From CBDUXP01 sp965371225 [NCBI: uncultured bacterium] (GTDB lineage: Bacteria > Abyssobacteria > SURF-5 > CBDUXP01): a DNA stretch of 64,000 nt. The notes beneath the pieces are model-generated. The model was not told the origin of the DNA and made no database searches. It saw only the letters and a list, made by a program, of their open reading frames with translations. Positions 1-64,000 of the stretch are shown in pieces; positions within the stretch are counted from its first letter, which is position 1; each line of letters opens with the position of its first letter. The position numbers and the translations under genes are program-made. The stretch is from positions 1 to 64,000 of the forward strand of contig CBDUXP010000018.1 in NCBI GenBank assembly GCA_965371225.1. Direction: 5' to 3'.

Positions 1-1
1 C

Positions 2-358
2 CCCTGCCCCACCTGCAAGGGCAAGGGCGCGCTCCGGTCCACCACGACCCAGGCATTGCACATCCTGCGGGAGATCGAGCTGAAGACGCGGAACCTGGCG
101 GTGGAACACGTCCTGGTCGAGGCCCACCCGCTGATCACGGATTACCTCAGCCACGCGTTTGCGTATGAGCTGCAAGACCTGGAGGCCTACATCGAGACCC
201 TGATCCTGCTGCACCCCGCGGCGGACCAGGGGCACGAGTACACGAAGGTGATCGTGGAAGGGAAGCCCCTCGACGATGAGGGCACCGCCCGCCGCCGCCG
301 CCGCCGGGGCACCCGGGGTGGGCGCGGCCGCCGGAAATCCACGACTCCAGCCGAGTAG
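2..358 (+). CDS. rng: Ribonuclease E/G family protein, C-terminal fragment
   Basis: The 5' end lies outside the window; the open frame enters at base 2 and stops at 358, giving 118 visible residues. The fragment begins with the Cys-Pro-x-Cys-x-Gly-x-Gly element (CPTCKGKG), which in RNase E/G is the zinc-link that joins catalytic subunits. It continues with the STTTQALHILREIE helix typical of the region just after the zinc-link. RNase E/G enzymes cut single-stranded RNA in rRNA maturation and mRNA decay. The tail is extremely Arg/Gly-rich (RRRRRRGTRGGRGRR), a plausible RNA-binding extension. No downstream partner is co-transcribed: about 540 bp of non-coding DNA follow. RNase E and RNase G cannot be told apart from the C-terminus alone. 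Confidence 0.85.
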   Translation, partial: PCPTCKGKGALRSTTTQALHILREIELKTRNLAVEHVLVEAHPLITDYLSHAFAYELQDLEAYIETLILLHPAADQGHEYTKVIVEGKPLDDEGTARRRRRRGTRGGRGRRKSTTPAE

Positions 359-898
359 CCGGGGCCGACCCCCGCCTCCAGCGGCCGGGCATGGCCGGTT
401 CACGTCGGCCTCGCAGTGCCCGGCAAGAGCGCGCTATGCGTGCTACATTGGGATATTCAGTGGTCTATTTAGCCAGTTTCAGTGCTAAATAATACTCACA
501 TAGACCTCAAATAGCCGGCAATTCCGTGCCGTGATTGCCGGGCGGCAGGCGGTCGCCCCACCTTGCATGGGCTTCCCGACGGGAGCCAATCTCTGGTCGG
601 GCGTGGACGCGGAGCGGCGTCAACTGCCAAAAATTGTAGTATTTCACTTGACTAATAACCTCATATTCAGCATAATTAGCGTTGTTATTCATCCAAAACG
701 TCTTCGGCTCCGACATTTTGCGCGGGCCCGAAGGCAGTCTGCGGCGGTTGGGGACGCGACAGGTTCTCTGGCCGACGACCGGGGCGGGATCAACAGCTTG
801 TACAGACGCAACGTGACGGGGGACAGGCCGAGGGGGCGGGTGCGCGGGTGCGCGGCGGCGTCCGGGGCCGGCATGGAGTTCCGCGAGCGACAAAGCCC
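359..898. other. AT-richer non-coding region upstream of the pil cluster
   Basis: No convincing gene is seen here; the open frames have no family-like features. The stretch 430-700 is visibly richer in A/T than its surroundings. Inverted pairs are present: GGCCGAC (363-369) with GTCGGCC (404-410), TATTTAG (466-472) with CTAAATA (485-491), GGTCTAT (462-468) with ATAGACC (500-506), and AATAAC (654-659) with GTTATT (684-689). The last pair flanks the -10 region of the promoter listed separately, so it could be an operator. Confidence 0.6.
648..676 (+). promoter_or_regulatory. Sigma-70-like promoter for the pil cluster head
   Basis: TTGACT at 648-653 and CATAAT at 671-676 are separated by exactly 17 bp in an AT-rich pocket. 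A start near 683 would leave a leader of about 215 nt before the ATG at 899. An AATAAC/GTTATT inverted repeat brackets the -10 box. This is a sequence match only. Confidence 0.45.
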
Positions 899-2212
899 AT
901 GAAGAGTGCAAATAAGAAACTCGGTGAGATCCTCATTGCTGAAGAGGTGCTCACCAAGGACCAACTCGAGGAAGCGCTCGCCGAGCAGGTCGAATCGGGC
1001 GGATTCCTGGGCGCCATCCTGGTGCGCATGGGCTTCATCGACGAGGAGGACCTGACGAACTTCCTGGTGAAGCAATGCCGCATTCCGTATCTCAAGCTCA
1101 GCGGCCTCACCATGCACGAGAAGATCGCCTCGCTGATCCCCGCGGCGGTCTGCGGCCGGTACCAGGTCCTCCCGGTGGACAAGCTCGGGAACCTGTTGAC
1201 GGTGGCCATGGTGAATCCGCTGGACCTGGAAGCCTTGGAGGCGATCAAGGAGTGCGTCCCGTTCCGCATTAAGCCGATCATCTGCTCTTGGCACGACTAT
1301 GAGCGTATTTTCGAGGATTTCTACGGGACCCTGACCGACGAGGAGATGGGTCTGGGCGGTGCCGAGGGGGCGACCGTCGAAGAGGTCGCGCCGGCGGAGG
1401 AGACCGCGGAGGCTCATGACCCGACGGCGGTGGCCAAGGCGGCCCAAGCCACCTCCGCCGCCAACGTGGCTGCGGCGGCGCCGAACCTGGTGGAGGACCA
1501 CACTTTCGACTCCTACCTGGTGGCCGAAGCCAATACGTTCACCGTGGCGGTGGCCAAGGAGGTCGCCGAAAAGCCGGGCACCGACCACAATCCCCTGTTC
1601 ATGTATGGGGAGCCGGGCCTGGGCAAGACCCACCTGGCGAACGCGATCGCCAACACCGTGTTGGCACGCGGCGATACGGCGGTGTGCTACATGCCCGCGG
1701 GGCAGTTTAGCGACGAACTGCTGCAAGCGATCCAGGTGGGGGTCGTGGACCGCTTCCGGGCGAAGTACCAGCAGGTCGGGCTGCTGATCCTGGACGACGT
1801 GCAGTTCTTCGCGGGCCGGGAACGGGTGCAGGAGGAATTTTTCCACCTCTTCAATCTGCTGCTCGAGCGCCGCCAGCAAATCATCATCGTGAGTGACGTG
1901 CCTCCGAAGCAATTGGAGAATCTCGAACAGCGCCTGATTTCCCGGTTCGAGGGCGGCATGGTGGCCACGGTGGAGGCCCCGGACGAGCAGACGCGGCTGG
2001 CGATCCTTCAGCAGGCGATGGCGGCGGTCGGCGGGGACATTCCCAAGCCGGTGCTGGCGATGATGGCCCGGGAAATCCCGACCAATGTGCGGGAGCTGCA
2101 AGGGGCGTTGAAGAAGCTCCTGGCGTACGCCGCGCTGGTGGGCCACGAGATTACCGAAGAGCTTGCGCAACAGATCCTGAAGCATCTGTTCGCCCAGGCG
2201 GCGACGCATTAG
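899..2212 (+). CDS. MshEN (GspE N-terminal)-DnaA-like AAA+ fusion protein
   Basis: 437 residues. Residues about 6-58 contain two 24-residue MshEN motifs separated by five residues (KLGEIL...EQ, VESGG, FLGAIL...KQ), the architecture that binds c-di-GMP in MshE/PilB-type ATPases. The rest of a GspE-N domain runs to about 150, and an Ala/Glu-rich linker to about 200. A DnaA-type AAA+ module follows: Walker A GEPGLGKTHL near 237, Walker B LLILDDVQF and sensor II TNVRELQGALKKLLAYA. DnaA domain IV (the DNA-binding helices) is missing, so the protein ends like Hda. The first motif residue is Lys in motif 1 and Phe in motif 2 rather than Arg, so ligand binding may be weak. The ATG at 899 is chosen because the MshEN fold starts within ten residues; a GTG at 848 would add a low-complexity leader. 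pilB starts 9 bp downstream, so the two are probably co-transcribed. Its function is unknown; an ATP-dependent regulator or assembly factor for pilus ATPases is an inference. Confidence 0.85.
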   Translation: MKSANKKLGEILIAEEVLTKDQLEEALAEQVESGGFLGAILVRMGFIDEEDLTNFLVKQCRIPYLKLSGLTMHEKIASLIPAAVCGRYQVLPVDKLGNLLTVAMVNPLDLEALEAIKECVPFRIKPIICSWHDYERIFEDFYGTLTDEEMGLGGAEGATVEEVAPAEETAEAHDPTAVAKAAQATSAANVAAAAPNLVEDHTFDSYLVAEANTFTVAVAKEVAEKPGTDHNPLFMYGEPGLGKTHLANAIANTVLARGDTAVCYMPAGQFSDELLQAIQVGVVDRFRAKYQQVGLLILDDVQFFAGRERVQEEFFHLFNLLLERRQQIIIVSDVPPKQLENLEQRLISRFEGGMVATVEAPDEQTRLAILQQAMAAVGGDIPKPVLAMMAREIPTNVRELQGALKKLLAYAALVGHEITEELAQQILKHLFAQAATH

Positions 2213-2221
2213 GGAGCAGTG

Positions 2222-4009
2222 ATGCCTGCGGCCACCAAGAAACGCCTTGGCGACATCCTTCTCGAAGAGAAGCTGGTCAGCGAGACGCAGCTCCAGGAGG
2301 CGATCGCGGAGATGCGCCGGTCGCGGCAGCCGCTGGTGGCCGTCTTGATCACGCTGGGGTTGGTCGGCGAAGAGGACATCGTCATCGCCTTGAGCGACCA
2401 GCTGGGCATCCCCCACCTGCGGGTGGAGAGCTACGAGATCACCAAGGACGTATTGGCCGAGGTGCCCGAGGCGATGTCGCGGCAGCACCACCTGCTCCCG
2501 GTGTCGAAGGCGGGGAACACCCTCACGGTGGCGATGAGTGACCCGCTGAACATCGTGGCCATTGACGATCTGCGGATGGTGACCAGCTTTGACATTGAGA
2601 CGGTCATCAGTCTGGATAGCGAAATCGTCGCCGCGGTGGAGAAGTACTACAGCCCCGGCGGCATTGCGGCGGGGGGCAGGGCAAAGAAGAAGACCAAGAC
2701 CAAGGAGAAGGTGAATATCGGCGCGGCGGCCGACGATTTCAGCGACATCATCGCCCAGGCGGAGCGGGCCGCGCTGGAGGATGTGGAGGTCGTGACGGAG
2801 GAAGAAGAGGACACGGATTTCCACCAGCAAACGGCGGACGCGGAGCAGGCGCCGGTGGTGCGGCTGGTGAACGCGCTGCTGATCAACGCCATCAGCGCCG
2901 GCGCCAGCGACATCCACCTGGAACCGTTCGAGAAGGAATTCCGAGTCCGCTACCGCATTGACGGGGTGCTGCGCGCCCAGCCGGGGCCCCCGAAGTCGCT
3001 CCAGAACCCGATCACCTCCCGGATCAAGGTCATCAGCGAGCTGGACATCGCCGAGCGGCGGGTTCCCCAGGACGGCCGCTTCCGCATCCGCTTCGAGGAC
3101 CGCGAGATCGATTTCCGCGTCTCGACCCTGCCCACGTACTACGGTGAGAAGACGGTCCTGCGCATCTTGGACAAGGGCTCGCTGTCCCTCGACCTGAAAA
3201 AGCTCGGGTTCGAGGCGCAGCCCCAAGCGTGTCTGGACGAATGCCTGACGCGGCCGAACGGCGTCATCCTGGTGACCGGGCCGACGGGGTCGGGGAAGAC
3301 CACGACGCTCTATTCCTGCGTCTACATGCTCAATCAGCCGGACGTGAACATCGTGACGGTCGAGGACCCGGTGGAGTACGAATTGTTCGGGATCAACCAG
3401 GTGCAGGTACGACCGGAGGCGGGGCTCACGTTCGCCGCGGGCCTGCGCTCGATCCTGCGCCAGGACCCGGACAACATCATGGTCGGGGAGATTCGGGACG
3501 AGGAGACGGCGGACATCGCCATCAAGGCGGCGCTCACGGGCCACCTGGTGCTGAGCACGCTGCACACGAACGACGCGTCGGGCGCTATCACCCGCCTCAT
3601 CGACATGGGGATGGAGCCGTTCCTCGTCGCGTCCTCGCTGCTCATGACCGCGGCCCAGCGCCTGGTGCGCCGCGTCTGCGACAAGTGCCGCAAATCGATG
3701 GAGATTCCGGCCAACGTGCTGGAGCGGGCGCAGTTCAAGCCGGATCCGAAGCAGAAGCTGCGCCTCATGAAGGGCCGGGGCTGCCAGAACTGCAACGACA
3801 CGGGGTACAAGGGGCGGGCCGCGGTGCTCGAGGCGTTGCAACTGGACGAAGAAGTTCAGGAAATGATCATGAAGCAGGCCACGGCGGCCGAGATCAAGCG
3901 GGTCGCCATGAAGCAAGGCATGCTCACCCTGCGCCAGGCGGCCCTCGCCCGGATGGCGCGCGGCGAAACCACGCTGGAAGAAGTGCTCCGGGTCACCGCG
4001 CCGGATTAG
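2222..4009 (+). CDS. pilB: Type IV pilus extension ATPase PilB
   Basis: 595 residues, the normal length. PilB is the cytoplasmic hexameric ATPase that powers pilin polymerisation against the PilC platform. The N-terminal MshEN domain has motif 1 RLGDILLEE with the ligand-contacting Arg intact and a less perfect motif 2 (PLVAVL). The C-terminal GspE/PilB motor carries Walker A GPTGSGKTT near 353, the Asp box and Walker B region (RQDPDNIMVGEIRDEETA), the His box region (GHLVLSTLHTND) and the tetra-Cys zinc site CDKC near 486 and CQNC near 521. The ATG at 2222 is preceded by AGGGAG; a GTG at 2219 would add one residue. It sits between the MshEN-DnaA fusion and pilT. Confidence 0.97.
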   Translation: MPAATKKRLGDILLEEKLVSETQLQEAIAEMRRSRQPLVAVLITLGLVGEEDIVIALSDQLGIPHLRVESYEITKDVLAEVPEAMSRQHHLLPVSKAGNTLTVAMSDPLNIVAIDDLRMVTSFDIETVISLDSEIVAAVEKYYSPGGIAAGGRAKKKTKTKEKVNIGAAADDFSDIIAQAERAALEDVEVVTEEEEDTDFHQQTADAEQAPVVRLVNALLINAISAGASDIHLEPFEKEFRVRYRIDGVLRAQPGPPKSLQNPITSRIKVISELDIAERRVPQDGRFRIRFEDREIDFRVSTLPTYYGEKTVLRILDKGSLSLDLKKLGFEAQPQACLDECLTRPNGVILVTGPTGSGKTTTLYSCVYMLNQPDVNIVTVEDPVEYELFGINQVQVRPEAGLTFAAGLRSILRQDPDNIMVGEIRDEETADIAIKAALTGHLVLSTLHTNDASGAITRLIDMGMEPFLVASSLLMTAAQRLVRRVCDKCRKSMEIPANVLERAQFKPDPKQKLRLMKGRGCQNCNDTGYKGRAAVLEALQLDEEVQEMIMKQATAAEIKRVAMKQGMLTLRQAALARMARGETTLEEVLRVTAPD

Positions 4010-4044
4010 GCGCCGCGCCCCGTACCCCAAAGGAGACGTCCACG

Positions 4045-5109
4045 ATGCTTGGGCTTGATGAACTCTGTCGCGCGATGGTCGAGAACAACGCGTCCGACCT
4101 GCACATCTCGGCGGGGGTGCCCCCGTTGCTGCGGATCGACGGCGATCTGTACCCCATGGAACTGCCCTCCTTAAATCCCGCGCAGACCAAGGAGCTGGCC
4201 TACCAGATTCTCAGCGAAGAGCAGATTAAGGAATTCGAGCGGGATCACGAACTGGACATGAGCTTTGGCATCAAGGGCCTCAGCCGGTTCCGCGTGAACG
4301 TGTACCTGGACCGCGGGTCCGCGGCCATCGCGCTGCGGACGATTCCCTATGAGATCTTCTCGTTTGATGAGCTGGGCTTGCCCCGGTGCATCGCGGAGAT
4401 GTCGGAAAAGCCCTACGGCCTCGTCCTGGTGTGCGGCCCCACGGGGTCCGGCAAGTCCACCACCCTGGCCACGATTCTTGACAAGATCAACCGCACGCGG
4501 CGGGCGCACATCATCACGATCGAAGATCCGATCGAGTTCCTGCACTCCCACCAGACCTCGCTCGTGAATCAGCGGGAGGTCTTCAGCGATACGCATTCGT
4601 TCTCCGCCGCGCTGAAGCGCGTACTGCGGCAGGACCCGGACGTGATCCTCATCGGGGAGATGCGCGATCTGGAGACGATCGAGGCTGCCATTTCCGTAGC
4701 GGAGACGGGGCACTTGGTGTTCGCCACCTTGCATGCGAACGATGCGACGCAAGCGATCAACCGCATGATCGACGTGTTCCCGGCCCACCAGCAGCCGCAG
4801 GTGCGTACCCAGCTCTCCTTCGTACTGGAAGGGGTGGTCATTCAGCGCCTGCTCATGCGCGCCAGCGGCGAGGGGCGGGCCCTGGCCATGGAGATCATGC
4901 TGCCCGACACGGCGATCCGGTCGCTCATCCGCGAAGGCAAGTTGCAGCAGATCTACTCCGCGATCATGACCGGCGGCGGCGTCGGCATGCAGACCATGAA
5001 CCAATCGCTCGCGCACCTGTACCGCAACAACGCTATTACGTACGACGTCGCGATGCACTCGAGCGCGGATGCGGAAGACCTCCAGCGGATCATCGAGAAG
5101 GGGTATTGA
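4045..5109 (+). CDS. pilT: Type IV pilus retraction ATPase PilT
   Basis: 354 residues. PilT depolymerises the pilus and drives twitching and DNA uptake. Visible are the N-terminal PAS-like region beginning MLGLDELCRAMVENNASDLH, Walker A GPTGSGKSTT near 131-138, the Asp and Walker B boxes (ALKRVLRQDPDVILIGEMRD), the His box (GHLVFATLHAND) and the PilT-specific C-terminal motif AIRSLIREGKLQQIYSAI. The frame stays open far upstream, but AGGAG at 4031-4035 placed 9 nt before the ATG at 4045, plus the family start, fix the N-terminus. Its TGA overlaps the ATG of pilS (ATGA), indicating translational coupling. Confidence 0.97.
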   Translation: MLGLDELCRAMVENNASDLHISAGVPPLLRIDGDLYPMELPSLNPAQTKELAYQILSEEQIKEFERDHELDMSFGIKGLSRFRVNVYLDRGSAAIALRTIPYEIFSFDELGLPRCIAEMSEKPYGLVLVCGPTGSGKSTTLATILDKINRTRRAHIITIEDPIEFLHSHQTSLVNQREVFSDTHSFSAALKRVLRQDPDVILIGEMRDLETIEAAISVAETGHLVFATLHANDATQAINRMIDVFPAHQQPQVRTQLSFVLEGVVIQRLLMRASGEGRALAMEIMLPDTAIRSLIREGKLQQIYSAIMTGGGVGMQTMNQSLAHLYRNNAITYDVAMHSSADAEDLQRIIEKGY

Positions 5110-6740
5110 TGTCCGCACGGGCCACCACAGCCGTCGACCGGCTGACTCCCCTGCGCCAAGCGGCCGTCTGGCGGCTGTACCTGCTGGTGGCGCTGTTGGG
5201 CGTCTGCGTGACGCTGCACGCGCGGTCCGGCTTCCGGCTGAACCCCACCGTGGCGTACATGTACGCCATGATCGGCGTGGCGTTCGTCGCGTCGGCCATG
5301 CTGTACTTGTGGCTGCGGGGGGAGACGGCCGCGCCGCCTGCCCTGACGGCACTCACCCTGCTGGCGGACCTGGTCGTCATCACGGCGCTGGCCGCGTCGA
5401 GCGGGGGCGTGGATTCCATTTTCGGCGTGCTCTATATGGTGTTGATCCTGGAGGGCGCCGCCCTCAGCGGCATGCAGGGCAGCCTCGGCACCGCCACCGC
5501 CGCGAGCCTCGCGTACCTGTTCGTCGCCGTGCTGGACTCCGCCGGGGCGTTCACGCAGACGGAGTATCTGCGCATCGGCGCGGCGGACCCGGTGAAAGCC
5601 GACCTGTGGGTGTTCGCCGGGCTGCGCGTCTTCGCCTTCTATCTCGTCGCGCTCCTCAGCGGTGTGTTGGCGCGCCGCATCGGGCATTTGGAGCGGGAGC
5701 AGGCGCGGCTGTTGGAGAATTTCGCCACCGGCTATCTGGCCGCGGACCGGGAGGGGCGGCTGACGTTTCTGAACAGCGCCGGTCGGCGCATCTTGGGCTG
5801 TGGCTTCCGGCCGGTGCTCGGCATGCCCGTGACCGACCTGTTCTGCACCGGGTCTACCGGCGGCAACCCGGTGGACCTGTCCCTCCGCCTGCACAAGGAG
5901 TTTTACGAGTGGCAGTGCCTGCACGAACGGGAGGACGGGAAGACCGTGCCGCTGAACGTCACGACGGCGTTGATCCGCCGGGCGGGCCACGAAGTGGGCG
6001 GCGTCATGGCGCACTTCAGCGATGAAACCCTCGTGCAGGAACTGGAAGAAACCCTGCGCCAGCAAGACCGCCTCGCCCTAGCCGGCGAACTGAGCGCCTC
6101 GCTGGCCCACGAGGTGCGCAATCCCGTGGCTGCCATTCGGAGTGCGGCCCAGGAACTCGGGCCGCAGGCCGCGGCCGCCGAGGACCCCGTCGAGACGCAG
6201 TTGCTCAACATCATCGTGCGGGAGTCGGATCAATTGAACCGGGTCGTCACGCACTTTCTGGAGTACGCCGGCGTCAGCGCGCAAGAACAGCTGCCCGTGG
6301 ACGCCGGCCAACTGCTGGACGAAGTGGTGACGCTCCTGCGGCGCGAGCCCGAGCGCATGACCGGCATCGTGGTCCAGACCCACTACGAGACGAACGGCGG
6401 CCGGGTCCTGGCAGACGTGGGCCTGCTCAAGGAAGCGTTCTTGAACCTGGTGCAGAACGCGGTGGAAGCCATGCCGGAGGGCGGCACCCTCCAGCTTTCC
6501 ACCGTGCCGGTCCCGCGGGCGGGCCACCTCGAAGTCGTCATCGCCGATACGGGCACCGGCATCAGCGCCGCGGACCTGCCCCGGGTGTTTCAGCCGTTCT
6601 TTACCACGAAGCGCACGGGGACTGGCCTGGGATTGGCCATTGTGCATCGGATCATCCAGGCCCACCACGGCGATATTCGCGTGGAGAGCCCCGCCGCCGG
6701 CGGCACCCACGTCCGGGTCTGCCTCCCCATGGACGAGTAA
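5109..6740 (+). CDS. pilS: Sensor histidine kinase PilS
   Basis: 543 residues. Six hydrophobic helices between about 15 and 195 match the polytopic sensor of PilS-type kinases. A PAS-like segment follows (FATGYLAADREGRLTFLNSAG) at about 205-310. The HisKA helix contains the phospho-acceptor in LAHEVRNP (His about 334). The HATPase domain has the N box LNLVQNAVEAMPEGG, the G1 box IADTGTGIS, the F box FQPFFTTKRTG and the G2 box TGLGLAIVHRI. In Pseudomonas, PilS senses pilin level in the inner membrane and phosphorylates PilR. The start overlaps the pilT stop, and pilR begins one base after this stop, so kinase and regulator form one unit. Confidence 0.92.
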   Translation: MSARATTAVDRLTPLRQAAVWRLYLLVALLGVCVTLHARSGFRLNPTVAYMYAMIGVAFVASAMLYLWLRGETAAPPALTALTLLADLVVITALAASSGGVDSIFGVLYMVLILEGAALSGMQGSLGTATAASLAYLFVAVLDSAGAFTQTEYLRIGAADPVKADLWVFAGLRVFAFYLVALLSGVLARRIGHLEREQARLLENFATGYLAADREGRLTFLNSAGRRILGCGFRPVLGMPVTDLFCTGSTGGNPVDLSLRLHKEFYEWQCLHEREDGKTVPLNVTTALIRRAGHEVGGVMAHFSDETLVQELEETLRQQDRLALAGELSASLAHEVRNPVAAIRSAAQELGPQAAAAEDPVETQLLNIIVRESDQLNRVVTHFLEYAGVSAQEQLPVDAGQLLDEVVTLLRREPERMTGIVVQTHYETNGGRVLADVGLLKEAFLNLVQNAVEAMPEGGTLQLSTVPVPRAGHLEVVIADTGTGISAADLPRVFQPFFTTKRTGTGLGLAIVHRIIQAHHGDIRVESPAAGGTHVRVCLPMDE

Positions 6741-6741
6741 G

Positions 6742-8160
6742 ATGGCCACCGCCGCGGCCACCTCCCCACCCTGCGCTCCGCCGGCGCAGCGCATCCTGGT
6801 CATCGAGGATGAGACCAGCATGTGCGAACTGCTCGGCATCCTGCTGCAGAAGGATGGCTACGAGGTGGAGAGTGCCTCCACCCTGCAGGAAGCGGAGCCG
6901 CTCCTGACCGACGGGGTCTGGGACCTGGTGGTCACGGATCTCTGGCTCGATCAAGTCAAGGACGGCGGCATTCGCGTGTTGCGGCGGCTGCAGGAAGTGT
7001 CGCCGGGAACGCCCACGTTGGTCATCACGGCGCATGGGTCGGTGAACTCCGCGATCGACGCCATGAAGCTCGGCGCGTTCGACTACCTCATCAAGCCGTT
7101 CAACAACGATGAACTCCGCCTCATGGTCCAGAAGGCACTGGAGCAAAGCGCCCTCAGGCGGGAGAATCGTCAGCTCGCGAATCAGCTCCGCCGCATCAAC
7201 GACCTCGACAACATCATCGGCAACAGTGCGGCTATGCTCGAGGTGAAGGACATGATCCGGCGCGTGGGCGCGCTCAGCTCCACCGTGCTCATCCTGGGCG
7301 AGAGCGGCACGGGGAAAGAGCTGGTCGCCCGTGCGATTCACGGCTGCAGTCCGCGGACGGGCAACGCGTTTCTCAGCATCAACTGCGGGGGGCTGCCGGA
7401 TTCCCTGCTCGAGAGTGAACTGTTTGGCCACGCCAAAGGGTCGTTCACCGGCGCGGTCACCGACAAGGTGGGCATGTTCCAGGCGGCCCATAGCGGCACC
7501 CTCTTTCTGGATGAGATTGGCGAAACGAGCCCGCCCCTGCAGGTGAAACTCCTGCGCACCCTCTCGGAGATGATGATCCGCCCGGTGGGCACGAACGAAG
7601 AGATTCGGGTCGACGTGCGCCTGATCAGCGCCACCAACCGCGACCTGGATCACATGGTGGAGACGGGAGAGTTCCGCGAGGATTTCTTCTACCGCCTGAA
7701 CGTCATCCCTATCCAACTGCCGCCCCTGCGCGAGCGGCGGGACGATATCCCCCTGCTCGCGCACCATTTCGTCCACCGGTACTCCGCGCGCCTGGCCAAG
7801 CCGGTGGAGGGCCTCGCGGAGGACGCCCTGGACGCGCTGACGCAGTACCAGTGGCCGGGGAACATCCGCGAGTTTGAAAACATCATCGAGCGCACCATCG
7901 CCCTGTGCAACGGTCCGACCATTACGGCGGACGACCTGCCGGGCCACCTGACGCGGCCGGCGGTGCTGGGCGGCCGCCGGGAAACCGACCTGCCGCCCGA
8001 AGGCATCGATCTGGAACACAAGGTTGCCCAGTTTGAACGGTCCCTGTTGGCGCAAGCGCTGACGATGGCGAACCAGTCACAAGTGAATGCGGCGAAACTG
8101 TTGGGCCTCAGTCCGCGGTCGCTGCGCTACAAGCTGGAAAAGTACAGCATGAAGCCCTAG
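6742..8160 (+). CDS. pilR: Sigma-54-dependent response regulator PilR
   Basis: 472 residues, NtrC-class enhancer-binding protein. The receiver domain has the acidic pocket IEDE, the phospho-acceptor Asp in VVTDLWLD and the Lys in YLIKPF. The AAA+ domain has Walker A GESGTGKE near 186-193, the sigma-54-contacting GAFTGA loop present as GSFTGA, Walker B GTLFLDEIGE and the R finger region FREDFFYRLNVIPI. A Fis-type HTH closes the protein (QVNAAKLLGLSPRSLRYKLEK). It should activate sigma-54 promoters, and three such sites lie downstream in this cluster, before both pilins and pilM. The ATG follows the pilS stop by one base. The open frame upstream of 6742 is an overlap with pilS and is not used. 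Confidence 0.94.
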   Translation: MATAAATSPPCAPPAQRILVIEDETSMCELLGILLQKDGYEVESASTLQEAEPLLTDGVWDLVVTDLWLDQVKDGGIRVLRRLQEVSPGTPTLVITAHGSVNSAIDAMKLGAFDYLIKPFNNDELRLMVQKALEQSALRRENRQLANQLRRINDLDNIIGNSAAMLEVKDMIRRVGALSSTVLILGESGTGKELVARAIHGCSPRTGNAFLSINCGGLPDSLLESELFGHAKGSFTGAVTDKVGMFQAAHSGTLFLDEIGETSPPLQVKLLRTLSEMMIRPVGTNEEIRVDVRLISATNRDLDHMVETGEFREDFFYRLNVIPIQLPPLRERRDDIPLLAHHFVHRYSARLAKPVEGLAEDALDALTQYQWPGNIREFENIIERTIALCNGPTITADDLPGHLTRPAVLGGRRETDLPPEGIDLEHKVAQFERSLLAQALTMANQSQVNAAKLLGLSPRSLRYKLEKYSMKP

Positions 8161-8185
8161 CGGCTACGGACCATCGGAGGAACTT

Positions 8186-9409
8186 ATGTCGACGTACAAA
8201 TACACCGCCCGCACCCGGGACGGGAAAAGCCAATCCGGCACCGTCGACGCCGATAGTCGCCAGGCCGTGCTTGCGAAAATCCGCGGCATGGGGCTGGTGC
8301 CCGTCTCCATCAATGAGGCCGCCGGAGCGCGCAAGGGCGCCGGACAGACCATCAAGCCGCGCAAGCGCGGCGCCAAGGTGCGGTCGGAAGACATGATCCT
8401 GTTCACGCGCTCACTCTCCACCATGGTGAACGCCGGCCTGCCGCTGATTCAGGGGATCGACATCCTGATCGAGCAGACCGACAGCCTGACCTTCAAGGGC
8501 ACTCTCACCGCCGTGGGCCACGACATCGAGGGCGGCCTCACCTTCTCCGAAGCGCTCGGCAAGCACCCGCGGGCGTTCAACGACCTCTATTGCAGCATGG
8601 CGCGCGCCGGGGAAGCGTCGGGGAGCTTGGACATCATCCTCGTCCGGCTCGCGGAGTACCTGGAAGCGACCGAGCAGTTGCGGCGCGAGATCAAGTCCGC
8701 CATGACCTATCCGGTCATCGCGATGGTTATCGTGGTCCTCATCGCGACGGGTTTGCTGGTGTTCATCGTGCCGTCCTTCGAAGAGATCTTCACCAGCCTG
8801 GGCGGTGAGCTGCCGGGGCCCACGAAGGTACTCATCCGTGCCAGCGAATTGATCCGCGAATATATGGTGCTCTTGGTCATGGGCATGGTGGCTTTTTATT
8901 TCGCGATGCGCTGGTACATCAGCCGGCCCTTCGGCCGCTACCAGTGGGACGCCGTGATGCTCCACCTGCCGGTGTTCGGCGCCCTGTTCCGCAAGGTGGC
9001 GGTGAGCCGGTTCGCGCGCACCCTGGCCACGCTCACGCAGTCCGGCGTGCCGGTGTTGGCGGCGTTGGAAATCTGCGAACGCACCACAGGGAATGAAGTG
9101 GTGAGTAAGGTCGTCCACGCCAGTCAAGAAAGCATCAAAGCCGGCGCCACCATCGCCGAACCCCTGTCGCACGGCGGCATCTTCCCGCCCATGGTTATTC
9201 GGATGATCGAGGTGGGCGAGCGGACCGGCGCGCTCGATACGATGCTCACGAAGGTGGCGGACTTCTACGATCAGCAGGTGGAGGCGACGGTCCGGCAACT
9301 CACGTCCCTCATCGAGCCTATGCTGATCGTTTTCCTCGGTGTCATCGTGGGTGGCATGGTTATTGCCCTCTTCCTTCCCATCTTCAAGATGTCGAGCCTC
9401 ATGTCATAG
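8186..9409 (+). CDS. pilC: Type IV pilus inner-membrane platform protein PilC
   Basis: 407 residues, standard PilC/GspF length. PilC is the inner-membrane platform on which PilB and PilT act. The N-terminus (YKYTARTRDGKSQSGTVDADS) is typical of PilC. Two GspF domains follow, each beginning with a cytoplasmic helical bundle (ILFTRSLSTMVNAGLPLIQG; RFARTLATLTQSGVPVLAAL), with transmembrane helices near 170-190, 222-240 and 375-400. A clear GGAGG at 8176-8180 lies five bases before the ATG. It follows pilR by 25 bp, and the sugar epimerase gene starts 10 bp after its stop, so the glycosylation genes appear to be in the same transcript. Confidence 0.96.
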   Translation: MSTYKYTARTRDGKSQSGTVDADSRQAVLAKIRGMGLVPVSINEAAGARKGAGQTIKPRKRGAKVRSEDMILFTRSLSTMVNAGLPLIQGIDILIEQTDSLTFKGTLTAVGHDIEGGLTFSEALGKHPRAFNDLYCSMARAGEASGSLDIILVRLAEYLEATEQLRREIKSAMTYPVIAMVIVVLIATGLLVFIVPSFEEIFTSLGGELPGPTKVLIRASELIREYMVLLVMGMVAFYFAMRWYISRPFGRYQWDAVMLHLPVFGALFRKVAVSRFARTLATLTQSGVPVLAALEICERTTGNEVVSKVVHASQESIKAGATIAEPLSHGGIFPPMVIRMIEVGERTGALDTMLTKVADFYDQQVEATVRQLTSLIEPMLIVFLGVIVGGMVIALFLPIFKMSSLMS

Positions 9410-9419
9410 GAGCCCACCC

Positions 9420-10421
9420 ATGGCCTTGACTGGACAGACCATCTTTCTCACCGGCGGCGCCGGCTTCATCGGCACCGGCCTCATCCGGCGGTTGATCGAT
9501 CACAATCGCATCGTGGTGTACGACAACGGGCACCGCGACGCCTTGCAATCGTCCGGGCTCCGGGACCATGAGCACCTGCGGTTCGTCCGCGGCGACGTGC
9601 TGAATTACGGGCACCTCCGGGAGGCGATTCTTGCCGAACCGCCGGACTACGTGGTGCACTTGGCGGCGATTGCGGGGGTCGATACGGTGCTGCGCGTGCC
9701 GGTCCGGACCATGAAGATCAACATCCTCGGCACGTTCCACGTGCTCGAGGCGATCCTCGGCCTCGGCCAGCCGCTGAAGCGCTTCGTGGACTTCTCCACG
9801 TCCGAGGTCTTCGGCACGCACGTGTACCACGCCGAAGAGGTCTCCGCCACCACGGTGGGGCGCGTCGGCGAGGCGCGGTGGACCTATGCCGTGAGCAAGC
9901 TGGCCGCCGAACACTTGACGCACAACTACGGCAAGGAATTCGGCCTGCCCGCCGTCTCCGTGCGTCCGTTCAACGTGTTCGGCCCCGGCCAAGTCGGCGT
10001 CGGGGCCATTCATACCTTCATCGTGCGCGCCTTGCAGGGGCAGCCGCTCCAGATTCATGGCGACGGCAACCAGATTCGTGCCTGGTGCTACATCGATGAC
10101 ATGGTCGACGGGGTGCTGCGCACGATGGAGACGGAAGCCGCCTCCGGGCAGGTGTTCAACATCGGCAATCCGCGGAACACCGTCACCATCGCCACGCTGG
10201 CGGAGAAGGTGAAGGCGATCACCCAGTCCCAGTCGGAGATCGTGTACGTGGAGAAGGATTACGTGGACGTGGAGCTGCGCATCCCGAGCATCGACAAGGC
10301 GCAGACCATTCTGGACTTCCGGCCGCAGGTGGACCTGACCGAGGGGCTGCGGCGCACCGCCGCCTGGTACCGCGACCAACTGGCCCAGTCCGGGGCCGCC
10401 GCCGCCGCCGTCAGCATATGA
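9420..10421 (+). CDS. NAD-dependent nucleotide-sugar epimerase/dehydratase (extended SDR)
   Basis: 333 residues. The Rossmann fingerprint GGAGFIG is at 12-18 and the catalytic YxxxK (YAVSK) at Tyr156/Lys160; a Ser/Thr-rich active-site strand (DFSTSEV) precedes it. These define an extended short-chain dehydrogenase acting on a nucleotide-sugar, as in UDP-glucose 4-epimerase or dTDP-glucose dehydratase enzymes. The precise substrate cannot be read. The start at 9420 is favoured because the Rossmann strand begins within ten residues. The gene lies 10 bp after pilC and overlaps the next gene by 4 bp (ATGA), linking it to the acyltransferase, GT2 and TMEM260-like genes as the probable sugar-precursor step of a glycosylation pathway. 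Confidence 0.88.
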   Translation: MALTGQTIFLTGGAGFIGTGLIRRLIDHNRIVVYDNGHRDALQSSGLRDHEHLRFVRGDVLNYGHLREAILAEPPDYVVHLAAIAGVDTVLRVPVRTMKINILGTFHVLEAILGLGQPLKRFVDFSTSEVFGTHVYHAEEVSATTVGRVGEARWTYAVSKLAAEHLTHNYGKEFGLPAVSVRPFNVFGPGQVGVGAIHTFIVRALQGQPLQIHGDGNQIRAWCYIDDMVDGVLRTMETEAASGQVFNIGNPRNTVTIATLAEKVKAITQSQSEIVYVEKDYVDVELRIPSIDKAQTILDFRPQVDLTEGLRRTAAWYRDQLAQSGAAAAAVSI

Positions 10422-10951
10422 CCCTGGCGGCGCACTCCCACGGCACAGGGCAGTGGGCGCCGCAGGAGCTGGCTCTGCTGGGCGATGACGTCACCATCGA
10501 GCCCGGCGTCCTCATCTTCCATCCCGAGCACGTGGAGATCGGCCGGCAGGTGTACATCGGGCACCAGACGATCCTCAAGGCGTATCACGTGAAGCGCATG
10601 GTGATCGGTGCGCGGTCCTGGATCGGCCAGCAGTGTTTCTTTCACAGCGCCGGCGGCCTCACCATCGAGGAGTGCGTCGGCATCGGTCCCGGCGTCAAGA
10701 TTCTGACCAGCACCCATGCGGGCCAGCCGGTCGAGGCCGACATCATGGATACGGAATTAGAGTTCGCGCCCGTCCACATCGGCGCGGGGACGGACATCGG
10801 AGTGAGCGCCGTCATTTTGCCCGGAGTCACGATCGGCCGCCGCGTCCAGGTGGGCGCCGGCGCCGTCGTGGCCACCTCCCTCCCCGACTACGCGGTCGCC
10901 GCAGGCGTGCCCGCGCGCGTCCTGCGCGACCGCCGGGGGACCGCCCCGTGA
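10418..10951 (+). CDS. Hexapeptide-repeat (left-handed beta-helix) acyltransferase
   Basis: 177 residues made almost entirely of hexapeptide turns (for example VTIEPGVLIF, VEIGRQVYIG, IGVSAVILPG, VTIGRRVQVG), ending in the common PDYAVAAGVPARVLR tail of the LbetaH acetyltransferase family (WbbJ/LacA-like). Such enzymes usually transfer an acetyl group from acetyl-CoA to a sugar as a trimer. The start overlaps the epimerase stop and its own stop overlaps the next GTG start, so three enzymes are translationally coupled. A plausible role is acetylation of the sugar made by the epimerase; the acceptor is unknown. Confidence 0.85.
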   Translation: MTLAAHSHGTGQWAPQELALLGDDVTIEPGVLIFHPEHVEIGRQVYIGHQTILKAYHVKRMVIGARSWIGQQCFFHSAGGLTIEECVGIGPGVKILTSTHAGQPVEADIMDTELEFAPVHIGAGTDIGVSAVILPGVTIGRRVQVGAGAVVATSLPDYAVAAGVPARVLRDRRGTAP

Positions 10952-11685
10952 GCGCGCCGTATCTCAGCGTGGTCGTGCCCGCGTACAACGAAGAGGTGAA
11001 CCTGCCGAACACGGTGCACGCGGTCGCCGCCAAGCTCGAGGAGTTGGACGTCACGTACGAGATCATCATTGTCGATGACGGCAGCACCGACGCCACCCCG
11101 GAGCGCGCGCGGGATCTCGCCGCCGCGAATCCCCGGATCCGCCTCGAACGCCACCCGGAGAATCGCGGGCCGGGCAGCGGGGTGTTCACCGGGATCGAGT
11201 TGGCCGAGGGCGACTTCGTGATGTTCATCCCGGCGGACCTCGCGCTCGACCTGGACCACCTGTACAAGTACCTCGACGCAGCCCGCACGGCGGATCTCGT
11301 CGTCGGCTTGCGCAGCGATCGCCGCGACTACTCGTTCCCGCGCAAGATCGTCAGCTACACGAACATATTCTTGATCCGCACGCTGTTCGGCATGAAACAA
11401 CGGCAGTTCAACTACATTCACTGCTACCGGCGGACGCTGCTGCAACAGCTGAACATCGAGTCGCGCGGCGTGTTCATCACGGCGGAGATCATGATCAAGG
11501 CGAACGATCTCGGCTACCGCCTCGTGGAAGTGGAAATCCCGTATGTGCCCCGCGTGGCCGGCGTCGCCACCTGTGGCAGGGCCGCCGTGATCCTCCAGAC
11601 CGTGCGCGACCTGCTGCGCTTGTGGCTCCGCCGCACCCTCCTCCGCCGCCGCTACCGGCACGGCCTCGCCCGAGCAGCCACATGA
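10948..11685 (+). CDS. GT2 glycosyltransferase, polyprenyl-phosphate sugar synthase-like
   Basis: 245 residues, GT-A fold family 2. Nucleotide-binding strand LSVVVPAYNEE, DDGSTD at 43-48 and a PADLALD metal-site region near 95-101 resemble DPM1/ArnC-type enzymes that load a sugar from a nucleotide donor onto polyprenyl phosphate. It lacks the C-terminal transmembrane helices of ArnC, ending instead in a very Arg-rich helix (LLRLWLRRTLLRRRYRHG) that could bind membrane surface. The start is a GTG overlapping the preceding stop, and its stop overlaps the next ATG. Immediately upstream of three GT-C-like membrane proteins, it is positioned to supply their lipid-linked sugar donor (inference). 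Confidence 0.85.
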   Translation: MSAPYLSVVVPAYNEEVNLPNTVHAVAAKLEELDVTYEIIIVDDGSTDATPERARDLAAANPRIRLERHPENRGPGSGVFTGIELAEGDFVMFIPADLALDLDHLYKYLDAARTADLVVGLRSDRRDYSFPRKIVSYTNIFLIRTLFGMKQRQFNYIHCYRRTLLQQLNIESRGVFITAEIMIKANDLGYRLVEVEIPYVPRVAGVATCGRAAVILQTVRDLLRLWLRRTLLRRRYRHGLARAAT

Positions 11686-14063
11686 CGGCCGCCGCGGTGC
11701 AGGCGCGCCCGCCCGCCGCGGACCTCACTTTTCATCGCTGGATGGGCTGGGCCGTCGGGCTCGGTGCGTTCGCCCTGTACACGGCCACGTGCTGCCCCAC
11801 CGTGCATTGGGGGGATAGCGGCGAGCTGATTGTGGCCGGCGTCGTGCTGGGCATCGCCCACCCACCCGGCCATCCCCTGTTTTCGATGCTCGGGCACCTG
11901 TTCAGTTGGCTGCCCCTCGCCACGCCCGCGTGGCGCGTGAACTGGATGTCCGCCGTGTTCGGCGCCGTCGCCGTCGGCCTCACGTACGAACTCGCGGCGG
12001 AGACCCTGCGCCGGTTGGGGGCGCCGCCCCGCCGGGCCGCCGGGTGCGCCGCCGCGGCCGCCGCCCTGTTCGCCGTCACCTCCGGCCTCTGGGGGGGGAG
12101 CACGGTCGCGGAGACCACCGCGCTCCACGCCGCGTTCACGGCGGGCGTGGTCTGGCTCGTCTGGCGCATTGCGTGGACGCGACCGACGGGCGCCACGCTG
12201 ACGCAAGCATTGGGGGCCGCCGCCGTGCTGTACGGTTTCAGCGCCACCAACCACGTGGCGGGCATCTTCTTTCTACCGGCCTTCGCCGTCCTGCTGGTCG
12301 CCCGGTGCGGCCGCGAAGTCCTCCATCCCCGCAACGTGTGCGTCATGGTCGCGTGCGTGCTGGCCGGGCTGTCCCTGTACGGGTTCCTGCCGCTGCGGTC
12401 GCTGCAGAACCCTCCGCTGGATTGGGCGAATCCCGAGACGGCCAAAAATTTCTGGTGGGTCATCACCGCGCGCCAGTACCAGGCCTACATGACCCAATCG
12501 CCCGCCGGCTTCGTCGCCGCGTCCCAGGCACTCGGGCAGCGCGGCGTCCTCATCGCCCAGGAGTGGACCGGGGTGGGCGCGGTGCTGGTCATTGCGGGCG
12601 TGCTGAGCCTCGGGCGCCGTGTCCCGGCGTTCGCCGCGTTCGTGCTGCTGGCCGTGGCCCCCCTCATCGTCCTGGGGCTCAGCTCCGCGTTCATCCTCGC
12701 GTACGTCGTCCCCGGCATGGTGCTGCTCGCGGTCGCGCTCGCGGTCGGCTTCGAGCGCGTGGTCGGTGCGACGCCCGTGCTGCCGGCCCCGGTGGCCGCG
12801 GCGCTGGCGGCGGCGCTCGTGGCCTGGAGTGGCGTCCAGCACGCCGGGGCCAGCGCGCGCCAGACCGACCGGACGGCGGACGCCTACGGCCGGACGCTGC
12901 TCGCGGAATTGCCCGCGAACGCGGTGCTGTTCTCGACGAACCAGCCTATGCTCTTCGTGTCCTGGTTCCTGCAGCTGACCGAGGGCTACCGCACCGATGT
13001 GAGCGTGGTGGACCCGCGGTGGTTGGTGGATGCCACGCCGCTCACCGAACAGGTGCGGCAGGCCCATCCGGACCTCCGGGCGCTGACGCGGGACGAGCTG
13101 GAGGGCTACCGGCAGGCGTGGGGGGCGGAGACGCTCTCCCACGACGTGGTCATCGCGGCGGTCATGGCGGCGAACCGTGGCCCGCGCCCCATTTACACCG
13201 GCGTCTTCGACCATGCGACGGAGATGCGGCGGCACTTGGCGCCCCGCGGCGGGCTGCTGGAGTTGCGGGACGCGCCCGGACCGTACTTGGACGCGGCGAC
13301 GGTGGGCCGCTCCCAGGCCTACTGGCTGGATTGGGAGGCGCGCCTGGCGGCGGATGCGGACCTGCGCCGCCCCGAACTGCAGGAAATGATCGCCCACGAA
13401 GTGAACAACCAGGGGCTCTTCTTCGAAAGCCTGGACCGCGACGATCTCGCACGGTGGAACTACCGGACGGCGGCGCGGCTGGCGCCCCACGTGGCGGAGC
13501 CGCACCTCAATCGCGGTCGCCTCGCTGCCGATACGGAAGACTGGGCCGGCGCCGAAGTGGCGTATCGCACCGCGACGACCCTGCAGCCGGAGAATTCCCG
13601 CGCGCACTACTACCTGGGCACCGCCCTGGAAGGGCTGGACCGGTTCGCGGACGCCTACCGTGCCTACCTGCTGGCCATGACCTGGGATCCCAACGACGGC
13701 GATGCCCTCCGCCGCGCCGGCCTGCTGCTGTTGCGCGCTGGGGATGTGGCGCAAGCGGAATCCCTGCTGGCGTGGGCGCTCAACGCAAATCCGGATGACG
13801 CCGCCTCGGCCCAGGGGCTGGTGCGCGTGGCGTTCGCGCGGAACGAACTCCCGGCCGCCGGTGAGGCGTTGCAGCGCGCGCAAGCGTTGGATCCGGACAG
13901 CGTGCACGCACTCCTGCTGACGGCGGAGTATGGCGCCCGGACCGGTCAGACCACTGCGCGCCAGGCCCTGGACGAGGCGTTCCGGATCGATCCGGCATAC
14001 GCGGCAGAGGCGACGGTCGACGCTCCCTGGGCGCAACCGCTGCTGGAGCCGGTGGGGCCGTAA
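11682..14063 (+). CDS. TMEM260-like (DUF2723) membrane protein with C-terminal TPRs, copy 1
   Basis: 793 residues. The N-terminal half is a polytopic membrane domain of the DUF2723/TMEM260 family, a GT-C-type fold; eukaryotic TMEM260 is a protein O-mannosyltransferase. The family signature is visible in the first external loop: TVHWGDSGELIVAG and IAHPPGHPLFSMLGHL, with the acidic DSGE pair at the position expected for catalysis. About 10 hydrophobic helices extend to about residue 390. A periplasmic region follows with TPR-like repeats from about 560 to 780 (AEPHLNRGRLAADTEDWAGAEVAYR, SRAHYYLGTALEGLDRFADAYRAY). The ATG overlaps the GT2 stop. It is the first of three tandem paralogues; the acceptor protein is unknown. 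Confidence 0.85.
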   Translation: MTAAAVQARPPAADLTFHRWMGWAVGLGAFALYTATCCPTVHWGDSGELIVAGVVLGIAHPPGHPLFSMLGHLFSWLPLATPAWRVNWMSAVFGAVAVGLTYELAAETLRRLGAPPRRAAGCAAAAAALFAVTSGLWGGSTVAETTALHAAFTAGVVWLVWRIAWTRPTGATLTQALGAAAVLYGFSATNHVAGIFFLPAFAVLLVARCGREVLHPRNVCVMVACVLAGLSLYGFLPLRSLQNPPLDWANPETAKNFWWVITARQYQAYMTQSPAGFVAASQALGQRGVLIAQEWTGVGAVLVIAGVLSLGRRVPAFAAFVLLAVAPLIVLGLSSAFILAYVVPGMVLLAVALAVGFERVVGATPVLPAPVAAALAAALVAWSGVQHAGASARQTDRTADAYGRTLLAELPANAVLFSTNQPMLFVSWFLQLTEGYRTDVSVVDPRWLVDATPLTEQVRQAHPDLRALTRDELEGYRQAWGAETLSHDVVIAAVMAANRGPRPIYTGVFDHATEMRRHLAPRGGLLELRDAPGPYLDAATVGRSQAYWLDWEARLAADADLRRPELQEMIAHEVNNQGLFFESLDRDDLARWNYRTAARLAPHVAEPHLNRGRLAADTEDWAGAEVAYRTATTLQPENSRAHYYLGTALEGLDRFADAYRAYLLAMTWDPNDGDALRRAGLLLLRAGDVAQAESLLAWALNANPDDAASAQGLVRVAFARNELPAAGEALQRAQALDPDSVHALLLTAEYGARTGQTTARQALDEAFRIDPAYAAEATVDAPWAQPLLEPVGP

Positions 14064-14064
14064 C

Positions 14065-16431
14065 GTGTCGCGCGCGTTCCCGACTTCCCCGACCACGCGG
14101 GCGGCCTGCGGGCTCGGCTTCGCGGCGCTCGTGCTCTACACGATCACCTGCTGCCGCACGGTGCATTGGGGCGACAGCGGCGAGCTGATCGCCGCCGGGG
14201 TCGGCCTCGGCATCGCGCACCCGCCCGGCCATCCGCTGTACTCCATGATCGCGCACCTGTTCACGTGGCTGCCCGTCGGCGGCCTCGCGTGGCGGGTCAA
14301 CTGGATGTCGGCGGTCTTCGGCGCCGCCGCGGTGGGCCTGACCGTCCCTTTCGCGACCGAGACGGTGCGGCGCCTGGGCGCTTCGCCGGCGCAGGCGCTG
14401 GGCTGTGGTATCGCGAGCGCCGCCGCGTTCGCCGTGACGGCTGGGTTGTGGAGTGGCAGCACCGTCGCGGAGACCACCACGTTGCACGCGGCGTTCATGG
14501 TCGCCATGTTCGCCCTCGTCTGGCGCATCGCGTGGACCCAGCCGGCGGGCCGCACGCTCACGCAGGCCCTGGGTGCCGCGGCGGCGCTCTACGGGTTCAG
14601 TGCCACCAATCACGTGGCGGGCGTGTTCTTCCTCCCGGCGTTCGCGTCCCTGCTCATCGGCCGGTGCGGGCGGGAGGTTCTGCGGCCCAAGAACGTGGCG
14701 GTCATGGTCGCGTGCGTGCTGGCGGGCGCCATGCTGTACGGCTATCTTCCCCTGCGCTCGCTGCAGGAGCCCCTGCTGGATTGGGGCAATCCGGAAACGC
14801 CGGCCAACTTCTGGTGGGTCGTCAGCGTGAAAGAGTTTCAGAGCACCATCGTGGAGCCGGTCAGTGCCGCGGGGGCGTGGGCGGCCCTCGCCGACCGTGG
14901 GCGGTACATCGTGGGCGAATTCACCCCCCCGGGGAGTCTCCTGGTGGTCGTGGGCCTCTTCGTGCTGGCACGGCGCGCCCCGTGGTTCGCTGCGAGTTTG
15001 CTGCTGGCCGCGGCCCCGCTGATCCTGTTGGGCTTGAGTGCCGCGTTCATCTTGGCGTACTTCGTGCCCGGCGCGTTGCTGCTCTGCATCGCCCTTGGGG
15101 TGGGGTGCCATGCGGTGCTCGAGATGGCGCCGCGCCTGCCCCGGATGGTGGCCGCCGCCGCCGCCCTCGGGATGGTGACCTGGAGCGGCACCGGGCACTA
15201 CGCCGAGGCCGCGACGCAAAACGACCGGGGCGCCGAACTCTACGCGCGCATGCTGCTGGACCCGCTGCCCGAGGACGCCGTGCTGTTCGCGACGAACATG
15301 AACATGGTGTTCACCACCTGGGCGCTGCAAGCGACGCAGGACTACCGCCGCGACGTGGCGGTCATCCCGTGGTATTGGACGGCGGGCGACTCGCCCCTCA
15401 CCGCGGAACTGACGCGGGACTACCCGGATCTGACGTTCCTGTCCATGGCGGAGCTGGAGCCGTTCCGCACGCGGTTCGGCGTGCGCGAGCTGACGCCGGA
15501 CGTGGGGTTTGCGGCGGTGGTGGAATCCAATCTGGACCGGCGGCCGCTCTTCGTCGGACCGCCGGCGAATCCCACGCGCGTGGGGGAACACCTCGTGCCC
15601 CGTGGCGGAGTGTTCGAAATTCAGCGCACCGCCGGTGCCCCGGTCAGTGAGGCGAGCATCGCGAGCGTCCGCGCCTACTGGGGACGGTGGATGGCGTACG
15701 TGGACGACGACCCGCACTTGAGCGAACGGCCGCTGCAACTGGCGCTGGCCAACGATTTGAACAACCAGGCCCTGTGGTTCGAGCGGCGCGGACACCCGCA
15801 GGTGGCGCGGTGGGAGTACTCCGCGGCGGTCCGGCTCGCGCCCCGGCAGGTGGCCCCCTACTTGAACCGCGGTCGCCTGGCCAGTGAGGCGGACAACTGG
15901 CCGGCCGCCCTGGCCGAGTACCGCATGGCCGTCAACCTGGAGCCGCGAAACGCGGCCGCGCTCGTGCACCTGGGCATGGCGGAAGATGCGCTCGGCCGGC
16001 CGGAGCGCGCCTACGAGGCGTACATGGAAGCCCTGCTGTGGGCGCCGCGCCACGCGCGCGCCCTCCGCCGCGCCGGAATGCTCATGCTGCGAGCGGGGGA
16101 GCTGGAGCGCGCAGAATCCCTGCTCACCCGCGCACTCGCCGCTGCACCCGAGGATGGCGTTGCCGCGCGCGGATTGGTGCGGGTCGCCCTGGCCGCCGGC
16201 GATAACCGGGGCGCCATCCCGGCGCTGCGCCGGGCGCGGCAGGTGGATCCGGACAGCATTCATCTCCTGTTGCTCACGGCGGAGTACGCGGCGCGGACGG
16301 GGCAGCGGAACGTCGCGGCCGACTCGCTGGCCGCCGCGTACCAGCGCGACCCCCAGACCACCGCCGGGGTGACCGCGGCTGCGGATTGGGCGCACGACCT
16401 GCTGCCGGCTGCGGCCGCGGGGGAGGGCTGA
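14065..16431 (+). CDS. TMEM260-like (DUF2723) membrane protein with C-terminal TPRs, copy 2
   Basis: 788 residues, same architecture as its neighbours: loop signature TVHWGDSGELIAAG with IAHPPGHPLYSMIAHL, a multi-helix membrane half, then TPR-like units (VAPYLNRGRLASEADNWPAALAEYR). The chosen GTG at 14065 follows the stop of copy 1 by one base. It places the first helix (CGLGFAALVLYTITCC) near residue 15, as in copies 1 and 3; the open frame upstream overlaps copy 1. Stretches such as the FSATNHVAG(I/V)FFLPAF segment are nearly identical to copy 1, so the array arose by tandem duplication. Expected role: inner-membrane transfer of a sugar from a lipid carrier to exported proteins (inference from the TMEM260 family). 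Confidence 0.85.
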   Translation: MSRAFPTSPTTRAACGLGFAALVLYTITCCRTVHWGDSGELIAAGVGLGIAHPPGHPLYSMIAHLFTWLPVGGLAWRVNWMSAVFGAAAVGLTVPFATETVRRLGASPAQALGCGIASAAAFAVTAGLWSGSTVAETTTLHAAFMVAMFALVWRIAWTQPAGRTLTQALGAAAALYGFSATNHVAGVFFLPAFASLLIGRCGREVLRPKNVAVMVACVLAGAMLYGYLPLRSLQEPLLDWGNPETPANFWWVVSVKEFQSTIVEPVSAAGAWAALADRGRYIVGEFTPPGSLLVVVGLFVLARRAPWFAASLLLAAAPLILLGLSAAFILAYFVPGALLLCIALGVGCHAVLEMAPRLPRMVAAAAALGMVTWSGTGHYAEAATQNDRGAELYARMLLDPLPEDAVLFATNMNMVFTTWALQATQDYRRDVAVIPWYWTAGDSPLTAELTRDYPDLTFLSMAELEPFRTRFGVRELTPDVGFAAVVESNLDRRPLFVGPPANPTRVGEHLVPRGGVFEIQRTAGAPVSEASIASVRAYWGRWMAYVDDDPHLSERPLQLALANDLNNQALWFERRGHPQVARWEYSAAVRLAPRQVAPYLNRGRLASEADNWPAALAEYRMAVNLEPRNAAALVHLGMAEDALGRPERAYEAYMEALLWAPRHARALRRAGMLMLRAGELERAESLLTRALAAAPEDGVAARGLVRVALAAGDNRGAIPALRRARQVDPDSIHLLLLTAEYAARTGQRNVAADSLAAAYQRDPQTTAGVTAAADWAHDLLPAAAAGEG

Positions 16432-16436
16432 GCCGC

Positions 16437-18896
16437 ATGGAGGCCATCACGCCCACCGATGCCCTGCACCGCGCGCTGCGCTGGTGCCTCGGCCTCGGCA
16501 CGCTGGCGCTCTATACGTTCACGTGCTGCCGGACGGTGCACTGGGCGGACAGCGGGGAACTCATCTTCGCCGGAGCGGTGCTGGGCATCGCCCATCCGCC
16601 GGGGCACCCGCTGTACTCGATGCTGGCGCACCTGTTCAGTTGGCTGCCCATCGGCCCGGTGGCGTTCCGCATCAATTGGATGTCCGCGGTGTTCGGTGCG
16701 GTGGCCGTGGTGCTGTCGTACGAAGTGGCGGCGGAAACGCTTCGCCGCCTGGGGACACCGCCGCGGCGCGCGACCGGGGTGGCGGCGTTTGCGGCGCTGG
16801 TGTTCGGCTTGACGGTCGGCTTGTGGGGCGGCAGCACGGTGGCGGAGACCACCACCCTGCACGCGGCGCTGCTGGCGGGCCTGTTCTGGCTGGTGTGGCG
16901 CATCGCGTGGGTGCAGCCGACGGGCCCCGCCCTGACGCAGGCGCTGGGCGCGGCCGCGGCGCTCTACGGCTTTGGCGCCACGAATCACGTGGCCGGCATC
17001 CTGTTCCTGCCGGCGCTGGCGGTGCTGCTGGTGAGCCGGTGCGGGCGCGAGGTCCTGGCGCCCAAAAACCTGGTGGTGATGTTCGCCTGCGTAGGCTTGG
17101 GGCTCAGCCTCTACGCGTTCCTCTACCTGCGTTCGCATCAGAACCCGGCCTTAGACTGGGGCAACCCGGAAACCCTGTCGAATCTCTGGTGGGTCGTGTC
17201 CGCGAAGCAATTCCAGGGGGGGATGGCGCGGAGCGCTGCGGGAGCGGGCGCCTGGCAGGCCCTGGCCAACCGCGGCGCCGTCCTGGTCGGGGAATGGACG
17301 CCGGTGGGGGCTGGGCTGGTGGTGGTGGGGCTGTTGGGGCTGGCGCGGCGCGCCCCCTGGCTCGCGCTGTTCACGCTCCTGTGTCTCGTGCCGCTGGTGG
17401 TGTTGGGGTTGAAGTCCGCCTTCATCCTCGCGTATTTCGTCCCCGGTCTGTTGTTGATGACCGTGGCGCTCGCGGTCGGCTGCGACGTCCTCCTGCGGCG
17501 GATGCCGCGGGTGCCCGTATGGGCGACCTGTGCTGCCGCCCTGTGCCTGCCGGCCTGGAGCGCCAGGGCCCACTACGGGGACGCCGCGCTCCAGGACGAT
17601 TACTCCGCTGAGGTCTACGGCCGCACGGTGCTCGAACACCTGGACCCGAACAGCGCCTTCATCACCACGTCGGGGGATCAGGCGTTCATCTTCTGGGCGC
17701 TGCAATCGGCTGCGGGCCATCGCACGGACGTGGCGGTGATCAACCCCACGTGGGGCGCGACGGATACGCCGACCCGCGAATCGCTCGAAGAACAGTATCC
17801 CGACATGCGCTTCCTGCGATCGGACGACCTGGCCCCATACGAAGCACGGTGGGGCCTCCCGCGCAGCTCCGTGGACCTGCGCATCGCGGCATTGCTCGAT
17901 GCCAACGCGGGGCGGCGACCGCTCTTCATGAGCATGCCGGTGAACGACACAGTCTTGTACGAGCACCTGGAACTGCGGGGCGCGGTGCTGCGGTACCGGG
18001 AGCAACGCGGCCAGTACCTGACGGACGCGGCCATCGAGCAGGCGCGCACGTACTGGGACGGGTGGTTTGTCCTCTTGGCCGACCGCCCCGCGCTCGGGAC
18101 GGATTACCTGGTCGAGGCGCTGGGCAACGACCTGAACAACCAGGGCAAGTTCTTCGAGGGGGCGGGGCGCGAGGACTTGGCCCTCTGGAATTTCGACACC
18201 GCGATCCACATGAACCCCCGGATGGTGGTGGCGCGGCTGAATCGGGGCCGGCTGTACGGTCGCCACGGCGATTGGCCGCGGGCGCTGCGGGATTTCGAGG
18301 CGGCGGTGGGGCTGGACCCGCGGCACCCGGCGGCCCAGTACTTCCGGGGGGTCGCGCTGGAATCCACGGGGCAGTTGGAAGACGCCTACCGGGCCTATCT
18401 GGAGACCCTGCTCTGGGAGCCCGCGGATGGGGATGCCCTCCGGCAGGTGGGTTTGCTGCTGCTGCGGACCGCTGAGACGGACCGCGCCGCCGAGTATCTG
18501 CGCCGGGCGCTGGCCGCCAATCCCGAGGACCGGGCCGCGGCCCAGGGGCTGTTGCAGGTGCTGCTAGCGGTTCCGGGCGCAATGGACACCCAGGTTGCGG
18601 TGTCAGACGACCGGGCGGCCCCGACCCCCGCGGCGGCGGCGGAACGGGTGACGCGGCAGGCGCTGGCGGGCGCTGATTACCCGCGCGCGGCAGCGGGCTT
18701 GCAATGCCTCCAGGCACTCCGACCGCCGGACGTGCACCTGTTGCTGTTGCTGGCGGAATACGCGGCGCGAACGGAGCAACGAGACGCGGGAAGCATCTTG
18801 GCCCAGGCCTTTGCACGGGATGCGGCGGCAACCCAGACGGTGGTGGCGACTCAAGACTGGGCCTCGGCCCTGGCCCGAACGGAGCCGCTGCGTTGA
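16437..18896 (+). CDS. TMEM260-like (DUF2723) membrane protein with C-terminal TPRs, copy 3
   Basis: 819 residues. Signature TVHWADSGELIFAG, differing from copies 1 and 2 by Gly to Ala before the DSGE, and IAHPPGHPLYSMLAHL are present. The membrane half is followed by TPR-like units (VVARLNRGRLYGRHGDWPRALRDFE). Its C-terminal TPR region carries an extra insert around residues 700-735 (AMDTQVAVSDDRAAPTPAAAA) not seen in the other copies. The GGAGGG at 16422-16427 sits nine bases before the ATG at 16437. The gene is the last before the pilins; the following 269 bp carry a sigma-54 promoter, so the long pilB-to-TMEM260 transcript probably ends near here. Confidence 0.85.
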   Translation: MEAITPTDALHRALRWCLGLGTLALYTFTCCRTVHWADSGELIFAGAVLGIAHPPGHPLYSMLAHLFSWLPIGPVAFRINWMSAVFGAVAVVLSYEVAAETLRRLGTPPRRATGVAAFAALVFGLTVGLWGGSTVAETTTLHAALLAGLFWLVWRIAWVQPTGPALTQALGAAAALYGFGATNHVAGILFLPALAVLLVSRCGREVLAPKNLVVMFACVGLGLSLYAFLYLRSHQNPALDWGNPETLSNLWWVVSAKQFQGGMARSAAGAGAWQALANRGAVLVGEWTPVGAGLVVVGLLGLARRAPWLALFTLLCLVPLVVLGLKSAFILAYFVPGLLLMTVALAVGCDVLLRRMPRVPVWATCAAALCLPAWSARAHYGDAALQDDYSAEVYGRTVLEHLDPNSAFITTSGDQAFIFWALQSAAGHRTDVAVINPTWGATDTPTRESLEEQYPDMRFLRSDDLAPYEARWGLPRSSVDLRIAALLDANAGRRPLFMSMPVNDTVLYEHLELRGAVLRYREQRGQYLTDAAIEQARTYWDGWFVLLADRPALGTDYLVEALGNDLNNQGKFFEGAGREDLALWNFDTAIHMNPRMVVARLNRGRLYGRHGDWPRALRDFEAAVGLDPRHPAAQYFRGVALESTGQLEDAYRAYLETLLWEPADGDALRQVGLLLLRTAETDRAAEYLRRALAANPEDRAAAQGLLQVLLAVPGAMDTQVAVSDDRAAPTPAAAAERVTRQALAGADYPRAAAGLQCLQALRPPDVHLLLLLAEYAARTEQRDAGSILAQAFARDAAATQTVVATQDWASALARTEPLR

Positions 18897-19081
18897 CTGC
18901 GGCTGCTCAGCCCGCTACGGGGGATGGCGGACCGACGAATCGCGGCACAGCATTCGCGATTCGGGCCTGTCGTTGTGGCGACTGGTTCAACGATCTTGGG
19001 ATTTTTGCTCGGTGTTCGTCGTCCAGGGGCCGATATGCCTACGCTCTGGGCGCCGATTGGCCGATTTGGGAATTACCATCA

Positions 19082-19097
19082 GGGCATGCAAATTGCG
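19082..19097 (+). promoter_or_regulatory. Sigma-54 (-24/-12) promoter before pilin gene 1
   Basis: GGGCATG-CAAA-TTGCG matches the consensus TGGCACG-N4-TTGCW with the invariant GG and GC at the correct spacing. Transcription would start near 19108, leaving a leader of about 58 nt. A GTCG...CGAC inverted repeat at 18969-18982 lies about 110 bp upstream, where an enhancer site for PilR could be. Confidence 0.6.
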
Positions 19098-19165
19098 TTT
19101 TCGGGAGCCGTGATTACCAATCGGGGCATGCGAGTGAGCAGAGCGGTTCGCCAGGGAGTGTAACG

Positions 19166-19651
19166 ATGCGGTCGACAAAGGGATTCACACTGATTGAACT
19201 CATGATCGTGGTGGCGATCATCGCCATCATCGCGGCGATAGCCATTCCGAACCTCCAACGCTCGCGGGTGGCGGCGAACGAGGCCAGTGCGGTGAGCCTG
19301 CTGCGCACGCTGCACTCAGGGGAGAGCACGTTCAAGCTGAGCACCAGCGCGGATGCGAACAACAACGGCATCGGGGAGTACGGCACGTTCGCCGGTCTGA
19401 CCAACGGTGCCCCGCCGTGGTTGGATCCGACCTATGGTTCCGGAACGCGGGGCGGCTATCAGTTTCAATTGACCTTGCCCGGCAACGTGAACCTGGCCGA
19501 GAACCAGTGGGATGCATCGGCCGCGCCCATAAGCTGGGGCCAGACGGGCGTGCGCACTTTCTACATCGATGAGAGCGGCGTCCTGCGCGCACAGGACAAC
19601 GGGGGACTCCTCGTGAATCGGGCCACCGGCCAGACCTACATCCCGCTCTAG
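19166..19651 (+). CDS. pilA: Type IVa major pilin-like prepilin, copy 1
   Basis: 161 residues. A six-residue basic leader MRSTKG is followed by the prepilin peptidase site and the mature N-terminus FTLIELM with Glu5, then the long hydrophobic alpha1-N helix ending in AIPNL. The mature subunit would be about 155 residues. It has no cysteines, so the C-terminal disulfide loop of Pseudomonas pilins is absent. The C-terminal region has a GVRTFYIDESGVLRAQDNGG strand block shared with copy 2. AGGGAG at 19153-19158 precedes the ATG. It has its own sigma-54 promoter. Whether this or copy 2 is the main fibre subunit cannot be decided. Confidence 0.93.
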   Translation: MRSTKGFTLIELMIVVAIIAIIAAIAIPNLQRSRVAANEASAVSLLRTLHSGESTFKLSTSADANNNGIGEYGTFAGLTNGAPPWLDPTYGSGTRGGYQFQLTLPGNVNLAENQWDASAAPISWGQTGVRTFYIDESGVLRAQDNGGLLVNRATGQTYIPL

Positions 19652-19788
19652 GGCGCTGTGCCGATATCTCGCGCCAATGCTGACATTCTGCGGCAACACT
19701 GCTAAAGCTGATACGCAAAATTAGAGCGAATACCCATGATTTTTTGGCAAAGTCTACCTGAGTCCGGTGAGCTGGACGGCGTCCTGCC

Positions 19789-19804
19789 TGGCATGGGGCT
19801 TGCG
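19789..19804 (+). promoter_or_regulatory. Sigma-54 (-24/-12) promoter before pilin gene 2
   Basis: TGGCATG-GGGC-TTGCG, a close match to TGGCACG-N4-TTGCW with correct spacing. The predicted start is near 19815, about 79 nt before the pilin ATG. Together with the sites at 19082 and 21355 it supports a PilR/sigma-54 pilus regulon. Confidence 0.7.
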
Positions 19805-19893
19805 CTTTAAGGCGGCACCGACAAAGAGCTTGGTGGCGGCACACGGTCGCCCCTCAACCCCCAGGGGCATGGCCCTGTAGGAGCAGAGACAAC

Positions 19894-20394
19894 ATGATGC
19901 GAAGCAACAAGGGTTTCACCCTGATCGAACTGATGATCGTGGTAGCGATCATCGCGATCATCGCCGCCATCGCCATCCCGAACTTGCTGCGGGCGCGCGT
20001 TGCGGCCAACGAGTCGGCCGCCATCGGCGCGCTGCGGACCCTGTCCACCGCCGAAGCGACCGCCCAGCAGTCGAACGTCTGGGATCCGGACGCCGACGGC
20101 GTCGGCGCCTACCTGGCGCTGTTTGACCTCGGGAACACGGTGTACCAGCCGCCGTTCATCGATACCGCCCTCGCCGGTGGTGCGAAGTCCGGTTACCAGT
20201 TCGCCACGACCACGTACGCGGGCCTGTCCAGCGAAGTGCAGTGGGATGCCTACGGCAGCCCCCTCGCTTACGGGACGTCCGGTGTGCGGAGCTTCTACGT
20301 GGACGAGACCGGCGTGGTCCGTGGTCGCGACACGGGTGGCAATGCCGCCGTGGCGCGTGCCGCCGGTTCCACCTGGTTGCCCGTTGGGAACTAG
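19894..20394 (+). CDS. pilA: Type IVa major pilin-like prepilin, copy 2
   Basis: 166 residues. The leader MMRSNKG precedes FTLIELM with Glu5, and the N-terminal helix is essentially identical to copy 1, diverging after AIPNL. The mature chain is about 159 residues and has no cysteines. The C-terminal block GVRSFYVDETGVVRGRDTGG parallels copy 1, so the genes are paralogues. ATG codons exist at 19894 and 19897; GGAG at 19880-19883 favours the first, and both give a valid leader peptide. Its own sigma-54 promoter suggests independent expression, perhaps as the dominant pilin or as an alternative subunit. Confidence 0.93.
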   Translation: MMRSNKGFTLIELMIVVAIIAIIAAIAIPNLLRARVAANESAAIGALRTLSTAEATAQQSNVWDPDADGVGAYLALFDLGNTVYQPPFIDTALAGGAKSGYQFATTTYAGLSSEVQWDAYGSPLAYGTSGVRSFYVDETGVVRGRDTGGNAAVARAAGSTWLPVGN

Positions 20395-20450
20395 GCGCAG
20401 TACTGGTATTGCGTGATCGCATGATTCGCGTCTCCACGCAGAATCCGGTT

Positions 20451-20520
20451 GGGGCGACGAGCACGACTCGTCGCCCCGCTGCCGTTGACGGCGGCCTTTG
20501 GGCCGCGGCCAACGGCAGCG
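20451..20520. repeat. Two adjoining perfect hairpins in the pilin 2-Flp intergenic region
   Basis: GGGGCGACGA (20451-20460) pairs with TCGTCGCCCC (20468-20477) across a 7-nt loop. Directly after it CGCTGCCGTTG (20477-20487) pairs with CAACGGCAGCG (20510-20520), enclosing a second helix GCGGCC (20491-20496)/GGCCGC (20501-20506) with a TTTG loop. No T-tract follows, so it is not a classical terminator. It lies 76 bp before the Flp-like ORF and could set the mRNA boundary or stability between pilin 2 and the mini-pilin. Confidence 0.7.
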
Positions 20521-20595
20521 TTCGCCGGCGATGCCGACGCGCTGTGGTGGCGACGGATGCCCCCGTCCGAGCCGCCCTTTCCGGAGGATGCTGAC

Positions 20596-20760
20596 ATGCA
20601 GATCCTACGGACTCTCGTAAGCAATCGGCGCGGGCAGGCGATGGCCGAGTTCGGCCTCCTGCTTGCGCTTATCGCGGTCGTGACGATCGGCGCCTTCACC
20701 CTGCTGGGACGCGGGGTGGGGACCGACCTCCCGACCATTGCGGACGAAATCCGCTTCTAG
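20596..20760 (+). CDS. Flp/Fap-type (class IVb) mini-pilin
   Basis: 54 residues. A short basic N-terminus (MQILRTLVSNRRG) is followed by QAMAEFGLLLALIAVVTIGA, which has the Flp pattern G/xxxxE-aromatic with Glu5 and Phe6 (usually Tyr) and one hydrophobic helix, then a small hydrophilic tail. Flp pilins are usually assembled by Tad machinery; no tad genes are visible here, so it may be a minor component of this type IVa system or part of a Tad locus elsewhere. GGAGG at 20583-20587 lies eight bases before the ATG. Two hairpins immediately follow the stop. Confidence 0.75.
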   Translation: MQILRTLVSNRRGQAMAEFGLLLALIAVVTIGAFTLLGRGVGTDLPTIADEIRF

Positions 20761-20765
20761 TGGCG

Positions 20766-20820
20766 CCCGCCGGTTGGCGGGTGACCACGGCACGGCATCC
20801 TCCCGGTCCCCGGGAGGATG
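20766..20820 (+). terminator. Tandem hairpins after the Flp mini-pilin gene
   Basis: CCCGCC (20766-20771)/GGCGGG (20776-20781) with a GGTT loop begins five bases after the stop codon. It is followed by CATCCTCCCGG (20796-20806)/CCGGGAGGATG (20810-20820), an 11-bp perfect stem with a 3-nt loop. T-tracts are absent, so termination or 3'-end protection is inferred from position and stem strength. Confidence 0.4.
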
Positions 20821-21124
20821 TCTGCTTGGGAGACCATGGTGGAGCAGACGGGATTCCATCGATCGGTCGGATGGCGCGCGGCCGGCGTTCGTCACCCAGT
20901 CGATTCGCAGGCCACGCCCCAGTCGGGCCGATTGGGTGCTGCGCGAGCCGGGACCGACGAGTTTCCCGAGCCGAGAGTCCTAGTAGAATCCGCAGTTATA
21001 GCGGAATCTAGCTCTATGTCTACGGCGGAGGCCCCTGGGTTATTGGGCCCTATCCTGTTGGATTCCCTGGACTTGACGGACCTGTGCCCGTGTGATAGTC
21101 TAATAATGCTGATTTTGGTGATGG

Positions 21125-21160
21125 GTGCCCGCCCTAGTGACGGGTACTCTTTTTTGTTTC
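21125..21160 (+). terminator. Rho-independent terminator
   Basis: GTGCCCG (21125-21131) pairs with CGGGTAC (21141-21147), one G-U pair, and is followed by TCTTTTTTGTTT. This is the best T-tract terminator in the pil cluster. It insulates pilM from upstream transcription and could end either the pilin/Flp mRNA or a short RNA starting near 21108. Confidence 0.6.
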
Positions 21161-21354
21161 TAGGAAACGGACAGAACGGCCTCTCCCGCTCACCGCGCAG
21201 CGGGGCTGGCACGCAGGGCTGGGACGAGCGGCATGAATTGCCACGGCCTCGTCACAATTCTGGCCCTGTTTCCGCCGTTGCGCCGGGTGCCGCGCACATC
21301 GTGCGTGCGTTTAACCGCTTGTGCGCAAAGTGGTTACGGCCCATCAGCACCTCT

Positions 21355-21370
21355 TGGCAGTTGACTTGCT
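21355..21370 (+). promoter_or_regulatory. Sigma-54 (-24/-12) promoter for pilMNOPQ
   Basis: TGGCAGT-TGAC-TTGCT, with consensus GG and GC elements at the proper distance and a perfect TTGCT -12 box. Predicted start near 21382, about 73 nt before the pilM ATG and downstream of a clear terminator. Confidence 0.7.
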
Positions 21371-21454
21371 TATTCCCCCACCGCGCCCCGGGCACCATCG
21401 CGAGCACACAACGGTTCGCATCGGCACCGGGGCAGGCATAGCGAGGGTCAGCAC

Positions 21455-22609
21455 ATGTTCTCCAAACCCCGCAAGACTATCGGCATCGACATCGGCACCC
21501 ACTCCGTGAAGATCGTGCAGTTCGGCCCTGGCAGCCGGCCGCGGTTGGAGAAGGCGACGTTGACGATGGTCGATCCCGCCCTGTTCCAGCAGGACGCCCC
21601 CGCGGCGCTGGAAGCCGCCCTGCGCGAGGCGCTCGGCTTCTACCTGGCGCGGAGCGCCGTGGTGGTGGGCTCCCTCAGCGGACAGGACACGATCATCCGC
21701 TATCTGCGCATGCCCAAGATGCCCTCGGAGGACTTGCACGCCGCCATCGAGAACGAGGCGGACCAGAACATTCCCTTCGACCTGGCCGAAGTGGTGTTGG
21801 ACTACGACATCGTCGAGGAGCAGGTGGAGGGCGATGACACGACCTTGCGCGTGCTGCTGGTGGCCGCCAAGAACGAAATCATTGACGAGCGGGTCGACTT
21901 GTTCCGAACGGTCAACGTGCAACCCCATGTGCTGAGCGTGAACACGCTGGCCCTGGCGGACTCGTGCGATGCGAATGGGCAGTTCCGGGAGAATGAGACC
22001 GTCGCCCTGGTGAACATCGGGGCCCAGACGACGAACATCCATTTCTGCCGCGACGGCGTCAGCAATTTCACGCGCGACATCGCCCGGGGCGGCCGGGAAC
22101 TCACCAACGCCATTCAGAAGTTCTACAAGGTGAGCTACGACGAGGCCGAAGCCCTGAAGACGGAACCCCGGCTGGATGACGGCTTCCAGGAAAGCCCCCC
22201 GGACGCGTCCACCCCGGGCCTCAGCGCCACGGATACGGACGGCGCGGGGCACTATACGGGGACGGGCACGGACCCGGATCTGACGGGGGGCGAGCACGCG
22301 AAATTCGCCAACGCGACCCGCCCGGTCATCAGCCGGCTCATCGGCGAGATCAAGCGGTCCATCGATTTCTACGAACGGCAGCTGTATGAGCGGCCCGTGG
22401 AGCGGATCGTCCTCAGCGGCGGTACGGCGGGCTTTCCCGGGCTCGACCAGCAGATGGCGGATGCCTGCGGCGTGCCGGTCGAGATTGCGGATCCGCTCGA
22501 GGCGCTGCAAGTGAACGAGCGGTCGCCGGACGTCCAGGACGCGTTGAACCACCGCGAGAAGTTTGCGGTCGCCGTGGGCTTGGCCGCACGGGGGATGGAA
22601 CTCGTATGA
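21455..22609 (+). CDS. pilM: Type IV pilus assembly actin-like ATPase PilM
   Basis: 384 residues. PilM is a cytoplasmic FtsA/actin-like protein that binds the N-terminus of PilN and connects the motor to the inner-membrane alignment complex. The N-terminal phosphate-1 motif TIGIDIGTHSVKIVQF, the phosphate-2-like segment TVALVNIGAQTTNIHF and the adenosine region RIVLSGGTAGFPGL are visible. A polar insert at about 245-275 (SPPDASTPGLSATDTDGAGHYTGTG) is unusually long and is probably a flexible loop. GCGAGGG precedes the ATG by about eight bases, and the stop overlaps pilN by 4 bp. Confidence 0.95.
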   Translation: MFSKPRKTIGIDIGTHSVKIVQFGPGSRPRLEKATLTMVDPALFQQDAPAALEAALREALGFYLARSAVVVGSLSGQDTIIRYLRMPKMPSEDLHAAIENEADQNIPFDLAEVVLDYDIVEEQVEGDDTTLRVLLVAAKNEIIDERVDLFRTVNVQPHVLSVNTLALADSCDANGQFRENETVALVNIGAQTTNIHFCRDGVSNFTRDIARGGRELTNAIQKFYKVSYDEAEALKTEPRLDDGFQESPPDASTPGLSATDTDGAGHYTGTGTDPDLTGGEHAKFANATRPVISRLIGEIKRSIDFYERQLYERPVERIVLSGGTAGFPGLDQQMADACGVPVEIADPLEALQVNERSPDVQDALNHREKFAVAVGLAARGMELV

Positions 22610-23259
22610 TCCATATCAACCTACTCCCCGCCGCGCTCATCCCGAAGCGGCGAAACATCGTGCCGTACCTCGCGGTGGCGGGTCTGGCGGTGCTGCTCAC
22701 GTTCACGATCATCACCTCCATGCTCGGCGTGCGGGCCCAGCGCAAGCAGAAGATCGCCAGCCGCACCGGGCTGCAGGCCGAATTGGAGTCCTACGCCGAG
22801 ACCGTCCGGCAGGTGGAAGAACTCCTGGTCGAGCAGGACCGGCTGGCCCAGAAGGAGGCCGCCATCGCCGAGATCACGGCGGGGCGCACCGTCTGGAGCC
22901 ACGAGATGCACCAGCTGGCGGAGCTGGTGCCCGATGAGATCTGGCTGCAAGACATGCGCCTCGGGCAGCGGCGGCGCCCGGTCATGGTGCAGAAGCCCAA
23001 TCCGAACACCGCCCGCGGCCAGCCGCCCACGATCACGGTGGTCGAGATGCGGACGTTCCCTGCCGTCCTCCTCACGGGCTACGCCCTGTCTCCCTACCGG
23101 GAAGAAGGGGTGCGGCTGGTGGGCCAATTCATCACGAACATCAAGCAGGACCCCGAATTCGCGTTGCATTTCGCCGAGCCCGAGATGAAGACCATCGAGC
23201 GGCGGGACTTCGAGGAACACACCGTCATGCAATTCGTCATGGACGTGGAGATCCGGTAG
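22606..23259 (+). CDS. pilN: Type IV pilus alignment protein PilN
   Basis: 217 residues. It begins with the conserved MIHINLLPAALIPKRR, whose INLLP motif is the PilM-binding peptide. A single transmembrane helix follows at about 23-45, then a coiled-coil (AELESYAETVRQVEELLVEQ) and a periplasmic ferredoxin-like domain. With PilO it forms the inner-membrane alignment dimer that links PilM to PilP and PilQ. A loop at about 115-150 (PVMVQKPNPNTARGQPP) is an insertion in the periplasmic domain. The ATG overlaps the pilM stop; pilO starts 7 bp downstream. Confidence 0.92.
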   Translation: MIHINLLPAALIPKRRNIVPYLAVAGLAVLLTFTIITSMLGVRAQRKQKIASRTGLQAELESYAETVRQVEELLVEQDRLAQKEAAIAEITAGRTVWSHEMHQLAELVPDEIWLQDMRLGQRRRPVMVQKPNPNTARGQPPTITVVEMRTFPAVLLTGYALSPYREEGVRLVGQFITNIKQDPEFALHFAEPEMKTIERRDFEEHTVMQFVMDVEIR

Positions 23260-23266
23260 GGGCACC

Positions 23267-23842
23267 ATGAATTACTTCCGCAGTACCGTTGTCACCACCA
23301 TCGATATGATCATTTGCGGCGGCGCGGCGCTCCTCCTCCTCATGGCCGCCGCCGCGGCGTTTGTCTTGATCGGCGGTTCGCGCGCCAAGCTCGCCGCCAT
23401 CGATCGGGATATCGCGTCGCTCCAACAGCAGATTACCGAGGCCAAACAGGTGGCCGCGCGGCAGGATGAGTTGGTCCAGCGCATCGCCCAAGTCCGAAAC
23501 CAGATCGTGGACTTCGAGGCGCGGCTGCCCACGCAGCGGGAAATCCCCAAGCTGCTCGCCAGTTTTCAGGAGGTCGCGTCCATCTCCGGGGTGCAGTACC
23601 AGCGCATCGTGGCGGAGGCGCAGCAGGAACAGCCCCTGTACTTGAAGCTGCCCTTCACGATCAACGTGCGCGGCCGCTATCCCCAGCTCGGCGAATTTCT
23701 GAAGAATCTGGAGTTTGGCGAGCGCTTCATCAAAGTGGAATCCCTCCACCTGGAGCAAGAGAAGGACAACGTGAGTAACGCGACCTTCGCCATCAGCACC
23801 TATACGTTCGTGGAAGACGAGTCCGCGGGGGAGGGGGTCTAG
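23267..23842 (+). CDS. pilO: Type IV pilus alignment protein PilO
   Basis: 191 residues. It has one transmembrane helix (about 15-37), a coiled-coil (DRDIASLQQQITEAKQVAARQDELVQRIAQV) and the PilO periplasmic core containing LPTQREIPKLLASFQEVASISGV and the strand-loop FTINVRGRYPQLGEFLKNLEFGERF, both typical of PilO. It partners PilN in the periplasm and contacts PilP. It begins 7 bp after pilN and ends one base before the pilP start, consistent with a single pilMNOPQ transcript. Confidence 0.93.
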   Translation: MNYFRSTVVTTIDMIICGGAALLLLMAAAAAFVLIGGSRAKLAAIDRDIASLQQQITEAKQVAARQDELVQRIAQVRNQIVDFEARLPTQREIPKLLASFQEVASISGVQYQRIVAEAQQEQPLYLKLPFTINVRGRYPQLGEFLKNLEFGERFIKVESLHLEQEKDNVSNATFAISTYTFVEDESAGEGV

Positions 23843-23843
23843 G

Positions 23844-24419
23844 ATGAATCGTCAGACGATGATTGCCGCCGGCCTGGGGGTCGTGGCCCTCGTCCTGGTG
23901 TTCTGGCAGTTGATGCCGGCCTTCTTCGGCGGACCCCCGCCGGCCCCCACCGCCCCCATGGCGGCCGTGCCCTCCGCCGCCAGCGCCGCCGCCAGCCTCT
24001 CGGTTCTGGACGCGGAGGCGATGGATGAGGCCGTGGACGACCCCACCACCTCCTACGTGACCATGATCGCCCAGCTCGAAGTCCACACGCTGGCGTTCGA
24101 CGACCCGGGCCTGCGCAACCCCTTCCGCCCGCTCGTGGGGCCGGGCTCCGTAGTCGCCGACACGGATACGCTGGATGAGGCGCGCCGGCTGGCCGCCGGA
24201 CTCACGGAGGATCCGAGCTTTCTACGAACCGGAACCTTGGGGTATAGCGTTAACGGGATAGTCTGGACGGGTGACGGGCCCCTGGCGTTGCTGAATGACC
24301 AGGTGCTCGGTGTGGGAGAGGAAATCGAAGAGGGCGGCGTCATCACGGCCATTTCGGATGATGCGGTCATCTTCAGCTATGAGGGGCAAAGCGTGACGCT
24401 TCCCATCGGAGAGGAATAG
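23844..24419 (+). CDS. pilP: PilP-like periplasmic alignment protein
   Basis: 191 residues. An N-terminal membrane helix (AAGLGVVALVLVFWQLMPAFF), without an obvious lipobox Cys, anchors it; PilP of model organisms is a lipoprotein, so this one differs. A Pro/Ala-rich linker leads to the RNPFRPLVG motif, the hallmark NPF of PilP/GspC homology regions. A small beta-domain follows (YSVNGIVWTGDGPLALLNDQVLGVGEEIEEGGVITAISDDAVIFSYEGQ) that should bind the N0 domain of the secretin. GGAGGGGG precedes the ATG, and pilQ starts 6 bp downstream. Confidence 0.85.
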   Translation: MNRQTMIAAGLGVVALVLVFWQLMPAFFGGPPPAPTAPMAAVPSAASAAASLSVLDAEAMDEAVDDPTTSYVTMIAQLEVHTLAFDDPGLRNPFRPLVGPGSVVADTDTLDEARRLAAGLTEDPSFLRTGTLGYSVNGIVWTGDGPLALLNDQVLGVGEEIEEGGVITAISDDAVIFSYEGQSVTLPIGEE

Positions 24420-24425
24420 GCGGTA

Positions 24426-27083
24426 ATGCAACAACGCACCCGAACAAGCATGTGTGCGGGGGCGGTCGCCGGAGCACTGGCCGCCATGTGTCTCGCAGGG
24501 TCCGCGTTCGCGATGGACCTCGAGGCGAGCAAGGTGCGCATGGTGGAGCGGTACGGCCTCAGCGCTGCCGACCCCGACGTGGCGAGCCGCATCGCGCAGG
24601 CGCATGCGATCCGCCAGGTGACCGTGCGCGAGGACGCCGCCGGCGTCGCCATCATCATTGACGTGGTCGGGGCCCCAGAGTACCGGGGCGTGATCTTTGC
24701 GGAACGCCGGCGCTACGTCTTCGATCTCTTTAACACCCTGAACGTGGCAGACAGCGGCCCCTGGGATCTCGGCCCCGACAGCCCCATCCGGGCCGTGCGG
24801 CACAGTCAGTTCCAGGTGCAGCCGGACTACATCGGCCGCATCGTGTGTGATTTGGCTCCCGGAGTCGAGCCCACCGTGACCGCCGCAGAAGGGCAGTTCA
24901 CGATCTTCGTGCCCGCGGACGCCCGGCTCGAACCGATCATCGTCGCCCACGCGCCCAACACCTTGATGACCCATGACGCGACCGTGACCGACCTCCCGGT
25001 CTTGGAGCCCGTGTTGCTCGACCCGCTGGCCGTCGACGATCTTGGACCGCCGATGGCAGAGCCGGCGTTCGCCACGGCGGAAGATGCCCCCCCCGCCGCC
25101 CCCGCCGCGGACATGGGCGACGAATCCGCCATCGCCGTCACCCCCTGGTGGATGGCCATTGACGAGCTGGAAGACGACCCGGCCATGCCGGAGGACACGA
25201 TTGCTCAGGAGACCCCTGGCGAGCTGGCGGAAGACGCCACCATGCCGGAGGACGCGAGTGTTCAGGAGACCCCGGTTGCCCCGGTAGCCGGTGATGAGGG
25301 AGCCACCCCGGCCACTGATGACGTCGTCGACGACGTCGTCGAGGTGGACGAGCCGGCGGCCGAGGACACCCCGTGGTGGGTCCAGGTCGAACAGGCCACC
25401 AGCGACGGTCTGAGCGAACGGTACGACGTCGCCCAAGCCGACCCCCTGGAAGATTCGCTTATGGAGCCGCCCTTCGGGGAGGAAGTCTTCCCGGCCGCGA
25501 CCGACGAACCGGCGCGGATTGAGGTGGACGAAACGATCGAGACCCCCTCCATGCCCACCCTGCCCGAACCGGACCTGCCGGAAATCGAGCCGACGGTTAT
25601 CGAGGTGGAAGCACCCGGGCCGCCCCTGCTGCCCGAGGTCGAGCCGGAGCCGCTCGCGCCCGGGCCGTTCGAGCCGGAACCGTTCTTCCTGGATGAGCCC
25701 GGCCCCCAGGTGGAGACCATCGTCCCCGTGGCGGCGGTGGAGCCCATCATGACGACCAAGTTCGGCCCGTCCCCCATGGAGCAGATGGTCACCCTCACCT
25801 TCCGGGATGCCGACCTGAACGCGGTGCTCGACATCATCGCGCGCAAAGGCCGCATCAACGTCCTGGCGGGCCGCGACGTCAGCGGCACGGTGACGGTCCG
25901 GCTGACGGATGTGCCGCTGGACGTGGCCTTGGATGCCGTGCTGAACGTGAACGGCTACGGGTACATCAAGACACACAACATCTACCGCATCGTGCCCCTG
26001 TCCCAGATCGGCGGCGACGATGTGGAGACGGTGACGGAGACGTTCGAACTGAGCTATGCCGTCGCGGCGGACGTGGAAGGCACCCTGACCAGCTTCCTCA
26101 CGCGCAACGGTTCGATCAACACCGACAATCGGACAAACCTGCTCATCGTCACGGACGTGCCCCAGGCCGTCTCGCGTATCGCCGCCCTGATCCCCCAGAT
26201 CGACCGGCGCGTGCAGCAGGTGCTGATCGAAGTGGTCATTCTGGACAGCGTGCTGTCCGACAGCAGCGACCTCGGCGTGCAGTGGAACCTCTTCCAGGCC
26301 GATGACCGGACGCCGAGCGCCCTCGGCACCGGGGCCCCCTTCGTCACCGGCGGGACCATGTCCGGTGCCGGTGCCACATCCACCGTGGCCACCACGATTC
26401 AGGACGGCCTCGGCGTGATCCTGCCCTCGGCCAGCGCCGGCGGCCCGGGGTTGCGCTTGCGGTTCGGTACGCTCATCGGCGATTTCAACCTGAGCGCGTT
26501 CATCGAGGCGCAGGTGGTGAACTCCAATGCGCGCGTGCTGGCCAATCCCAAGCTGCTCACGCTGGACAACACCTCCGCCAACATCGACATCGTGCAGGAG
26601 ATTCCGTTCCAGGACATCACCCAAACGAGTTCCGGCGGCCAGTTGAGCAATATCTCCTTCAAGGAGGTGGGCACGAAACTGGAGGTGACGCCGCACATCA
26701 CGAACGATGGGTACGTCATCATGCAGATCAAGCCGGAGCAGAGTTCGGCGATCGCCGCCACGGCGACGGGCGTGCCCATCGTGGCCACCCGGCGCGCCGA
26801 GACGACCCTGCTCGTGCAGGACCGGCAGACGATCGTCCTGGGCGGCCTCCGGGTCAACAGCACCACGCTGACGCGGAGCAAAGTCCCGGGCCTCGGCGAT
26901 TTGCCGGGGGTGAAGCTGCTCTTCCGCAGCACGTCCTCACGGGAGACGGATACGGAAATTCTGCTCTTCCTGACAACCCATATCATCGAGTCGCCCGAGG
27001 TCCGCCAACATGAGCGCCTCGTGTATGACGAACTGGCGAATTGGCCCCGCCAGCCCGAGACCCAGCCAGACCTCTGGCGCTAG
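24426..27083 (+). CDS. pilQ: Type IV pilus outer-membrane secretin PilQ
   Basis: 885 residues. A signal peptide (first about 28 residues, ending SAFA) is followed by an AMIN-like domain at about 55-160 (VTVREDAAGVAIIIDVVG, RIVCDLAPGV) that could bind peptidoglycan. A very acidic Pro/Glu-rich linker of about 260 residues holds internal duplications: MPEDTIAQETP and MPEDASVQETP, and TPWW twice. After it come the N0/STN domain (MVTLTFRDADLNAVLDIIARKGR), the N1 ring-building domain and the secretin beta-barrel domain with VQEIPFQ and the conserved C-terminal VPGLGDLPGVKLLFR. PilQ is the gated pore through which the pilus leaves the cell. The family is usually about 700 residues; the linker accounts for the excess. 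Confidence 0.95.
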   Translation: MQQRTRTSMCAGAVAGALAAMCLAGSAFAMDLEASKVRMVERYGLSAADPDVASRIAQAHAIRQVTVREDAAGVAIIIDVVGAPEYRGVIFAERRRYVFDLFNTLNVADSGPWDLGPDSPIRAVRHSQFQVQPDYIGRIVCDLAPGVEPTVTAAEGQFTIFVPADARLEPIIVAHAPNTLMTHDATVTDLPVLEPVLLDPLAVDDLGPPMAEPAFATAEDAPPAAPAADMGDESAIAVTPWWMAIDELEDDPAMPEDTIAQETPGELAEDATMPEDASVQETPVAPVAGDEGATPATDDVVDDVVEVDEPAAEDTPWWVQVEQATSDGLSERYDVAQADPLEDSLMEPPFGEEVFPAATDEPARIEVDETIETPSMPTLPEPDLPEIEPTVIEVEAPGPPLLPEVEPEPLAPGPFEPEPFFLDEPGPQVETIVPVAAVEPIMTTKFGPSPMEQMVTLTFRDADLNAVLDIIARKGRINVLAGRDVSGTVTVRLTDVPLDVALDAVLNVNGYGYIKTHNIYRIVPLSQIGGDDVETVTETFELSYAVAADVEGTLTSFLTRNGSINTDNRTNLLIVTDVPQAVSRIAALIPQIDRRVQQVLIEVVILDSVLSDSSDLGVQWNLFQADDRTPSALGTGAPFVTGGTMSGAGATSTVATTIQDGLGVILPSASAGGPGLRLRFGTLIGDFNLSAFIEAQVVNSNARVLANPKLLTLDNTSANIDIVQEIPFQDITQTSSGGQLSNISFKEVGTKLEVTPHITNDGYVIMQIKPEQSSAIAATATGVPIVATRRAETTLLVQDRQTIVLGGLRVNSTTLTRSKVPGLGDLPGVKLLFRSTSSRETDTEILLFLTTHIIESPEVRQHERLVYDELANWPRQPETQPDLWR

Positions 27084-27108
27084 GCCACCGACCCAGACCT
27101 GCTTTGTC

Positions 27109-27138
27109 GGCCCCTGACGCACCCCAGCGTCGGGGGCC
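27109..27138 (+). terminator. Hairpin after pilQ
   Basis: GGCCCCTGACGC (27109-27120) pairs with GCGTCGGGGGCC (27127-27138), 12 bp with one G-U pair and a 6-nt loop, 26 bp after the pilQ stop. Only a weak T run follows. Its position fits the end of the pilMNOPQ message, before a new promoter. Confidence 0.5.
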
Positions 27139-27145
27139 GGCCACG

Positions 27146-27175
27146 TTTACGGTAGCCCGCCGCACTGCGTATACT
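27146..27175 (+). promoter_or_regulatory. Sigma-70-like promoter for the MshEN-coiled-coil/TolC operon
   Basis: TTTACG at 27146-27151 and TATACT at 27170-27175 are separated by 18 bp. The predicted start near 27182 gives a leader of about 44 nt for the gene at 27226. Confidence 0.45.
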
Positions 27176-27225
27176 CCCTGCACACGCGCGACGGCCGCCC
27201 GGTCCGCCGCGCCTGAGCCCTACGT

Positions 27226-30200
27226 ATGCCGCCCGACGATTATCCGTTGTTAGGTACCCTCGCCGTCCAGGCCGGGGTCCTGACGGAAGCGGAACTGGAG
27301 GACGTGCTCCTGAAAGCGGCCGAGCGCGGCGTCGCGCTGGGGGAAATGCTATTCAAACTGGGCTACGTCAGCCGCGACCGGCTGCTCGAACTGGTGGCCG
27401 AGCAGTACGACACCACCGTCTACGATTTGCGCGAGTGGCGCCCCGAGCCGCAACTCCTCAGCGCCCTCCCCCCCGAATTCGTGCGGGAGTACCAGATGCT
27501 GCCCGTGTCCATTGAGGGGGGGCGCATCGTGGTGGCGGCCGCCGGACCCTTCACCACTCCGCTTCCGGACTTGCTGGACCACGTCCGCGACCTGACCAGC
27601 TGTCGGGCCGAGGTGGTGCTCTGCGAGGCGGAGGCCCTCCGGCGGTATATCGCGGAGTTCTACGCCGGCGAGGCGGCTCCCGCGCCTGCGCCCGCCCCGT
27701 CCGCCGCCGCTCCGCAGCCCGACAGCGGTGCCACCGCCGCCGCCGGCGGCAGCCTCTCGGACTTCTCCTCCCTGGTTAGTGAGATTCGAGCGGAGGCGGA
27801 CGAGCCGCCTCCCACCGAAGCCACGGCGCGTGCCGAACTGGACGAGGTGCTCGACCGCGCCTTCGCCCTTTTGATCGAGACCCGCGCCCATGAATTCCTC
27901 AATCCGGTGCTGGCCAACACGAACAGCGCCGCGGAACTGCTGGACAAGGCTAAGCAATACCAGCACATGGGGATGTTCGCCGAGGGGCTCACGCTTGCCC
28001 ACCGGGCCGATCGGCAGTTGAGCACGGCGCTGCGCCGGGCCCATGAACTCCAACAGGCCTGGGGGCCGCTGCTCCAGCACGTGGAATTGCTGCGCACCCG
28101 CCTCACGCAGCTGGACGCGGAACAGGCGGCAGATTTCGCCCCGCAGGAAATGGGTCGGCTTCGCGAGATTCGGGAGGCCACGAATGAGTGCGTCGAGACG
28201 AAAGCCATCGACCAGTTGCGCGCGCTCGTGGACGAGGGACAGTTGCTCATCGAGCGCATCGGCGCCCTGTCCCCGCGCCACAATCGGCGCGAGCGCCTCA
28301 TCGAGAGCCTGACCCACGTGCGGGAGGTGCTCGCCCGCGCCCGCAAGCTCGGGGCCCAGACGGTCGCGTCCAAGGCGGTGGAGGCGGCCTATCGCCTGCT
28401 GGACGACGCGGACGCGCGCGCGCGGGAGAACGCGTGGGACGCCGTCGAGGACGCGCTGGCCCAGGCCCTGGCCCACGCGAAGGCCGCCGAGGCTCGGGCC
28501 GTGGAGTACGCCGAGCAACGCAAAGAGGCCCGCAGCGGGCTGCACAACCTCTGCGACACCGTGGATACCGCCATGCAGGAGCTGGCCAACCACCCCGCGG
28601 TCCAGGCGATCGTGCCGGGCCTGTTGGCCGCGTCCCGCCGCCTGACCGCCGCCCGCGTCGCGGCCGACGGCGACACGGACACCGCGCCCCACCACCAAGC
28701 GCTGGTGGACCTGCGCGACACCGAGCTGCCCGCCCTGCGCCAGTCCGCGGATGACGCCCACGCCCACTGGGCGGACCTGGGCTGGACCATCGAGGCCGCC
28801 GCGACGGCCGCCCGGGACGGCATTCGCACCGGCCTGAGCGGCCACGCCGCCACCGCCGCCGGCCAGGTGGCCGACGATATCCTGGCGTTCTTCCGCGCCC
28901 TCAACGATCGCAACCTTTCCACCGCCCAGGCCGTAGTACAGGAGGCCGAGCAGCGGTTGCGCGATTTTTGGGAAATGGCCGAACAGTTCCGCGGGGAGCA
29001 CCAGCGCATCGATGCCCGGTTCCGGGACACCACGGGCGCCCTCGCGGCCGCCGTCGCCCGGGTGAACGATCCGGACATGCAGGACACCCTCGAGAAACTC
29101 CAAGCCGACCTGACGCGCGCGGGTAACGCCCTGGCCGGCGAGGAGTTCGGCGACGCTGAGGCACTGCTGGACTCCATCGATCACGCCATTACGAACCGCC
29201 TCCCCGCGAGCGCCAGCGACCTGGGCCCCGTCCGCAGCGAGGCACAGGCGCAGGCCTGGGGCCTGGCACGGACGCTGGCCGACTTGGCGGCCGCCGAGGC
29301 GGCCACGCTGGCTCCCACGGCGTATCCCACCTTCGTGGAGGCCGTCGAGCGCGCCATGCAAACGGCGCGGGAAGAGGACGTAGCGGCCGCCGAGGCCGCC
29401 ATCGCCGAGGCCACCAAGGCCGAGCGCGCCGTGCGGGCGGATCTGGACGCGGCCCTCACGACGCGGGCGGAAGCCCTCACCCGGCGACTGGGTGAGGTGG
29501 AAGCGCGACTCCGGGAGACCGTCGAGGCGGCCGCAGCCCAGGGCGCGCCCGAGCTGCTCGAGGAGGGCTTCTACGAAGTCAACAGCGCACGCTCCCTGCT
29601 GGAAGAACACGCCGCGGCAATCCCCTTGGGGCCCGCCGCCCGGATTGAATCCCACCTGCGCGCTGTCGAGATCATCATCCAGCAGGTGGGCGCGAGCGGT
29701 GGGCATGACCGCCGCCGCCTCGAAGCCGCCCTGGAGCAGCTCAAAAGCGAGCTGACCGCCCTGGACGGGGACCTGGAGGGGCTCTTGGCCCAGCCGGACC
29801 TGGGCTTGGATCATCCGGCGCTGCAGGATGCGACCGATTCCCTGGCCGAGGCGCACAGCGTGCACGCCCAGGGGGACCTGGCGCGCGGGTACGAACTCTT
29901 GCGGCACGCCGAACGCATTATGGATGATCTGCGTCATGACCGGACGCACGCGGGGGATCAGCGCGAGGACTTGGCCCAGTTTTTTTCGAGCGTCCTGCCC
30001 GATCACCTGGCGGCGCTCGACGGGACGCTGTTGGCGTTCCTGGCGCCGGAGCCCTGGGAAGAGTTGCAGGCGACCGTCCAGGCCGCAGACGAGGCCCAGG
30101 GGCTCAATGACGTGAGCACGTTGGCGCGGCTGCACGGCCGGGTGGTGGATCTCATCGAAGAATGCTCCGCGGCGGAGCGCACCGAACGTACCCAACGCCT

Positions 30201-30621
30201 GGTGGATACGCAGCGGGCCCAGGCGGCGGCCGAGGCGGCCGTCCGTTTGGCCACCTTGCTCCAGGCCGAGACCCGCAGCCCGGACTTGTTTGCCGCGGCC
30301 ACGCAATTGAAGGCCGCGGGGGACAATGCGGTGCGGGTACGCGCCTGGCAGGATGCGGTCGGGCATTTCGCCGCCGCCGCCACCCGCGCGGCGCAGGCGC
30401 AGGAGGCCGCCCTCTCCGCCGCTCAACAGGCAAGTGAAGCCCAAGGGGACCTGCTGCGGACTGCGGCCGACCACCTCGCCCGGGGGGACGTGGAGTCGGC
30501 GCAGACTACGCTGCAGGCAGCGAAAGGCGCGGCGGAGCGGGCGACGCCACCGCCGCCGGATTCTGGGGGATTGGCGCGAGCGACGGATCTCGATGTACAC
30601 GAGGCATCGCCGCCGCGCTGA
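27226..30621 (+). CDS. Giant MshEN-domain/alpha-helical repeat protein
   Basis: 1131 residues. Residues about 7-60 form an MshEN tandem motif with the canonical 24-5-24 spacing (LLGTLAVQAG..., AERGV, ALGEMLFKLG...). The key first Arg of each motif is replaced (Leu, Ala), and the rest of a GspE-N domain runs to about 145. No ATPase motor follows. After an Ala/Pro linker (about 147-170) there are some 950 residues of Ala/Glu/Arg-rich helix with frequent heptad-like spacing, predicted as coiled-coil or spectrin-like bundles, with no signal peptide or membrane helix. The start at 27226 has no strong ribosome site. It lies after pilQ with its own promoter and 40 bp before two TolC genes. A cytoplasmic scaffold or adaptor for pilus ATPases is a guess; no homologue is recognised over the long region. 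Confidence 0.8.
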   Translation: MPPDDYPLLGTLAVQAGVLTEAELEDVLLKAAERGVALGEMLFKLGYVSRDRLLELVAEQYDTTVYDLREWRPEPQLLSALPPEFVREYQMLPVSIEGGRIVVAAAGPFTTPLPDLLDHVRDLTSCRAEVVLCEAEALRRYIAEFYAGEAAPAPAPAPSAAAPQPDSGATAAAGGSLSDFSSLVSEIRAEADEPPPTEATARAELDEVLDRAFALLIETRAHEFLNPVLANTNSAAELLDKAKQYQHMGMFAEGLTLAHRADRQLSTALRRAHELQQAWGPLLQHVELLRTRLTQLDAEQAADFAPQEMGRLREIREATNECVETKAIDQLRALVDEGQLLIERIGALSPRHNRRERLIESLTHVREVLARARKLGAQTVASKAVEAAYRLLDDADARARENAWDAVEDALAQALAHAKAAEARAVEYAEQRKEARSGLHNLCDTVDTAMQELANHPAVQAIVPGLLAASRRLTAARVAADGDTDTAPHHQALVDLRDTELPALRQSADDAHAHWADLGWTIEAAATAARDGIRTGLSGHAATAAGQVADDILAFFRALNDRNLSTAQAVVQEAEQRLRDFWEMAEQFRGEHQRIDARFRDTTGALAAAVARVNDPDMQDTLEKLQADLTRAGNALAGEEFGDAEALLDSIDHAITNRLPASASDLGPVRSEAQAQAWGLARTLADLAAAEAATLAPTAYPTFVEAVERAMQTAREEDVAAAEAAIAEATKAERAVRADLDAALTTRAEALTRRLGEVEARLRETVEAAAAQGAPELLEEGFYEVNSARSLLEEHAAAIPLGPAARIESHLRAVEIIIQQVGASGGHDRRRLEAALEQLKSELTALDGDLEGLLAQPDLGLDHPALQDATDSLAEAHSVHAQGDLARGYELLRHAERIMDDLRHDRTHAGDQREDLAQFFSSVLPDHLAALDGTLLAFLAPEPWEELQATVQAADEAQGLNDVSTLARLHGRVVDLIEECSAAERTERTQRLVDTQRAQAAAEAAVRLATLLQAETRSPDLFAAATQLKAAGDNAVRVRAWQDAVGHFAAAATRAAQAQEAALSAAQQASEAQGDLLRTAADHLARGDVESAQTTLQAAKGAAERATPPPPDSGGLARATDLDVHEASPPR

Positions 30622-30661
30622 CTGAGGTTGCCGGCCCAGCCGGCTGGAGGAGAGGACGAGC

Positions 30662-32278
30662 GTGCAGTACCACATCCCGACTTTCATGACCTGTGGGGTA
30701 TTCGCGGCGGTGGTCGCCGGCCTGGCGATCCCGGCCGGAGCGCAGGCGCAGCGATTTGAAACGAACGCGGCCGAGCGGTTGGCCGATGCGGATCGGCTGA
30801 TCGCAGCGGCACGCACGCTCTTGGCCGACGAGGATCCCGACCGCGTCGCCACGCTGACCCTGCGCGAATGCCTGTATGTCACCCTGCACAACAATTTGGA
30901 CATTGCCGTGCAGCAGTTGGAGCCGGACCTGGCTGACGCGGATCTGCTTGCGGCGCAGGGCACGTTCGATCCGGAGCTGTTCTTGAACTACACCCAGACC
31001 CAGCGGAGCGATCCGCAATCCACGCGCGGCCGGTTGCAAACCGCCGGAGCCCAGAGCGTCGATGAACAACAGGTCATCCTCGAAGGCGGCGTGCGCGGCA
31101 CGGTCGCGTCCGGCGCGGAGTACGAGCTCGTCGGCAATCGCACGCGCACGGCCGGGTCATTGAACTCCTCCGCCGGCATCGGTTCGGAATGGGGCGTGGA
31201 CGGGCGGGCCACGATCACCCAGCCGCTGCTCCGGAATTTCGGCATCGCCGTGAATACCGCGCCCATCGCGATCGCCCGGCGCCGGCGCACGATCAGTGAG
31301 GCGGAATTCGACCAACAGGTGCAACAGACCATCACGGCAGTGCACGATGCCTATTGGGAGGTCGTGCGCGCCCGCGAGAACCTGCGCGTGGCCATTGATT
31401 CGCTGCGCGTCGCGCGCGACCTGTTGCGCCAGAACCAGATTCGCCTGGAGGTGGGGACGATGGCGCCCCTGGAAGTCCTGCAGGCGGAGACCGGGGTCGC
31501 CACGCGGACCGAAGCCCTCATCGTCGTGCGCCAGGCCGTGCGCGACGCTGAAGACGAGCTGAAGCGGCTCATGAACCTGCCGGACTCGCCCGAGGCATGG
31601 AAAATCGCGATCCGGCCGAGTGATTCGCCCTCCGCCACAGCGCCTGACGTGGAAACCGATGGGGCCGTCCAGACCGCGCTCGCCGACCGGCCCGAGTTGC
31701 GCGCCGCACGCTTGGAGCTGGCCAATGCGGACGTCAATCTGCTCGTGGCGCGCAATCAATTGCTTCCGGACCTCAAGGGCACGGCCGAGTACGGCGTGCG
31801 GGGAACCAACCGGGACCTGAACGATGCTTTCGACCAGGCCGGCCGCACCCACACGGAGAACTGGCGGTTGGCCGGCGACTTCAGCTATCCGATCGGGAAC
31901 CGGGACGCCCGCGGCCGGTATCGCCGCTCCGGATTGGAACGCCAGCAGCAAGCCCTGCGGATCGATGGTCTCGAACTCGAGATCACCGCGGCGGTGCGCA
32001 GTGCGGTCCGCGCCGTGGAGACCGCCTGGCAACGCATCGGGGTGACGGAGTTGGCGAGCCACCTGGCGCAGCAACAACTGGAGGCCGAGCAGAAGAAACT
32101 GGAGGTGGGGGTGAGCACCAGCTTCGACGTGCTGGAATTCGAACAGGACCTCACCGAGGCCAAGAGTAATGAGATCGCCGCGCGGATTGACTATCAGCAG
32201 GCGCAGGCGCAATTGGACCTCGCGATCGGGCACGCCCTGGTCGCGTACGACATCGCCATCGACAAGGGCCAGGGCTAA
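30662..32278 (+). CDS. TolC-family outer-membrane efflux protein, copy 1
   Basis: 538 residues. A signal peptide (about residues 1-29, ending GAQAQ) precedes a region with duplicated OEP (TolC) architecture: LTLRECLYVTLHNNLDIAVQQ begins the first helical repeat, and NPTIR-like periplasmic coiled helices (RPELRAARLELANADVNLLVARNQLLPDLKG) begin the second. Outer-membrane beta segments are Gly/Tyr-rich (GAEYELVGNRTRTAG). The start is GTG at 30662 behind GGAGGAGAGG. TolC proteins form trimeric export ducts with inner-membrane pumps, but no RND, MFS or ABC partner or adaptor is present next to it. It is followed by a paralogue after only 2 bp. Confidence 0.88.
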   Translation: MQYHIPTFMTCGVFAAVVAGLAIPAGAQAQRFETNAAERLADADRLIAAARTLLADEDPDRVATLTLRECLYVTLHNNLDIAVQQLEPDLADADLLAAQGTFDPELFLNYTQTQRSDPQSTRGRLQTAGAQSVDEQQVILEGGVRGTVASGAEYELVGNRTRTAGSLNSSAGIGSEWGVDGRATITQPLLRNFGIAVNTAPIAIARRRRTISEAEFDQQVQQTITAVHDAYWEVVRARENLRVAIDSLRVARDLLRQNQIRLEVGTMAPLEVLQAETGVATRTEALIVVRQAVRDAEDELKRLMNLPDSPEAWKIAIRPSDSPSATAPDVETDGAVQTALADRPELRAARLELANADVNLLVARNQLLPDLKGTAEYGVRGTNRDLNDAFDQAGRTHTENWRLAGDFSYPIGNRDARGRYRRSGLERQQQALRIDGLELEITAAVRSAVRAVETAWQRIGVTELASHLAQQQLEAEQKKLEVGVSTSFDVLEFEQDLTEAKSNEIAARIDYQQAQAQLDLAIGHALVAYDIAIDKGQG

Positions 32279-32280
32279 TC

Positions 32281-33888
32281 GTGCTGGGGGGTGTCAGGGG
32301 CGGGGCCCCGCCGCACCGGTGGGGGGTACGGCGCTGGTGTGCGTGCCTGGTGGCGCTCGCGGTGGCGCCGGCGCCGGCCGCGGCGGAACGCACGCTGACG
32401 CTGCAGCAGTGTCACCTGGCCGCGCTGGACGCCAACCCCACGATCCGCGCCGCGGAACTGGAACCGTTGTTGGCGGAGGCCGACTACCTGGCGGCGCAGG
32501 GGTTGTTCGATCCGACGGTGACCCTCAACTACACCGTGACCGATCGGACGGATCCGCTGAACCAGCGCACGATCCTGTCACTGCAAGGGGTGGTCCGCGC
32601 GATTGATTCAACCACGACGGTGGTCGGCGGCGGCGTGGGCGGCCTGATCGCCTCGGGCGCGCAGTACAGCATCAGCTTCTCGCGCACGCGCTCCGATTCC
32701 ACCATCAACGCCGCGTTCGGGACGTCCGGCGAGTACGAGATGGACCTGACCGGCTCCCTGACGCAGCCGGTCCTGCGCAATTTCGGTATCGCCATTACCA
32801 CGACGAATCTGCGGGTCGCTGACCTGGAGCGGACCGCCGCCAACGCCCGCCTTCGTTCCACCGTAATCGACACCCTCTTCACTGTGGAACGCGCCTACTG
32901 GCAGTTGGTGCTGGCGCAGGAGCAGGCGCGGGTGCAGCAGAACGGCTTGGCGCTGGCGGACGCGCTGGTAGCCGAGACACAGGTGCGCTTGGACGTGGGC
33001 GTGGTGGCGCCCCTGGCCGTGGTCGAGGCGGAAACGGCGCGGGCGCGCCGGCAGGAGGGCGTCCTGCTCGCCGCGCAGGCGGAGGGGGACGCCCAGGATA
33101 ACCTGCACCGGTTGCTCGCCCCGCGGGCGGCCGCCGCGTTCTGGACCGATGCGGTCACGCCCACCGACACGCCGGGCCTGGAGCTGGTCGGGCTCGACGT
33201 GGACCGGCTGGTGCGCGACTCCCTGCGCGCGCGGCCGGAGTTGGAGCTGCTGCGCGTCGCGCTCCTCCAGGCGCGGATGGCGACCGCCTTCCGGAAGAAC
33301 CAGCGGCTGCCGGAAGTGAACCTCCGCGCGGAGTATGGGTGGCGCTCCATCGAGACCAGTCCCCATGAGGCGTTCGACGATCTGTTCAGCGGCAATCGGC
33401 CCCACTGGCTCCTCGGGGTGGAGGTGCGCGTGCCCTGGGGCAACCGGGATGCGCGCGGCACGTACCGGCGCGCGCGGCTCACGGAGCGCGGCGCCGAGTT
33501 TCAGCGGCGGCGAACCGAACAGGTGATCGTGCAGGATGCCCGCACCGCCGCGCGGGAGGTGGCCGCCCGCCTGCAACAGGTGGAAGCCACCCGGGCCGCA
33601 CAGCGGCTGCAGGAGCAGCAGGTGGCCGCGGAGGAAGCCAAGCTGGAAGTGGGCGTGGCGACCCCATTCGACGTGCGCCAAAAACAGGACGATATGATCG
33701 ACGCTCAGGGGCGGGCCCTAGAGGCCCTCATCGGCTACCGCACCAGCGTGGCGAATCTCGCCCGGGCCCGAGGCCGGTACCTGGAGCGGATCGGCGTGGG
33801 GATCACGATCGGCCCGGACCGGGACGTCGCGTCCCCGGCCACGATGGTTCCCGGCAGGGATGCGGATCCGGACGTGGGGATCGACTGA
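32281..33888 (+). CDS. TolC-family outer-membrane efflux protein, copy 2
   Basis: 535 residues. A signal peptide with a longer basic n-region (about residues 1-36, ending APAAAE) is followed by LTLQQCHLAALDANPTIRAAELEP and a second half-repeat with RPELELLRVALLQARMATAFRKNQRLPEVNL. Sequence landmarks shared with copy 1 include VLRNFGIA near residue 160 and WGNRDARGTYRRARL near 385, so the pair arose by duplication. The GTG start at 32281 is 2 bp after copy 1, suggesting coupled translation. It is the last plus-strand gene before a strand switch. Substrate and inner-membrane partner are unknown. Confidence 0.87.
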   Translation: MLGGVRGGAPPHRWGVRRWCACLVALAVAPAPAAAERTLTLQQCHLAALDANPTIRAAELEPLLAEADYLAAQGLFDPTVTLNYTVTDRTDPLNQRTILSLQGVVRAIDSTTTVVGGGVGGLIASGAQYSISFSRTRSDSTINAAFGTSGEYEMDLTGSLTQPVLRNFGIAITTTNLRVADLERTAANARLRSTVIDTLFTVERAYWQLVLAQEQARVQQNGLALADALVAETQVRLDVGVVAPLAVVEAETARARRQEGVLLAAQAEGDAQDNLHRLLAPRAAAAFWTDAVTPTDTPGLELVGLDVDRLVRDSLRARPELELLRVALLQARMATAFRKNQRLPEVNLRAEYGWRSIETSPHEAFDDLFSGNRPHWLLGVEVRVPWGNRDARGTYRRARLTERGAEFQRRRTEQVIVQDARTAAREVAARLQQVEATRAAQRLQEQQVAAEEAKLEVGVATPFDVRQKQDDMIDAQGRALEALIGYRTSVANLARARGRYLERIGVGITIGPDRDVASPATMVPGRDADPDVGID

Positions 33889-33921
33889 CGCGGAATCGGA
33901 CGGAGCGCGCCGCGCGCCGCC

Positions 33922-34371
33922 CTAATTGACGAGGGACTGGGCCGGGAGGGTCTGCTCGTCGCAGGGGATGCAGAGGTCGGCGGCCGTCCGGCGCCCGAAC
34001 ACCTCTTGCAGGGCGGAGACGGCCTCGAAGAGCACGGGCCGAATGCGGCAATTCGTGCGGCGGCTCTCCGGACAGACCTGAGCGTCCGCGAGGCACTCGT
34101 ACATAGAGATGGGGCCCTCGACCGCCTCGATGATCTCGAGCAGCGTAATTTCGCCGGCGGGCCGGCTCAAGGCAAAGCCACCGCCTGCGCCGCGGTGGCT
34201 GCTCACGATGTTCCCCCGGGCCAGGGACTGGAAGATCTTGCCCAGAAAGCTCACGGGTACGTCCTGTGCCTGGGAGATTTCCGACAGCATGCAGACCGAG
34301 CCGTGGGGTTTACCGGCCAGGTATTGGATGCCTCGGAGCGCGTATTCGGAGGCCCGGGTGAGCTGAATCAT
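33922..34371 (-). CDS. Rrf2-family transcriptional regulator with probable Fe-S ligands
   Basis: 149 residues. The N-terminal winged helix (MIQLTRASEYALRGIQYLAG; ISQAQDVPVSFLGKIFQSLARGNIVSSHRGAGGGFALSR) is classic Rrf2, as in IscR, NsrR and RsrR. Three cysteines C93, C100 and C108 (spacing C-x6-C-x7-C) occupy the Fe-S ligand position of IscR-type members. An additional CIPC pair (C134, C137) near the C-terminus is unusual. Such proteins sense Fe-S status, NO or redox. A GAGTACTC palindrome lies 32 bp upstream of its start. It is divergent from nothing and is the last gene of a minus-strand run, 97 bp after the M50 gene, so it may be transcribed alone. Confidence 0.9.
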   Translation of the reverse strand: MIQLTRASEYALRGIQYLAGKPHGSVCMLSEISQAQDVPVSFLGKIFQSLARGNIVSSHRGAGGGFALSRPAGEITLLEIIEAVEGPISMYECLADAQVCPESRRTNCRIRPVLFEAVSALQEVFGRRTAADLCIPCDEQTLPAQSLVN

Positions 34372-34402
34372 GACACAAACTGGGTCGAAGAAATAACAGA
34401 CC

Positions 34403-34410
34403 GAGTACTC
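34403..34410. promoter_or_regulatory. Palindrome upstream of the Rrf2 gene, possible operator
   Basis: The perfect 8-bp palindrome GAGTACTC lies in an AT-rich pocket (TAAAATA and TGTTATT on the minus strand) 32 bp upstream of the regulator start. Position and local composition suggest an autoregulatory operator; the site is short, so the call is weak. Confidence 0.3.
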
Positions 34411-34468
34411 TATTTTAGCAGTTTCGCCCGGACCGGGCTAGCGGCCGGCGCCTGTGCTCAATCAGGCT

Positions 34469-35110
34469 CTACAGGCCCCAGAAGGCGATGCGCTGGCACG
34501 CGGCCATTACCGGGCCCAGAATGGCGCGAAACCCCCCGGTAAAGAGGAGAAACAGCAGGATGAAGGGGCCGTACTGGTAGAACTTGTGGACGTTCCACCG
34601 GACGTGCATGGGCAGAAAGTGTTTGCCAAACTGGAACCCGTCCAGGGGCGGGATGGGGATCAGGTTGAACACCCCGAGCAGCACGTTGATGGCGAAGAGC
34701 ATGTACAGCACTCGGACCAGGGGCAGCGGCGCGTGGTCCAGCCCGCCGGACACCAGGGCGAGGCAGCGGATGAGCACCGCGGCGCCGATGGCGATACAGA
34801 AGTTCGCGAAAATCCCGGCCAGGGACACGAGCATGTCATCCCGGCGGTAGCGCCCGAAGTTCCGCGGATTGACGGGCACCGGCTTCGCCCAGCCGAAGAT
34901 GGGCACGGGCACCGGCGAGAGCAGTTGGACCATGGGAATGAGCGCCGTGCCGATGGGATCGATGTGCGCGAAGGGGTTCAGGGTCATACGCCCTTGCAGG
35001 CGCGCCGTATCATCCCCGCACAGGTGGGCCGTCCATGCATGCCCGAATTCGTGGACGCACAGCGAGAACAGCAGCATCAGGTAGGTGACAAATGCGGCTT
35101 GGAGATCCAT
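34469..35110 (-). CDS. Site-2 protease-like M50 family membrane peptidase
   Basis: 213 residues from the ATG at 35110, which places the catalytic HEFGH (residues 20-24) in the first transmembrane helix, as in the compact M50/rhomboid-like S2P group. An in-frame upstream extension to 35188 is Pro/Arg-rich and is not favoured. The third zinc ligand motif is visible as NLIPIPPLDG, and PNPFAHIDPIGTALIP matches the membrane re-entrant region of the family. No PDZ domain is present. Such intramembrane proteases release membrane-bound regulators or clear signal peptides. A TAGACT -10-like box at 35160-35165 (minus strand) may drive it. Confidence 0.88.
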   Translation of the reverse strand: MDLQAAFVTYLMLLFSLCVHEFGHAWTAHLCGDDTARLQGRMTLNPFAHIDPIGTALIPMVQLLSPVPVPIFGWAKPVPVNPRNFGRYRRDDMLVSLAGIFANFCIAIGAAVLIRCLALVSGGLDHAPLPLVRVLYMLFAINVLLGVFNLIPIPPLDGFQFGKHFLPMHVRWNVHKFYQYGPFILLFLLFTGGFRAILGPVMAACQRIAFWGL

Positions 35111-35194
35111 ACGTTTCCGCCGAAACGGTAACGGCGGCCTGGGGCCGCCTCCACCGATCAGTCTAGCCGGGGTTGGGGCACGCCGCAACGTGCC

Positions 35195-36301
35195 CTAACG
35201 CGCCGTCCCCTGTGCGCCGTCCCGCCGGGCGGCGGCGAAGGCCTCCAGGTGCCGGCGTTCCTCCGCGGTGAGGTGCGTCGGCAGCGCCACGGTCACGTGC
35301 ACGTAGTGATCCCCCCGCGGCTGGCCCGGGACCTCGACTCCCTTGCCGCGCAGCCGCAGCTTCGCGCCCGGCTGCGTGCCCGGCGGGATGTGCAGCTTCA
35401 CGGGCGCGTCCATCGTAGGTACCTCCACCGTCGCGCCAAGCATCGCCTGAGCCACGTCGATGGTCACGTCCGTGTGCAGGTCCCGCCCCTCCCGCCGGAG
35501 GCCGGGGTCGGGCTGCAGGCTAACCAACAGGATCAGATCCCCCGGCGGCCCGTGCTCCGGACTGTGGTGCCCCTGGCCGCCGAGTCGAATTTTCTGCCCG
35601 GTGTCGATCCCGGCCGGCACGTTCACGTTGACCGTGTGCCGCTTGGGCGCGACGCCGCGTCCCGCGCACAACGCGCACGGGTGGCTCACGCGCGTTCCCT
35701 TGCCGCCGCAGTTGGGGCAGGGTTGGCTGAAGCCCAGGCCCTGGGAGAGCATGCCGTGTCCGCCACAGCGGGGGCATGGTGCCGGGGCGCTGCCGGGTGC
35801 CGCACCGCTGCCGCCGCACGTGCCACACGTCTCGTTGCGGTTCACGCTGATCTGCTGCTTGCCGCCCGCGAGCGCGTCCCGTAACGGCAGGCGGATTTCG
35901 GCAAGGATGTCCTGGCCCTTCGCGGGCTCCCGCGGCCGCGCCCGGCCGCCGAACGCATCGCCACCGAACAGGTCGGAGATGCCGCCGCCGAAGAACCGCT
36001 CGAAGATGTCGTTGAGATCCGCGAAATCCCCCGCGTTGCCCGGGCGGCCGCCGCCGCCGGGGCCGAAGCCCGCGCCGCCGAACGTGCGCATCTGGTCGTA
36101 CTGCGCCCGCTTCTTCGGATCGCTCAGGACTTCATGCGCGCCGGACACTTCCTTGAACTTCTGTTCAGCCTGCGGATTGCCTTGATTCGCGTCCGGATGG
36201 TACTGCTTCGCTAGGCGGCGGTACGCCTTCTTGATCTCCTCCGGCGAAGCGTTGGTGCTGACGCCCAGCACGTCGTACAGGTCCGGGGTTTTGGTCGGCA
36301 T
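35195..36301 (-). CDS. dnaJ: Chaperone DnaJ
   Basis: 368 residues, full-length type I Hsp40. The J domain has HPD at 35-37. A Gly/Phe-rich stretch ([32 protein letters not shown]) follows. The zinc domain has four CxxCxGxG units ([32 protein letters not shown]), then the C-terminal substrate domains end near [15 protein letters not shown]. It stimulates DnaK and delivers unfolded clients. The ATG at 36301 is preceded by a non-coding leader, and longer frames upstream are not conserved. DnaK and GrpE genes are not nearby, so this is an unlinked dnaJ, perhaps one of several in the genome. Confidence 0.96.
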
Positions 36302-36362
36302 GGGATCGCGGCAGCCGAGCGAGCCGCCCGGCCAACCTATTCTACCAATCCGGGGGGGCGCG

Positions 36363-37532
36363 TCATTCAGCGGGTGCGGCCCGCGGTCCCGCGAGTAATT
36401 CCACGGCGAAGTCCGCCAGCGCGGCCGCGACGATCTCGTTGCCCGCGTCGCCGTAGTGGCACGAATCGTAAAAAATCTGCCGGTCCACCGCGTCGAACAC
36501 CCCGCGCAGATCCCGGTAACCGAAATTCGGCCGGTGGAACGCGCGCAGCGTCGCGTCAATGGCGTCATACGCCGCCCCCGTGTATTCCAAGTAGTCGGGA
36601 ATTTCCTGGTAGCGAAACTGCTCCCACCCACTCAGCGCTTTTCGGGTGTGGCCGAGGTGCGGCTGCAGCGCAAACCCGTAGGGCACGCCCAGGTCCGCCA
36701 GGTCATCCGCCGCGGTGCGCACGTTGCGCCCCAACGTGGCCGCGATCTTGTCCGCCGCCGGGCGGTCCGGCACCGGCGTCACCAGGTTCGGCAGCTTCGC
36801 CCGGCCGCCCAGCGTCTGCGACAGGGACAGCAGTTCGAAAAAGTACTCCTCCGGCCAGTTGCGGAACCAGGAACTCTCGTACCCGAGAAACCCCCAAGAG
36901 GGATCGTTGTTCCCGCTGAGCGCCAGGACCAGGTCCGGCTCCCACTCGATGATGCGATGGCTGATGAAGAGCGCCTCCTGCACCGTCGCCCAGCCGGGAT
37001 TCGCGGCCGCAAACACCTCGACCGTTTCGGGCGCCCGGCCGAGGCGCCGGGCCAATCCCCCGCGCAGGTACGCGTGGATGGTGCGGTCCTCGCTCGGGGC
37101 GCCGACGCTGAACGCCGCCGAACCGCCCACGAGAAACACGCGGAGCATGCCCGCGGGTTTCGGCATCGCCACGTCGTGGTCCGCGCGCAGTTGCTGCCGG
37201 TTGATGTGCGCGTTCAAGTGTACGCCGGGCAATGGCGCCGCGCCCACCAGCGGCGTCGGCACCTGCGGCGGCATCCAGAGATAGTCGCGGAGGTGTGCGT
37301 GCGCGGCGCGCACGTCCAGGTAGGCCGCCGCCGTCCCGTTGAACGCGTCGCGATCGATCATGTCCGCGACCGACGTGGGGCCCTGCGTCTTATCGTAGCT
37401 GCGGCGCAGGGGCAGGCTCGTGGCGTAGAAGCCCGCGCCCGCGCCGATGCCCAGGAACGCGAGCGCGATCAGCGCCGGCAGCAGCGTCGTGACGAGTCGC
37501 CGCGGGCGCGGCCGCTCAGGCGTTTCATCCAT
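36363..37532 (-). CDS. Membrane-anchored SGNH/GDSL-like hydrolase domain protein
   Basis: 389 residues. An N-terminal transmembrane helix ([20 protein letters not shown], about 13-35) anchors the protein, with a periplasmic domain resembling SGNH hydrolases. Block I-like [11 protein letters not shown] contains the candidate nucleophile Ser, block III-like [10 protein letters not shown] contains the Asn, and [17 protein letters not shown] near the C-terminus supplies the Asp-x-x-His pair. The family includes acyl-esterases that modify exported polysaccharides. The gene starts 12 bp after the stop of the spermidine-synthase-like gene, so the two are probably co-transcribed. Substrate unknown; Gly in GGS replaces the usual Gly-Asp of GDS, so catalytic competence is not certain. 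Confidence 0.7.
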
Positions 37533-37544
37533 CCGGCCGCGAGT

Positions 37545-39950
37545 CTAGCACGCGCGGTCGGGTTGGGCTGCGGACATGGACGCGGGAGCCGCGGCCTCGT
37601 AGGCGCGCGTCGGCAACAGGAGCCACGCGGCGACGTAGAGCGCGGCGCCGAGGAGGGACACGCGCGTGAAGCCGACGGTCATGGCGAGCGCGAGGGAGAA
37701 GACGGTGGCCAGCACGCTCGCCGCCCCGTTCAGCGCCCAGTACCACGCCTTGTTGCCGTCGCCGAACTGCACCATGCCCACGGGGAACGCGAAGCCCATG
37801 AGAAATCCCACCGGGCCCAACGCCAACGCGGTGAGCGCCACGCGCGCGGGGAACGGCAAGCCGAGCGTGGCGGTGAAGAGCGGCGCGAACGCCAGCGTGA
37901 GCCCGGCGACGGCGAGCGGTAAGAGGAACCCGAACCGCTTCACTACCGCGACCGGCACGCGCGCCGCCGTGATGGACCCGAGGCCGGCGCCGAGCAGGAG
38001 CGTCGCAATGACGACGGTGGTTGCGTAGCTCGGGTGCCCCAGGTACAGGATGAACCGCTGGACCCACGGGGCTTCGGCCAACATGAACGCCAGCCCGATG
38101 CACGCGAAGTACCCGGACCCGCGCCAGAAGCCGGGGTGCCGCTCGAGCCGCCGCGCGAGCAGGAACGGCGAGAAGAACAACGCTACGGTGACCACCGTCA
38201 TGATCGAGAGCAGCAGACGCAGCAGCACCGCCGCGTGGTCGTTCGTCGAGAGCGCGTCCGACTCCAGCCATTGCGTACGGCCGAAGATGGGCACGTTCTG
38301 GAAGAAGAACGGCTTGTCATCCGTGGGTGGGGCGATCTCGAAGCCGGACGCGTGCAGCGCCGCCGTCCCGCCGCGCAACGTGCGCACCACGAGCGGCGCC
38401 GCCAGATCGTCCGCGTCCCCCGCCGGCCAGTGCAAGGTGAAGCCGCGCTCCGCGCACACGGCCCGCAACCGCGCCAGGCGTTCGCCGGTCCACGAGTGCC
38501 GGGCGACGAGCACCGTGCCCATGGCCGACGCTTGTACCACCGCCACGTGGTCCAGCGGCGCGGCCAGCCCTTCGAGGTCCAGGGCGTGCGCCGCCATGAG
38601 CGCGATGCGCGTACTCTCCAACTGCCGGGGCCCGCGCGTCCACCGGGTGATAGACACGAGCCCGTCGGCGGAGAGGCGCGACCAGTACAGGCGCATGGCC
38701 TCCACGGTATAAAGGTAGTTTTCGCTCAGCGCGTAGGCCCCCGCGGCCGTGGCCGCCCAGCTATCGATCAGCGAAATCTGAATGACGTCATAGTCGCCCG
38801 CCGCATAGGTGAGAAAGCTGCGTCCCTCGCGCGCGATGCCGGTGACGCCCGGCCGGTGGTAGATGTCCCCGCTGAACTCGCCGAAGGGGCCCGAGACAGC
38901 GTCGATGATGTGCGGATTCAGTTCCACCGCATCCACCGCCGTCACGCCCGCCCGCAGAGCGGTGAGAATGTCGCGGCCGCCGCCCGCGCCGATGATGCAC
39001 GCCCGCGCCGGCGCGCCCGCCTGATACCCGACGCTCGTCACGTCATAGAAGAGATACTCCAGCGCGTCTGGGTCCGTCGCGTGTTTCGTGATAGGCGTCC
39101 CCGCCGACCCGTCCTGCTCGAGCCAGAGCTGTTCGATTTTTGCGCCTGCGAAATCGAAGTTCGTGCCCATCCCCCACACGAAACCCGTCTCTTTGTCGTC
39201 CAGAAAAAAGATGTTCGGAAACACGGTCAACCGCGCCGTCGGGGTCCAGCGCTCGTACAGCAAGTCCTTCGGCTCGCGGTACTGCTTGCCGTACCGCAAC
39301 TGAAACGGCTCGCCCCAGGCCATGCACGCCGCCACCGCCGCGACGATGACGAGCGCGCTGCGCGGCCGCGGCCGGCAGACGAGCGCCGCCGCGCACAGCG
39401 GCAGGACCCCGGCGCCGGCGATGAGGAGCGGGGTGGGAATGTAGCGCATCAGGGGCACGACGGCGAACGCGGCCAGGGTGGCGCCGAGCAGGTCGGCCCC
39501 GTACATGCGGCCGATGGCGCGGCCCGGCGCCTGCAGCAGCAGGATGCACACGGCGGCCCCCAGGGCGAGGAACGGCACGAACACGCACGCGAGGGCCAGC
39601 AGCAGCGTCGTCTGCAGGAGGTTGCCGAGGCTGGGGAACAAGCCGCCGATGGCGGGCGTGAAATAGCCGAGCTTGAACAGGGCGATGATGGACGCGGGCA
39701 CCGCCACACCCGCCGTGAGGAGCGCGGTGCGCAGGGTCCCGGCCCGCGGGGGGCGGAGCGCGAACCAGACGCCGGGCAGGCCGAGGCCGAGCATGGCCAG
39801 AGCGATGGATAGGAACGCGAAGTGGTACCACAGGATCACGCTGAGCACGCGGGTGATCGCCACTTCGTACAGCAGCACGGTGCCCGCCACCAGCGCCATG
39901 GCCGCGTACGCGCGTGGAGCGGGCGTTGCCGCTGTGTTCTCGCCTGTCAT
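37545..39950 (-). CDS. Polytopic membrane protein with spermidine-synthase-like domain
   Basis: 801 residues. An N-terminal block of about six helices (first: YAAMALVAGTVLLYEVAITRVLS) and a C-terminal block of about seven helices (from about 560) flank a soluble domain at about 215-540 of the spermidine/spermine-synthase fold. The SAM-type nucleotide loop CIIGAGGGRDILTALRAG and the acidic VDAVELNPHIIDAV are present, as in polyamine aminopropyltransferases, and later DYDVIQISLIDSWAA. The expected catalytic Asp of aminopropyltransferases (D-x-x-DP) is not obvious, so the chemistry may differ. Proteins of this layout are common in environmental bacteria and have no established function. A TATAGT box at 39987-39992 on the minus strand is a candidate -10. 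The next gene, 12 bp downstream, encodes the SGNH-like protein. Confidence 0.8.
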   Translation of the reverse strand: MTGENTAATPAPRAYAAMALVAGTVLLYEVAITRVLSVILWYHFAFLSIALAMLGLGLPGVWFALRPPRAGTLRTALLTAGVAVPASIIALFKLGYFTPAIGGLFPSLGNLLQTTLLLALACVFVPFLALGAAVCILLLQAPGRAIGRMYGADLLGATLAAFAVVPLMRYIPTPLLIAGAGVLPLCAAALVCRPRPRSALVIVAAVAACMAWGEPFQLRYGKQYREPKDLLYERWTPTARLTVFPNIFFLDDKETGFVWGMGTNFDFAGAKIEQLWLEQDGSAGTPITKHATDPDALEYLFYDVTSVGYQAGAPARACIIGAGGGRDILTALRAGVTAVDAVELNPHIIDAVSGPFGEFSGDIYHRPGVTGIAREGRSFLTYAAGDYDVIQISLIDSWAATAAGAYALSENYLYTVEAMRLYWSRLSADGLVSITRWTRGPRQLESTRIALMAAHALDLEGLAAPLDHVAVVQASAMGTVLVARHSWTGERLARLRAVCAERGFTLHWPAGDADDLAAPLVVRTLRGGTAALHASGFEIAPPTDDKPFFFQNVPIFGRTQWLESDALSTNDHAAVLLRLLLSIMTVVTVALFFSPFLLARRLERHPGFWRGSGYFACIGLAFMLAEAPWVQRFILYLGHPSYATTVVIATLLLGAGLGSITAARVPVAVVKRFGFLLPLAVAGLTLAFAPLFTATLGLPFPARVALTALALGPVGFLMGFAFPVGMVQFGDGNKAWYWALNGAASVLATVFSLALAMTVGFTRVSLLGAALYVAAWLLLPTRAYEAAAPASMSAAQPDRAC

Positions 39951-39999
39951 CGCACTGCTCGCCCGCCCCCCTGCAAAACGCGGCCACTATAGCAGCATC

Positions 40000-40022
40000 A
40001 AAAACACCGCCGCCCGGCGGTG
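40000..40022 (-). terminator. Rho-independent terminator of glnBA
   Basis: On the minus strand CACCGCC (40022-40016) pairs with GGCGGTG (40011-40005) around GGGC and is followed by TTTTT (40004-40000). It lies 46 bp after the glnA stop, as expected for the end of the glnBA message. Confidence 0.75.
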
Positions 40023-40068
40023 CGCGGGGCACGGCCGGGCGGGGGCAAGCGACTCAGGTGAGGGGCGC

Positions 40069-41484
40069 TTAGATGTCGTAGTACAAGTGGAACTCGTAGG
40101 GGTGCGGCCGCTGGCGCAGCGCGTCCACCTCTTCGGTCCGCTTGTAGTCCAGCCAGGTCTCGAGCACGTCCGGCGTGAACGCGTCGCCCTTCAGCAGCCA
40201 CTCATGGCTCTGTTCCAGGTTGTCGAGCGCTTCGTCGAGGGAGCCGGGCAAGTGCTTGATCTGTGCGGCCTCCTCGGGCGGCAGATCGTACAGGTCCTTG
40301 TCCATCGGCTCGCCCGGATCGATCTTGTTCAACACGCCGTCGAGCCCCGCCAACAGCATGGCCGCGAACGCGAGGTACGGATTGCACGACGGGTCGGGCG
40401 ACCGAAACTCCACGCGCTTCGCCTTGGGACTCGCGCTGTAAACGGGGATCCGGCAGCAGGCCGAGCGGTTCCGGCTGGAGTACGCCAGGTTGACCGGGGC
40501 CTCGAAGCCCGGGATGAGCCGCTTGAAGCTGTTCGTCGTCGGATTGGTCAACGCCACGAGGGCGGGCGCGTGCTTGAGCAGCCCGCCGATGTAGTGCAGC
40601 CCCATCTCGCTGAAACCGGCGTACTTGTCGCCCGCGAACAGCGGCTTGCCGTCCTTCCACAGGCTCTGGTGCACGTGCATGCCCGTGCCGTTGTCGTTCC
40701 AGAGCGGCTTGGGCATGAACGTGACCGTCTTGCCGTGCTGCGCGGCGGTGTTCTTGACGATGTATTTGTAGAGCATGAGCTGGTCGGCCATCTTCAAGAT
40801 TTCCGCAAAGCGCATGTCGATCTCGGCCTGCCCGCCCGTGGCCACCTCGTGGTGCTGGCACTCGACTTCGATGCCGCACCGTTCCATGTTCAGCACCATC
40901 TCCGTGCGCAGGTCCTGGAACTTATCCATGGGGGGCACGGGGAAGTAGCCCTCCTTGTGGCGCGGCTTGTAGCCCAGGTTGCCGCCGGGCTCGTCGCGGC
41001 CCGTGTTCCACTGCCCCTCGATACTGTCCACGAAGTAGTACGACTCGTGCTCCCGCGTGTCGAACTGCACCGAATCGAAGATGAAGAACTCGGCCTCGGG
41101 CCCGAAGTACGCGGTGTCGGCGACGCCGGTGGACTTCAGATACTCGATGGCCTTCTTCAGGATCGTGCGCGGGCACCGGCTGTAGGCCTCGCGGGTGATC
41201 GGGTCGGCGATGTCGCAGTACATCACCAGGGTGATGTGCTGCAGGAAGGGATCGATGAACGCCGTCGTCGGGTCCGGCATGACGAGCATGTCGGACTCGT
41301 GGATACCTTTCCACCCGCGGATGGAGGACCCGTCAAAGCCTAAGCCGTCCTCGAACGTCTCCTCCGAAATCTCGCTCGGCGGCACCGAGAAGTGTTGCTG
41401 CAGCCCCGGGAAGTCCTGGAACCGCAGGTCCACCATCTGCACGCCCTCATCCTTGATCCGTTTTACGACTTCACCTGGGGTCAT
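40069..41484 (-). CDS. glnA: Glutamine synthetase, type I (GSI-beta)
   Basis: 471 residues, the usual length. It makes glutamine from glutamate, ammonia and ATP as a dodecamer. Signature motifs are present: FDGSSIRGW at about 50-58, the catalytic region [37 protein letters not shown] and NRSACCRIP. Tyr399 in [11 protein letters not shown] matches the adenylylation tyrosine of GSI-beta enzymes, so GlnE-type covalent control is likely. The ATG at 41484 is preceded by AGGAG, while the frame upstream runs into the glnB gene and is not used. It lies 58 bp after glnB and ends 46 bp before a clear terminator, so glnB-glnA form one sigma-54-driven operon. Confidence 0.97.
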
Positions 41485-41542
41485 CGCTACTGCCTCGCTC
41501 CTTGTAGTTGCCTCCACCTCCGGACTCCCGTCCGGACGGGGC

Positions 41543-41914
<372 letters not shown>

Positions 41915-41933
41915 TCAGTCCGCAGGCCAATTG

Positions 41934-41949
41934 TGCAAGCCGGGTGCCA
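41934..41949 (-). promoter_or_regulatory. Sigma-54 (-24/-12) promoter of glnB-glnA
   Basis: Minus strand reads TGGCACC-CGGC-TTGCA, matching TGGCACG-N4-TTGCW except one base. The predicted start near 41923 gives a leader of about 42 nt. A TGCG...CGCA inverted repeat at 42063-42075, about 115 bp upstream, is a possible enhancer-binding site. Confidence 0.75.
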
Positions 41950-42118
41950 CGCCAGCCGGGCGCGGAGAGTCGCTAAACCCCATAGGCTTCCGGACGTTTG
42001 GAAATGTCACGGCGCACTGGCTCCTGACAGCCGGCCGCCCGGCTGCCCATTCGCTGGGCAAGTGCGTAGGGCGCATGCAGCGCGCCGGCGCCCCCCGCCC
42101 CGCGAAAACCGCGACATC

Positions 42119-43585
42119 CTATGTGTGGAGACCGCCCGGGCGCAAGAGAGCGCCGGCCCCGCCCGCCGCGGCCAGGGCCAGGAGCGGCCAGAGCACCTGG
42201 TGGTACCGCGGGTCCCCGTAGTACACCGCGTGCACCAGCAGGATGTACGCCGCCCAGCTTCCCAGCATGGCCCATCCGCCCGGCGACTCGCGCCAGCCGC
42301 GCCGGAGGGCCCAGACCACCACCAGCAGGCCGCAGCCGTAGTAGTACCCGTCGAGCGCCAGGCGGGTGACCAGGGCGCGCGCCGCAGACCAGTCTGTCAC
42401 GTTCGGGCCGCTGGCCGCCCAGCGCAGGGCGGCGGAATCGTCGCGGAGCAGGGCCGCGAGCTTGGCCGGCACCAGCCGCCCAAACCGCCCCGGGTCGGCG
42501 CGGATGGCAGCGACCGCGGCGGCACGCAGGGCGGCATCCCGCTCCGCTTCGTTCTCCATGGCGCGGTACGAACCGAATTCGGATTCCGGAATGGTCCGCA
42601 CGGCCCCCGTGGCCCCCGGCCCGTTGCCTACGTACAGGTTGAACCCGGCATTCGTGCTCACGAGTGCGAACCGGTCGAACGCCCGGTAATTGCGATACGT
42701 CCACGGCGCGATGACACAGAGCGCGACCGCGTAGGTCACGGCCAGGTCCAACAGGATGCGGCCGGGTCGGGTGCGGTCCCCGGCAAGGAGGAGGGCGATG
42801 AACGGCCACGGCAGGAGCACCGGTTTCACCAGCACCCCGAGGCCGACGAGCAGGCCCAGGAATACCCGCCGCCGCCACGGATCAAGGTCGCGGTTCAGCA
42901 CGAGCGCCCAGACGGCGACCAGCAGGGTGGCGAAGAGGGTTTCCGTGCTCAGCAGTTCAGTGAACAGGATTGCGCTCGGACACAGCGCGAAGGCGAGCGC
43001 GGCAAGCCGCGCGCCGGATTCAGGCAACACGCGGCGGCCGACGCGCCAGAGCAGCGCCGCCGTGACGTACGAGAGCAGGACCTGCGCCACCTTGACCGCG
43101 AGCAGGGACATGCCGAAGACCCGGTAGAGCGCCGCGAGAAAGGCGGGGTAGCCGATGGGCCAGAACGCGCTCGGCCAGCCGTTCTCCACGTACCCGTGCC
43201 CCGCCAGCAGGTCCTTCGCATGGATGTCGTACCACGCCAGGTCCACGTGGGGGATGGTATGCGTCAGGAGCATCCACACCACACGCGGCAGCACGACCGC
43301 GATGGCAAGGTACGCGAGCCACGTGCGGGTCGGGCACGTGGCGATCCAGCGGACCGCGTCGCGCACGCGGGTCCGGCGCCACCAGCCCGCCGCGAAGAGC
43401 CACAGCGCGGTGGCGGCGATCCGTCCCGTCTGGCCCACCAGGTGCGCCACGCTGGCGTCGCCCACGTCGCCATCGGGCGACAGCCGCGTGCCCACCTCCA
43501 GCCAGACACTCGGGGGCAGCACCAGGCACAGCACCCCGAGCCCCAACGCGACGCCGATGACTGCGCGGTCGGAGGATGATTTCAC
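42119..43585 (-). CDS. GT39/ArnT-like membrane glycosyltransferase
   Basis: 488 residues with about 10-12 hydrophobic helices. The first loop has the acidic pair region HVDLAWYDIHAKDLL, then GYVENGWPSAFWPIGYPAFLAALYRVFG, the pattern of PMT_2/ArnT-type GT-C enzymes that move a sugar from a polyprenyl-phosphate donor. A periplasmic segment (NAGFNLYVGNGPGATGAVR) lies near 310. Acceptor and sugar are unknown; it might draw on the same lipid-linked sugar pool as the TMEM260-like proteins of the pil cluster. The start codon is GTG, and a TATACT box sits just 6 bp upstream, which would make the message nearly leaderless. Confidence 0.82.
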   Translation of the reverse strand: MKSSSDRAVIGVALGLGVLCLVLPPSVWLEVGTRLSPDGDVGDASVAHLVGQTGRIAATALWLFAAGWWRRTRVRDAVRWIATCPTRTWLAYLAIAVVLPRVVWMLLTHTIPHVDLAWYDIHAKDLLAGHGYVENGWPSAFWPIGYPAFLAALYRVFGMSLLAVKVAQVLLSYVTAALLWRVGRRVLPESGARLAALAFALCPSAILFTELLSTETLFATLLVAVWALVLNRDLDPWRRRVFLGLLVGLGVLVKPVLLPWPFIALLLAGDRTRPGRILLDLAVTYAVALCVIAPWTYRNYRAFDRFALVSTNAGFNLYVGNGPGATGAVRTIPESEFGSYRAMENEAERDAALRAAAVAAIRADPGRFGRLVPAKLAALLRDDSAALRWAASGPNVTDWSAARALVTRLALDGYYYGCGLLVVVWALRRGWRESPGGWAMLGSWAAYILLVHAVYYGDPRYHQVLWPLLALAAAGGAGALLRPGGLHT

Positions 43586-43591
43586 GGGAAC

Positions 43592-43597
43592 AGTATA
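43592..43597 (-). promoter_or_regulatory. -10 box for a near-leaderless glycosyltransferase message
   Basis: TATACT on the minus strand lies 6 bp before the GTG at 43585, so transcription would begin at or next to the start codon. No good -35 hexamer was found at 16-18 bp. Confidence 0.35.
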
Positions 43598-43735
43598 GAA
43601 GTGGTCGCTAGCGACTCGCGGCCGGCTTGCGAAAAGTCGGGGTGGGCCTTCAGACCGGCCCCACTCCCTAAGGGGAAGGAGCGTCGCGGACTATGGCAAA
43701 GGGCGCAGGGTGCAGGAGATCGAAACCCGCGGCCG

Positions 43736-44293
43736 CTACGTCCGCTCGTAGGTGCCGATGAGTTCCCCTTCGGCGAGGATGTGACCTTCCATCATCTCGA
43801 GCAGGTCGGCCTTGGTGGCGCCGGGCCCCAGGTCGAGTTCGATGTCGAGCGCGTAGAGCTTAAAGAAGTACCGGTGCACGCCGTGGCCGGGCGGGGGCAT
43901 GGGGCCGCGGTAGCCGGTGTCGCCCCAGCCGGTGATCCCCTCGTGCAGCCCGCTCTGCACCCCCTCGGTGATCGAGGTCTGATCCGCGGGAATCTTGTAG
44001 GCCACCCAGTGGACCCACGGCTCGGGGGTGGGGGCGTCGGGATCGTCGCAGATGAGGGCCAGCTCCTTCGTGCCCTCGGGCGCGGCCGTCCATGCGAGCC
44101 CGGGGGACACGTCTTTCCCCTCGCCGGTGTGCTTCTGCGGAATGGATCCGTTGGGTTCAAAAGCGTTGCTGGTCAGTTGCATGTGTGTGGTCTCCCGCTG
44201 CGGGTTGCGAGACTCCTCTGCTGCAGCTGTGCTCCGGGTCGCGGTGAGCGCCAAAAGCACCAAGGCGACACCCGGGCCAATCCGAGTGTGCAT
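43736..44293 (-). CDS. YbhB/YbcL family PEBP-like protein, exported
   Basis: 185 residues. A signal peptide (MHTRIGPGVALVLLALTATRSTAAAEE) precedes a phosphatidylethanolamine-binding/Raf-kinase-inhibitor-like fold. Visible blocks are NGSIPQKHTGEGKDVSPGLAWTAAPEGTKELALICDDPDAP, WVHWVAYKIPADQTSI, GYRGPMPPPGHGVHRYFFKLYALD and the C-terminal GHILAEGELIGTYER. These cover the conserved ligand pocket (DPDAP and GPxPPxGxHRY). Bacterial YbhB proteins have no agreed function. The start at 44293 is chosen for the signal peptide; a TATAAT box lies 7 bp upstream, suggesting a leaderless transcript. Confidence 0.9.
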   Translation of the reverse strand: MHTRIGPGVALVLLALTATRSTAAAEESRNPQRETTHMQLTSNAFEPNGSIPQKHTGEGKDVSPGLAWTAAPEGTKELALICDDPDAPTPEPWVHWVAYKIPADQTSITEGVQSGLHEGITGWGDTGYRGPMPPPGHGVHRYFFKLYALDIELDLGPGATKADLLEMMEGHILAEGELIGTYERT

Positions 44294-44300
44294 CGGCGGG

Positions 44301-44306
44301 ATTATA
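44301..44306 (-). promoter_or_regulatory. -10 box for a leaderless YbhB-family message
   Basis: A perfect TATAAT on the minus strand (44306 to 44301) ends 7 bp before the ATG at 44293. The usual 6-7 bp spacing puts the first transcribed base at the start codon. The -35 region (GTGCAG at 17 bp) is poor. Confidence 0.4.
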
Positions 44307-44337
44307 GCAGCGCCGGCACCGGGCTGCACCGCGGGGC

Positions 44338-46578
44338 CTACGACAGGGGCTCGACCGTGACGGGGATGCCGTTGAGTACGGCGTTCCCGCTGGGCACGTC
44401 CATCTCCGCGTCGTCGGTCAGGATGTTCGAGTTCACCCCGGCGTGCGCCTCCGCGATGGGCATGCGCAGCCCCTCGCCGTCGTGGCCCCACCCGTGCGGC
44501 AAGCTGACCACGCCGGGCATCAACTCGTCCGTCACCTCGATGGGCGCCACCACGCTCCCGACGCGGCTGGTGACCCGCGCCCGCCCGCCGGTCTCCAATT
44601 GCAGACGCAATGCGTCCGCTTCGCTCACCATGAGGGTGCACCGGTCGGGGCCTTTCACCAGCGAGTGCAGGTTGTGGCACCACGAGTTGTTCGACCGCAA
44701 GTGTCGCCGGCCGATGAGCACCATGCCGTCGTGCCCGTTCTCCAGGTCCGCACGCAAGCGCGCCAGGTCTTCCAGCACCAGGTCCGGCGCCAGGTCGATC
44801 TTGGCATTGGTGGTGCCCAGCTTCCCGGGCAACTGCTCCTTCAGCGCGCCCAGGTCGATCCCGTGGGGATTGTCCTTGAGCTTCTGCAGGCTCAGGCCGT
44901 CGGGATTGCGGCCAAAGCCGTCGCCGTACACGCCCGTGCGCAGGAGCAGGTCGAGGATGCGGTGCGGCCCCGGCTCGTCACCCAGCTTCGCAATCGCCTC
45001 GTCCGCCGTCAGGCCCTCCCACCGGCCGCCCTCGGTGGGAATCTCCTGCTGCACCGCTTGTTGCAGCACGAAGTCGTCCACCCCCTTCAGGTCCATCTCG
45101 CTCATGCCGACCATGTAAGACGCCAGCCGCGCGAGGATTTCCCAATCGTGCTGCGTGCCCTCCGGCTTCTCGAACACGGGTGCCGAGTACTTCGCGACGT
45201 CGCGTACCGCGAGCTGGTAGAGCGCCAAGTCATACGTGTCGTGTTCCAGGGCGCCCGTCGGCGGCAGGATCACGTCTGCGTGCCGCGTGGTTTCGTTCAG
45301 GTAGAAGTCCACGGACACCATGAAGTCGAGCGCGGCGAACGCCTCGTCCAGCCGGTCCGCGTTCGGCGCGGACAGCGCCGGGTTGCCCGCGACGGTGACT
45401 AGCGCGCGAATCTGGCCGTCGCCTGGGGTCTCGATTTCGTCGGCGAGCGTCGCGACGGGGATTTCGCCGAACACTTCGGGCAGTTCGCGCACGCGGCTCT
45501 TCCACCGGTGCAGGCTCACGCCTTTGCCACCGGGCTCCTGTTCAAACCCGATGCCGCTGACGGCCGCCGCTTGGGCGAACATGGCGCACCCCGCCCGGTC
45601 CAGGTGGCCGCTGAGAATGTTCACCAGGTCCACGGCCCAGCTCGCGAGCGTGCCGAACTGCTGGCAGGTGGTACCGATGCGGCCGTAGCACGCTGCCTTG
45701 TCGGCCGCGCAGAAGTCGCGCGTCAGCCGGCGGATCGTGTCGGCGTCGATCCCGCAGCGCTCCGCGACGGTCTCCGGGGCGAACGGCGCCACGGCGTCCC
45801 GCACCGCGTCCAACCCGCTGATGTGCCCCTCGGTGCGGCCGAGCGTTACCAGGTCCTCCGCAAACATGGTGTGCACCATGGCGAGCAGCAGGTACGCGTC
45901 GGTGCCGGGGCGGATGAAGTGGTGTTCCGTCGCGATGTCCGCCGTCTCGCTGCGGCGCGGGTCGATCACGATCACTTGGCCCCCGCGCTCGACGATGGCC
46001 TTCAACCGGCCGGGCACGTCCGGGGCGGTCATGAGGCTGCCGTTGGAGGCGAGCGGATTGCCGCCGAGAATAATGAGATGCTCCGTGCGGTCCAGGTCCG
46101 GCACGGGAATGGTCAAGCCGCCGCCGAACATGAGCCCCGCGCTCACCATCTTCGGAATCTGATCCGCGGTGCTGGCGCTGAACCGCTGCTTGCTTCCCGT
46201 GGAGCGGTTGTACACGGGCAGGTACACCATGCAGTGCAGATTGTGCGCGCTCGGATTGCCGAAGTACGTGGCGAGCGCGTTCGGCCCGGACTCCTCACGA
46301 ATGGCCACCAGCCGCTCGCCCACATACGCGTAGGCCTCGTCCCACGAGATTTCTTCCCACGTGCCGGCGTCGGTCTTGCGGATCGGGTGCCGCAGGCGGT
46401 CCGGGTCGTCGTGCAGCCCCTTCATGCCGTAGGCCTTGGGGCAGATGTACCCCTTGGAGAAGGGATCGTCCTTGTCCCCGCGGATCGTAATGATGCGGTC
46501 GCCCTCCACCTCGACGGCGATGCCGCAGGTAGCCTCACACAGCGTGCAGATGCGATAGACGGTACGTCGGTCAGCCAT
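44338..46578 (-). CDS. Molybdopterin (bis-MGD) oxidoreductase, copy 1
   Basis: 746 residues. The N-terminal [4Fe-4S] site is C11-x2-C14-x3-C18-x27-C46, followed by PKA. The DMSO-reductase-family core follows: LIILGGNPLASNGS, VIVIDPRRSETADIA, FIRPGTDAYLLLAMVH and a C-terminal MopB_CT-like cap with RRHLRSNNSWCHN and VVSLPHGWGHDGEGLR. By alignment with the Sec-HGP segment of E. coli FdhF, the molybdenum ligand position is occupied by Asp139 (STADQIP), not Cys or Sec. There is no Tat signal, so it is cytoplasmic. No Fe-S or membrane subunit lies nearby, so electron partner and substrate are unknown. GAGGAG precedes the ATG at 46578. A close paralogue is at 53045. Confidence 0.88.
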   Translation of the reverse strand: MADRRTVYRICTLCEATCGIAVEVEGDRIITIRGDKDDPFSKGYICPKAYGMKGLHDDPDRLRHPIRKTDAGTWEEISWDEAYAYVGERLVAIREESGPNALATYFGNPSAHNLHCMVYLPVYNRSTGSKQRFSASTADQIPKMVSAGLMFGGGLTIPVPDLDRTEHLIILGGNPLASNGSLMTAPDVPGRLKAIVERGGQVIVIDPRRSETADIATEHHFIRPGTDAYLLLAMVHTMFAEDLVTLGRTEGHISGLDAVRDAVAPFAPETVAERCGIDADTIRRLTRDFCAADKAACYGRIGTTCQQFGTLASWAVDLVNILSGHLDRAGCAMFAQAAAVSGIGFEQEPGGKGVSLHRWKSRVRELPEVFGEIPVATLADEIETPGDGQIRALVTVAGNPALSAPNADRLDEAFAALDFMVSVDFYLNETTRHADVILPPTGALEHDTYDLALYQLAVRDVAKYSAPVFEKPEGTQHDWEILARLASYMVGMSEMDLKGVDDFVLQQAVQQEIPTEGGRWEGLTADEAIAKLGDEPGPHRILDLLLRTGVYGDGFGRNPDGLSLQKLKDNPHGIDLGALKEQLPGKLGTTNAKIDLAPDLVLEDLARLRADLENGHDGMVLIGRRHLRSNNSWCHNLHSLVKGPDRCTLMVSEADALRLQLETGGRARVTSRVGSVVAPIEVTDELMPGVVSLPHGWGHDGEGLRMPIAEAHAGVNSNILTDDAEMDVPSGNAVLNGIPVTVEPLS

Positions 46579-46692
46579 GGCGCACTCCTCGAGCGTAGGT
46601 CGCGAGGCCTGGACACGGCCCCGCAGAATTCGCGAGGGTAAGTCTATCAGGTTGCGGCGGGCGTTTCGGGGCCACCTCCGGCCGGTCCCGGG

Positions 46693-46740
46693 GGGCCGGT
46701 CAGTCCGCTTCCAGTCGGCCCCGGAGGGCCGGTCAGTCCG
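46693..46740. repeat. Short tandem repeat at the 3' end of the DUF6285-like gene
   Basis: GGGCCGGTCAGTCCG occurs at 46693-46707 and again at 46726-46740, 33 bp apart, within a wider imperfect duplication of CGGTCCCGG/CGGCCCCGG-type sequence. The second copy contains the stop codon (TGA on the minus strand) and last residues of the DUF6285-like gene, so the gene's 3' end appears to have been duplicated downstream. Confidence 0.6.
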
Positions 46741-47146
46741 AAAGTTCTTTGCGTACAACGGCCGCCATCCGGGGGTTGGCCACCTCCAGCTTGCGCACGG
46801 CGGCGGCGCGCAGGTGGGCCAGGACCCGCGCCCGAAACGCGCCCGCGTCCGCTTCGCCGGCCCGGATGCGGCGGGTCAATTCCTCATTCAACTCCAGCAC
46901 CCGGGCGCGCAGATCCTCCATGCCCGGGGGCGCGTCCCCCGGCCGGTCGAGCACGTCGCACAGGGCCGCGTGCTCCACGTGCAGGTCCGCCTCGGGACTC
47001 TCCCACTCGCGCAAGAGCATCTTGACTACATTCGACGCCACCCGTGCCCGGAACTGCGCCGCGCCCTCCAGCTCTTGCATGGCCACGTCTTCCAGAAAGT
47101 ACGCCACCCCTTGAAGCAACTGGCGATCGGTTGGTTTATCTTGCAT
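46733..47146 (-). CDS. DUF6285-like small helical protein
   Basis: 137 residues, all-helical in appearance: PTDRQLLQGVAYFLEDVAMQELEGAAQFRARVASNVVKMLLREW and later LRARVLELNEELTRRIRAGEADAGAFRARVLAHLRAAAVRKLEVANP. The pattern and its position next to a phosphotransferase gene match DUF6285 proteins often found beside APH/ACAD10-type kinases in acyl-CoA metabolism loci; function unknown. The ATG at 47146 is separated from the phosphotransferase stop by 114 bp containing an inverted repeat. The final residues overlap a local tandem repeat. Confidence 0.65.
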   Translation of the reverse strand: MQDKPTDRQLLQGVAYFLEDVAMQELEGAAQFRARVASNVVKMLLREWESPEADLHVEHAALCDVLDRPGDAPPGMEDLRARVLELNEELTRRIRAGEADAGAFRARVLAHLRAAAVRKLEVANPRMAAVVRKELSD

Positions 47147-47153
47147 TGCCTCT

Positions 47154-47247
47154 ATCCACAGATTACGCAGATTGCACAGATTTCTGTCTGTCGTCCTCTG
47201 GTGTTCCCGGTTTCTGAATCTGTTTGATCTGCGAAATCTGCGAATCC
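47154..47247. repeat. Imperfect inverted repeat of ATCTG-type units
   Basis: The left arm 47154-47183 is built of CAGATTACGCAGATTGCACAG-like units and the right arm 47217-47247 of ATCTGTTTGATCTGCGAAATC-like units. About 23 of 30 positions pair, around a 33-nt spacer. The element is AT-rich against its surroundings and sits in the gap between the phosphotransferase and DUF6285-like genes. It resembles dispersed ATCTGYG-type repeats seen in many environmental genomes. Confidence 0.65.
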
Positions 47248-47260
47248 GATGCGGTCGCCA

Positions 47261-48277
47261 CTACTCTCGGATCAGGTTCAACAATTCCGCCTCGACCTCG
47301 GAGGCGCGGCGGCCGATGGCCCCCTTCTCCAAGTCGCGCGTCGTGCCGTCCACGAAGTTCACCGCCTGCATGACCGTGATGATCCCCCAGCGCAAATTCC
47401 CGAACACCTCCCACCAGTGCGCGCGCTCGCGGTCCACCGGCTGCCCGCCCGCGGCTTCGTATCCTGCGTAGAGCGCGTCGCGGCTTCCACACCCCGCGAC
47501 GGGCTGCGCGTCGTGCCCGAAGCGCCACGCCCGCACGGTGAGCCACCCCAGGTCCTCCAGCGGGTCTCCCCAGTGGCACAGTTCCCAGTCGAGGATGGTG
47601 CGCAGGCCGTCCGGCCCGAACATGACGTTGCCCAGCCGGTAGTCGCCGTGCACCAGGCACAGGCCGGTGGGTTCCGGCACGCGGGCCGCCAGGTAGCGCA
47701 GCCCCAGCTCGAAGACCGGGTGCGGGTTGCGCGCCGCGTCGCGGTACGCCGCCTCGTACAGTTGCAGTGCGAGCGCCGCCGGATTGCCCTCCGGCAGGGG
47801 CCCGAGAATCTCCTGCAACGCTGCGTCGGGGGCCACGGCATGGATGGGCGCGAGGAACTCGCCCAACTGCCGGGCCATCAGGCCGCGTGCCTGCGCGTAC
47901 TCATCGCGGCGAAGCAGGCGCGGCGCCAGGGTCTCGCCCTCCAGAAACTCCATCACGAAGAACGGGAGCCCGTCGGCATCGGTCGCCTCATACAGCGGCT
48001 CGGGCGCGTGGACGCCCGCGTCGAAGGCGGCGCGCATCACCGTGTACTCCCCGTGGATGTCGAGCGCGCCCTGGCGCGCCGGTTGGAACGCCCGCCGGAG
48101 GACATACGGCCGGGGGGCGCCGTCGATTTCCACCTCGAACAGCCAGAGATCCTTCGACGCGCCGCCACTCAGCTCGCGCGGATTCTTGACGGCCTCCCCG
48201 GCCGCGACCCCGAGCTGCGCCAAAAACGGCGTCAGGTCGATCGCCTCCCATCGCGGCGTCTGCGGTGCGTCGGTCAT
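47261..48277 (-). CDS. Phosphotransferase family (APH/ACAD10-like kinase-fold) protein
   Basis: 338 residues. The protein-kinase-like APH fold is recognised from the Gly-rich start LSGGASKDLWLFEV, the ATP-binding VLRRAFQP strand, the catalytic loop CLVHGDYRLGNVMF (HGDxxxxN) and the metal-binding TILDWELCHWGDP (DWE). The closest functional group is the N-terminal kinase domain of ACAD10, which phosphorylates hydroxyacyl-CoA intermediates; choline kinases and aminoglycoside kinases share the fold. The ATG at 48277 is preferred over an in-frame start at 48310. Two copies of TACCAAGTC at 48325-48342 contain a minus-strand TAGACT that could serve as its -10. The DUF6285-like gene follows. Confidence 0.9.
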   Translation of the reverse strand: MTDAPQTPRWEAIDLTPFLAQLGVAAGEAVKNPRELSGGASKDLWLFEVEIDGAPRPYVLRRAFQPARQGALDIHGEYTVMRAAFDAGVHAPEPLYEATDADGLPFFVMEFLEGETLAPRLLRRDEYAQARGLMARQLGEFLAPIHAVAPDAALQEILGPLPEGNPAALALQLYEAAYRDAARNPHPVFELGLRYLAARVPEPTGLCLVHGDYRLGNVMFGPDGLRTILDWELCHWGDPLEDLGWLTVRAWRFGHDAQPVAGCGSRDALYAGYEAAGGQPVDRERAHWWEVFGNLRWGIITVMQAVNFVDGTTRDLEKGAIGRRASEVEAELLNLIRE

Positions 48278-48324
48278 GCCCCCTCTGCGGCGCGCCCCGC
48301 GGGGGGACATGGCGGCGCGCGGCG

Positions 48325-48342
48325 TACCAAGTCTACCAAGTC
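48325..48342. repeat. Direct repeat of TACCAAGTC
   Basis: Two adjacent perfect copies of the 9-mer lie 48 bp upstream of the phosphotransferase start. On the minus strand they include TAGACT, which could act as a -10 box. Confidence 0.5.
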
Positions 48343-48414
48343 CCTCCCGTCACGAGCTGAGCTTGTACGTGACGAGGGCCTGCGCCGCCAGCGTGCCGCC
48401 GGCCCATGTCTCAC

Positions 48415-48442
48415 TTGCCCCGGCATACCGACGCGATAGACT
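48415..48442 (+). promoter_or_regulatory. Sigma-70-like promoter of the Lon-like protease gene
   Basis: TTGCCC at 48415-48420, 16-bp spacer, TAGACT at 48437-48442. The predicted start near 48449 gives a leader of about 42 nt with a GGAGGGG-like ribosome site before the ATG. Confidence 0.4.
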
Positions 48443-48490
48443 AAGCGCGGTCGTGGACCGGCGGGAGCCCGCCGAGGAGGGGACGACGGG

Positions 48491-51064
48491 ATGATTCGCG
48501 ACGACTGCGCCCTGACACCGGACACCCTGCGCTGGCAGTGCGACGAGGCGACCCTGGGCTTCGGCACGACGGCGGAACTCGGCACCGCTTTCGAGCTGAT
48601 CGGCCAGGACCGCGCCATCGAGGCCATCAAGCTCAGTCTCTCCGTGCGCGGGCCCGGGTACAACGTGTTCGTAGCGGGCATCTCGGGCAGCGGCCGCCTG
48701 ACGGCGCTGCGCCGCATGCTCGAACAGTTGGACGTGGACACGCCGGCGCTGACGGACAAATGTTACGTGCACAATTTTGACGAGCCGGACCGGCCCGTCC
48801 TGTTGCGCCTGCCGGTCGGCCGGGCCACCGCCCTGCGGCTGGACATGGAAATGCTGGTCACCACCCTGCGCGCCCACTTGGGGGAGACGTTCGAGAGTGA
48901 GGATTTCCAGGCCGAGCGGAAGACCATCGTCCAGGAGGGGGCCGACCGGGCGGCGGGGCTCTTCAAGGAATTCGAAGCGGAGTTGGAGGAGCACGGGTTC
49001 AAGGTGGTGCGGCTGCAGATGGGGCCGATCACGCGGCCGGACGTGGTACCCATCGTGGACGGCGAGCCGATCATCTTCGAGCAGCTCGAAGCGGAGCTGG
49101 CGAAGGGGACGCGGAAGGGGGTGGACCTGGAACCGCTGCGCGAACAGCATGACGCGTATCACGTGCGGCTGGACGCCATCCTGAAACAGTCGGCGATTAT
49201 CGAGCGGGAGACGCAGGAGCGTATGTCCGCGTTGGAGCAGGAGTACGCCAAGTGGGCGGTGAATCCGATGGTCGCGACCATGCGGGACCGGCACGAAGCG
49301 CCCGAAGTCCGGACGTACCTGAACGCGGTGCGCGAAAGCGTGCTGAACGAGCTGGACCGGTTCCACGGGGACGAGCCGGAGAAGCCGGAGGGGCTGCCCT
49401 TCACGATCGAGGACGATTTCACCGAGTACAAGGTGAACGTGTTCGTGGACAACCGGCACGCGACCCACGCACCGATCATCGTCGAGACCGCGCCCACGCA
49501 CCAGAACCTGTTCGGTTCCATCGAAGCCGCCGTCGAGCGGTTCGGCCGCGTCAGCACGAACCACATGAAGATTCACGCCGGGTCCCTGGTCCGGGCCGAC
49601 GGCGGCTATATCGTGTTCAACCTGTTGGATGCAATCACGGAGTTCGGGGTGTGGAAGACGCTCAAGCGCACGCTGCTCAGCGGGCAGCTCGACATCCGCA
49701 ACGAGGCGCTGCACTCGCCGGTCAGCATGTTCGGCATGAAGCCGCAGCCGATTCCGCTGCAAGCGAAAATCTGCGTGATCGGCACGCGCGACCTGTATCA
49801 CCTGCTGTACCAGTGGGACGAAGACTTCCACCGCGTGTTCAAGATCAAGGCGGACTTCGACTACGAGATGGAGAACACCGACGCGCGGGTCCAGGACCTG
49901 GCGGCGTGGATCGCGCGGGTGACGGCGGAGGAGGGCCTGCGGCCGTGGACCCCGGCGGGGGTCGCCGCGCTCATGGAGGAAGCGGCGCGGCGGAGCGGCC
50001 GCCAGCGCAAGCTGACGGCGCGGCTCGGGCGGCTGGCCGATCTGATCCGGGAGGCGAACTATTACGCCGGCGAGGCCGGCGCCGACCTGGTGGGCCGCGA
50101 ACACGTGGACCGGGCCATCGTGGAAAAGGTCCGGCGCACGAACCTCCTGGAAGAGAAGATACGCGAGACGATCGACGAAGGCATCGTGTACATCGACTCC
50201 CAGGGCAAAGTCATCGGCCAGGTGAACGGGCTGGCGGTGTACAGCATGGGCGACTACCACTTCGGCAAGCCGGCGCGCATCACCGCCAAAGTCGGCGTCG
50301 GCCAGGCGGGCATCATCAACGTGGAACGGGAAGCCAAACTGAGCGGCGCCACGCACGACAAGGGCGTGCTCATCCTCCAGGGATATCTGCGCGCCATGTA
50401 CGCGCAGGAGCGGCCGATCACCCTCAGCGCCAGCGTGTGTTTCGAACAGAGTTACGGCGGGATCGACGGCGACAGCGCCAGCTCAACCGAGCTGTACGCG
50501 CTGGTGTCCGCCCTCAGCGACCTCCCGCTCGATCAGAGCATCGCGGTGACCGGCTCGATCGACCAGCACGGCCGCGTCCAGGCTATCGGTGGCGTGAACG
50601 AGAAGGTCGAGGGGTTCTTCGAACTCTGCGAGACCCGCGGCCTCACCGGCACGCAAGGGGTCCTCATTCCGCGCCCCAACGTGGGGGACCTGATGTTGCG
50701 CGACGACGTGGTGCGGGCGGTCGAAGCCGGCACGTTTCACGTGTGGGCCATCGACCACGTGGATCAGGGTCTGGAGCTGCTCCTCGGCGTGGCGCCCGGG
50801 ACGCGCGATGCCGACGGGCGCTTCCCGGAGGACTCCGTGCACGGCCGGGTGGAGGCCATGCTGGAACGCATGGGCGAGATCCTGAGGAGCTATGAGCACG
50901 GCGAGGACGAGGACGACGGGGAGCACAAGGACGAGGAGGATGCCGGGGAGCCCGACGGCGCGGACGAGGATCCCACCCGCGGCGACGTCCCGGTCGAAGA
51001 TGTCCCCGACCCGGAACGCGACGACGGGACCGACGAGGACGGGGAGGACGACGAGGCGGAGTAG
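48491..51064 (+). CDS. Lon-family (AAA_32/LonB-like) ATP-dependent protease
   Basis: 857 residues. The N-terminal AAA_32-type region has the P-loop-like GYNVFVAGISGSGR at about 57-69, with Arg in place of the Walker Lys. A long helical insert follows, then the second AAA segment (FNLLDAITEFGVWKTLKRTL, QPIPLQAKICVIGTRDLYHLL). The C-terminal Lon protease domain has the catalytic Ser in DGDSASSTELYALVSALSDL (near 661) and the Lys in GGVNEKVEGFFELC (near 705). It differs from classical LonA by lacking the N-domain. The last about 60 residues are a highly acidic tail (DEDDGEHKDEEDAGEPDG and similar), unusual for the family. Expected role: degradation of damaged or regulatory proteins. The gene is monocistronic and converges with the PfpI gene. 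Confidence 0.93.
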   Translation: MIRDDCALTPDTLRWQCDEATLGFGTTAELGTAFELIGQDRAIEAIKLSLSVRGPGYNVFVAGISGSGRLTALRRMLEQLDVDTPALTDKCYVHNFDEPDRPVLLRLPVGRATALRLDMEMLVTTLRAHLGETFESEDFQAERKTIVQEGADRAAGLFKEFEAELEEHGFKVVRLQMGPITRPDVVPIVDGEPIIFEQLEAELAKGTRKGVDLEPLREQHDAYHVRLDAILKQSAIIERETQERMSALEQEYAKWAVNPMVATMRDRHEAPEVRTYLNAVRESVLNELDRFHGDEPEKPEGLPFTIEDDFTEYKVNVFVDNRHATHAPIIVETAPTHQNLFGSIEAAVERFGRVSTNHMKIHAGSLVRADGGYIVFNLLDAITEFGVWKTLKRTLLSGQLDIRNEALHSPVSMFGMKPQPIPLQAKICVIGTRDLYHLLYQWDEDFHRVFKIKADFDYEMENTDARVQDLAAWIARVTAEEGLRPWTPAGVAALMEEAARRSGRQRKLTARLGRLADLIREANYYAGEAGADLVGREHVDRAIVEKVRRTNLLEEKIRETIDEGIVYIDSQGKVIGQVNGLAVYSMGDYHFGKPARITAKVGVGQAGIINVEREAKLSGATHDKGVLILQGYLRAMYAQERPITLSASVCFEQSYGGIDGDSASSTELYALVSALSDLPLDQSIAVTGSIDQHGRVQAIGGVNEKVEGFFELCETRGLTGTQGVLIPRPNVGDLMLRDDVVRAVEAGTFHVWAIDHVDQGLELLLGVAPGTRDADGRFPEDSVHGRVEAMLERMGEILRSYEHGEDEDDGEHKDEEDAGEPDGADEDPTRGDVPVEDVPDPERDDGTDEDGEDDEAE

Positions 51065-51100
51065 CGGCGCGCCCGCGCCCAGCGCCAGGCCCGGCGCCCC

Positions 51101-51742
51101 TCAGTCCGCGGTCTGGGCCTCCGGGTAGAGCTGCAGCAGCATCTCCACCACCTGCGCCGGCGCCCGCTCGGGCGAGCCGGCGTCGAACGGGGGCTGGGGA
51201 TCGTATTCGATACCCAGTTGGATGGCCTGGGCAAAGTCCTCCCCCGCGATCTCCGCGGCCAAGGTCAGCCCCATATCGATTCCGGCCGAGACGCCCGCCG
51301 CAGTGACGATCTTGCCGCGCCGCACCACGCGCTCCGCAATCGGCGTGGCGCCCAGTTCGCGAAGCCGATCGCGCCGCGCCCAGTGGGTCGTGGCCTCCAC
51401 CCCGTCGAGCACCCCCGCCAGGGCGAGGATGAGCGAGCCCGTGCAGACCGAGGTGGTCCACGTGCTGTGCTCGTGCACTGAGCGCACCCAGTCCAGCACG
51501 GCCGGGTTGGCGGCCGCCGCCTCTTCGCCGGGACCGCCCGGGATGAGCAGGATCTCGGGCCGCGGCACGTCCGCCAGCGCGAAGTCGGCGTGAATGGCCA
51601 GGCCGCCGGTGTCGCTCCGGACCAGGCCCCGCTCCACGGCGGTGAACTTCACCTCCGCGCCGGGCAGGCGACTGAGCACTTCGTAGGGGCCGATGCAATC
51701 CAGGGCCGTAAACTTGTCGTACAGCAGAATGGCGATGTCCAT
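51101..51742 (-). CDS. DJ-1/PfpI family protein (isonitrile-hydratase-like)
   Basis: 213 residues from the ATG at 51742; the longer frame upstream overlaps the GlxA-type gene and is not used. The fold is recognised from AILLYDKFTALDCIGPYEVL, ILLIPGGPGEE and the nucleophile elbow TSVCTGSLILALAGVLDG with Cys100. The FTALD and GPYEVL segments are typical of the isonitrile hydratase (InhA)-like branch rather than of stress protease-like PfpI. It probably acts on a small molecule in the cytoplasm. It starts 11 bp after the GlxA-family regulator, which carries a homologous domain, so the regulator may control or sense the enzyme's substrate. Confidence 0.9.
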   Translation of the reverse strand: MDIAILLYDKFTALDCIGPYEVLSRLPGAEVKFTAVERGLVRSDTGGLAIHADFALADVPRPEILLIPGGPGEEAAAANPAVLDWVRSVHEHSTWTTSVCTGSLILALAGVLDGVEATTHWARRDRLRELGATPIAERVVRRGKIVTAAGVSAGIDMGLTLAAEIAGEDFAQAIQLGIEYDPQPPFDAGSPERAPAQVVEMLLQLYPEAQTAD

Positions 51743-51753
51743 GTGGGTTCCCT

Positions 51754-52788
51754 TCACGCGGCCGGGCCGGTGCATTGAAATCGAGTGCGATAGGCGGCGG
51801 GGCTTACCCGGAGCGTCCGCAGGAACGCGCGGCGCATGGTCTCGGCGCTGCCGAAGCCGCACGCTGCGGCGATGCCGTCCACGCCGGCGCGGGACTCCTC
51901 CAACTGGCGCCGGGCCGCCTCCACGCGGGCGCGTTCGACGAAGCGTGCGGGCGTGCTGCCCACTTCGCGGGCGAACACGCGCGCGAAATTGCGCGGGCTC
52001 ATGTGCACCCGCGCGGCGAGCGTGTCCACCGACAGGTCGGTGTCCAGGTGGTCGAGCATCCACGCTTGCAGTTCGCGGATCGGGACGCGCTCCGCGTGTT
52101 GCGCCGCCAGCTGCATGCTGAACTGTGCCTGGCCGCCCGGCCGCTTGAGGAAGAGTACGAGCCACCGCGCGACGGCCAGCGCCAGGTCGCGCCCCAGGTC
52201 CTCCTCCACTAGCGCGAGCGCCAGGTCCATCCCCGCCGTCACGCCGGCAGAGGTGTAGACGTTCCCGTCGCGCACGAAGATGGGGTCGGGCGCGACCGTG
52301 ATGTCCGGATAATCGGCCGCCAGTTGCGCGCAGTACGCCCAGTGGGTTGTCGCGCGCCGGCCCGCGAGCAGGCCCGCTTCGGCGAGCAGGTACGCGCCGG
52401 TGCAGACGGAGACGACGCGGCGAGCCGAGGGCGCGGTGCGGCGCACCCACGCGATGGTGGCCTGGTCCTGCGCGGCCCGCTGGCTGCCCAGCCCCCCCGC
52501 GAGGAGCAGGGTGTCCATGGGGCCGCGGACGTTCCGCATGGCGCGTTGCGCGACGAGTTCGAGGCCCGACGACGCGCGAACCGGGCCGGCCTCCGCGGCC
52601 ACCACTTCCATCGCGTAGCCCGGGTCGGGGAGGCCTTCCCCTTCGAGCACGAGGGTAGCCACGGAAAAGACCTCCAGCGGCCCGGTCAGGTCGAGGGTTT
52701 GCACGTCCGGAAAGGCGAGCAGCACCACGCGGCGCGCCTGGCACGGGCGGGACTCGGCGCCGGTGCGGTGCGTGGGATTCGCTGCCAT
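51754..52788 (-). CDS. GlxA-family (DJ-1/PfpI-AraC) transcriptional regulator
   Basis: 344 residues. The N-terminal DJ-1/PfpI-like domain (about 20-190; LLAFPDVQTLDLTGPLEVFSVA, VSVCTGAYLLAEAGLLAGRRATTHW) is a sensor module that keeps the elbow Cys. Two AraC-type HTHs follow at about 235-335 (DLSVDTLAARVHMSPRNFARVFAREVGSTPARFV; VDGIAAACGFGSAETMRRAFLRTLRVSPAAYRTRF). GlxA regulators usually activate nitrogen or amine compound catabolism genes. It is the first gene of a two-gene operon with the PfpI enzyme and is divergent from the second molybdopterin oxidoreductase, whose 256-bp upstream region it could also control. Confidence 0.93.
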   Translation of the reverse strand: MAANPTHRTGAESRPCQARRVVLLAFPDVQTLDLTGPLEVFSVATLVLEGEGLPDPGYAMEVVAAEAGPVRASSGLELVAQRAMRNVRGPMDTLLLAGGLGSQRAAQDQATIAWVRRTAPSARRVVSVCTGAYLLAEAGLLAGRRATTHWAYCAQLAADYPDITVAPDPIFVRDGNVYTSAGVTAGMDLALALVEEDLGRDLALAVARWLVLFLKRPGGQAQFSMQLAAQHAERVPIRELQAWMLDHLDTDLSVDTLAARVHMSPRNFARVFAREVGSTPARFVERARVEAARRQLEESRAGVDGIAAACGFGSAETMRRAFLRTLRVSPAAYRTRFQCTGPAA

Positions 52789-53044
52789 GGGGTCAGTATC
52801 CCCCGTCCCGCCGTTGTCTGCAATGACAATAATCCATCATTTTCTGCCATGGGTACTTGGCGGCGGCCATCCCGGCTCCGCCCGTCCCCGAAATCCTTGT
52901 GTGGGTCACCTTTCTGCAGGATCTGGCCCATGGGCGAAGGAACCACTGGTACCAATAAATACGCCTGATGTGGTACTACGCATGGAGCCACTAAGGCGGC
53001 ATACTGACTGGGACGGCCCGTGAGGGCAGAGAGAGGGGGCCGGT
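52789..53044. other. Divergent intergenic region between glxA-type and oxidoreductase genes
   Basis: 256 bp without a gene. It holds a TGGTACCA palindrome at 52947-52954 and a repeat of TGGTAC at 52971-52976, 24 bp apart (start to start), and a CATACT -10-like box at 53000-53005. The repeated TGGTAC units are a candidate regulator site for the adjacent AraC-type protein. Confidence 0.35.
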
Positions 53045-55276
53045 ATGGCCGACCGTCGAACAGTGCATCGAGTCTGTACGCTGTGCGAAGCGATCTGTGG
53101 CATCAGCGTCGAGGTAGAGGGGGACCAGATCGTCACGATCCGGGGAGACAGGGAAGACCCCTTCTCCAAGGGGTACATCTGCCCCAAGGCGTACGCGCTC
53201 AAGGGCGTGTACGAGGATCCGGACCGGCTGCGTCACCCGGTGCGTCGCACGGCGGACGGCTGGGAAGAGATTACATGGGAAGAGGCGTACGCGACGACGG
53301 CTGAACGGTTGTTGGCCATCCGCGAGGCGCACGGCCCTGACGCGCTCGCGTGGTGGCGCGGTAATCCCACCGTGCACGACCTCGGGGCGCTCGCGTACTG
53401 GCCCATGTTTCAGCGCGCAATGGGAAGGAATTACTACAGCGCCCTGACGCTCGATACGGCCCCACGCTATGTCCAAGTGGGCCTCATGTTCGGCGGTATG
53501 CTGCACATTCCCGTTCCGGACCTGGATCGCACACAGTACCTGCTGGTGTTTGGCGCCAATCCCATGGCCTCGAATGGCAGCTTGATGTCGGCGCCGGACG
53601 TCCGCCGCCGCCTAAGGGCGATCCAGGAGCGTGACGGCAGGGTGGTGGTGGTCGATCCGCGCCGCAGTGAGACCGCCGGCATGGGCACCGAGCATGTGTT
53701 TATCCGTCCGGGCATGGACGCAGGCATGCTCCTCGCGATGGTCCACACCATGTTCGAGGAAGATCTCCTCTCGTTGGGTCGCTGCGATGGCTTGGTGGAT
53801 CACCTGGACCACTTGGAGCGCGCGGTGGCCAACTACTCCCCGGAGGCCATGGGGCCGGTGTGCGGGGTGGAGCCGGACACGATTCGCCGGCTCACGCGCG
53901 AATTCTGCGCCGCTGATGGCGCGGCGTGTTACGGGCGCCTGGGCACATGCGTGCAGGAGTTCGGCACGCTGGCGAGCTGGGGTATCGAGCTGGTGAATAT
54001 CCTCAGCGGCAACCTCGATTCGCCGGGCGGGGTCATGTTCACCAAGCCCGCGGCCGACATCTCCGGGGTCGTCTCCAGCGGTAAGGGGGTGGAGTTCGAC
54101 CGGTACCGTACCCGCGTGCGGGGCTACGGCGAGCTCTTCGGCCAATTCCCCGCGGCCGCCCTCGCCGAAGAAATCGAGACACCGGGTCAGGGGCAGATTC
54201 GCGGGATGGTCTTCCTGGCAGGGAACCCCGTCTGCTCGGCCCCGAATGCTGACCGGCTAGACGAAGCACTCGCGTCGCTCGAGTTCATGGTGGCGATCGA
54301 CTTCTACATCAATGAGACCACGCGCCACGCCGACATCATCCTGCCGCCGGTGAGCAGCCTGCAGCGCCCCTCCTACGACCTGGGGTTGTACAACCTCGCG
54401 GTGCGCGACATGGCCAAGTGGTCGCCGCCGGTCTTTCCCGCAGCGCCAGATGCGCAGCACTCCTGGCAGGTGCTGTTGACGCTCGGCAAACACCTGATGG
54501 GGATGGGCGAGATCGCCCTCGAATCGGTGGACGCGTTCGTCCTGCAGCAATACTGCGAGATGGCGATCAAGGAGGACACGCCGTGGCACGGGCTGACTCC
54601 CGATGAGGCGATCGCGAAGCTCGGCGACACGCCGGGGCCGGAACGCATTCTCGATTTGCTCCTGCGCGTAGGCCCGTACGGCGACGGGTTCGGACGCCAT
54701 GCCGACGGCCTCACCCTGGCGAAGCTCCAGGCGGACGAGCACGGGCTGGACCTGGGTCCCCTGAAGTCGCAGCTCCCCGAAAAGCTGAACACCCCCAACG
54801 GGCGTATCGACCTGATGCCGGAGCGGATCGTCAACGATCTGCCGCGGTTCAACGCGGCGCTCGCGGGCCACGCTCGCGGGAATAGCGACCTCGTGCTCAT
54901 CGGTCGCCGCCACATCCGGACGATCAATTCATGGCTCGGCAACATTCCGTCCGTGGTCAAGGGACCCGACCTCTGCACGCTGCAGGTAAGCGAAGCAGAC
55001 GCGCAACGCTTGCAGCTGGAGACGGGCGGGCTGGCGCGCGTCACGAGTCGAGTCGGCACCGTGATCGCTCCGGTCGAGGTAACCGACGAGATGATGGCGG
55101 GCGTGGTCTCCCTTCCGCACGGGTGGGGACATGACCGGGCGGGCGTTCGGATGGCGGTGGCTCAGGCGCATGCCGGGGTCAACTCGAACATCCTGACCGA
55201 TGACGAGGCCTTCGACGTACCCAGCAATTCCACCGTGCTGAACGGCATCCCCGTCACCGTCGCGGCGGAACGGTAA
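53045..55276 (+). CDS. Molybdopterin (bis-MGD) oxidoreductase, copy 2
   Basis: 743 residues, colinear with copy 1 and identical over long blocks (for example DPFSKGYICPKAY, TIRRLTR, FGTLASW and VVSLPHGWGHD). The [4Fe-4S] cysteines C11, C14, C18 and C46 are retained. The molybdenum ligand position again falls on Asp137 (TLDTAPR). Cofactor segments LLVFGANPMASNGS and VVVVDPRRSETAGMG are intact. Cytoplasmic; no Tat signal. No partner subunit adjoins it: upstream is the divergent GlxA/PfpI pair and downstream a convergent glycosyltransferase 6 bp away. The two copies differ most near the active-site entrance (residues 105-135), so they may act on different substrates. Confidence 0.88.
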   Translation: MADRRTVHRVCTLCEAICGISVEVEGDQIVTIRGDREDPFSKGYICPKAYALKGVYEDPDRLRHPVRRTADGWEEITWEEAYATTAERLLAIREAHGPDALAWWRGNPTVHDLGALAYWPMFQRAMGRNYYSALTLDTAPRYVQVGLMFGGMLHIPVPDLDRTQYLLVFGANPMASNGSLMSAPDVRRRLRAIQERDGRVVVVDPRRSETAGMGTEHVFIRPGMDAGMLLAMVHTMFEEDLLSLGRCDGLVDHLDHLERAVANYSPEAMGPVCGVEPDTIRRLTREFCAADGAACYGRLGTCVQEFGTLASWGIELVNILSGNLDSPGGVMFTKPAADISGVVSSGKGVEFDRYRTRVRGYGELFGQFPAAALAEEIETPGQGQIRGMVFLAGNPVCSAPNADRLDEALASLEFMVAIDFYINETTRHADIILPPVSSLQRPSYDLGLYNLAVRDMAKWSPPVFPAAPDAQHSWQVLLTLGKHLMGMGEIALESVDAFVLQQYCEMAIKEDTPWHGLTPDEAIAKLGDTPGPERILDLLLRVGPYGDGFGRHADGLTLAKLQADEHGLDLGPLKSQLPEKLNTPNGRIDLMPERIVNDLPRFNAALAGHARGNSDLVLIGRRHIRTINSWLGNIPSVVKGPDLCTLQVSEADAQRLQLETGGLARVTSRVGTVIAPVEVTDEMMAGVVSLPHGWGHDRAGVRMAVAQAHAGVNSNILTDDEAFDVPSNSTVLNGIPVTVAAER

Positions 55277-55282
55277 CCGGGC

Positions 55283-56809
55283 TCAGACCTGCGCGGTCTG
55301 GGGCGTGGGGCGGGCGAGCGCGGCGCGGCGGTGCGCGGCCCATTGCGCGACGGAGGTGAGCGCCACCGTCCCGAAGCCGACGGCGAAGAGCACCAGGAAC
55401 GGCAGGGACGGCCACAGGCTTTCCCGCCAGGCATACTGCACCGCGACCGCCGCGTAGATGGCCAGGGCGGCTTCCACGAACGCCCCGGCGGGCAGCGGCA
55501 CCCGATACCGCTTGCCGAGCCAGTCATCGTCGCGGTGGCGAACGCCGTACTTGGGGGTCCGGCGAAACGGGGAAATGTGGCCCACCAGCGCTTCCAGCGC
55601 GGCCGCGGAATTGTTGACCGCCAGTCCGATGCCGATGACCATGAGCGGCGGCACCAGGCACAGGGACCGCAGGCGACCCTCCCCGGCCGCGTGGCCGGCG
55701 CAGGCGTAGAACAGGCCGATGGAGCACACGGCCAGCGCCACCACGGCCGCGTCGAGCGCCATCCACGCCGGGCTCCATCCGAATTCATGCCGCACCCACA
55801 CGGCCGGAAATGCGAGGATCGCCAGGCAGCCCAGCAGCACGTAACCGAGGTTGCTCGTCAGATGGACGGTCGCCTCCAGCTTCGTCGCCACCGGCGCATC
55901 GCTGCGCCAGACGCGGCCGAGCAGTTTGCGCGCCGTCTGCACGGACCCCTTCGCCCAGCGGTGCTGCTGCGATTTGAACCCGTTCATATCCACGGGCAGC
56001 TCGGCCGGCGCCACGACCTCCGGCAGGAACTCGAACCGCCACCCCGCCAGTTGCGCGCGATAACTCAGGTCCAGGTCCTCGGTCAGGGTGTCGTGCTGCC
56101 AGCCCCCCGCCGCCTCGATGGCCGTGCATCGCCAGATGCCGGCGGTCCCGTTGAAGTTGAAGAACCGGCCGCTGCGGTGGCGGGCCACGTGCTCCAGGAG
56201 AAAGTGGCCGTCCAGCAGGAGCGCCTGCACGCGGGTGAGCAGGGAGTAGGTCCGATTGATGTGGCCCCAGCGCACTTGCACCATGCCGACCCGCGGGTCG
56301 GCGAAGTGCGGCACCGCCCGCTGCAGCAGGTCCGGACCGGGCACGAAATCCGCATCGAACACGGCGACGAACTCCCCGGTCGCGTGGGCCAGGCCGTGCG
56401 CCAGCGCACCCGCCTTGAACCCCGTGGGCGCCGGCCGGTGCAGGTGCACGATGTCGACCCCGGCGGCCCGGTGGCGGGCCACGGCGGCCGCGGCTAACTG
56501 CACCGTGTCGTCCGTGGAGTCGTCCAGCACCTGGACCTGGAGCCGGTCGTGCGGATAGGAGGTGGCACACACCGCATCGATGAGCCGCTCGACCACGTAG
56601 CGCTCATTGAAGACCGGCAATTGCACGGTCAGCCGGGGCCACCGTTCGGGCGGCGCCGGCGGGGGCACGGGGTGGCGGCACGCCCGCCGCCACTGCATCA
56701 CGATGCGATAGCGGTGGGCGCCGTAGAGACTCAGGAGCAGCGCACACGCGGCATAGACCCAGACTGCCGCAGACGCCAGCCACTCAACTGCGGTGCGAAG
56801 CTCGAACAC
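55283..56809 (-). CDS. Processive GT2 polysaccharide synthase (cellulose/mannan-synthase-like)
   Basis: 508 residues. An N-terminal helix (about 12-32) precedes a GT-A domain with the four motifs of processive family 2 enzymes: DDSTDD at 96-101, DAD at 152-154, TED at 243-245 and QQHRW at 281-285. Four C-terminal helices follow from about 305. Loop sequences FNFNGTAGIWR and MNGFKSQQHRWAKGS resemble the CslA/CslC glucomannan/glucan synthase branch more than BcsA; there is no PilZ domain, so direct c-di-GMP control is not evident. It should polymerise a hexose at the inner membrane. No export partner is adjacent. A 75-residue orphan gene lies just upstream on the same strand. Confidence 0.9.
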   Translation of the reverse strand: MFELRTAVEWLASAAVWVYAACALLLSLYGAHRYRIVMQWRRACRHPVPPPAPPERWPRLTVQLPVFNERYVVERLIDAVCATSYPHDRLQVQVLDDSTDDTVQLAAAAVARHRAAGVDIVHLHRPAPTGFKAGALAHGLAHATGEFVAVFDADFVPGPDLLQRAVPHFADPRVGMVQVRWGHINRTYSLLTRVQALLLDGHFLLEHVARHRSGRFFNFNGTAGIWRCTAIEAAGGWQHDTLTEDLDLSYRAQLAGWRFEFLPEVVAPAELPVDMNGFKSQQHRWAKGSVQTARKLLGRVWRSDAPVATKLEATVHLTSNLGYVLLGCLAILAFPAVWVRHEFGWSPAWMALDAAVVALAVCSIGLFYACAGHAAGEGRLRSLCLVPPLMVIGIGLAVNNSAAALEALVGHISPFRRTPKYGVRHRDDDWLGKRYRVPLPAGAFVEAALAIYAAVAVQYAWRESLWPSLPFLVLFAVGFGTVALTSVAQWAAHRRAALARPTPQTAQV

Positions 56810-56838
56810 TGCGGGTACCGGCCGCTAGACCGCCGGGC

Positions 56839-57066
56839 TCAGGCGGGCCACTCGACCGTTTCAATGGTCTGCTGATCCTTGTGCCAGTAGTCGAGTTTCA
56901 CCAGGCGACCCGCCTCGAACTCCAACCGGACGGACTGCTCGCCGGACACCTGGTTGAAGAGCCGGACTTCCAGCCGCTCGGCGCCGGCCAACGCCAGATT
57001 CTCCCGCTCGTACCGACAGTCCAGGCTCTGCAGGACCGCCTCGACCACCTCCACCGTCATCTCCAT
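56839..57066 (-). CDS. Small conserved-looking hypothetical protein
   Basis: 75 residues (MEMTVEVVEAVLQSLDCRYERE...). The sequence alternates helix and strand, including LEVRLFNQVSGEQSVRLEFEAGRLVKLDYWHKDQQTIETVEWP, which reads as a compact beta-sheet. No domain is recognised. It sits between the histidine-kinase-like gene (74 bp upstream) and the polysaccharide synthase (29 bp downstream) on the same strand, and GGAGACGCGC-like sequence precedes its ATG. Its ordinary amino acid composition and the absence of a better overlapping frame favour a real gene. Confidence 0.6.
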   Translation of the reverse strand: MEMTVEVVEAVLQSLDCRYERENLALAGAERLEVRLFNQVSGEQSVRLEFEAGRLVKLDYWHKDQQTIETVEWPA

Positions 57067-57140
57067 GCGCGTCTCCTACGGGTTGCGCGCGTCTGCGTCT
57101 GCGCGCGCCGCGCTGAGCATACCCCGGGTCGTGTGCCGCC

Positions 57141-57866
57141 TCAACTCGGGGCCGGCGGCGGTTCGTGGGACCCGGGCACCTCCCACCGCACGTGGGTTTG
57201 CCCGTTGTCGCCGCGGGTAATGGTGCAGGCGCCGCCCGCCGCCTCGGCGACCCAGCGGGCCACCGTCCAGCCCAGTCCGGCATGCCGCTTCGGATCCTTC
57301 GTGCTCTGCCAGAGCTGCGGCTCCGCCGGCGGATCGCCCCCCGGCGTGTTCGTGATGTTCACGGCGCTGCCCCGCTCGCCCAGCGGGGTCGCCTCGATGG
57401 TGATGGTGCCGCTGCCGAACGGTGTGGTCGCTTCGTAGGCGTTGTCCAGCAGCGCGCCGAGTGCCAACTGCACGTGGATCGGGTTGAGCATCTGCGGCGG
57501 CAACTCGGGGGCGATAGTCACGTTGAGGGTCACGTTCCGCTTCTTGAACTCGTACTGGCGCGCACGCATCGCCGTCTGGAGTGCAAGGCCCACGTTCACC
57601 GGCTCGATCTCGCTGAAGGGACTCGTGGCCTCTCGAAAATCGGCGATCAGCTCGCGCGCGCGCTCGCCCGCCCCCAAAATACGGTCCAACTGCTTGCTGA
57701 ACGCTGCCGCTTCCGGCTTCTGGATCACTAACTCCGCGTAGCCGGTGATCGCCGCCAACTGGTTGTTCAGTTCGTGCGTCAGGAACGCGGACAAGCGGCC
57801 GGCCTGGGCCAGGTGGTGTTCCACCAGCAGGGCGGCGCGGGGCGGGGTCGGGTCGGCCGGGGACAT
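57141..57866 (-). CDS. Sensorless histidine-kinase-like ATPase
   Basis: 241 residues. There is no membrane or sensor domain: the protein starts almost at the dimerisation helix, with the H box FLTHELNNQLAAITGYAEL, and then the HATPase with N box VQLALGALLDNAYEATTPFGSG and degenerate G boxes (INITNTPGG-like region, GLGWTVARWVAEAAGG). Glu and Asn after the His match group 4 kinases. No response regulator gene is adjacent, so it may use a remote partner. A TATACT box on the minus strand at 57886-57891 is a likely -10. The gene follows the HEAT-repeat gene by 63 bp. Confidence 0.82.
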   Translation of the reverse strand: MSPADPTPPRAALLVEHHLAQAGRLSAFLTHELNNQLAAITGYAELVIQKPEAAAFSKQLDRILGAGERARELIADFREATSPFSEIEPVNVGLALQTAMRARQYEFKKRNVTLNVTIAPELPPQMLNPIHVQLALGALLDNAYEATTPFGSGTITIEATPLGERGSAVNITNTPGGDPPAEPQLWQSTKDPKRHAGLGWTVARWVAEAAGGACTITRGDNGQTHVRWEVPGSHEPPPAPS

Positions 57867-57929
57867 AGGGGGGGATGGGCGCCCAAGTATAGCAAGCCCG
57901 TGGCAGCCTCACCGCCGCCACGGGGGCCA

Positions 57930-59384
57930 TCACCACGGCCACCTGCGGGCCTTGGGCGTCTTGGCCGGGGGCTCGGCGGCGTCATCCGCGGCGCCTTCCC
58001 CCGCCTCGCCCTCTGCGGCCCCCTCGGCAGTGGTGGTCTCACCCGCTGCTGCGGCTGCGGCTGCCGCCTCTTCGTTGGCGCGGAGCCACTGGCGCCAATC
58101 CAGGCACCGGTTGCCGGGATTTTCGAACGTCAGGGTCTTGAGCAGGTCCAGCAGCTCGGCCCGCACGTCCGCGTGGGGGATGCGGCAAAACGCGTTGACC
58201 ATTTCGGGCAGGGTCTGCACGTTGCGCATGCAGCGCACCGCCGTGACCGCATCAAAGGCGACGGTGCGATTGCGGTCCGTCGTAAGCCCGACTACGGCAA
58301 CTGCCGTGGCCCGGTCGTCTTTCGGACAGAGGTTCCCCAGCGCCCGGACCGCGGTCCGTCGAATGCCCGCGTCGCGGTCGGCCAGGGCGCGCGTGAGCAG
58401 CGCGGCCGCATTCAGCGGGTTCAGCTTGGCGATGGCTGTCACGGCTTCCGCCCGCACGCGCGGGATGCGGTCGTCCAGCAGGAAGACCAAGTCTGAGGCG
58501 ATGCTGGGGTCCCCGATGGCCACCAGCGCGCGCACGCCCTGCACGCGCACGTGCGCCTCCTTCCGGCCCAGTAGGTTGCGGACCGCGCGGATAGCCGCCG
58601 GGTCGCCCGTGGCGGCCAGCACGCGCACCACGTTGCGCTGCACCACGGGATCCGGGTCGTCCAGCAAGGGGAGGAGCGCGCGGGCCACCCTGGGGGTCTT
58701 CACGCCGTATAGGGCCCGCACCGCCTCCCCGCGGACCTTGGCGTCGGGGTCATCCAGCGCGCCGAGCAGGACGCCGGTGCCGCGTTCCGCGAGCACCGCG
58801 GGGGGCACGCTGCGCAGTAACACCACGGCCTCCCGCCGGACCAGCGGACTGGTATCGCGCAACAGGGTGCTGGTGCCGCGCATCACCACGCCCATCCCGG
58901 TCGGGGTCTTGCCCGCGCAGCGATCCAGAATCTCGATCGCAGCGCCGATGGCCGCAAAGCGGGTGCTCTCCCGGCTGGCGGTGAACCGCTCCATCAGGCG
59001 GTTTTCCACCCGACAGCCGCACAGCCGCGCGTAGGCGACGGCCGAGTAGCGCTGCACGTACTCTTCCGCATCGTCCATCGCCAGGAACAGGGCATCGCGC
59101 GCGGGCCGGTACCGGCGCTCGCCGAGCCAGCGGGCGGCGATGCCGCGGATGTACTTGTTGTCACTCCGCCGCAGCAACACCTGCAGGTCTTCGCTGGAGG
59201 TGCGCGTGCCGATGGCGCGCACGGCCTCCGCTTCCCGCTGGCGCCGTTCGCTCGGGTCGGACCCGGCGGCGCGCAGGGGGCTCGGGTGGGCCGCAGCGCA
59301 CACCACGGCCCACAGCACGATGCGAACCGCGGGGCACCTGCGTCTCCCCGAACGTCTGTGGAGCCGTCCCTCGTTCCGTACCAT
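57930..59384 (-). CDS. Exported HEAT-repeat protein
   Basis: 484 residues from the ATG at 59384, placed 7-8 bases after GGAGGGG; the upstream GTG at 59390 is too close to that site. A signal peptide (VRIVLWAVVCAAAHPSPLRAAG) is followed by about 10 HEAT/PBS-lyase-like repeats between 60 and 400. Units such as DPDAKVRGEAVRALYGVKTPRVARALLPLL and DPDPVVQRNVVRVLAATGDPAAIRAV are recognisable. Four or more cysteines (CGCRVENR, DRCAGK, NRCLDW) and a C-terminal Ala/Glu-rich tail (AAAAAAAAGETTTAEGAAEGEAGEGA) ending in PKARRWPW are notable. Such solenoids bind proteins; the partner in the periplasm is unknown. Confidence 0.87.
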   Translation of the reverse strand: MVRNEGRLHRRSGRRRCPAVRIVLWAVVCAAAHPSPLRAAGSDPSERRQREAEAVRAIGTRTSSEDLQVLLRRSDNKYIRGIAARWLGERRYRPARDALFLAMDDAEEYVQRYSAVAYARLCGCRVENRLMERFTASRESTRFAAIGAAIEILDRCAGKTPTGMGVVMRGTSTLLRDTSPLVRREAVVLLRSVPPAVLAERGTGVLLGALDDPDAKVRGEAVRALYGVKTPRVARALLPLLDDPDPVVQRNVVRVLAATGDPAAIRAVRNLLGRKEAHVRVQGVRALVAIGDPSIASDLVFLLDDRIPRVRAEAVTAIAKLNPLNAAALLTRALADRDAGIRRTAVRALGNLCPKDDRATAVAVVGLTTDRNRTVAFDAVTAVRCMRNVQTLPEMVNAFCRIPHADVRAELLDLLKTLTFENPGNRCLDWRQWLRANEEAAAAAAAAGETTTAEGAAEGEAGEGAADDAAEPPAKTPKARRWPW

Positions 59385-59694
59385 CCCCACTCCCCTCCAG
59401 GCATTCTACGGGGGGCCCGCCTCCCTGCAAACCGCGGTGATGGGCGGCGGGGACGGGGATCAGCGCAGAGACCGTATGGTAGAAGCGTTTCCCGGCCGTG
59501 GAGCCGCAGAATTCGCTTGCCGCATGCAGGCGCCGATGGTATAATCCCGCCGAATCGCCCGAAAGTTCAACGTCTGGGGCGATCTCAATTCTTAAGGGCC
59601 ACACACCGAAGACTTGCGGGCGGGCGTACGAATGGGGCGCGTCGTTCGCTGGGAGCCACGGGCGCACAAGCGGGCGCTGCGGTAAGGAGAGAGC
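59385..59694. other. Divergent gene gap between the HEAT-repeat and HU genes
   Basis: 310 bp without a gene. The first half is GC-rich and featureless. The second half holds the HU promoter (59517-59545) and an untranslated leader of about 143 nt, longer than needed for translation, with no recognised RNA family. Confidence 0.6.
59517..59545 (+). promoter_or_regulatory. Sigma-70 promoter of the HU gene
   Basis: TTGCCG (59517-59522), a 17-bp spacer and a perfect TATAAT (59540-59545). Start expected near 59552. This is the strongest -10 box in the window along with 44301. Confidence 0.65.
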
Positions 59695-59964
59695 ATGAAC
59701 AAAGGTGATCTGATTGAGGCCGTTGCCAAGGACACAAAACTCAGCAAAGCCGCGGCTGAAAAGGCGATCAACGCGGTGTTCGGGAACATGACCAGAGGGC
59801 TGAAGAAGAGCGGCAAGGTCTCGATCGCCGGCTTCGGGTCCTACACCGTGCGCAAACGCAAGGCGCGCATGGGGCGGAACCCGCAGACGGGCGAACAGAT
59901 CCGCATCTCGGCCAGCAGGACTGTCGGCTTCAAGGCTGGAAAAGCGTTGAAGGCAGCGATCTAA
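59695..59964 (+). CDS. hup: HU-family DNA-binding protein
   Basis: 89 residues, canonical HU length. N-terminal helices MNKGDLIEAVAKDTKLSKAAAEKAINAVF, the strand region SGKVSIAGFGSYTVRKRKARMGRNPQTGEQI with the DNA-intercalating Pro in GRNPQTG, and the C-terminal RTVGFKAGKALKAAI are all present. HU bends DNA and organises the nucleoid. AAGGAGAG precedes the ATG. It is monocistronic, with a strong promoter, a leader of about 143 nt and a clear terminator. Confidence 0.97.
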   Translation: MNKGDLIEAVAKDTKLSKAAAEKAINAVFGNMTRGLKKSGKVSIAGFGSYTVRKRKARMGRNPQTGEQIRISASRTVGFKAGKALKAAI

Positions 59965-59985
59965 CGGCCGTCCAGTCTCATCAAA

Positions 59986-60024
59986 GGCCGCGCCGCTCAT
60001 TCGAGTTGCGCGGCCCTTGTCTTT
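59986..60024 (+). terminator. Terminator of the HU gene
   Basis: GGCCGCGC (59986-59993) pairs with GCGCGGCC (60008-60015); an inner CTC/GAG pair and a short T-rich tail CTTGTCTTT follow. It lies 21 bp past the HU stop. Confidence 0.7.
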
Positions 60025-60042
60025 GGTGCGCCGGAGTCCCGG

Positions 60043-61218
60043 TCACCCCGGCCGCGCGACCGCTTCCCGAATGGCCGCCGCCAGCCCGTCCACCTCCGCC
60101 GCAGTATTGAAAAAGTTCACACTGATGCGCAGCATGGGCGGCTCGGGCGTATGCCGGATGACATAGTCCTGCGCGAGCAGCGCGTCCACCACCCCCGGGC
60201 TCCGCGCCGGATCCGCGAGCATGACGCCCACCAATCCCGCCGCGTCCGCGAACCGCGCCGGCGTGACGACGCGATAGCCCGCCCCACCCGCCAAGGCCGC
60301 GTGCAACCGGCTTGTCAGTGCAGCGATGCGCGCCGCTATGGCCGCCTCGCCAAGCGTCGCGAGAAAATCCAGCGCGGCGTCCCAGCCGGCAAGCGCCACG
60401 GGATTCTGATCCATGCCTTCGAACCGCCGCGGCCCCGCGTGGAGCGTGTAGCCGCCGGCCCGGTCGAAGTGCGACACGCTGTCATAGCCCGGGTGCGTGA
60501 GGTGGAGAGCGGGCGCCGCCTCCGGCGCGATGTAGAGCGCGCCGGTGCACTCCGGCCCCAGCAGCCACTTGTGGCCGGGAAACGCGTAGAAGTCCGCGCC
60601 GAGCGCGCCCACGTCCACCGGGATGGCGCCCACGGTCTGTGCGCCGTCCACGAGCACGCGAATGCCGCGCGCGCGGGCGGTGCGCGCGATGGGCGCGAGC
60701 GGAAGCCGGAGGCCCACGTTGTAACTCACATGACTGAGGACGATGAGGCGGGTCCGCGCGGTGCACGCCGCATCCACGCGCACGGCGGCGTCCGCGACCC
60801 CTTCGATCGGCACAATCGTGAGCGCCACGCCGTACCGATCCCGCAGGAGGTACAGGGGGATGAGCCCGCCGGCGTGTTCCAGGTCGGTGGTGACGATGTG
60901 GTCGCCCGCCTGCCAGTCGTACCCGTGCAGGATCCGATTCATCCCGTCCACCACGCCGCGGGTGATGACGAGCGACTCCGCGGTAGCGCCGACGTACGCG
61001 GCCGCCTTCGCGCGCACCCGCTCAGTCAGTGCGCGAAGGCGCGGCATCGCATGATGCGAGAGGCCGGTGGTGTTCAGCCACGCGATCATCTCTTCCTGCG
61101 CGGCGATGCTCGCGCGGCATTCGGGCCCGGCCCAACCCGTATTAAAGAATCGCCGGTGCTGCGTGATGGGTAGCTCGGCGCGAATGTGTTCCAGGTCGCG
61201 GTCTAATTCGAGTGCCAT
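60043..61218 (-). CDS. Class V aminotransferase/cysteine-desulfurase-like PLP enzyme
   Basis: 391 residues. The fold-type I signature is visible: TGWAGPECRAS near the N-terminus, LVITRGVVDGMN, TDLEHAGGLIPLYLL, the PLP-ring Asp in LVDGAQTVGAIPVD (D191) and the Schiff-base Lys in FYAFPGHKWLLGPECTGALY (K217). The C-terminal subdomain ends LRISVNFFNTAAEVDGLAAAI. No catalytic Cys loop typical of SufS or IscS is obvious, so it may be an isopenicillin-N-epimerase-like or selenocysteine-lyase-like member. It is convergent with the HU terminator and divergent from the MerR-MinD gene, and is probably transcribed alone. Confidence 0.9.
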   Translation of the reverse strand: MALELDRDLEHIRAELPITQHRRFFNTGWAGPECRASIAAQEEMIAWLNTTGLSHHAMPRLRALTERVRAKAAAYVGATAESLVITRGVVDGMNRILHGYDWQAGDHIVTTDLEHAGGLIPLYLLRDRYGVALTIVPIEGVADAAVRVDAACTARTRLIVLSHVSYNVGLRLPLAPIARTARARGIRVLVDGAQTVGAIPVDVGALGADFYAFPGHKWLLGPECTGALYIAPEAAPALHLTHPGYDSVSHFDRAGGYTLHAGPRRFEGMDQNPVALAGWDAALDFLATLGEAAIAARIAALTSRLHAALAGGAGYRVVTPARFADAAGLVGVMLADPARSPGVVDALLAQDYVIRHTPEPPMLRISVNFFNTAAEVDGLAAAIREAVARPG

Positions 61219-61351
61219 GGGGGGCGGTTCGGTCTCGCGTCTCGGCGCTACAGACCGCCTGCGGCGTGGCGCGTCAGCGACCCGCCGGTGGCTGGATCGC
61301 TTGAGAGGTCATAGGCCATTGAAGTGATTCAACTTATGGAAGCGGAAAGGA

Positions 61352-61380
61352 TTGACTACCCCAATATCAGGGGCTACAAT
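61352..61380 (+). promoter_or_regulatory. Strong sigma-70 promoter of the MerR-MinD operon
   Basis: TTGACT (61352-61357), a 17-bp spacer, TACAAT (61375-61380). The spacer contains CCCC...GGGG arms at 61360-61363 and 61370-61373. Transcription would begin near 61387, at the edge of a 22-bp palindrome. Confidence 0.65.
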
Positions 61381-61387
61381 ACGCGTT

Positions 61388-61409
61388 CCACCCCATCATG
61401 ATGGGGTGG
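61388..61409. promoter_or_regulatory. Perfect 22-bp palindrome, probable operator
   Basis: CCACCCCATCA is followed directly by its exact complement TGATGGGGTGG, so all 22 bases form a dyad with no spacer. It starts 8 bp after the -10 box, overlapping the predicted transcription start, an ideal position for a repressor. The first gene encodes a protein with a MerR-type HTH, making autoregulation the simplest reading. Confidence 0.65.
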
Positions 61410-61478
61410 TGGGGAAGACCGGGTCGCTCACCACTTTTCCGCCTGTGCATTGTCCGACGTCCGTTATAGTAGCCGACC

Positions 61479-62642
61479 ATGAGCCCGCCTAAAGGCCCCC
61501 CGGTGTCCGTCGCCGAGGTGTTGCAGCAGCTGGACCTGGAGCCGAGCCGGCTGCGGTACTACCAAACCCAGTTCCGCGACTGCCTCACCCCCACCCGGCC
61601 CGGCCAAATCCAGCGGAGCCTGCCGGCGGCGGACGTGGAGACCCTGCGCGCGATTCACCACTTGATGACCGTGCGCAAGCTGAGCGTGCCCGAGGCGGCG
61701 GCGTACATCCGCAAGCGCAGCGCCACGGTCGATCTGCTGGCGGATGACGAGCCCGGGGCGCCGCTCGAACCCACCGCCGTGCTCCCCGCCGCGCGCTATG
61801 GGAAAGTCATCACGGTGACGAGCGGGAAGGGCGGCGTCGGCAAGACGTCCCTCTCCCTGAACCTGGCGGCGGAGCTGGCCCGGATGGGATTCCGGACCGC
61901 GCTGCTGGACGCGGACCTGGGGCTGGCGAACGTGCACATCATGTCGGGCATCACTCCGCGCGCCACGCTGGAAGACGTGGTGAACGGTCACGTGACCATG
62001 CGCCAGGCCCTCACGCCCGGCCCGCGCGGCGTGAACATTCTGCCCGGCGCGTCGGGCCTGCTGTCCCTCGCCGAGCTGGGAGCGTTCGAACGGGCCCGGC
62101 TCGTGGAGCAACTCGTGCAACTCGAAGAGGATCATGACGTGGTCCTCATCGACACCGGCGCCGGCCTGTCGCATCAGGTACTGGATTTCCTCGCGTGCGC
62201 TGACGAAGCGGTGGTGGTCACCACGGGCGAGCTGACGGCGGTCGCCGACGCGTACGCCATGATCAAAGTGCTGAACCACCGGCAGCCGACCTTGCCCATC
62301 CGCGTGCTGGTCAACCGCGTGGCGTCCCCGTACGAAGCGACGGTTGTCATGCGCCGGCTCACGCGGTGCGCCGAAAAGTTTCTGAACTACACCACGCTCG
62401 GCGAGGTCGGGTACGTCTTAGAGGATCCGGCGGTGCGGCAGGCGGTGCAGACCCGCACGCCGTTCGTGGTGGGGAATCCGCGCTCGCGCGCGGCCAAGTG
62501 TATCCGCCGTGCGGCGGAAAACCTGATGGCGGTGGAGCTGCGCCGCGGCGAAAGCCGCGGTCCCCGCGCCACAATCGCGCGGTGGTTTAGTGCGACGCGG
62601 CCCGCGGCGCCCCCCGCCCCGGTGCCAGTGACGGAGGCCTAA
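61479..62642 (+). CDS. MerR-type HTH fused to MinD/FlhG-like ATPase
   Basis: 387 residues. Residues about 8-85 resemble a MerR winged helix (VSVAEVLQQLDLEPSRLRYYQTQF, then LPAADVETLRAIHHLMTVRKLSVPEAAAYIRKR). A linker leads to a MinD-type deviant Walker ATPase with VITVTSGKGGVGKTSLSLNLAAEL (KGGVGKT at 117-123), LLDADLGLANVH, VVLIDTGAGLSHQVLDFL and RVLVNRV. MinD, FlhG and ParA proteins cycle on membrane or DNA to position complexes; the N-terminal HTH suggests DNA binding coupled to ATP state. A C-terminal amphipathic membrane helix is not evident; the tail is Ala/Pro-rich. The ExeA-like gene begins with the next base, so they are translationally coupled. Confidence 0.87.
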   Translation: MSPPKGPPVSVAEVLQQLDLEPSRLRYYQTQFRDCLTPTRPGQIQRSLPAADVETLRAIHHLMTVRKLSVPEAAAYIRKRSATVDLLADDEPGAPLEPTAVLPAARYGKVITVTSGKGGVGKTSLSLNLAAELARMGFRTALLDADLGLANVHIMSGITPRATLEDVVNGHVTMRQALTPGPRGVNILPGASGLLSLAELGAFERARLVEQLVQLEEDHDVVLIDTGAGLSHQVLDFLACADEAVVVTTGELTAVADAYAMIKVLNHRQPTLPIRVLVNRVASPYEATVVMRRLTRCAEKFLNYTTLGEVGYVLEDPAVRQAVQTRTPFVVGNPRSRAAKCIRRAAENLMAVELRRGESRGPRATIARWFSATRPAAPPAPVPVTEA

Positions 62643-63491
62643 GTGCAATCACTGATCGAACAGAACGTGGGCGGGTTTGGCTATTGCCGGATGTTCGGCC
62701 TGGACCGGCCGCCCTTTCAGGACACGGTCAATCCCGACTTCTTCTTCCAGACGGGGCCGCACGAAGAGGCGTTCGCCCGGTTAATCTTGTGTTGCGAGCA
62801 GCACCGCGCGCTCGGCCTGCTCACCGGGCGCAGTGGCACGGGCAAGACCCTGCTGTCGCAGTTGCTGCTGGCGAACCTGGACCCGGAGGAGTACCAGGCG
62901 GTGCTCGTGCTCGGGCATCCGGGAATGACGCAGGCCGGGTTGTTCCGCGCCATCCTGCAAGAATTGCACGTGCCGATACCGGCCGGCCGCATGAGCGCGG
63001 AAACGCTGCTCGGCCTCGTGGAACAGGCGTGCATGGACGCCCACGCGCTTGGGCGGCGCTTGGTGGTGTTGCTCGACGAGGCGCACTTCCTCTCCGCCGT
63101 GGTGCTGCACACGGTGCGCACCCTCACCAACCTGGAGACGCCCGAGGAGAAGCTGATCACCGTCATCATGTTCGCCGAGGAATTCATGCTCCGGCGGCTC
63201 CGCCACCCGCGCTTCCGGTCCCTCCGCAGCCGCGTGGCCATCCGGGCGCACTTGCGCCCGCTCACCACCTCGGAGACCGAGCAGTTTCTGAAATTCCGCT
63301 TGCTCGTCGCCGGCGGGAAGCCCGACGTGTTTACGCCGGAGGCCTACTCCCTGATCACTGAACGGGCCGAGGGGCTCCCGCGCGAGGCCATGCGCGTGGC
63401 CGACGTGGGCTGTCTCGAGGCGTACTTCAAGGGCGTCAATCACGTGAGCGCGCCGATACTCGACGAGGCGCTGAAGGACGGGTTCCTATGA
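62643..63491 (+). CDS. ExeA/GspA-like AAA ATPase
   Basis: 282 residues, starting at a GTG immediately after the MinD-type stop. The N-terminus YCRMFGLDRPPFQDTVNPDFFF is the classic ExeA/GspA opening. Walker A GRSGTGKT is at 62-69, Walker B VVLLDEAHFL, and the sensor region ITVIMFAEEFMLRRLRHPRFRSLRSRVAIRAHLRPLT. The protein has no C-terminal peptidoglycan-binding extension or membrane helix, unlike ExeA, so it is the ATPase part only. ExeA-type proteins help insert secretins through the cell wall; similar ATPases also serve in transposition (TniB). Coupling to a MinD-like protein and a small basic protein makes a localisation role plausible. Confidence 0.88.
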   Translation: MQSLIEQNVGGFGYCRMFGLDRPPFQDTVNPDFFFQTGPHEEAFARLILCCEQHRALGLLTGRSGTGKTLLSQLLLANLDPEEYQAVLVLGHPGMTQAGLFRAILQELHVPIPAGRMSAETLLGLVEQACMDAHALGRRLVVLLDEAHFLSAVVLHTVRTLTNLETPEEKLITVIMFAEEFMLRRLRHPRFRSLRSRVAIRAHLRPLTTSETEQFLKFRLLVAGGKPDVFTPEAYSLITERAEGLPREAMRVADVGCLEAYFKGVNHVSAPILDEALKDGFL

Positions 63492-63676
63492 GCCAGGGCC
63501 GCCCGACCAAAACCGACCTCCGGCGCGGGCGCGTGCGGCGCCTCCGCAAGCCCAAGCAGGCGATGGAGGCGGTGACCGCCCAGGAGCTGGCGCTCCTGGA
63601 CAGCGATCCCGCGGACGCGGACGAGACCCGCCCCGTGACGCTCCACGACTCCACCGACGACCCCCGCCAGGACTAA
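63488..63676 (+). CDS. Small basic-to-acidic protein overlapping the ExeA-like gene
   Basis: 62 residues. The start overlaps the ExeA-like stop by four bases (ATGA), the typical sign of coupled translation and the main support for it being a gene. The N-terminal half is strongly basic (RPTKTDLRRGRVRRLRKPKQ) and the C-terminal half acidic (DSDPADADETRPVTLHDSTDDPRQD), with a short helix (AVTAQELALLD) between. No domain is recognised. It could be a linker or regulatory peptide for the two ATPases. A hairpin follows. Confidence 0.6.
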   Translation: MSQGRPTKTDLRRGRVRRLRKPKQAMEAVTAQELALLDSDPADADETRPVTLHDSTDDPRQD

Positions 63677-63704
63677 CCGCGCCGCCGGGCCTCCGGCGAG
63701 AAGG

Positions 63705-63724
63705 GGCCGACCCATGTGTCGGCC
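63705..63724 (+). terminator. Hairpin after the MerR-MinD/ExeA operon
   Basis: GGCCGAC (63705-63711) pairs with GTCGGCC (63718-63724) around a 6-nt loop, 28 bp after the 62-residue ORF. No T-tract follows; position supports an operon end. Confidence 0.4.
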
Positions 63725-63801
63725 GCCTCTCGATCGACACGTACCGCTCAGAAAGGTGCTAGGCTGAGCCCCACGCCCAGTTGGCGGACCGGGGGGAGCC
63801 C

Positions 63802-64000
63802 ATGCCATTTGTCGTCGATTGGCTGACCATCTTCGTGCTCGGGTGCTTGGCCGTCATGAGCCCCGGGCCGAACTTCCTGATGACCTTGCGAAACAGCGTG
63901 ATGCATTCGCGCCGGGCCGGCGTGTACACGGCCGCCGGCCTGGCCCTGGGCGACTGCGTCCACGCCACGTACTGTCTCGTGGGAATCGCGGTCGTGATCT
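63802..64000 (+). CDS. LysE-family translocator, N-terminal fragment
   Basis: The ORF is open to the window end and shows 66 residues. GGGGGGAG at 63791-63798 precedes the ATG at 63802. The start MPFVVDWLTIFVLGCLAVMSPGPNFLMTLRNSV has the LysE/RhtB signature (LAVMSPGPNFL) in the first transmembrane helix, followed by a second helix (GVYTAAGLALGDCVHATYCLVGIAVVI) with the conserved Gly-Asp region. RhtB/LysE proteins export amino acids. The remaining helices and stop lie outside the window. It is separated from the preceding operon by a hairpin, so it is probably a separate unit. Confidence 0.85.
   Translation, partial: MPFVVDWLTIFVLGCLAVMSPGPNFLMTLRNSVMHSRRAGVYTAAGLALGDCVHATYCLVGIAVVI

What the first reader, a model, noticed from the sequence alone, without database searches (positions are those of the whole stretch)
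9420..18896. Putative pilus-coupled protein O-glycosylation island
A nucleotide-sugar epimerase, a hexapeptide acyltransferase, a DPM1-like GT2 and three tandem TMEM260-like proteins form one overlapping gene chain between pilC and the pilins. TMEM260 is a known protein O-mannosyltransferase. The set could make, load and transfer a lipid-linked sugar to pilins or other exported proteins, a pathway not described for type IV pili to my knowledge.
Basis: inference. Interest (0 to 1): 0.8.

Follow-up and report, generated by a model that had tools for sequence, protein, structure and literature searches.

The report
Pilus-linked TMEM260-type sugar transferase operon
Inside the gene cluster for a bacterial pilus sit genes that probably build a sugar and attach it to the pilus protein, using relatives of a human enzyme that decorates cell-surface receptors; similar enzyme genes sit beside pilus genes in some other bacteria.

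Summary
9420-18896 holds SDR, hexapeptide acyltransferase, GT2 and three tandem TMEM260-like genes, overlapping or 1-10 bp apart, between pilC and two pilins. The order is kept in the 3 genomes held for the phylum of Candidatus Abyssobacteria SURF_17, one of them split over two contigs. The TMEM260-like proteins match human TMEM260 by sequence (E 7e-47); T1 is predicted as a GT-C enzyme plus TPR domain. TMEM260-like genes also sit beside type IV pilin genes elsewhere: 7 of 99 surveyed loci within 1.5 kb, and 8 of 18 hit genomes in another phylum, G012 counted in both. Best reading: the cassette makes a polyprenyl-phosphate sugar and the TMEM260-like enzymes put it on pilins in the periplasm. 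Sugar, carrier and acceptor are inferred. What looks new is the enzyme family. Against: 90 of 99 surveyed TMEM260-like loci show no pilin signal.

The parts
2219..4009 (+). pilB, extension ATPase (context)
   Evidence: T2SSE 1.3e-141 plus MshEN; 64.7% identical in L001
4045..5109 (+). pilT, retraction ATPase (context)
   Evidence: T2SSE 1.3e-48; 67.5% identical in L001
5106..6740 (+). pilS, sensor kinase (context)
   Evidence: 6TM_PilS, HisKA, HATPase_c
6742..8160 (+). pilR, sigma-54 activator (context)
   Evidence: Response_reg, Sigma54_activat, HTH_8
8186..9409 (+). pilC, platform protein (upstream border)
   Evidence: PF00482 2.3e-59
9352..9367 (+). sigma-54-like -24/-12 site ending 53 bp before the SDR start (suggestive only)
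   Evidence: one of 2 sites with at most 1 mismatch to the looser consensus on the + strand of the window; consensus recalled; lies inside pilC
9420..10421 (+). SDR, UDP-sugar oxidoreductase/decarboxylase-like
   Evidence: PF01370 1e-53; best PDB chain 8vr2 5.3e-105, titled Pcryo_0617 oxidoreductase/decarboxylase
10418..10951 (+). hexapeptide-repeat acyltransferase
   Evidence: PF00132 1.6e-13; nearest PDB galactoside/maltose O-acetyltransferases 2e-15 and 1.8e-14
10948..11685 (+). GT2, candidate polyprenyl-phosphate sugar synthase, no transmembrane helix by hydropathy
   Evidence: PF00535 7.1e-30; PDB DPMS 5mlz 5.8e-15, ArnC 9hwj 6.4e-15; hydropathy
11682..14063 (+). T1, TMEM260-like GT-C enzyme with TPR domain
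   Evidence: PF11028 7.8e-30; model pLDDT 89.7
14065..16431 (+). T2, TMEM260-like protein with TPR domain
   Evidence: PF11028 1.3e-27; 54% identical to T1
16437..18896 (+). T3, TMEM260-like protein with TPR domain
   Evidence: PF11028 1.5e-27; 52% identical to T1
19166..19651 (+). pilA1, type IV pilin, candidate acceptor
   Evidence: PF07963 3.7e-9
19789..19804 (+). sigma-54-like site before pilA2 (suggestive only)
   Evidence: 1 mismatch to the looser consensus
19894..20394 (+). pilA2, type IV pilin, candidate acceptor
   Evidence: PF07963 3.3e-10
21455..27083 (+). pilM-pilN-pilO-pilP-pilQ (context); not found near the cassette in the relatives
   Evidence: PilM_2, PilN, PilO, Secretin; pilP has only weak T2SSC/T2SSB matches and is named by position; no pilM-Q match in L001, L065-L068

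Best explanation
A pilus-dedicated O-glycosylation cassette. Step 1 (inferred): the SDR and the acyltransferase make an unusual UDP-sugar, perhaps an acylated pentose. Step 2 (inferred): the soluble GT2 loads that sugar on polyprenyl phosphate at the inner face of the membrane, and it is flipped by a protein not recognised here. Step 3 (family, T1 fold and predicted topology shown; reaction inferred): T1-T3, GT-C membrane enzymes with the conserved DSGE...HPPGHP stretch on a predicted periplasmic loop and a periplasmic TPR domain, move the sugar from the lipid to Ser/Thr of the membrane-anchored pilins before assembly. The three paralogues would serve different sites or pilins.
For: Same gene order pilB-T-S-R-C-SDR-hexapeptide-GT2-TMEM260s-pilin(s) in the 3 genomes of the SURF_17 phylum, G002 split over two contigs. 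A membrane-domain profile finds one distinct PDB sequence at E up to 0.1: human TMEM260, 6.9e-47, sharing DSGE and HPPG(H/Y)P. T1 model pLDDT 89.7 aligns with GT-C enzymes: yeast OST Z 25.2; Pmt1-Pmt2 Z 24.6, rmsd 4.2, 367 aligned; ArnT 24.4; PglB 23.9. The Asp of DSGE is invariant in 12 of 12 and 13 of 13 aligned proteins. The D45 loop has no Lys/Arg. Pilins beside TMEM260-like genes in other genomes: L100 pilin-T-GT2, L102, L106, L108, L245, L246, and 8 of 18 hit genomes of G012's phylum. L246 is a second sugar-gene cassette: DegT-WbqC-SDR-GT2-T-GT2-T-pilin-T-PMT_2 (WbqC recalled, not scanned). Sigma-54-like sites precede pilT in 3 of 3 relatives and all 5 of their pilins seen.
Against: No biochemical data. 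The fold does not tell the acceptor: lipid- or glycan-acting GT-C enzymes score alike or in the same range (ALG12 24.6, ArnT 24.4, AftB 20.5). GT2 keeps only the second Asp of the DAD motif (PADLALD in 4 of 4). The SDR occurs outside pil loci at up to 60% identity (15 of 18 hit genomes are not in the SURF_17 phylum), and with a hexapeptide partner but no T gene in L279. 90 of 99 surveyed loci with a TMEM260-like gene showed no pilin signal, nor did the 23 new short loci of the best hits. No flippase was recognised among the window ORFs scanned. No acceptor site is predicted. G003 shows one pilin, not two, and pilM-Q were not found near the cassette in the relatives.
Confidence: 0.6

Rival explanations
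1. The cassette is a general or surface-protein O-glycosylation system that happens to be kept in the pil operon; pilins are not the main acceptors.
For: TMEM260-like genes are common without pil genes: 29 of 60 and 198 of 288 genomes carry one, and 90 of 99 surveyed loci lack a pilin signal; the 3 relatives also carry separate ones. Human TMEM260 acts on Ig-like IPT domains (PMC11292533, passages).
Against: Recurrent position directly beside pilins, and the cassette stays in the pil operon in 3 relatives.
Confidence: 0.2
2. The enzymes modify a lipid or polysaccharide (an ArnT-like role, or exopolysaccharide that pili bind) and are co-regulated with pili.
For: ArnT and ALG12 are among the best structural matches (Z 24.4 and 24.6); the SDR matches ArnA decarboxylase and the GT2 matches ArnC, a set like the Arn pathway; SDR and hexapeptide occur together elsewhere.
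Against: Sequence membership is TMEM260; no polymerase or Wzx-type gene was recognised among the cassette genes.
Confidence: 0.12
3. T1-T3 are pilus-assembly scaffolds: the TPR domain is the working part and the GT-C domain is relic.
For: TPR domain aligns with PilF over 218 of 222 residues (Z 18.6, rmsd 3.1) and with the NCBIfam PilW model below its cut-off (58 of 154 bits).
Against: DSGE/HPPGHP residues kept in all three copies; TPR matches are generic (MamA 21.0, OGT 20.6); conserved sugar genes sit next to them.
Confidence: 0.05

Closest known systems
Human TMEM260 (CAZy GT117), protein O-mannosyltransferase
   Same: PF11028 GT-C domain, sequence match over residues 30-460 of 9rql, DSGE and HPPG stretches
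   Different: Bacterial, in a pil operon, three tandem copies, C-terminal TPR shown here for the bacterial proteins only; sugar and acceptor unknown. Human substrates are IPT domains of plexins, cMET and RON (PMC11292533, passages)
TfpW of Pseudomonas aeruginosa group IV pilins
   Same: GT-C enzyme, a pilin accessory protein that glycosylates its associated pilin (PMC11841053, passages)
   Different: TfpW adds D-arabinofuranose; here the family is TMEM260 with TPR, with SDR/acyltransferase/GT2 genes in the operon. Sequence relation to TfpW was not tested
ArnA-ArnC-ArnT route
   Same: Decarboxylase-type SDR, GT2 and GT-C enzyme with the logic UDP-sugar, polyprenyl-P-sugar, transfer (matches; the logic is recalled)
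   Different: ArnT modifies lipid A (recalled); the enzymes here belong to TMEM260 and sit with pilins
Pcryo_0617 oxidoreductase/decarboxylase, 8vr2
   Same: Window SDR is 50-51% identical in the Foldseek alignments, E 5.3e-105 by sequence, with the STSEVFG, YAVSK and ELRIP stretches shared
   Different: Source organism's O-antigen contains 2,3,4-triacetamido-2,3,4-trideoxy-L-arabinose (PMC8040287, passages); no aminotransferase in the window cassette
Human TMTC1-4 (GT105)
   Same: GT-C enzymes of protein O-mannosylation (PMC11292533, passages); GT-C plus TPR architecture recalled
   Different: Different sequence family. A PMT_2+TPR protein does sit in a pilin locus with a TMEM260-like gene in L245

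Membership tests
TMEM260 / GT117 | PF11028 domain above the curated cut-off | tested here: met
   104.4, 97.2, 97.0 bits against 24.2
TMEM260 / GT117 | GT-C fold | tested here: met
   T1 model; OST, Pmt1-Pmt2, ArnT, PglB at Z 24-25. T2 and T3 not modelled
TMEM260 / GT117 | Sequence relation to characterised TMEM260 | tested here: met
   9rql E 6.9e-47, the only distinct PDB sequence with E up to 0.1
TMEM260 / GT117 | Acidic residue on the first non-cytoplasmic loop | tested here: met
   D45 invariant; loop has 0 Lys/Arg. That it is catalytic is recalled for GT-C enzymes
TMEM260 / GT117 | Transfers a sugar from polyprenyl phosphate to Ser/Thr of protein | not testable with these tools
   needs biochemistry
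DPM1/ArnC-type polyprenyl-phosphate glycosyltransferase | GT2 domain most like DPMS/ArnC | tested here: met
   5mlz 5.8e-15, ArnC 6.4e-15; below the cut-off of all 25 NCBIfam models listed
DPM1/ArnC-type polyprenyl-phosphate glycosyltransferase | DAD metal-binding motif | tested here: inconclusive
   PADLALD in 4 of 4 orthologues; first Asp absent, second kept; PAD also occurs in other GT2 hits (L038-L041)
UDP-sugar oxidoreductase/decarboxylase (Pcryo_0617-like SDR) | Close sequence relation and shared catalytic stretches | tested here: met
UDP-sugar oxidoreductase/decarboxylase (Pcryo_0617-like SDR) | Decarboxylates a UDP-uronic acid | not testable with these tools
   the activity of 8vr2 itself was read only from its title; other list members are epimerases and dehydratases
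TfpW pilin arabinosyltransferase | GT-C gene close to the pilin gene | tested here: met
   T3 ends 269 bp before pilA1; fold
TfpW pilin arabinosyltransferase | Sequence homology to TfpW | not tested
   no TfpW sequence fetched
PglL/TfpO-type O-oligosaccharyltransferase | Wzy_C-type (PF04932, recalled) ligase domain | tested here: not met
   no such Pfam match at E up to 0.001 in the cassette proteins

The most novel reading that the evidence does not exclude
Bacterial TMEM260-like proteins, whose role I found in no paper searched, include a widespread class of pilin O-glycosyltransferases present in at least three phyla (those of G001, G012 and G059) and perhaps more. They would use a dedicated polyprenyl-phosphate sugar, possibly an acylated pentose, and would repeatedly expand in tandem to serve several sites. 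Animal receptor O-mannosylation by TMEM260 would then be a relative of a bacterial surface-fibre glycosylation system.
Probability: 0.35. Interest if true: 0.8.

Novelty: new variant of a known kind. Interest (0 to 1): 0.62.

Why it matters
TMEM260-like genes are common in some bacterial groups (29 of 60 and 198 of 288 genomes), but no paper listed by my searches (listings, and passages of one of those papers) assigns the bacterial ones a role. A repeated position beside type IV pilins gives a concrete, testable acceptor. If right, it adds another GT-C family, beside TfpW, to pilin glycosylation and links it to a human disease enzyme family. The predictions are direct: which pilin, which enzyme, which lipid-linked sugar.

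Tried and rejected
Viral scan with pilA2 found nothing. The best GT2 hits outside the SURF_17 phylum were tested for cassette gene order in 7 longer regions (L074-L080): none had T or pil genes; the extra neighbours were an SDR and a hexapeptide match in L076, a hexapeptide match in L079 and a weak SDR match in L080. Recent horizontal gain was rejected: GC3 of T1-T3 equals that of pil genes; their higher GC (0.70-0.72) comes from codon positions 1 and 2. Sigma-70-like promoters and terminators in 18600-21500: none above chance. Rfam on 1-31000: none. The second structure job (SDR) gave pLDDT 51.9, too low to use; its fold search served only to read the title of 8vr2. Human TMEM260 does not appear in the Foldseek/VIA rows shown, perhaps because of its release date; it was found by sequence only. 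Orthology T1=a, T2=b, T3=c was rejected by the tree. The exact sigma-54 pattern with Y-A-C found no site in the pil locus; the looser pattern gave the two sites quoted, without a chance estimate of its own.

Survey details. Of 67 match rows, 15 belong to G001-G003 (left out); 40 fetched regions cover 41 of the other 52 rows, the 11 left being among the weaker. A further 60 regions were taken down the list, skipping genomes already seen. Two regions of G182:C80 overlap (L241, L258). The profile included pilin-linked members, so its ranking may favour them. In the looser count the L206 hits lie next to a TPR protein that matches the T profile weakly and has no PF11028 match; the PF11028 gene of L206 is farther off. 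The strict count is the one to use.
Full report
WHAT IS THERE. The window carries a large type IV pilus locus on the + strand: pilB 2219, pilT 4045, pilS 5106, pilR 6742, pilC 8186, then the cassette, two pilins, and pilM-N-O-P-Q to 27083 (families; pilP is named by position, its matches are weak). The cassette is SDR 9420-10421, hexapeptide acyltransferase 10418-10951, GT2 10948-11685, T1 11682-14063, T2 14065-16431, T3 16437-18896. Adjacent cassette genes overlap by 4 bp or are 1-5 bp apart, and pilC ends 10 bp before the SDR, so co-transcription with pilC is likely (inference). T3 ends 269 bp before pilA1. GC3 resembles that of the pil genes.

CONSERVATION. Only one, L001 (Candidatus Abyssobacteria bacterium SURF_17), has pil genes in number, the cassette and pilins; two others (L008, L009) have only a PilR-like regulator beside the T gene, which may be any NtrC-type protein. 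In L001 the order runs from the end of the dnaA-like gene to two pilins, with three tandem T genes. The tool holds 3 genomes for that phylum (G001 = SURF_17; G002 and G003 unnamed; below 'the relatives'). G003 (L066+L065) has three T genes and one pilin; G002 (L067+L068) shows two T genes and two pilins on two contigs, whose adjacency is inferred. No pilM-Q match was found in these stretches, so the shared order covers dnaA-like to pilins only. Identities to the window: SDR 67-71%, GT2 64-68%, hexapeptide 58-61%, pilC about 65%, T proteins 27-38%. In 386 genomes given as relatives of G001, the GT2 has 3 matches at 64-68% identity, all in these pil loci; the next is 39% (80 of 386 genomes match at E 1e-25 or better). 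The SDR is spread wider: 18 of 372 genomes at E 1e-70 or better, the 3 relatives at 68-71%, the other 15 at 42-60%. The window's own genome is not held; its kinship to SURF_17 is inferred from this locus only.

INDEPENDENT TRIPLICATION. T1-T3 are 50-54% identical to each other and form one clade (100/100) that groups with the relatives' 'a' copies at 84/96, below the star threshold. The relatives' a, b and c copies form separate clades across genomes (c: three genomes, 100/100). So the window's lineage seems to have tripled its gene separately at the same place. Caveats: gene conversion could give the same picture, the window rows have a skewed composition, several deeper forks are open, and outgroup branches are long.

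WHAT THE T PROTEINS ARE. A profile of the membrane domain (6 sequences) finds one distinct PDB sequence at E up to 0.1: human TMEM260, 9rql, E 6.9e-47, with matching DSGEL and HPPG(H/Y)PL stretches. In an alignment of 12 family members W43, D45, E48 and HPPGHP are invariant; in another of 13 with more distant members W and D stay invariant, E and parts of HPPGHP do not. The AlphaFold model of T1 (12 sequences) has pLDDT 89.7, pTM 0.85. VIA-align places about residues 9-535 on GT-C enzymes: yeast OST Z 25.2, Pmt1-Pmt2 Z 24.6 (rmsd 4.2, 367 aligned), ALG12 24.6, ArnT 24.4, PglB 23.9, AftB 20.5. This mixes protein- and lipid- or glycan-acting enzymes, so the fold does not tell the acceptor. The C-terminal part falls on TPR proteins including PilF 2ho1 (Z 18.6, 218 of 222 aligned, rmsd 3.1), though MamA and OGT score higher. 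Eleven membrane helices, chosen by hand from the model, put the D45 loop (no Lys/Arg) and the TPR domain on the same, presumably periplasmic, side.

THE SUGAR. The SDR's best solved relative is 8vr2 (E 5.3e-105), titled 'Pcryo_0617 oxidoreductase/decarboxylase from Psychrobacter cryohalolentis K5' (read through a low-confidence model). The next chains, at E 1e-40 and weaker, are a mix: an epimerase-related protein, UDP-glucuronate decarboxylases, epimerases, dTDP-glucose dehydratases, ArnA; the best NCBIfam model is dTDP-glucose 4,6-dehydratase, far below its cut-off (178 of 365 bits). The organism's O-antigen holds 2,3,4-triacetamido-2,3,4-trideoxy-L-arabinose (PMC8040287, passages). A UDP-pentose-type product is therefore only my guess. 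The GT2 is nearest to DPMS 5mlz and ArnC 9hwj at almost equal scores, has no membrane helix by hydropathy and reads PADLALD where DAD is usual, in 4 of 4 orthologues. The acyltransferase is of the galactoside/maltose O-acetyltransferase kind. SDR and acyltransferase orthologues lie close together without GT2 or T genes in L279.

TMEM260 AND PILINS ELSEWHERE. I fetched 100 regions around TMEM260-like genes of other genomes and looked for the class III signal of pilins with a regular expression. Loose count: 11 pilin signals within 1.5 kb of a gene matching the T profile (290 kb) against 3 farther off (895 kb). Strict count (profile E below 1e-30; 99 loci): 9 signals in 7 loci near (281 kb), 5 signals in 2 loci far (921 kb); one-sided binomial on the 9 loci P = 9e-4. 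Limits: relatedness among loci is ignored, the second 60 regions come from a profile that included pilin-linked members, several regions are short contigs, and 90 of 99 loci had no pilin signal. Arrangements seen: pilin-T-GT2 (L100), pilin-T (L102, L108), pilR-T-lipoprotein-pilin-pilin-T-GT2 (L106, lipoprotein by eye, one unrelated ORF between the pilins), pilS-pilR-pilin-pilin tail to tail with T (L245), minor-pilin-like genes after T (L250). L246 is a second sugar cassette: DegT aminotransferase, WbqC-like (recalled), SDR, GT2, T, GT2, T, pilin, T, PMT_2. In the phylum of G012, 18 of 132 genomes have a relative of the pilin-linked T protein, and in 8 of these 18, G012 included, a pilin signal lies in the short fetched locus, often as pilR-T-pilin. 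In G059 a second, partial T copy (89% identical) lies about 4 kb from an SDR 59% identical to the window's. Controls: 27 short GT2 loci (L038-L064) and 7 long ones (L074-L080) gave no pilin signal; neither did the 23 new loci of the best TMEM260 hits (L121-L143). So the pilin link belongs to part of the family.

REGULATION (suggestive). Sites fitting a sigma-54 -24/-12 consensus (recalled) lie upstream of pilT in 3 of 3 relatives and upstream of the 5 pilins seen there; 5 other regions of the same genomes (L069-L073) had none. In the window two + strand sites have at most one mismatch: 9352, ending 53 bp before the SDR start but inside pilC, and 19789 before pilA2; none precedes pilT and the pilA1 site has two mismatches. 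A stricter pattern found none in the locus, with 1.23 chance matches expected in the window; the looser pattern has no chance estimate.

HOW IT PROBABLY WORKS. See Best explanation. Shown: gene content, order, conservation, family of T1-T3, predicted fold of T1, recurrent pilin linkage. Inferred: the sugar, lipid carrier, direction of transfer, acceptor. In human cells TMEM260 adds single O-mannose to beta-strands of Ig-like IPT domains (PMC11292533, passages); whether the bacterial enzymes act similarly on pilins is open.

COMPARISON AND NOVELTY. Pilin glycosylation by the GT-C enzyme TfpW with D-arabinofuranose is known in P. aeruginosa group IV strains, and TfpO is another route (PMC11841053, passages). 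The kind is therefore known; the enzyme family and the operon are new as far as my searches show. No paper in the library contains 'DUF2723', and searches for TMEM260, GT117 and pilin terms listed no bacterial study of this family (only the top rows were shown). The library lacks most subscription journals and all bioRxiv preprints.

VERDICT. Observation confirmed; interpretation partly supported and, on the pilus link, strengthened. Interest 0.62.

Noticed in passing
window 899-2212: Protein joining an MshEN domain to a DnaA-type ATPase domain just before pilB; kept at the same place in the 3 relatives at 50-60% identity, in L001 only its end is held.
   Followed up: partly
window 27226-30621: 1131-aa ORF after pilQ with an N-terminal MshEN domain (3.8e-16) and no other Pfam match.
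   Followed up: partly
window 20395-21454: About 1.06 kb between pilA2 and pilM without a recognisable gene; the ORF 20818-21441 has no NCBIfam match.
   Followed up: no
window 30662-33888: Two tandem outer-membrane efflux (TolC-like) genes behind the pilus locus.
   Followed up: no
L245:5567-7495 and L206:10013-11728: TPR proteins in pilS-pilR-pilin loci alongside a TMEM260-like gene; the L245 one has a PMT_2 match, reminiscent of animal TMTC proteins, the L206 one matches the T profile weakly without a GT-C family match.
   Followed up: partly
L106:7167-9266: Pilin-linked TMEM260-like protein in which DSGE reads DSAT, so the Glu is not universal.
   Followed up: no
L279:6867-9360: SDR (51%) and hexapeptide acyltransferase (54%) orthologues close together without GT2 or T genes.
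   Followed up: partly
L001:2071, 17277 and 18047: Sigma-54-like sites before pilT and before both pilins.
   Followed up: partly
L001, L065-L068: pilM-Q are next to the pilins in the window but not in the fetched stretches of the three relatives.
   Followed up: partly
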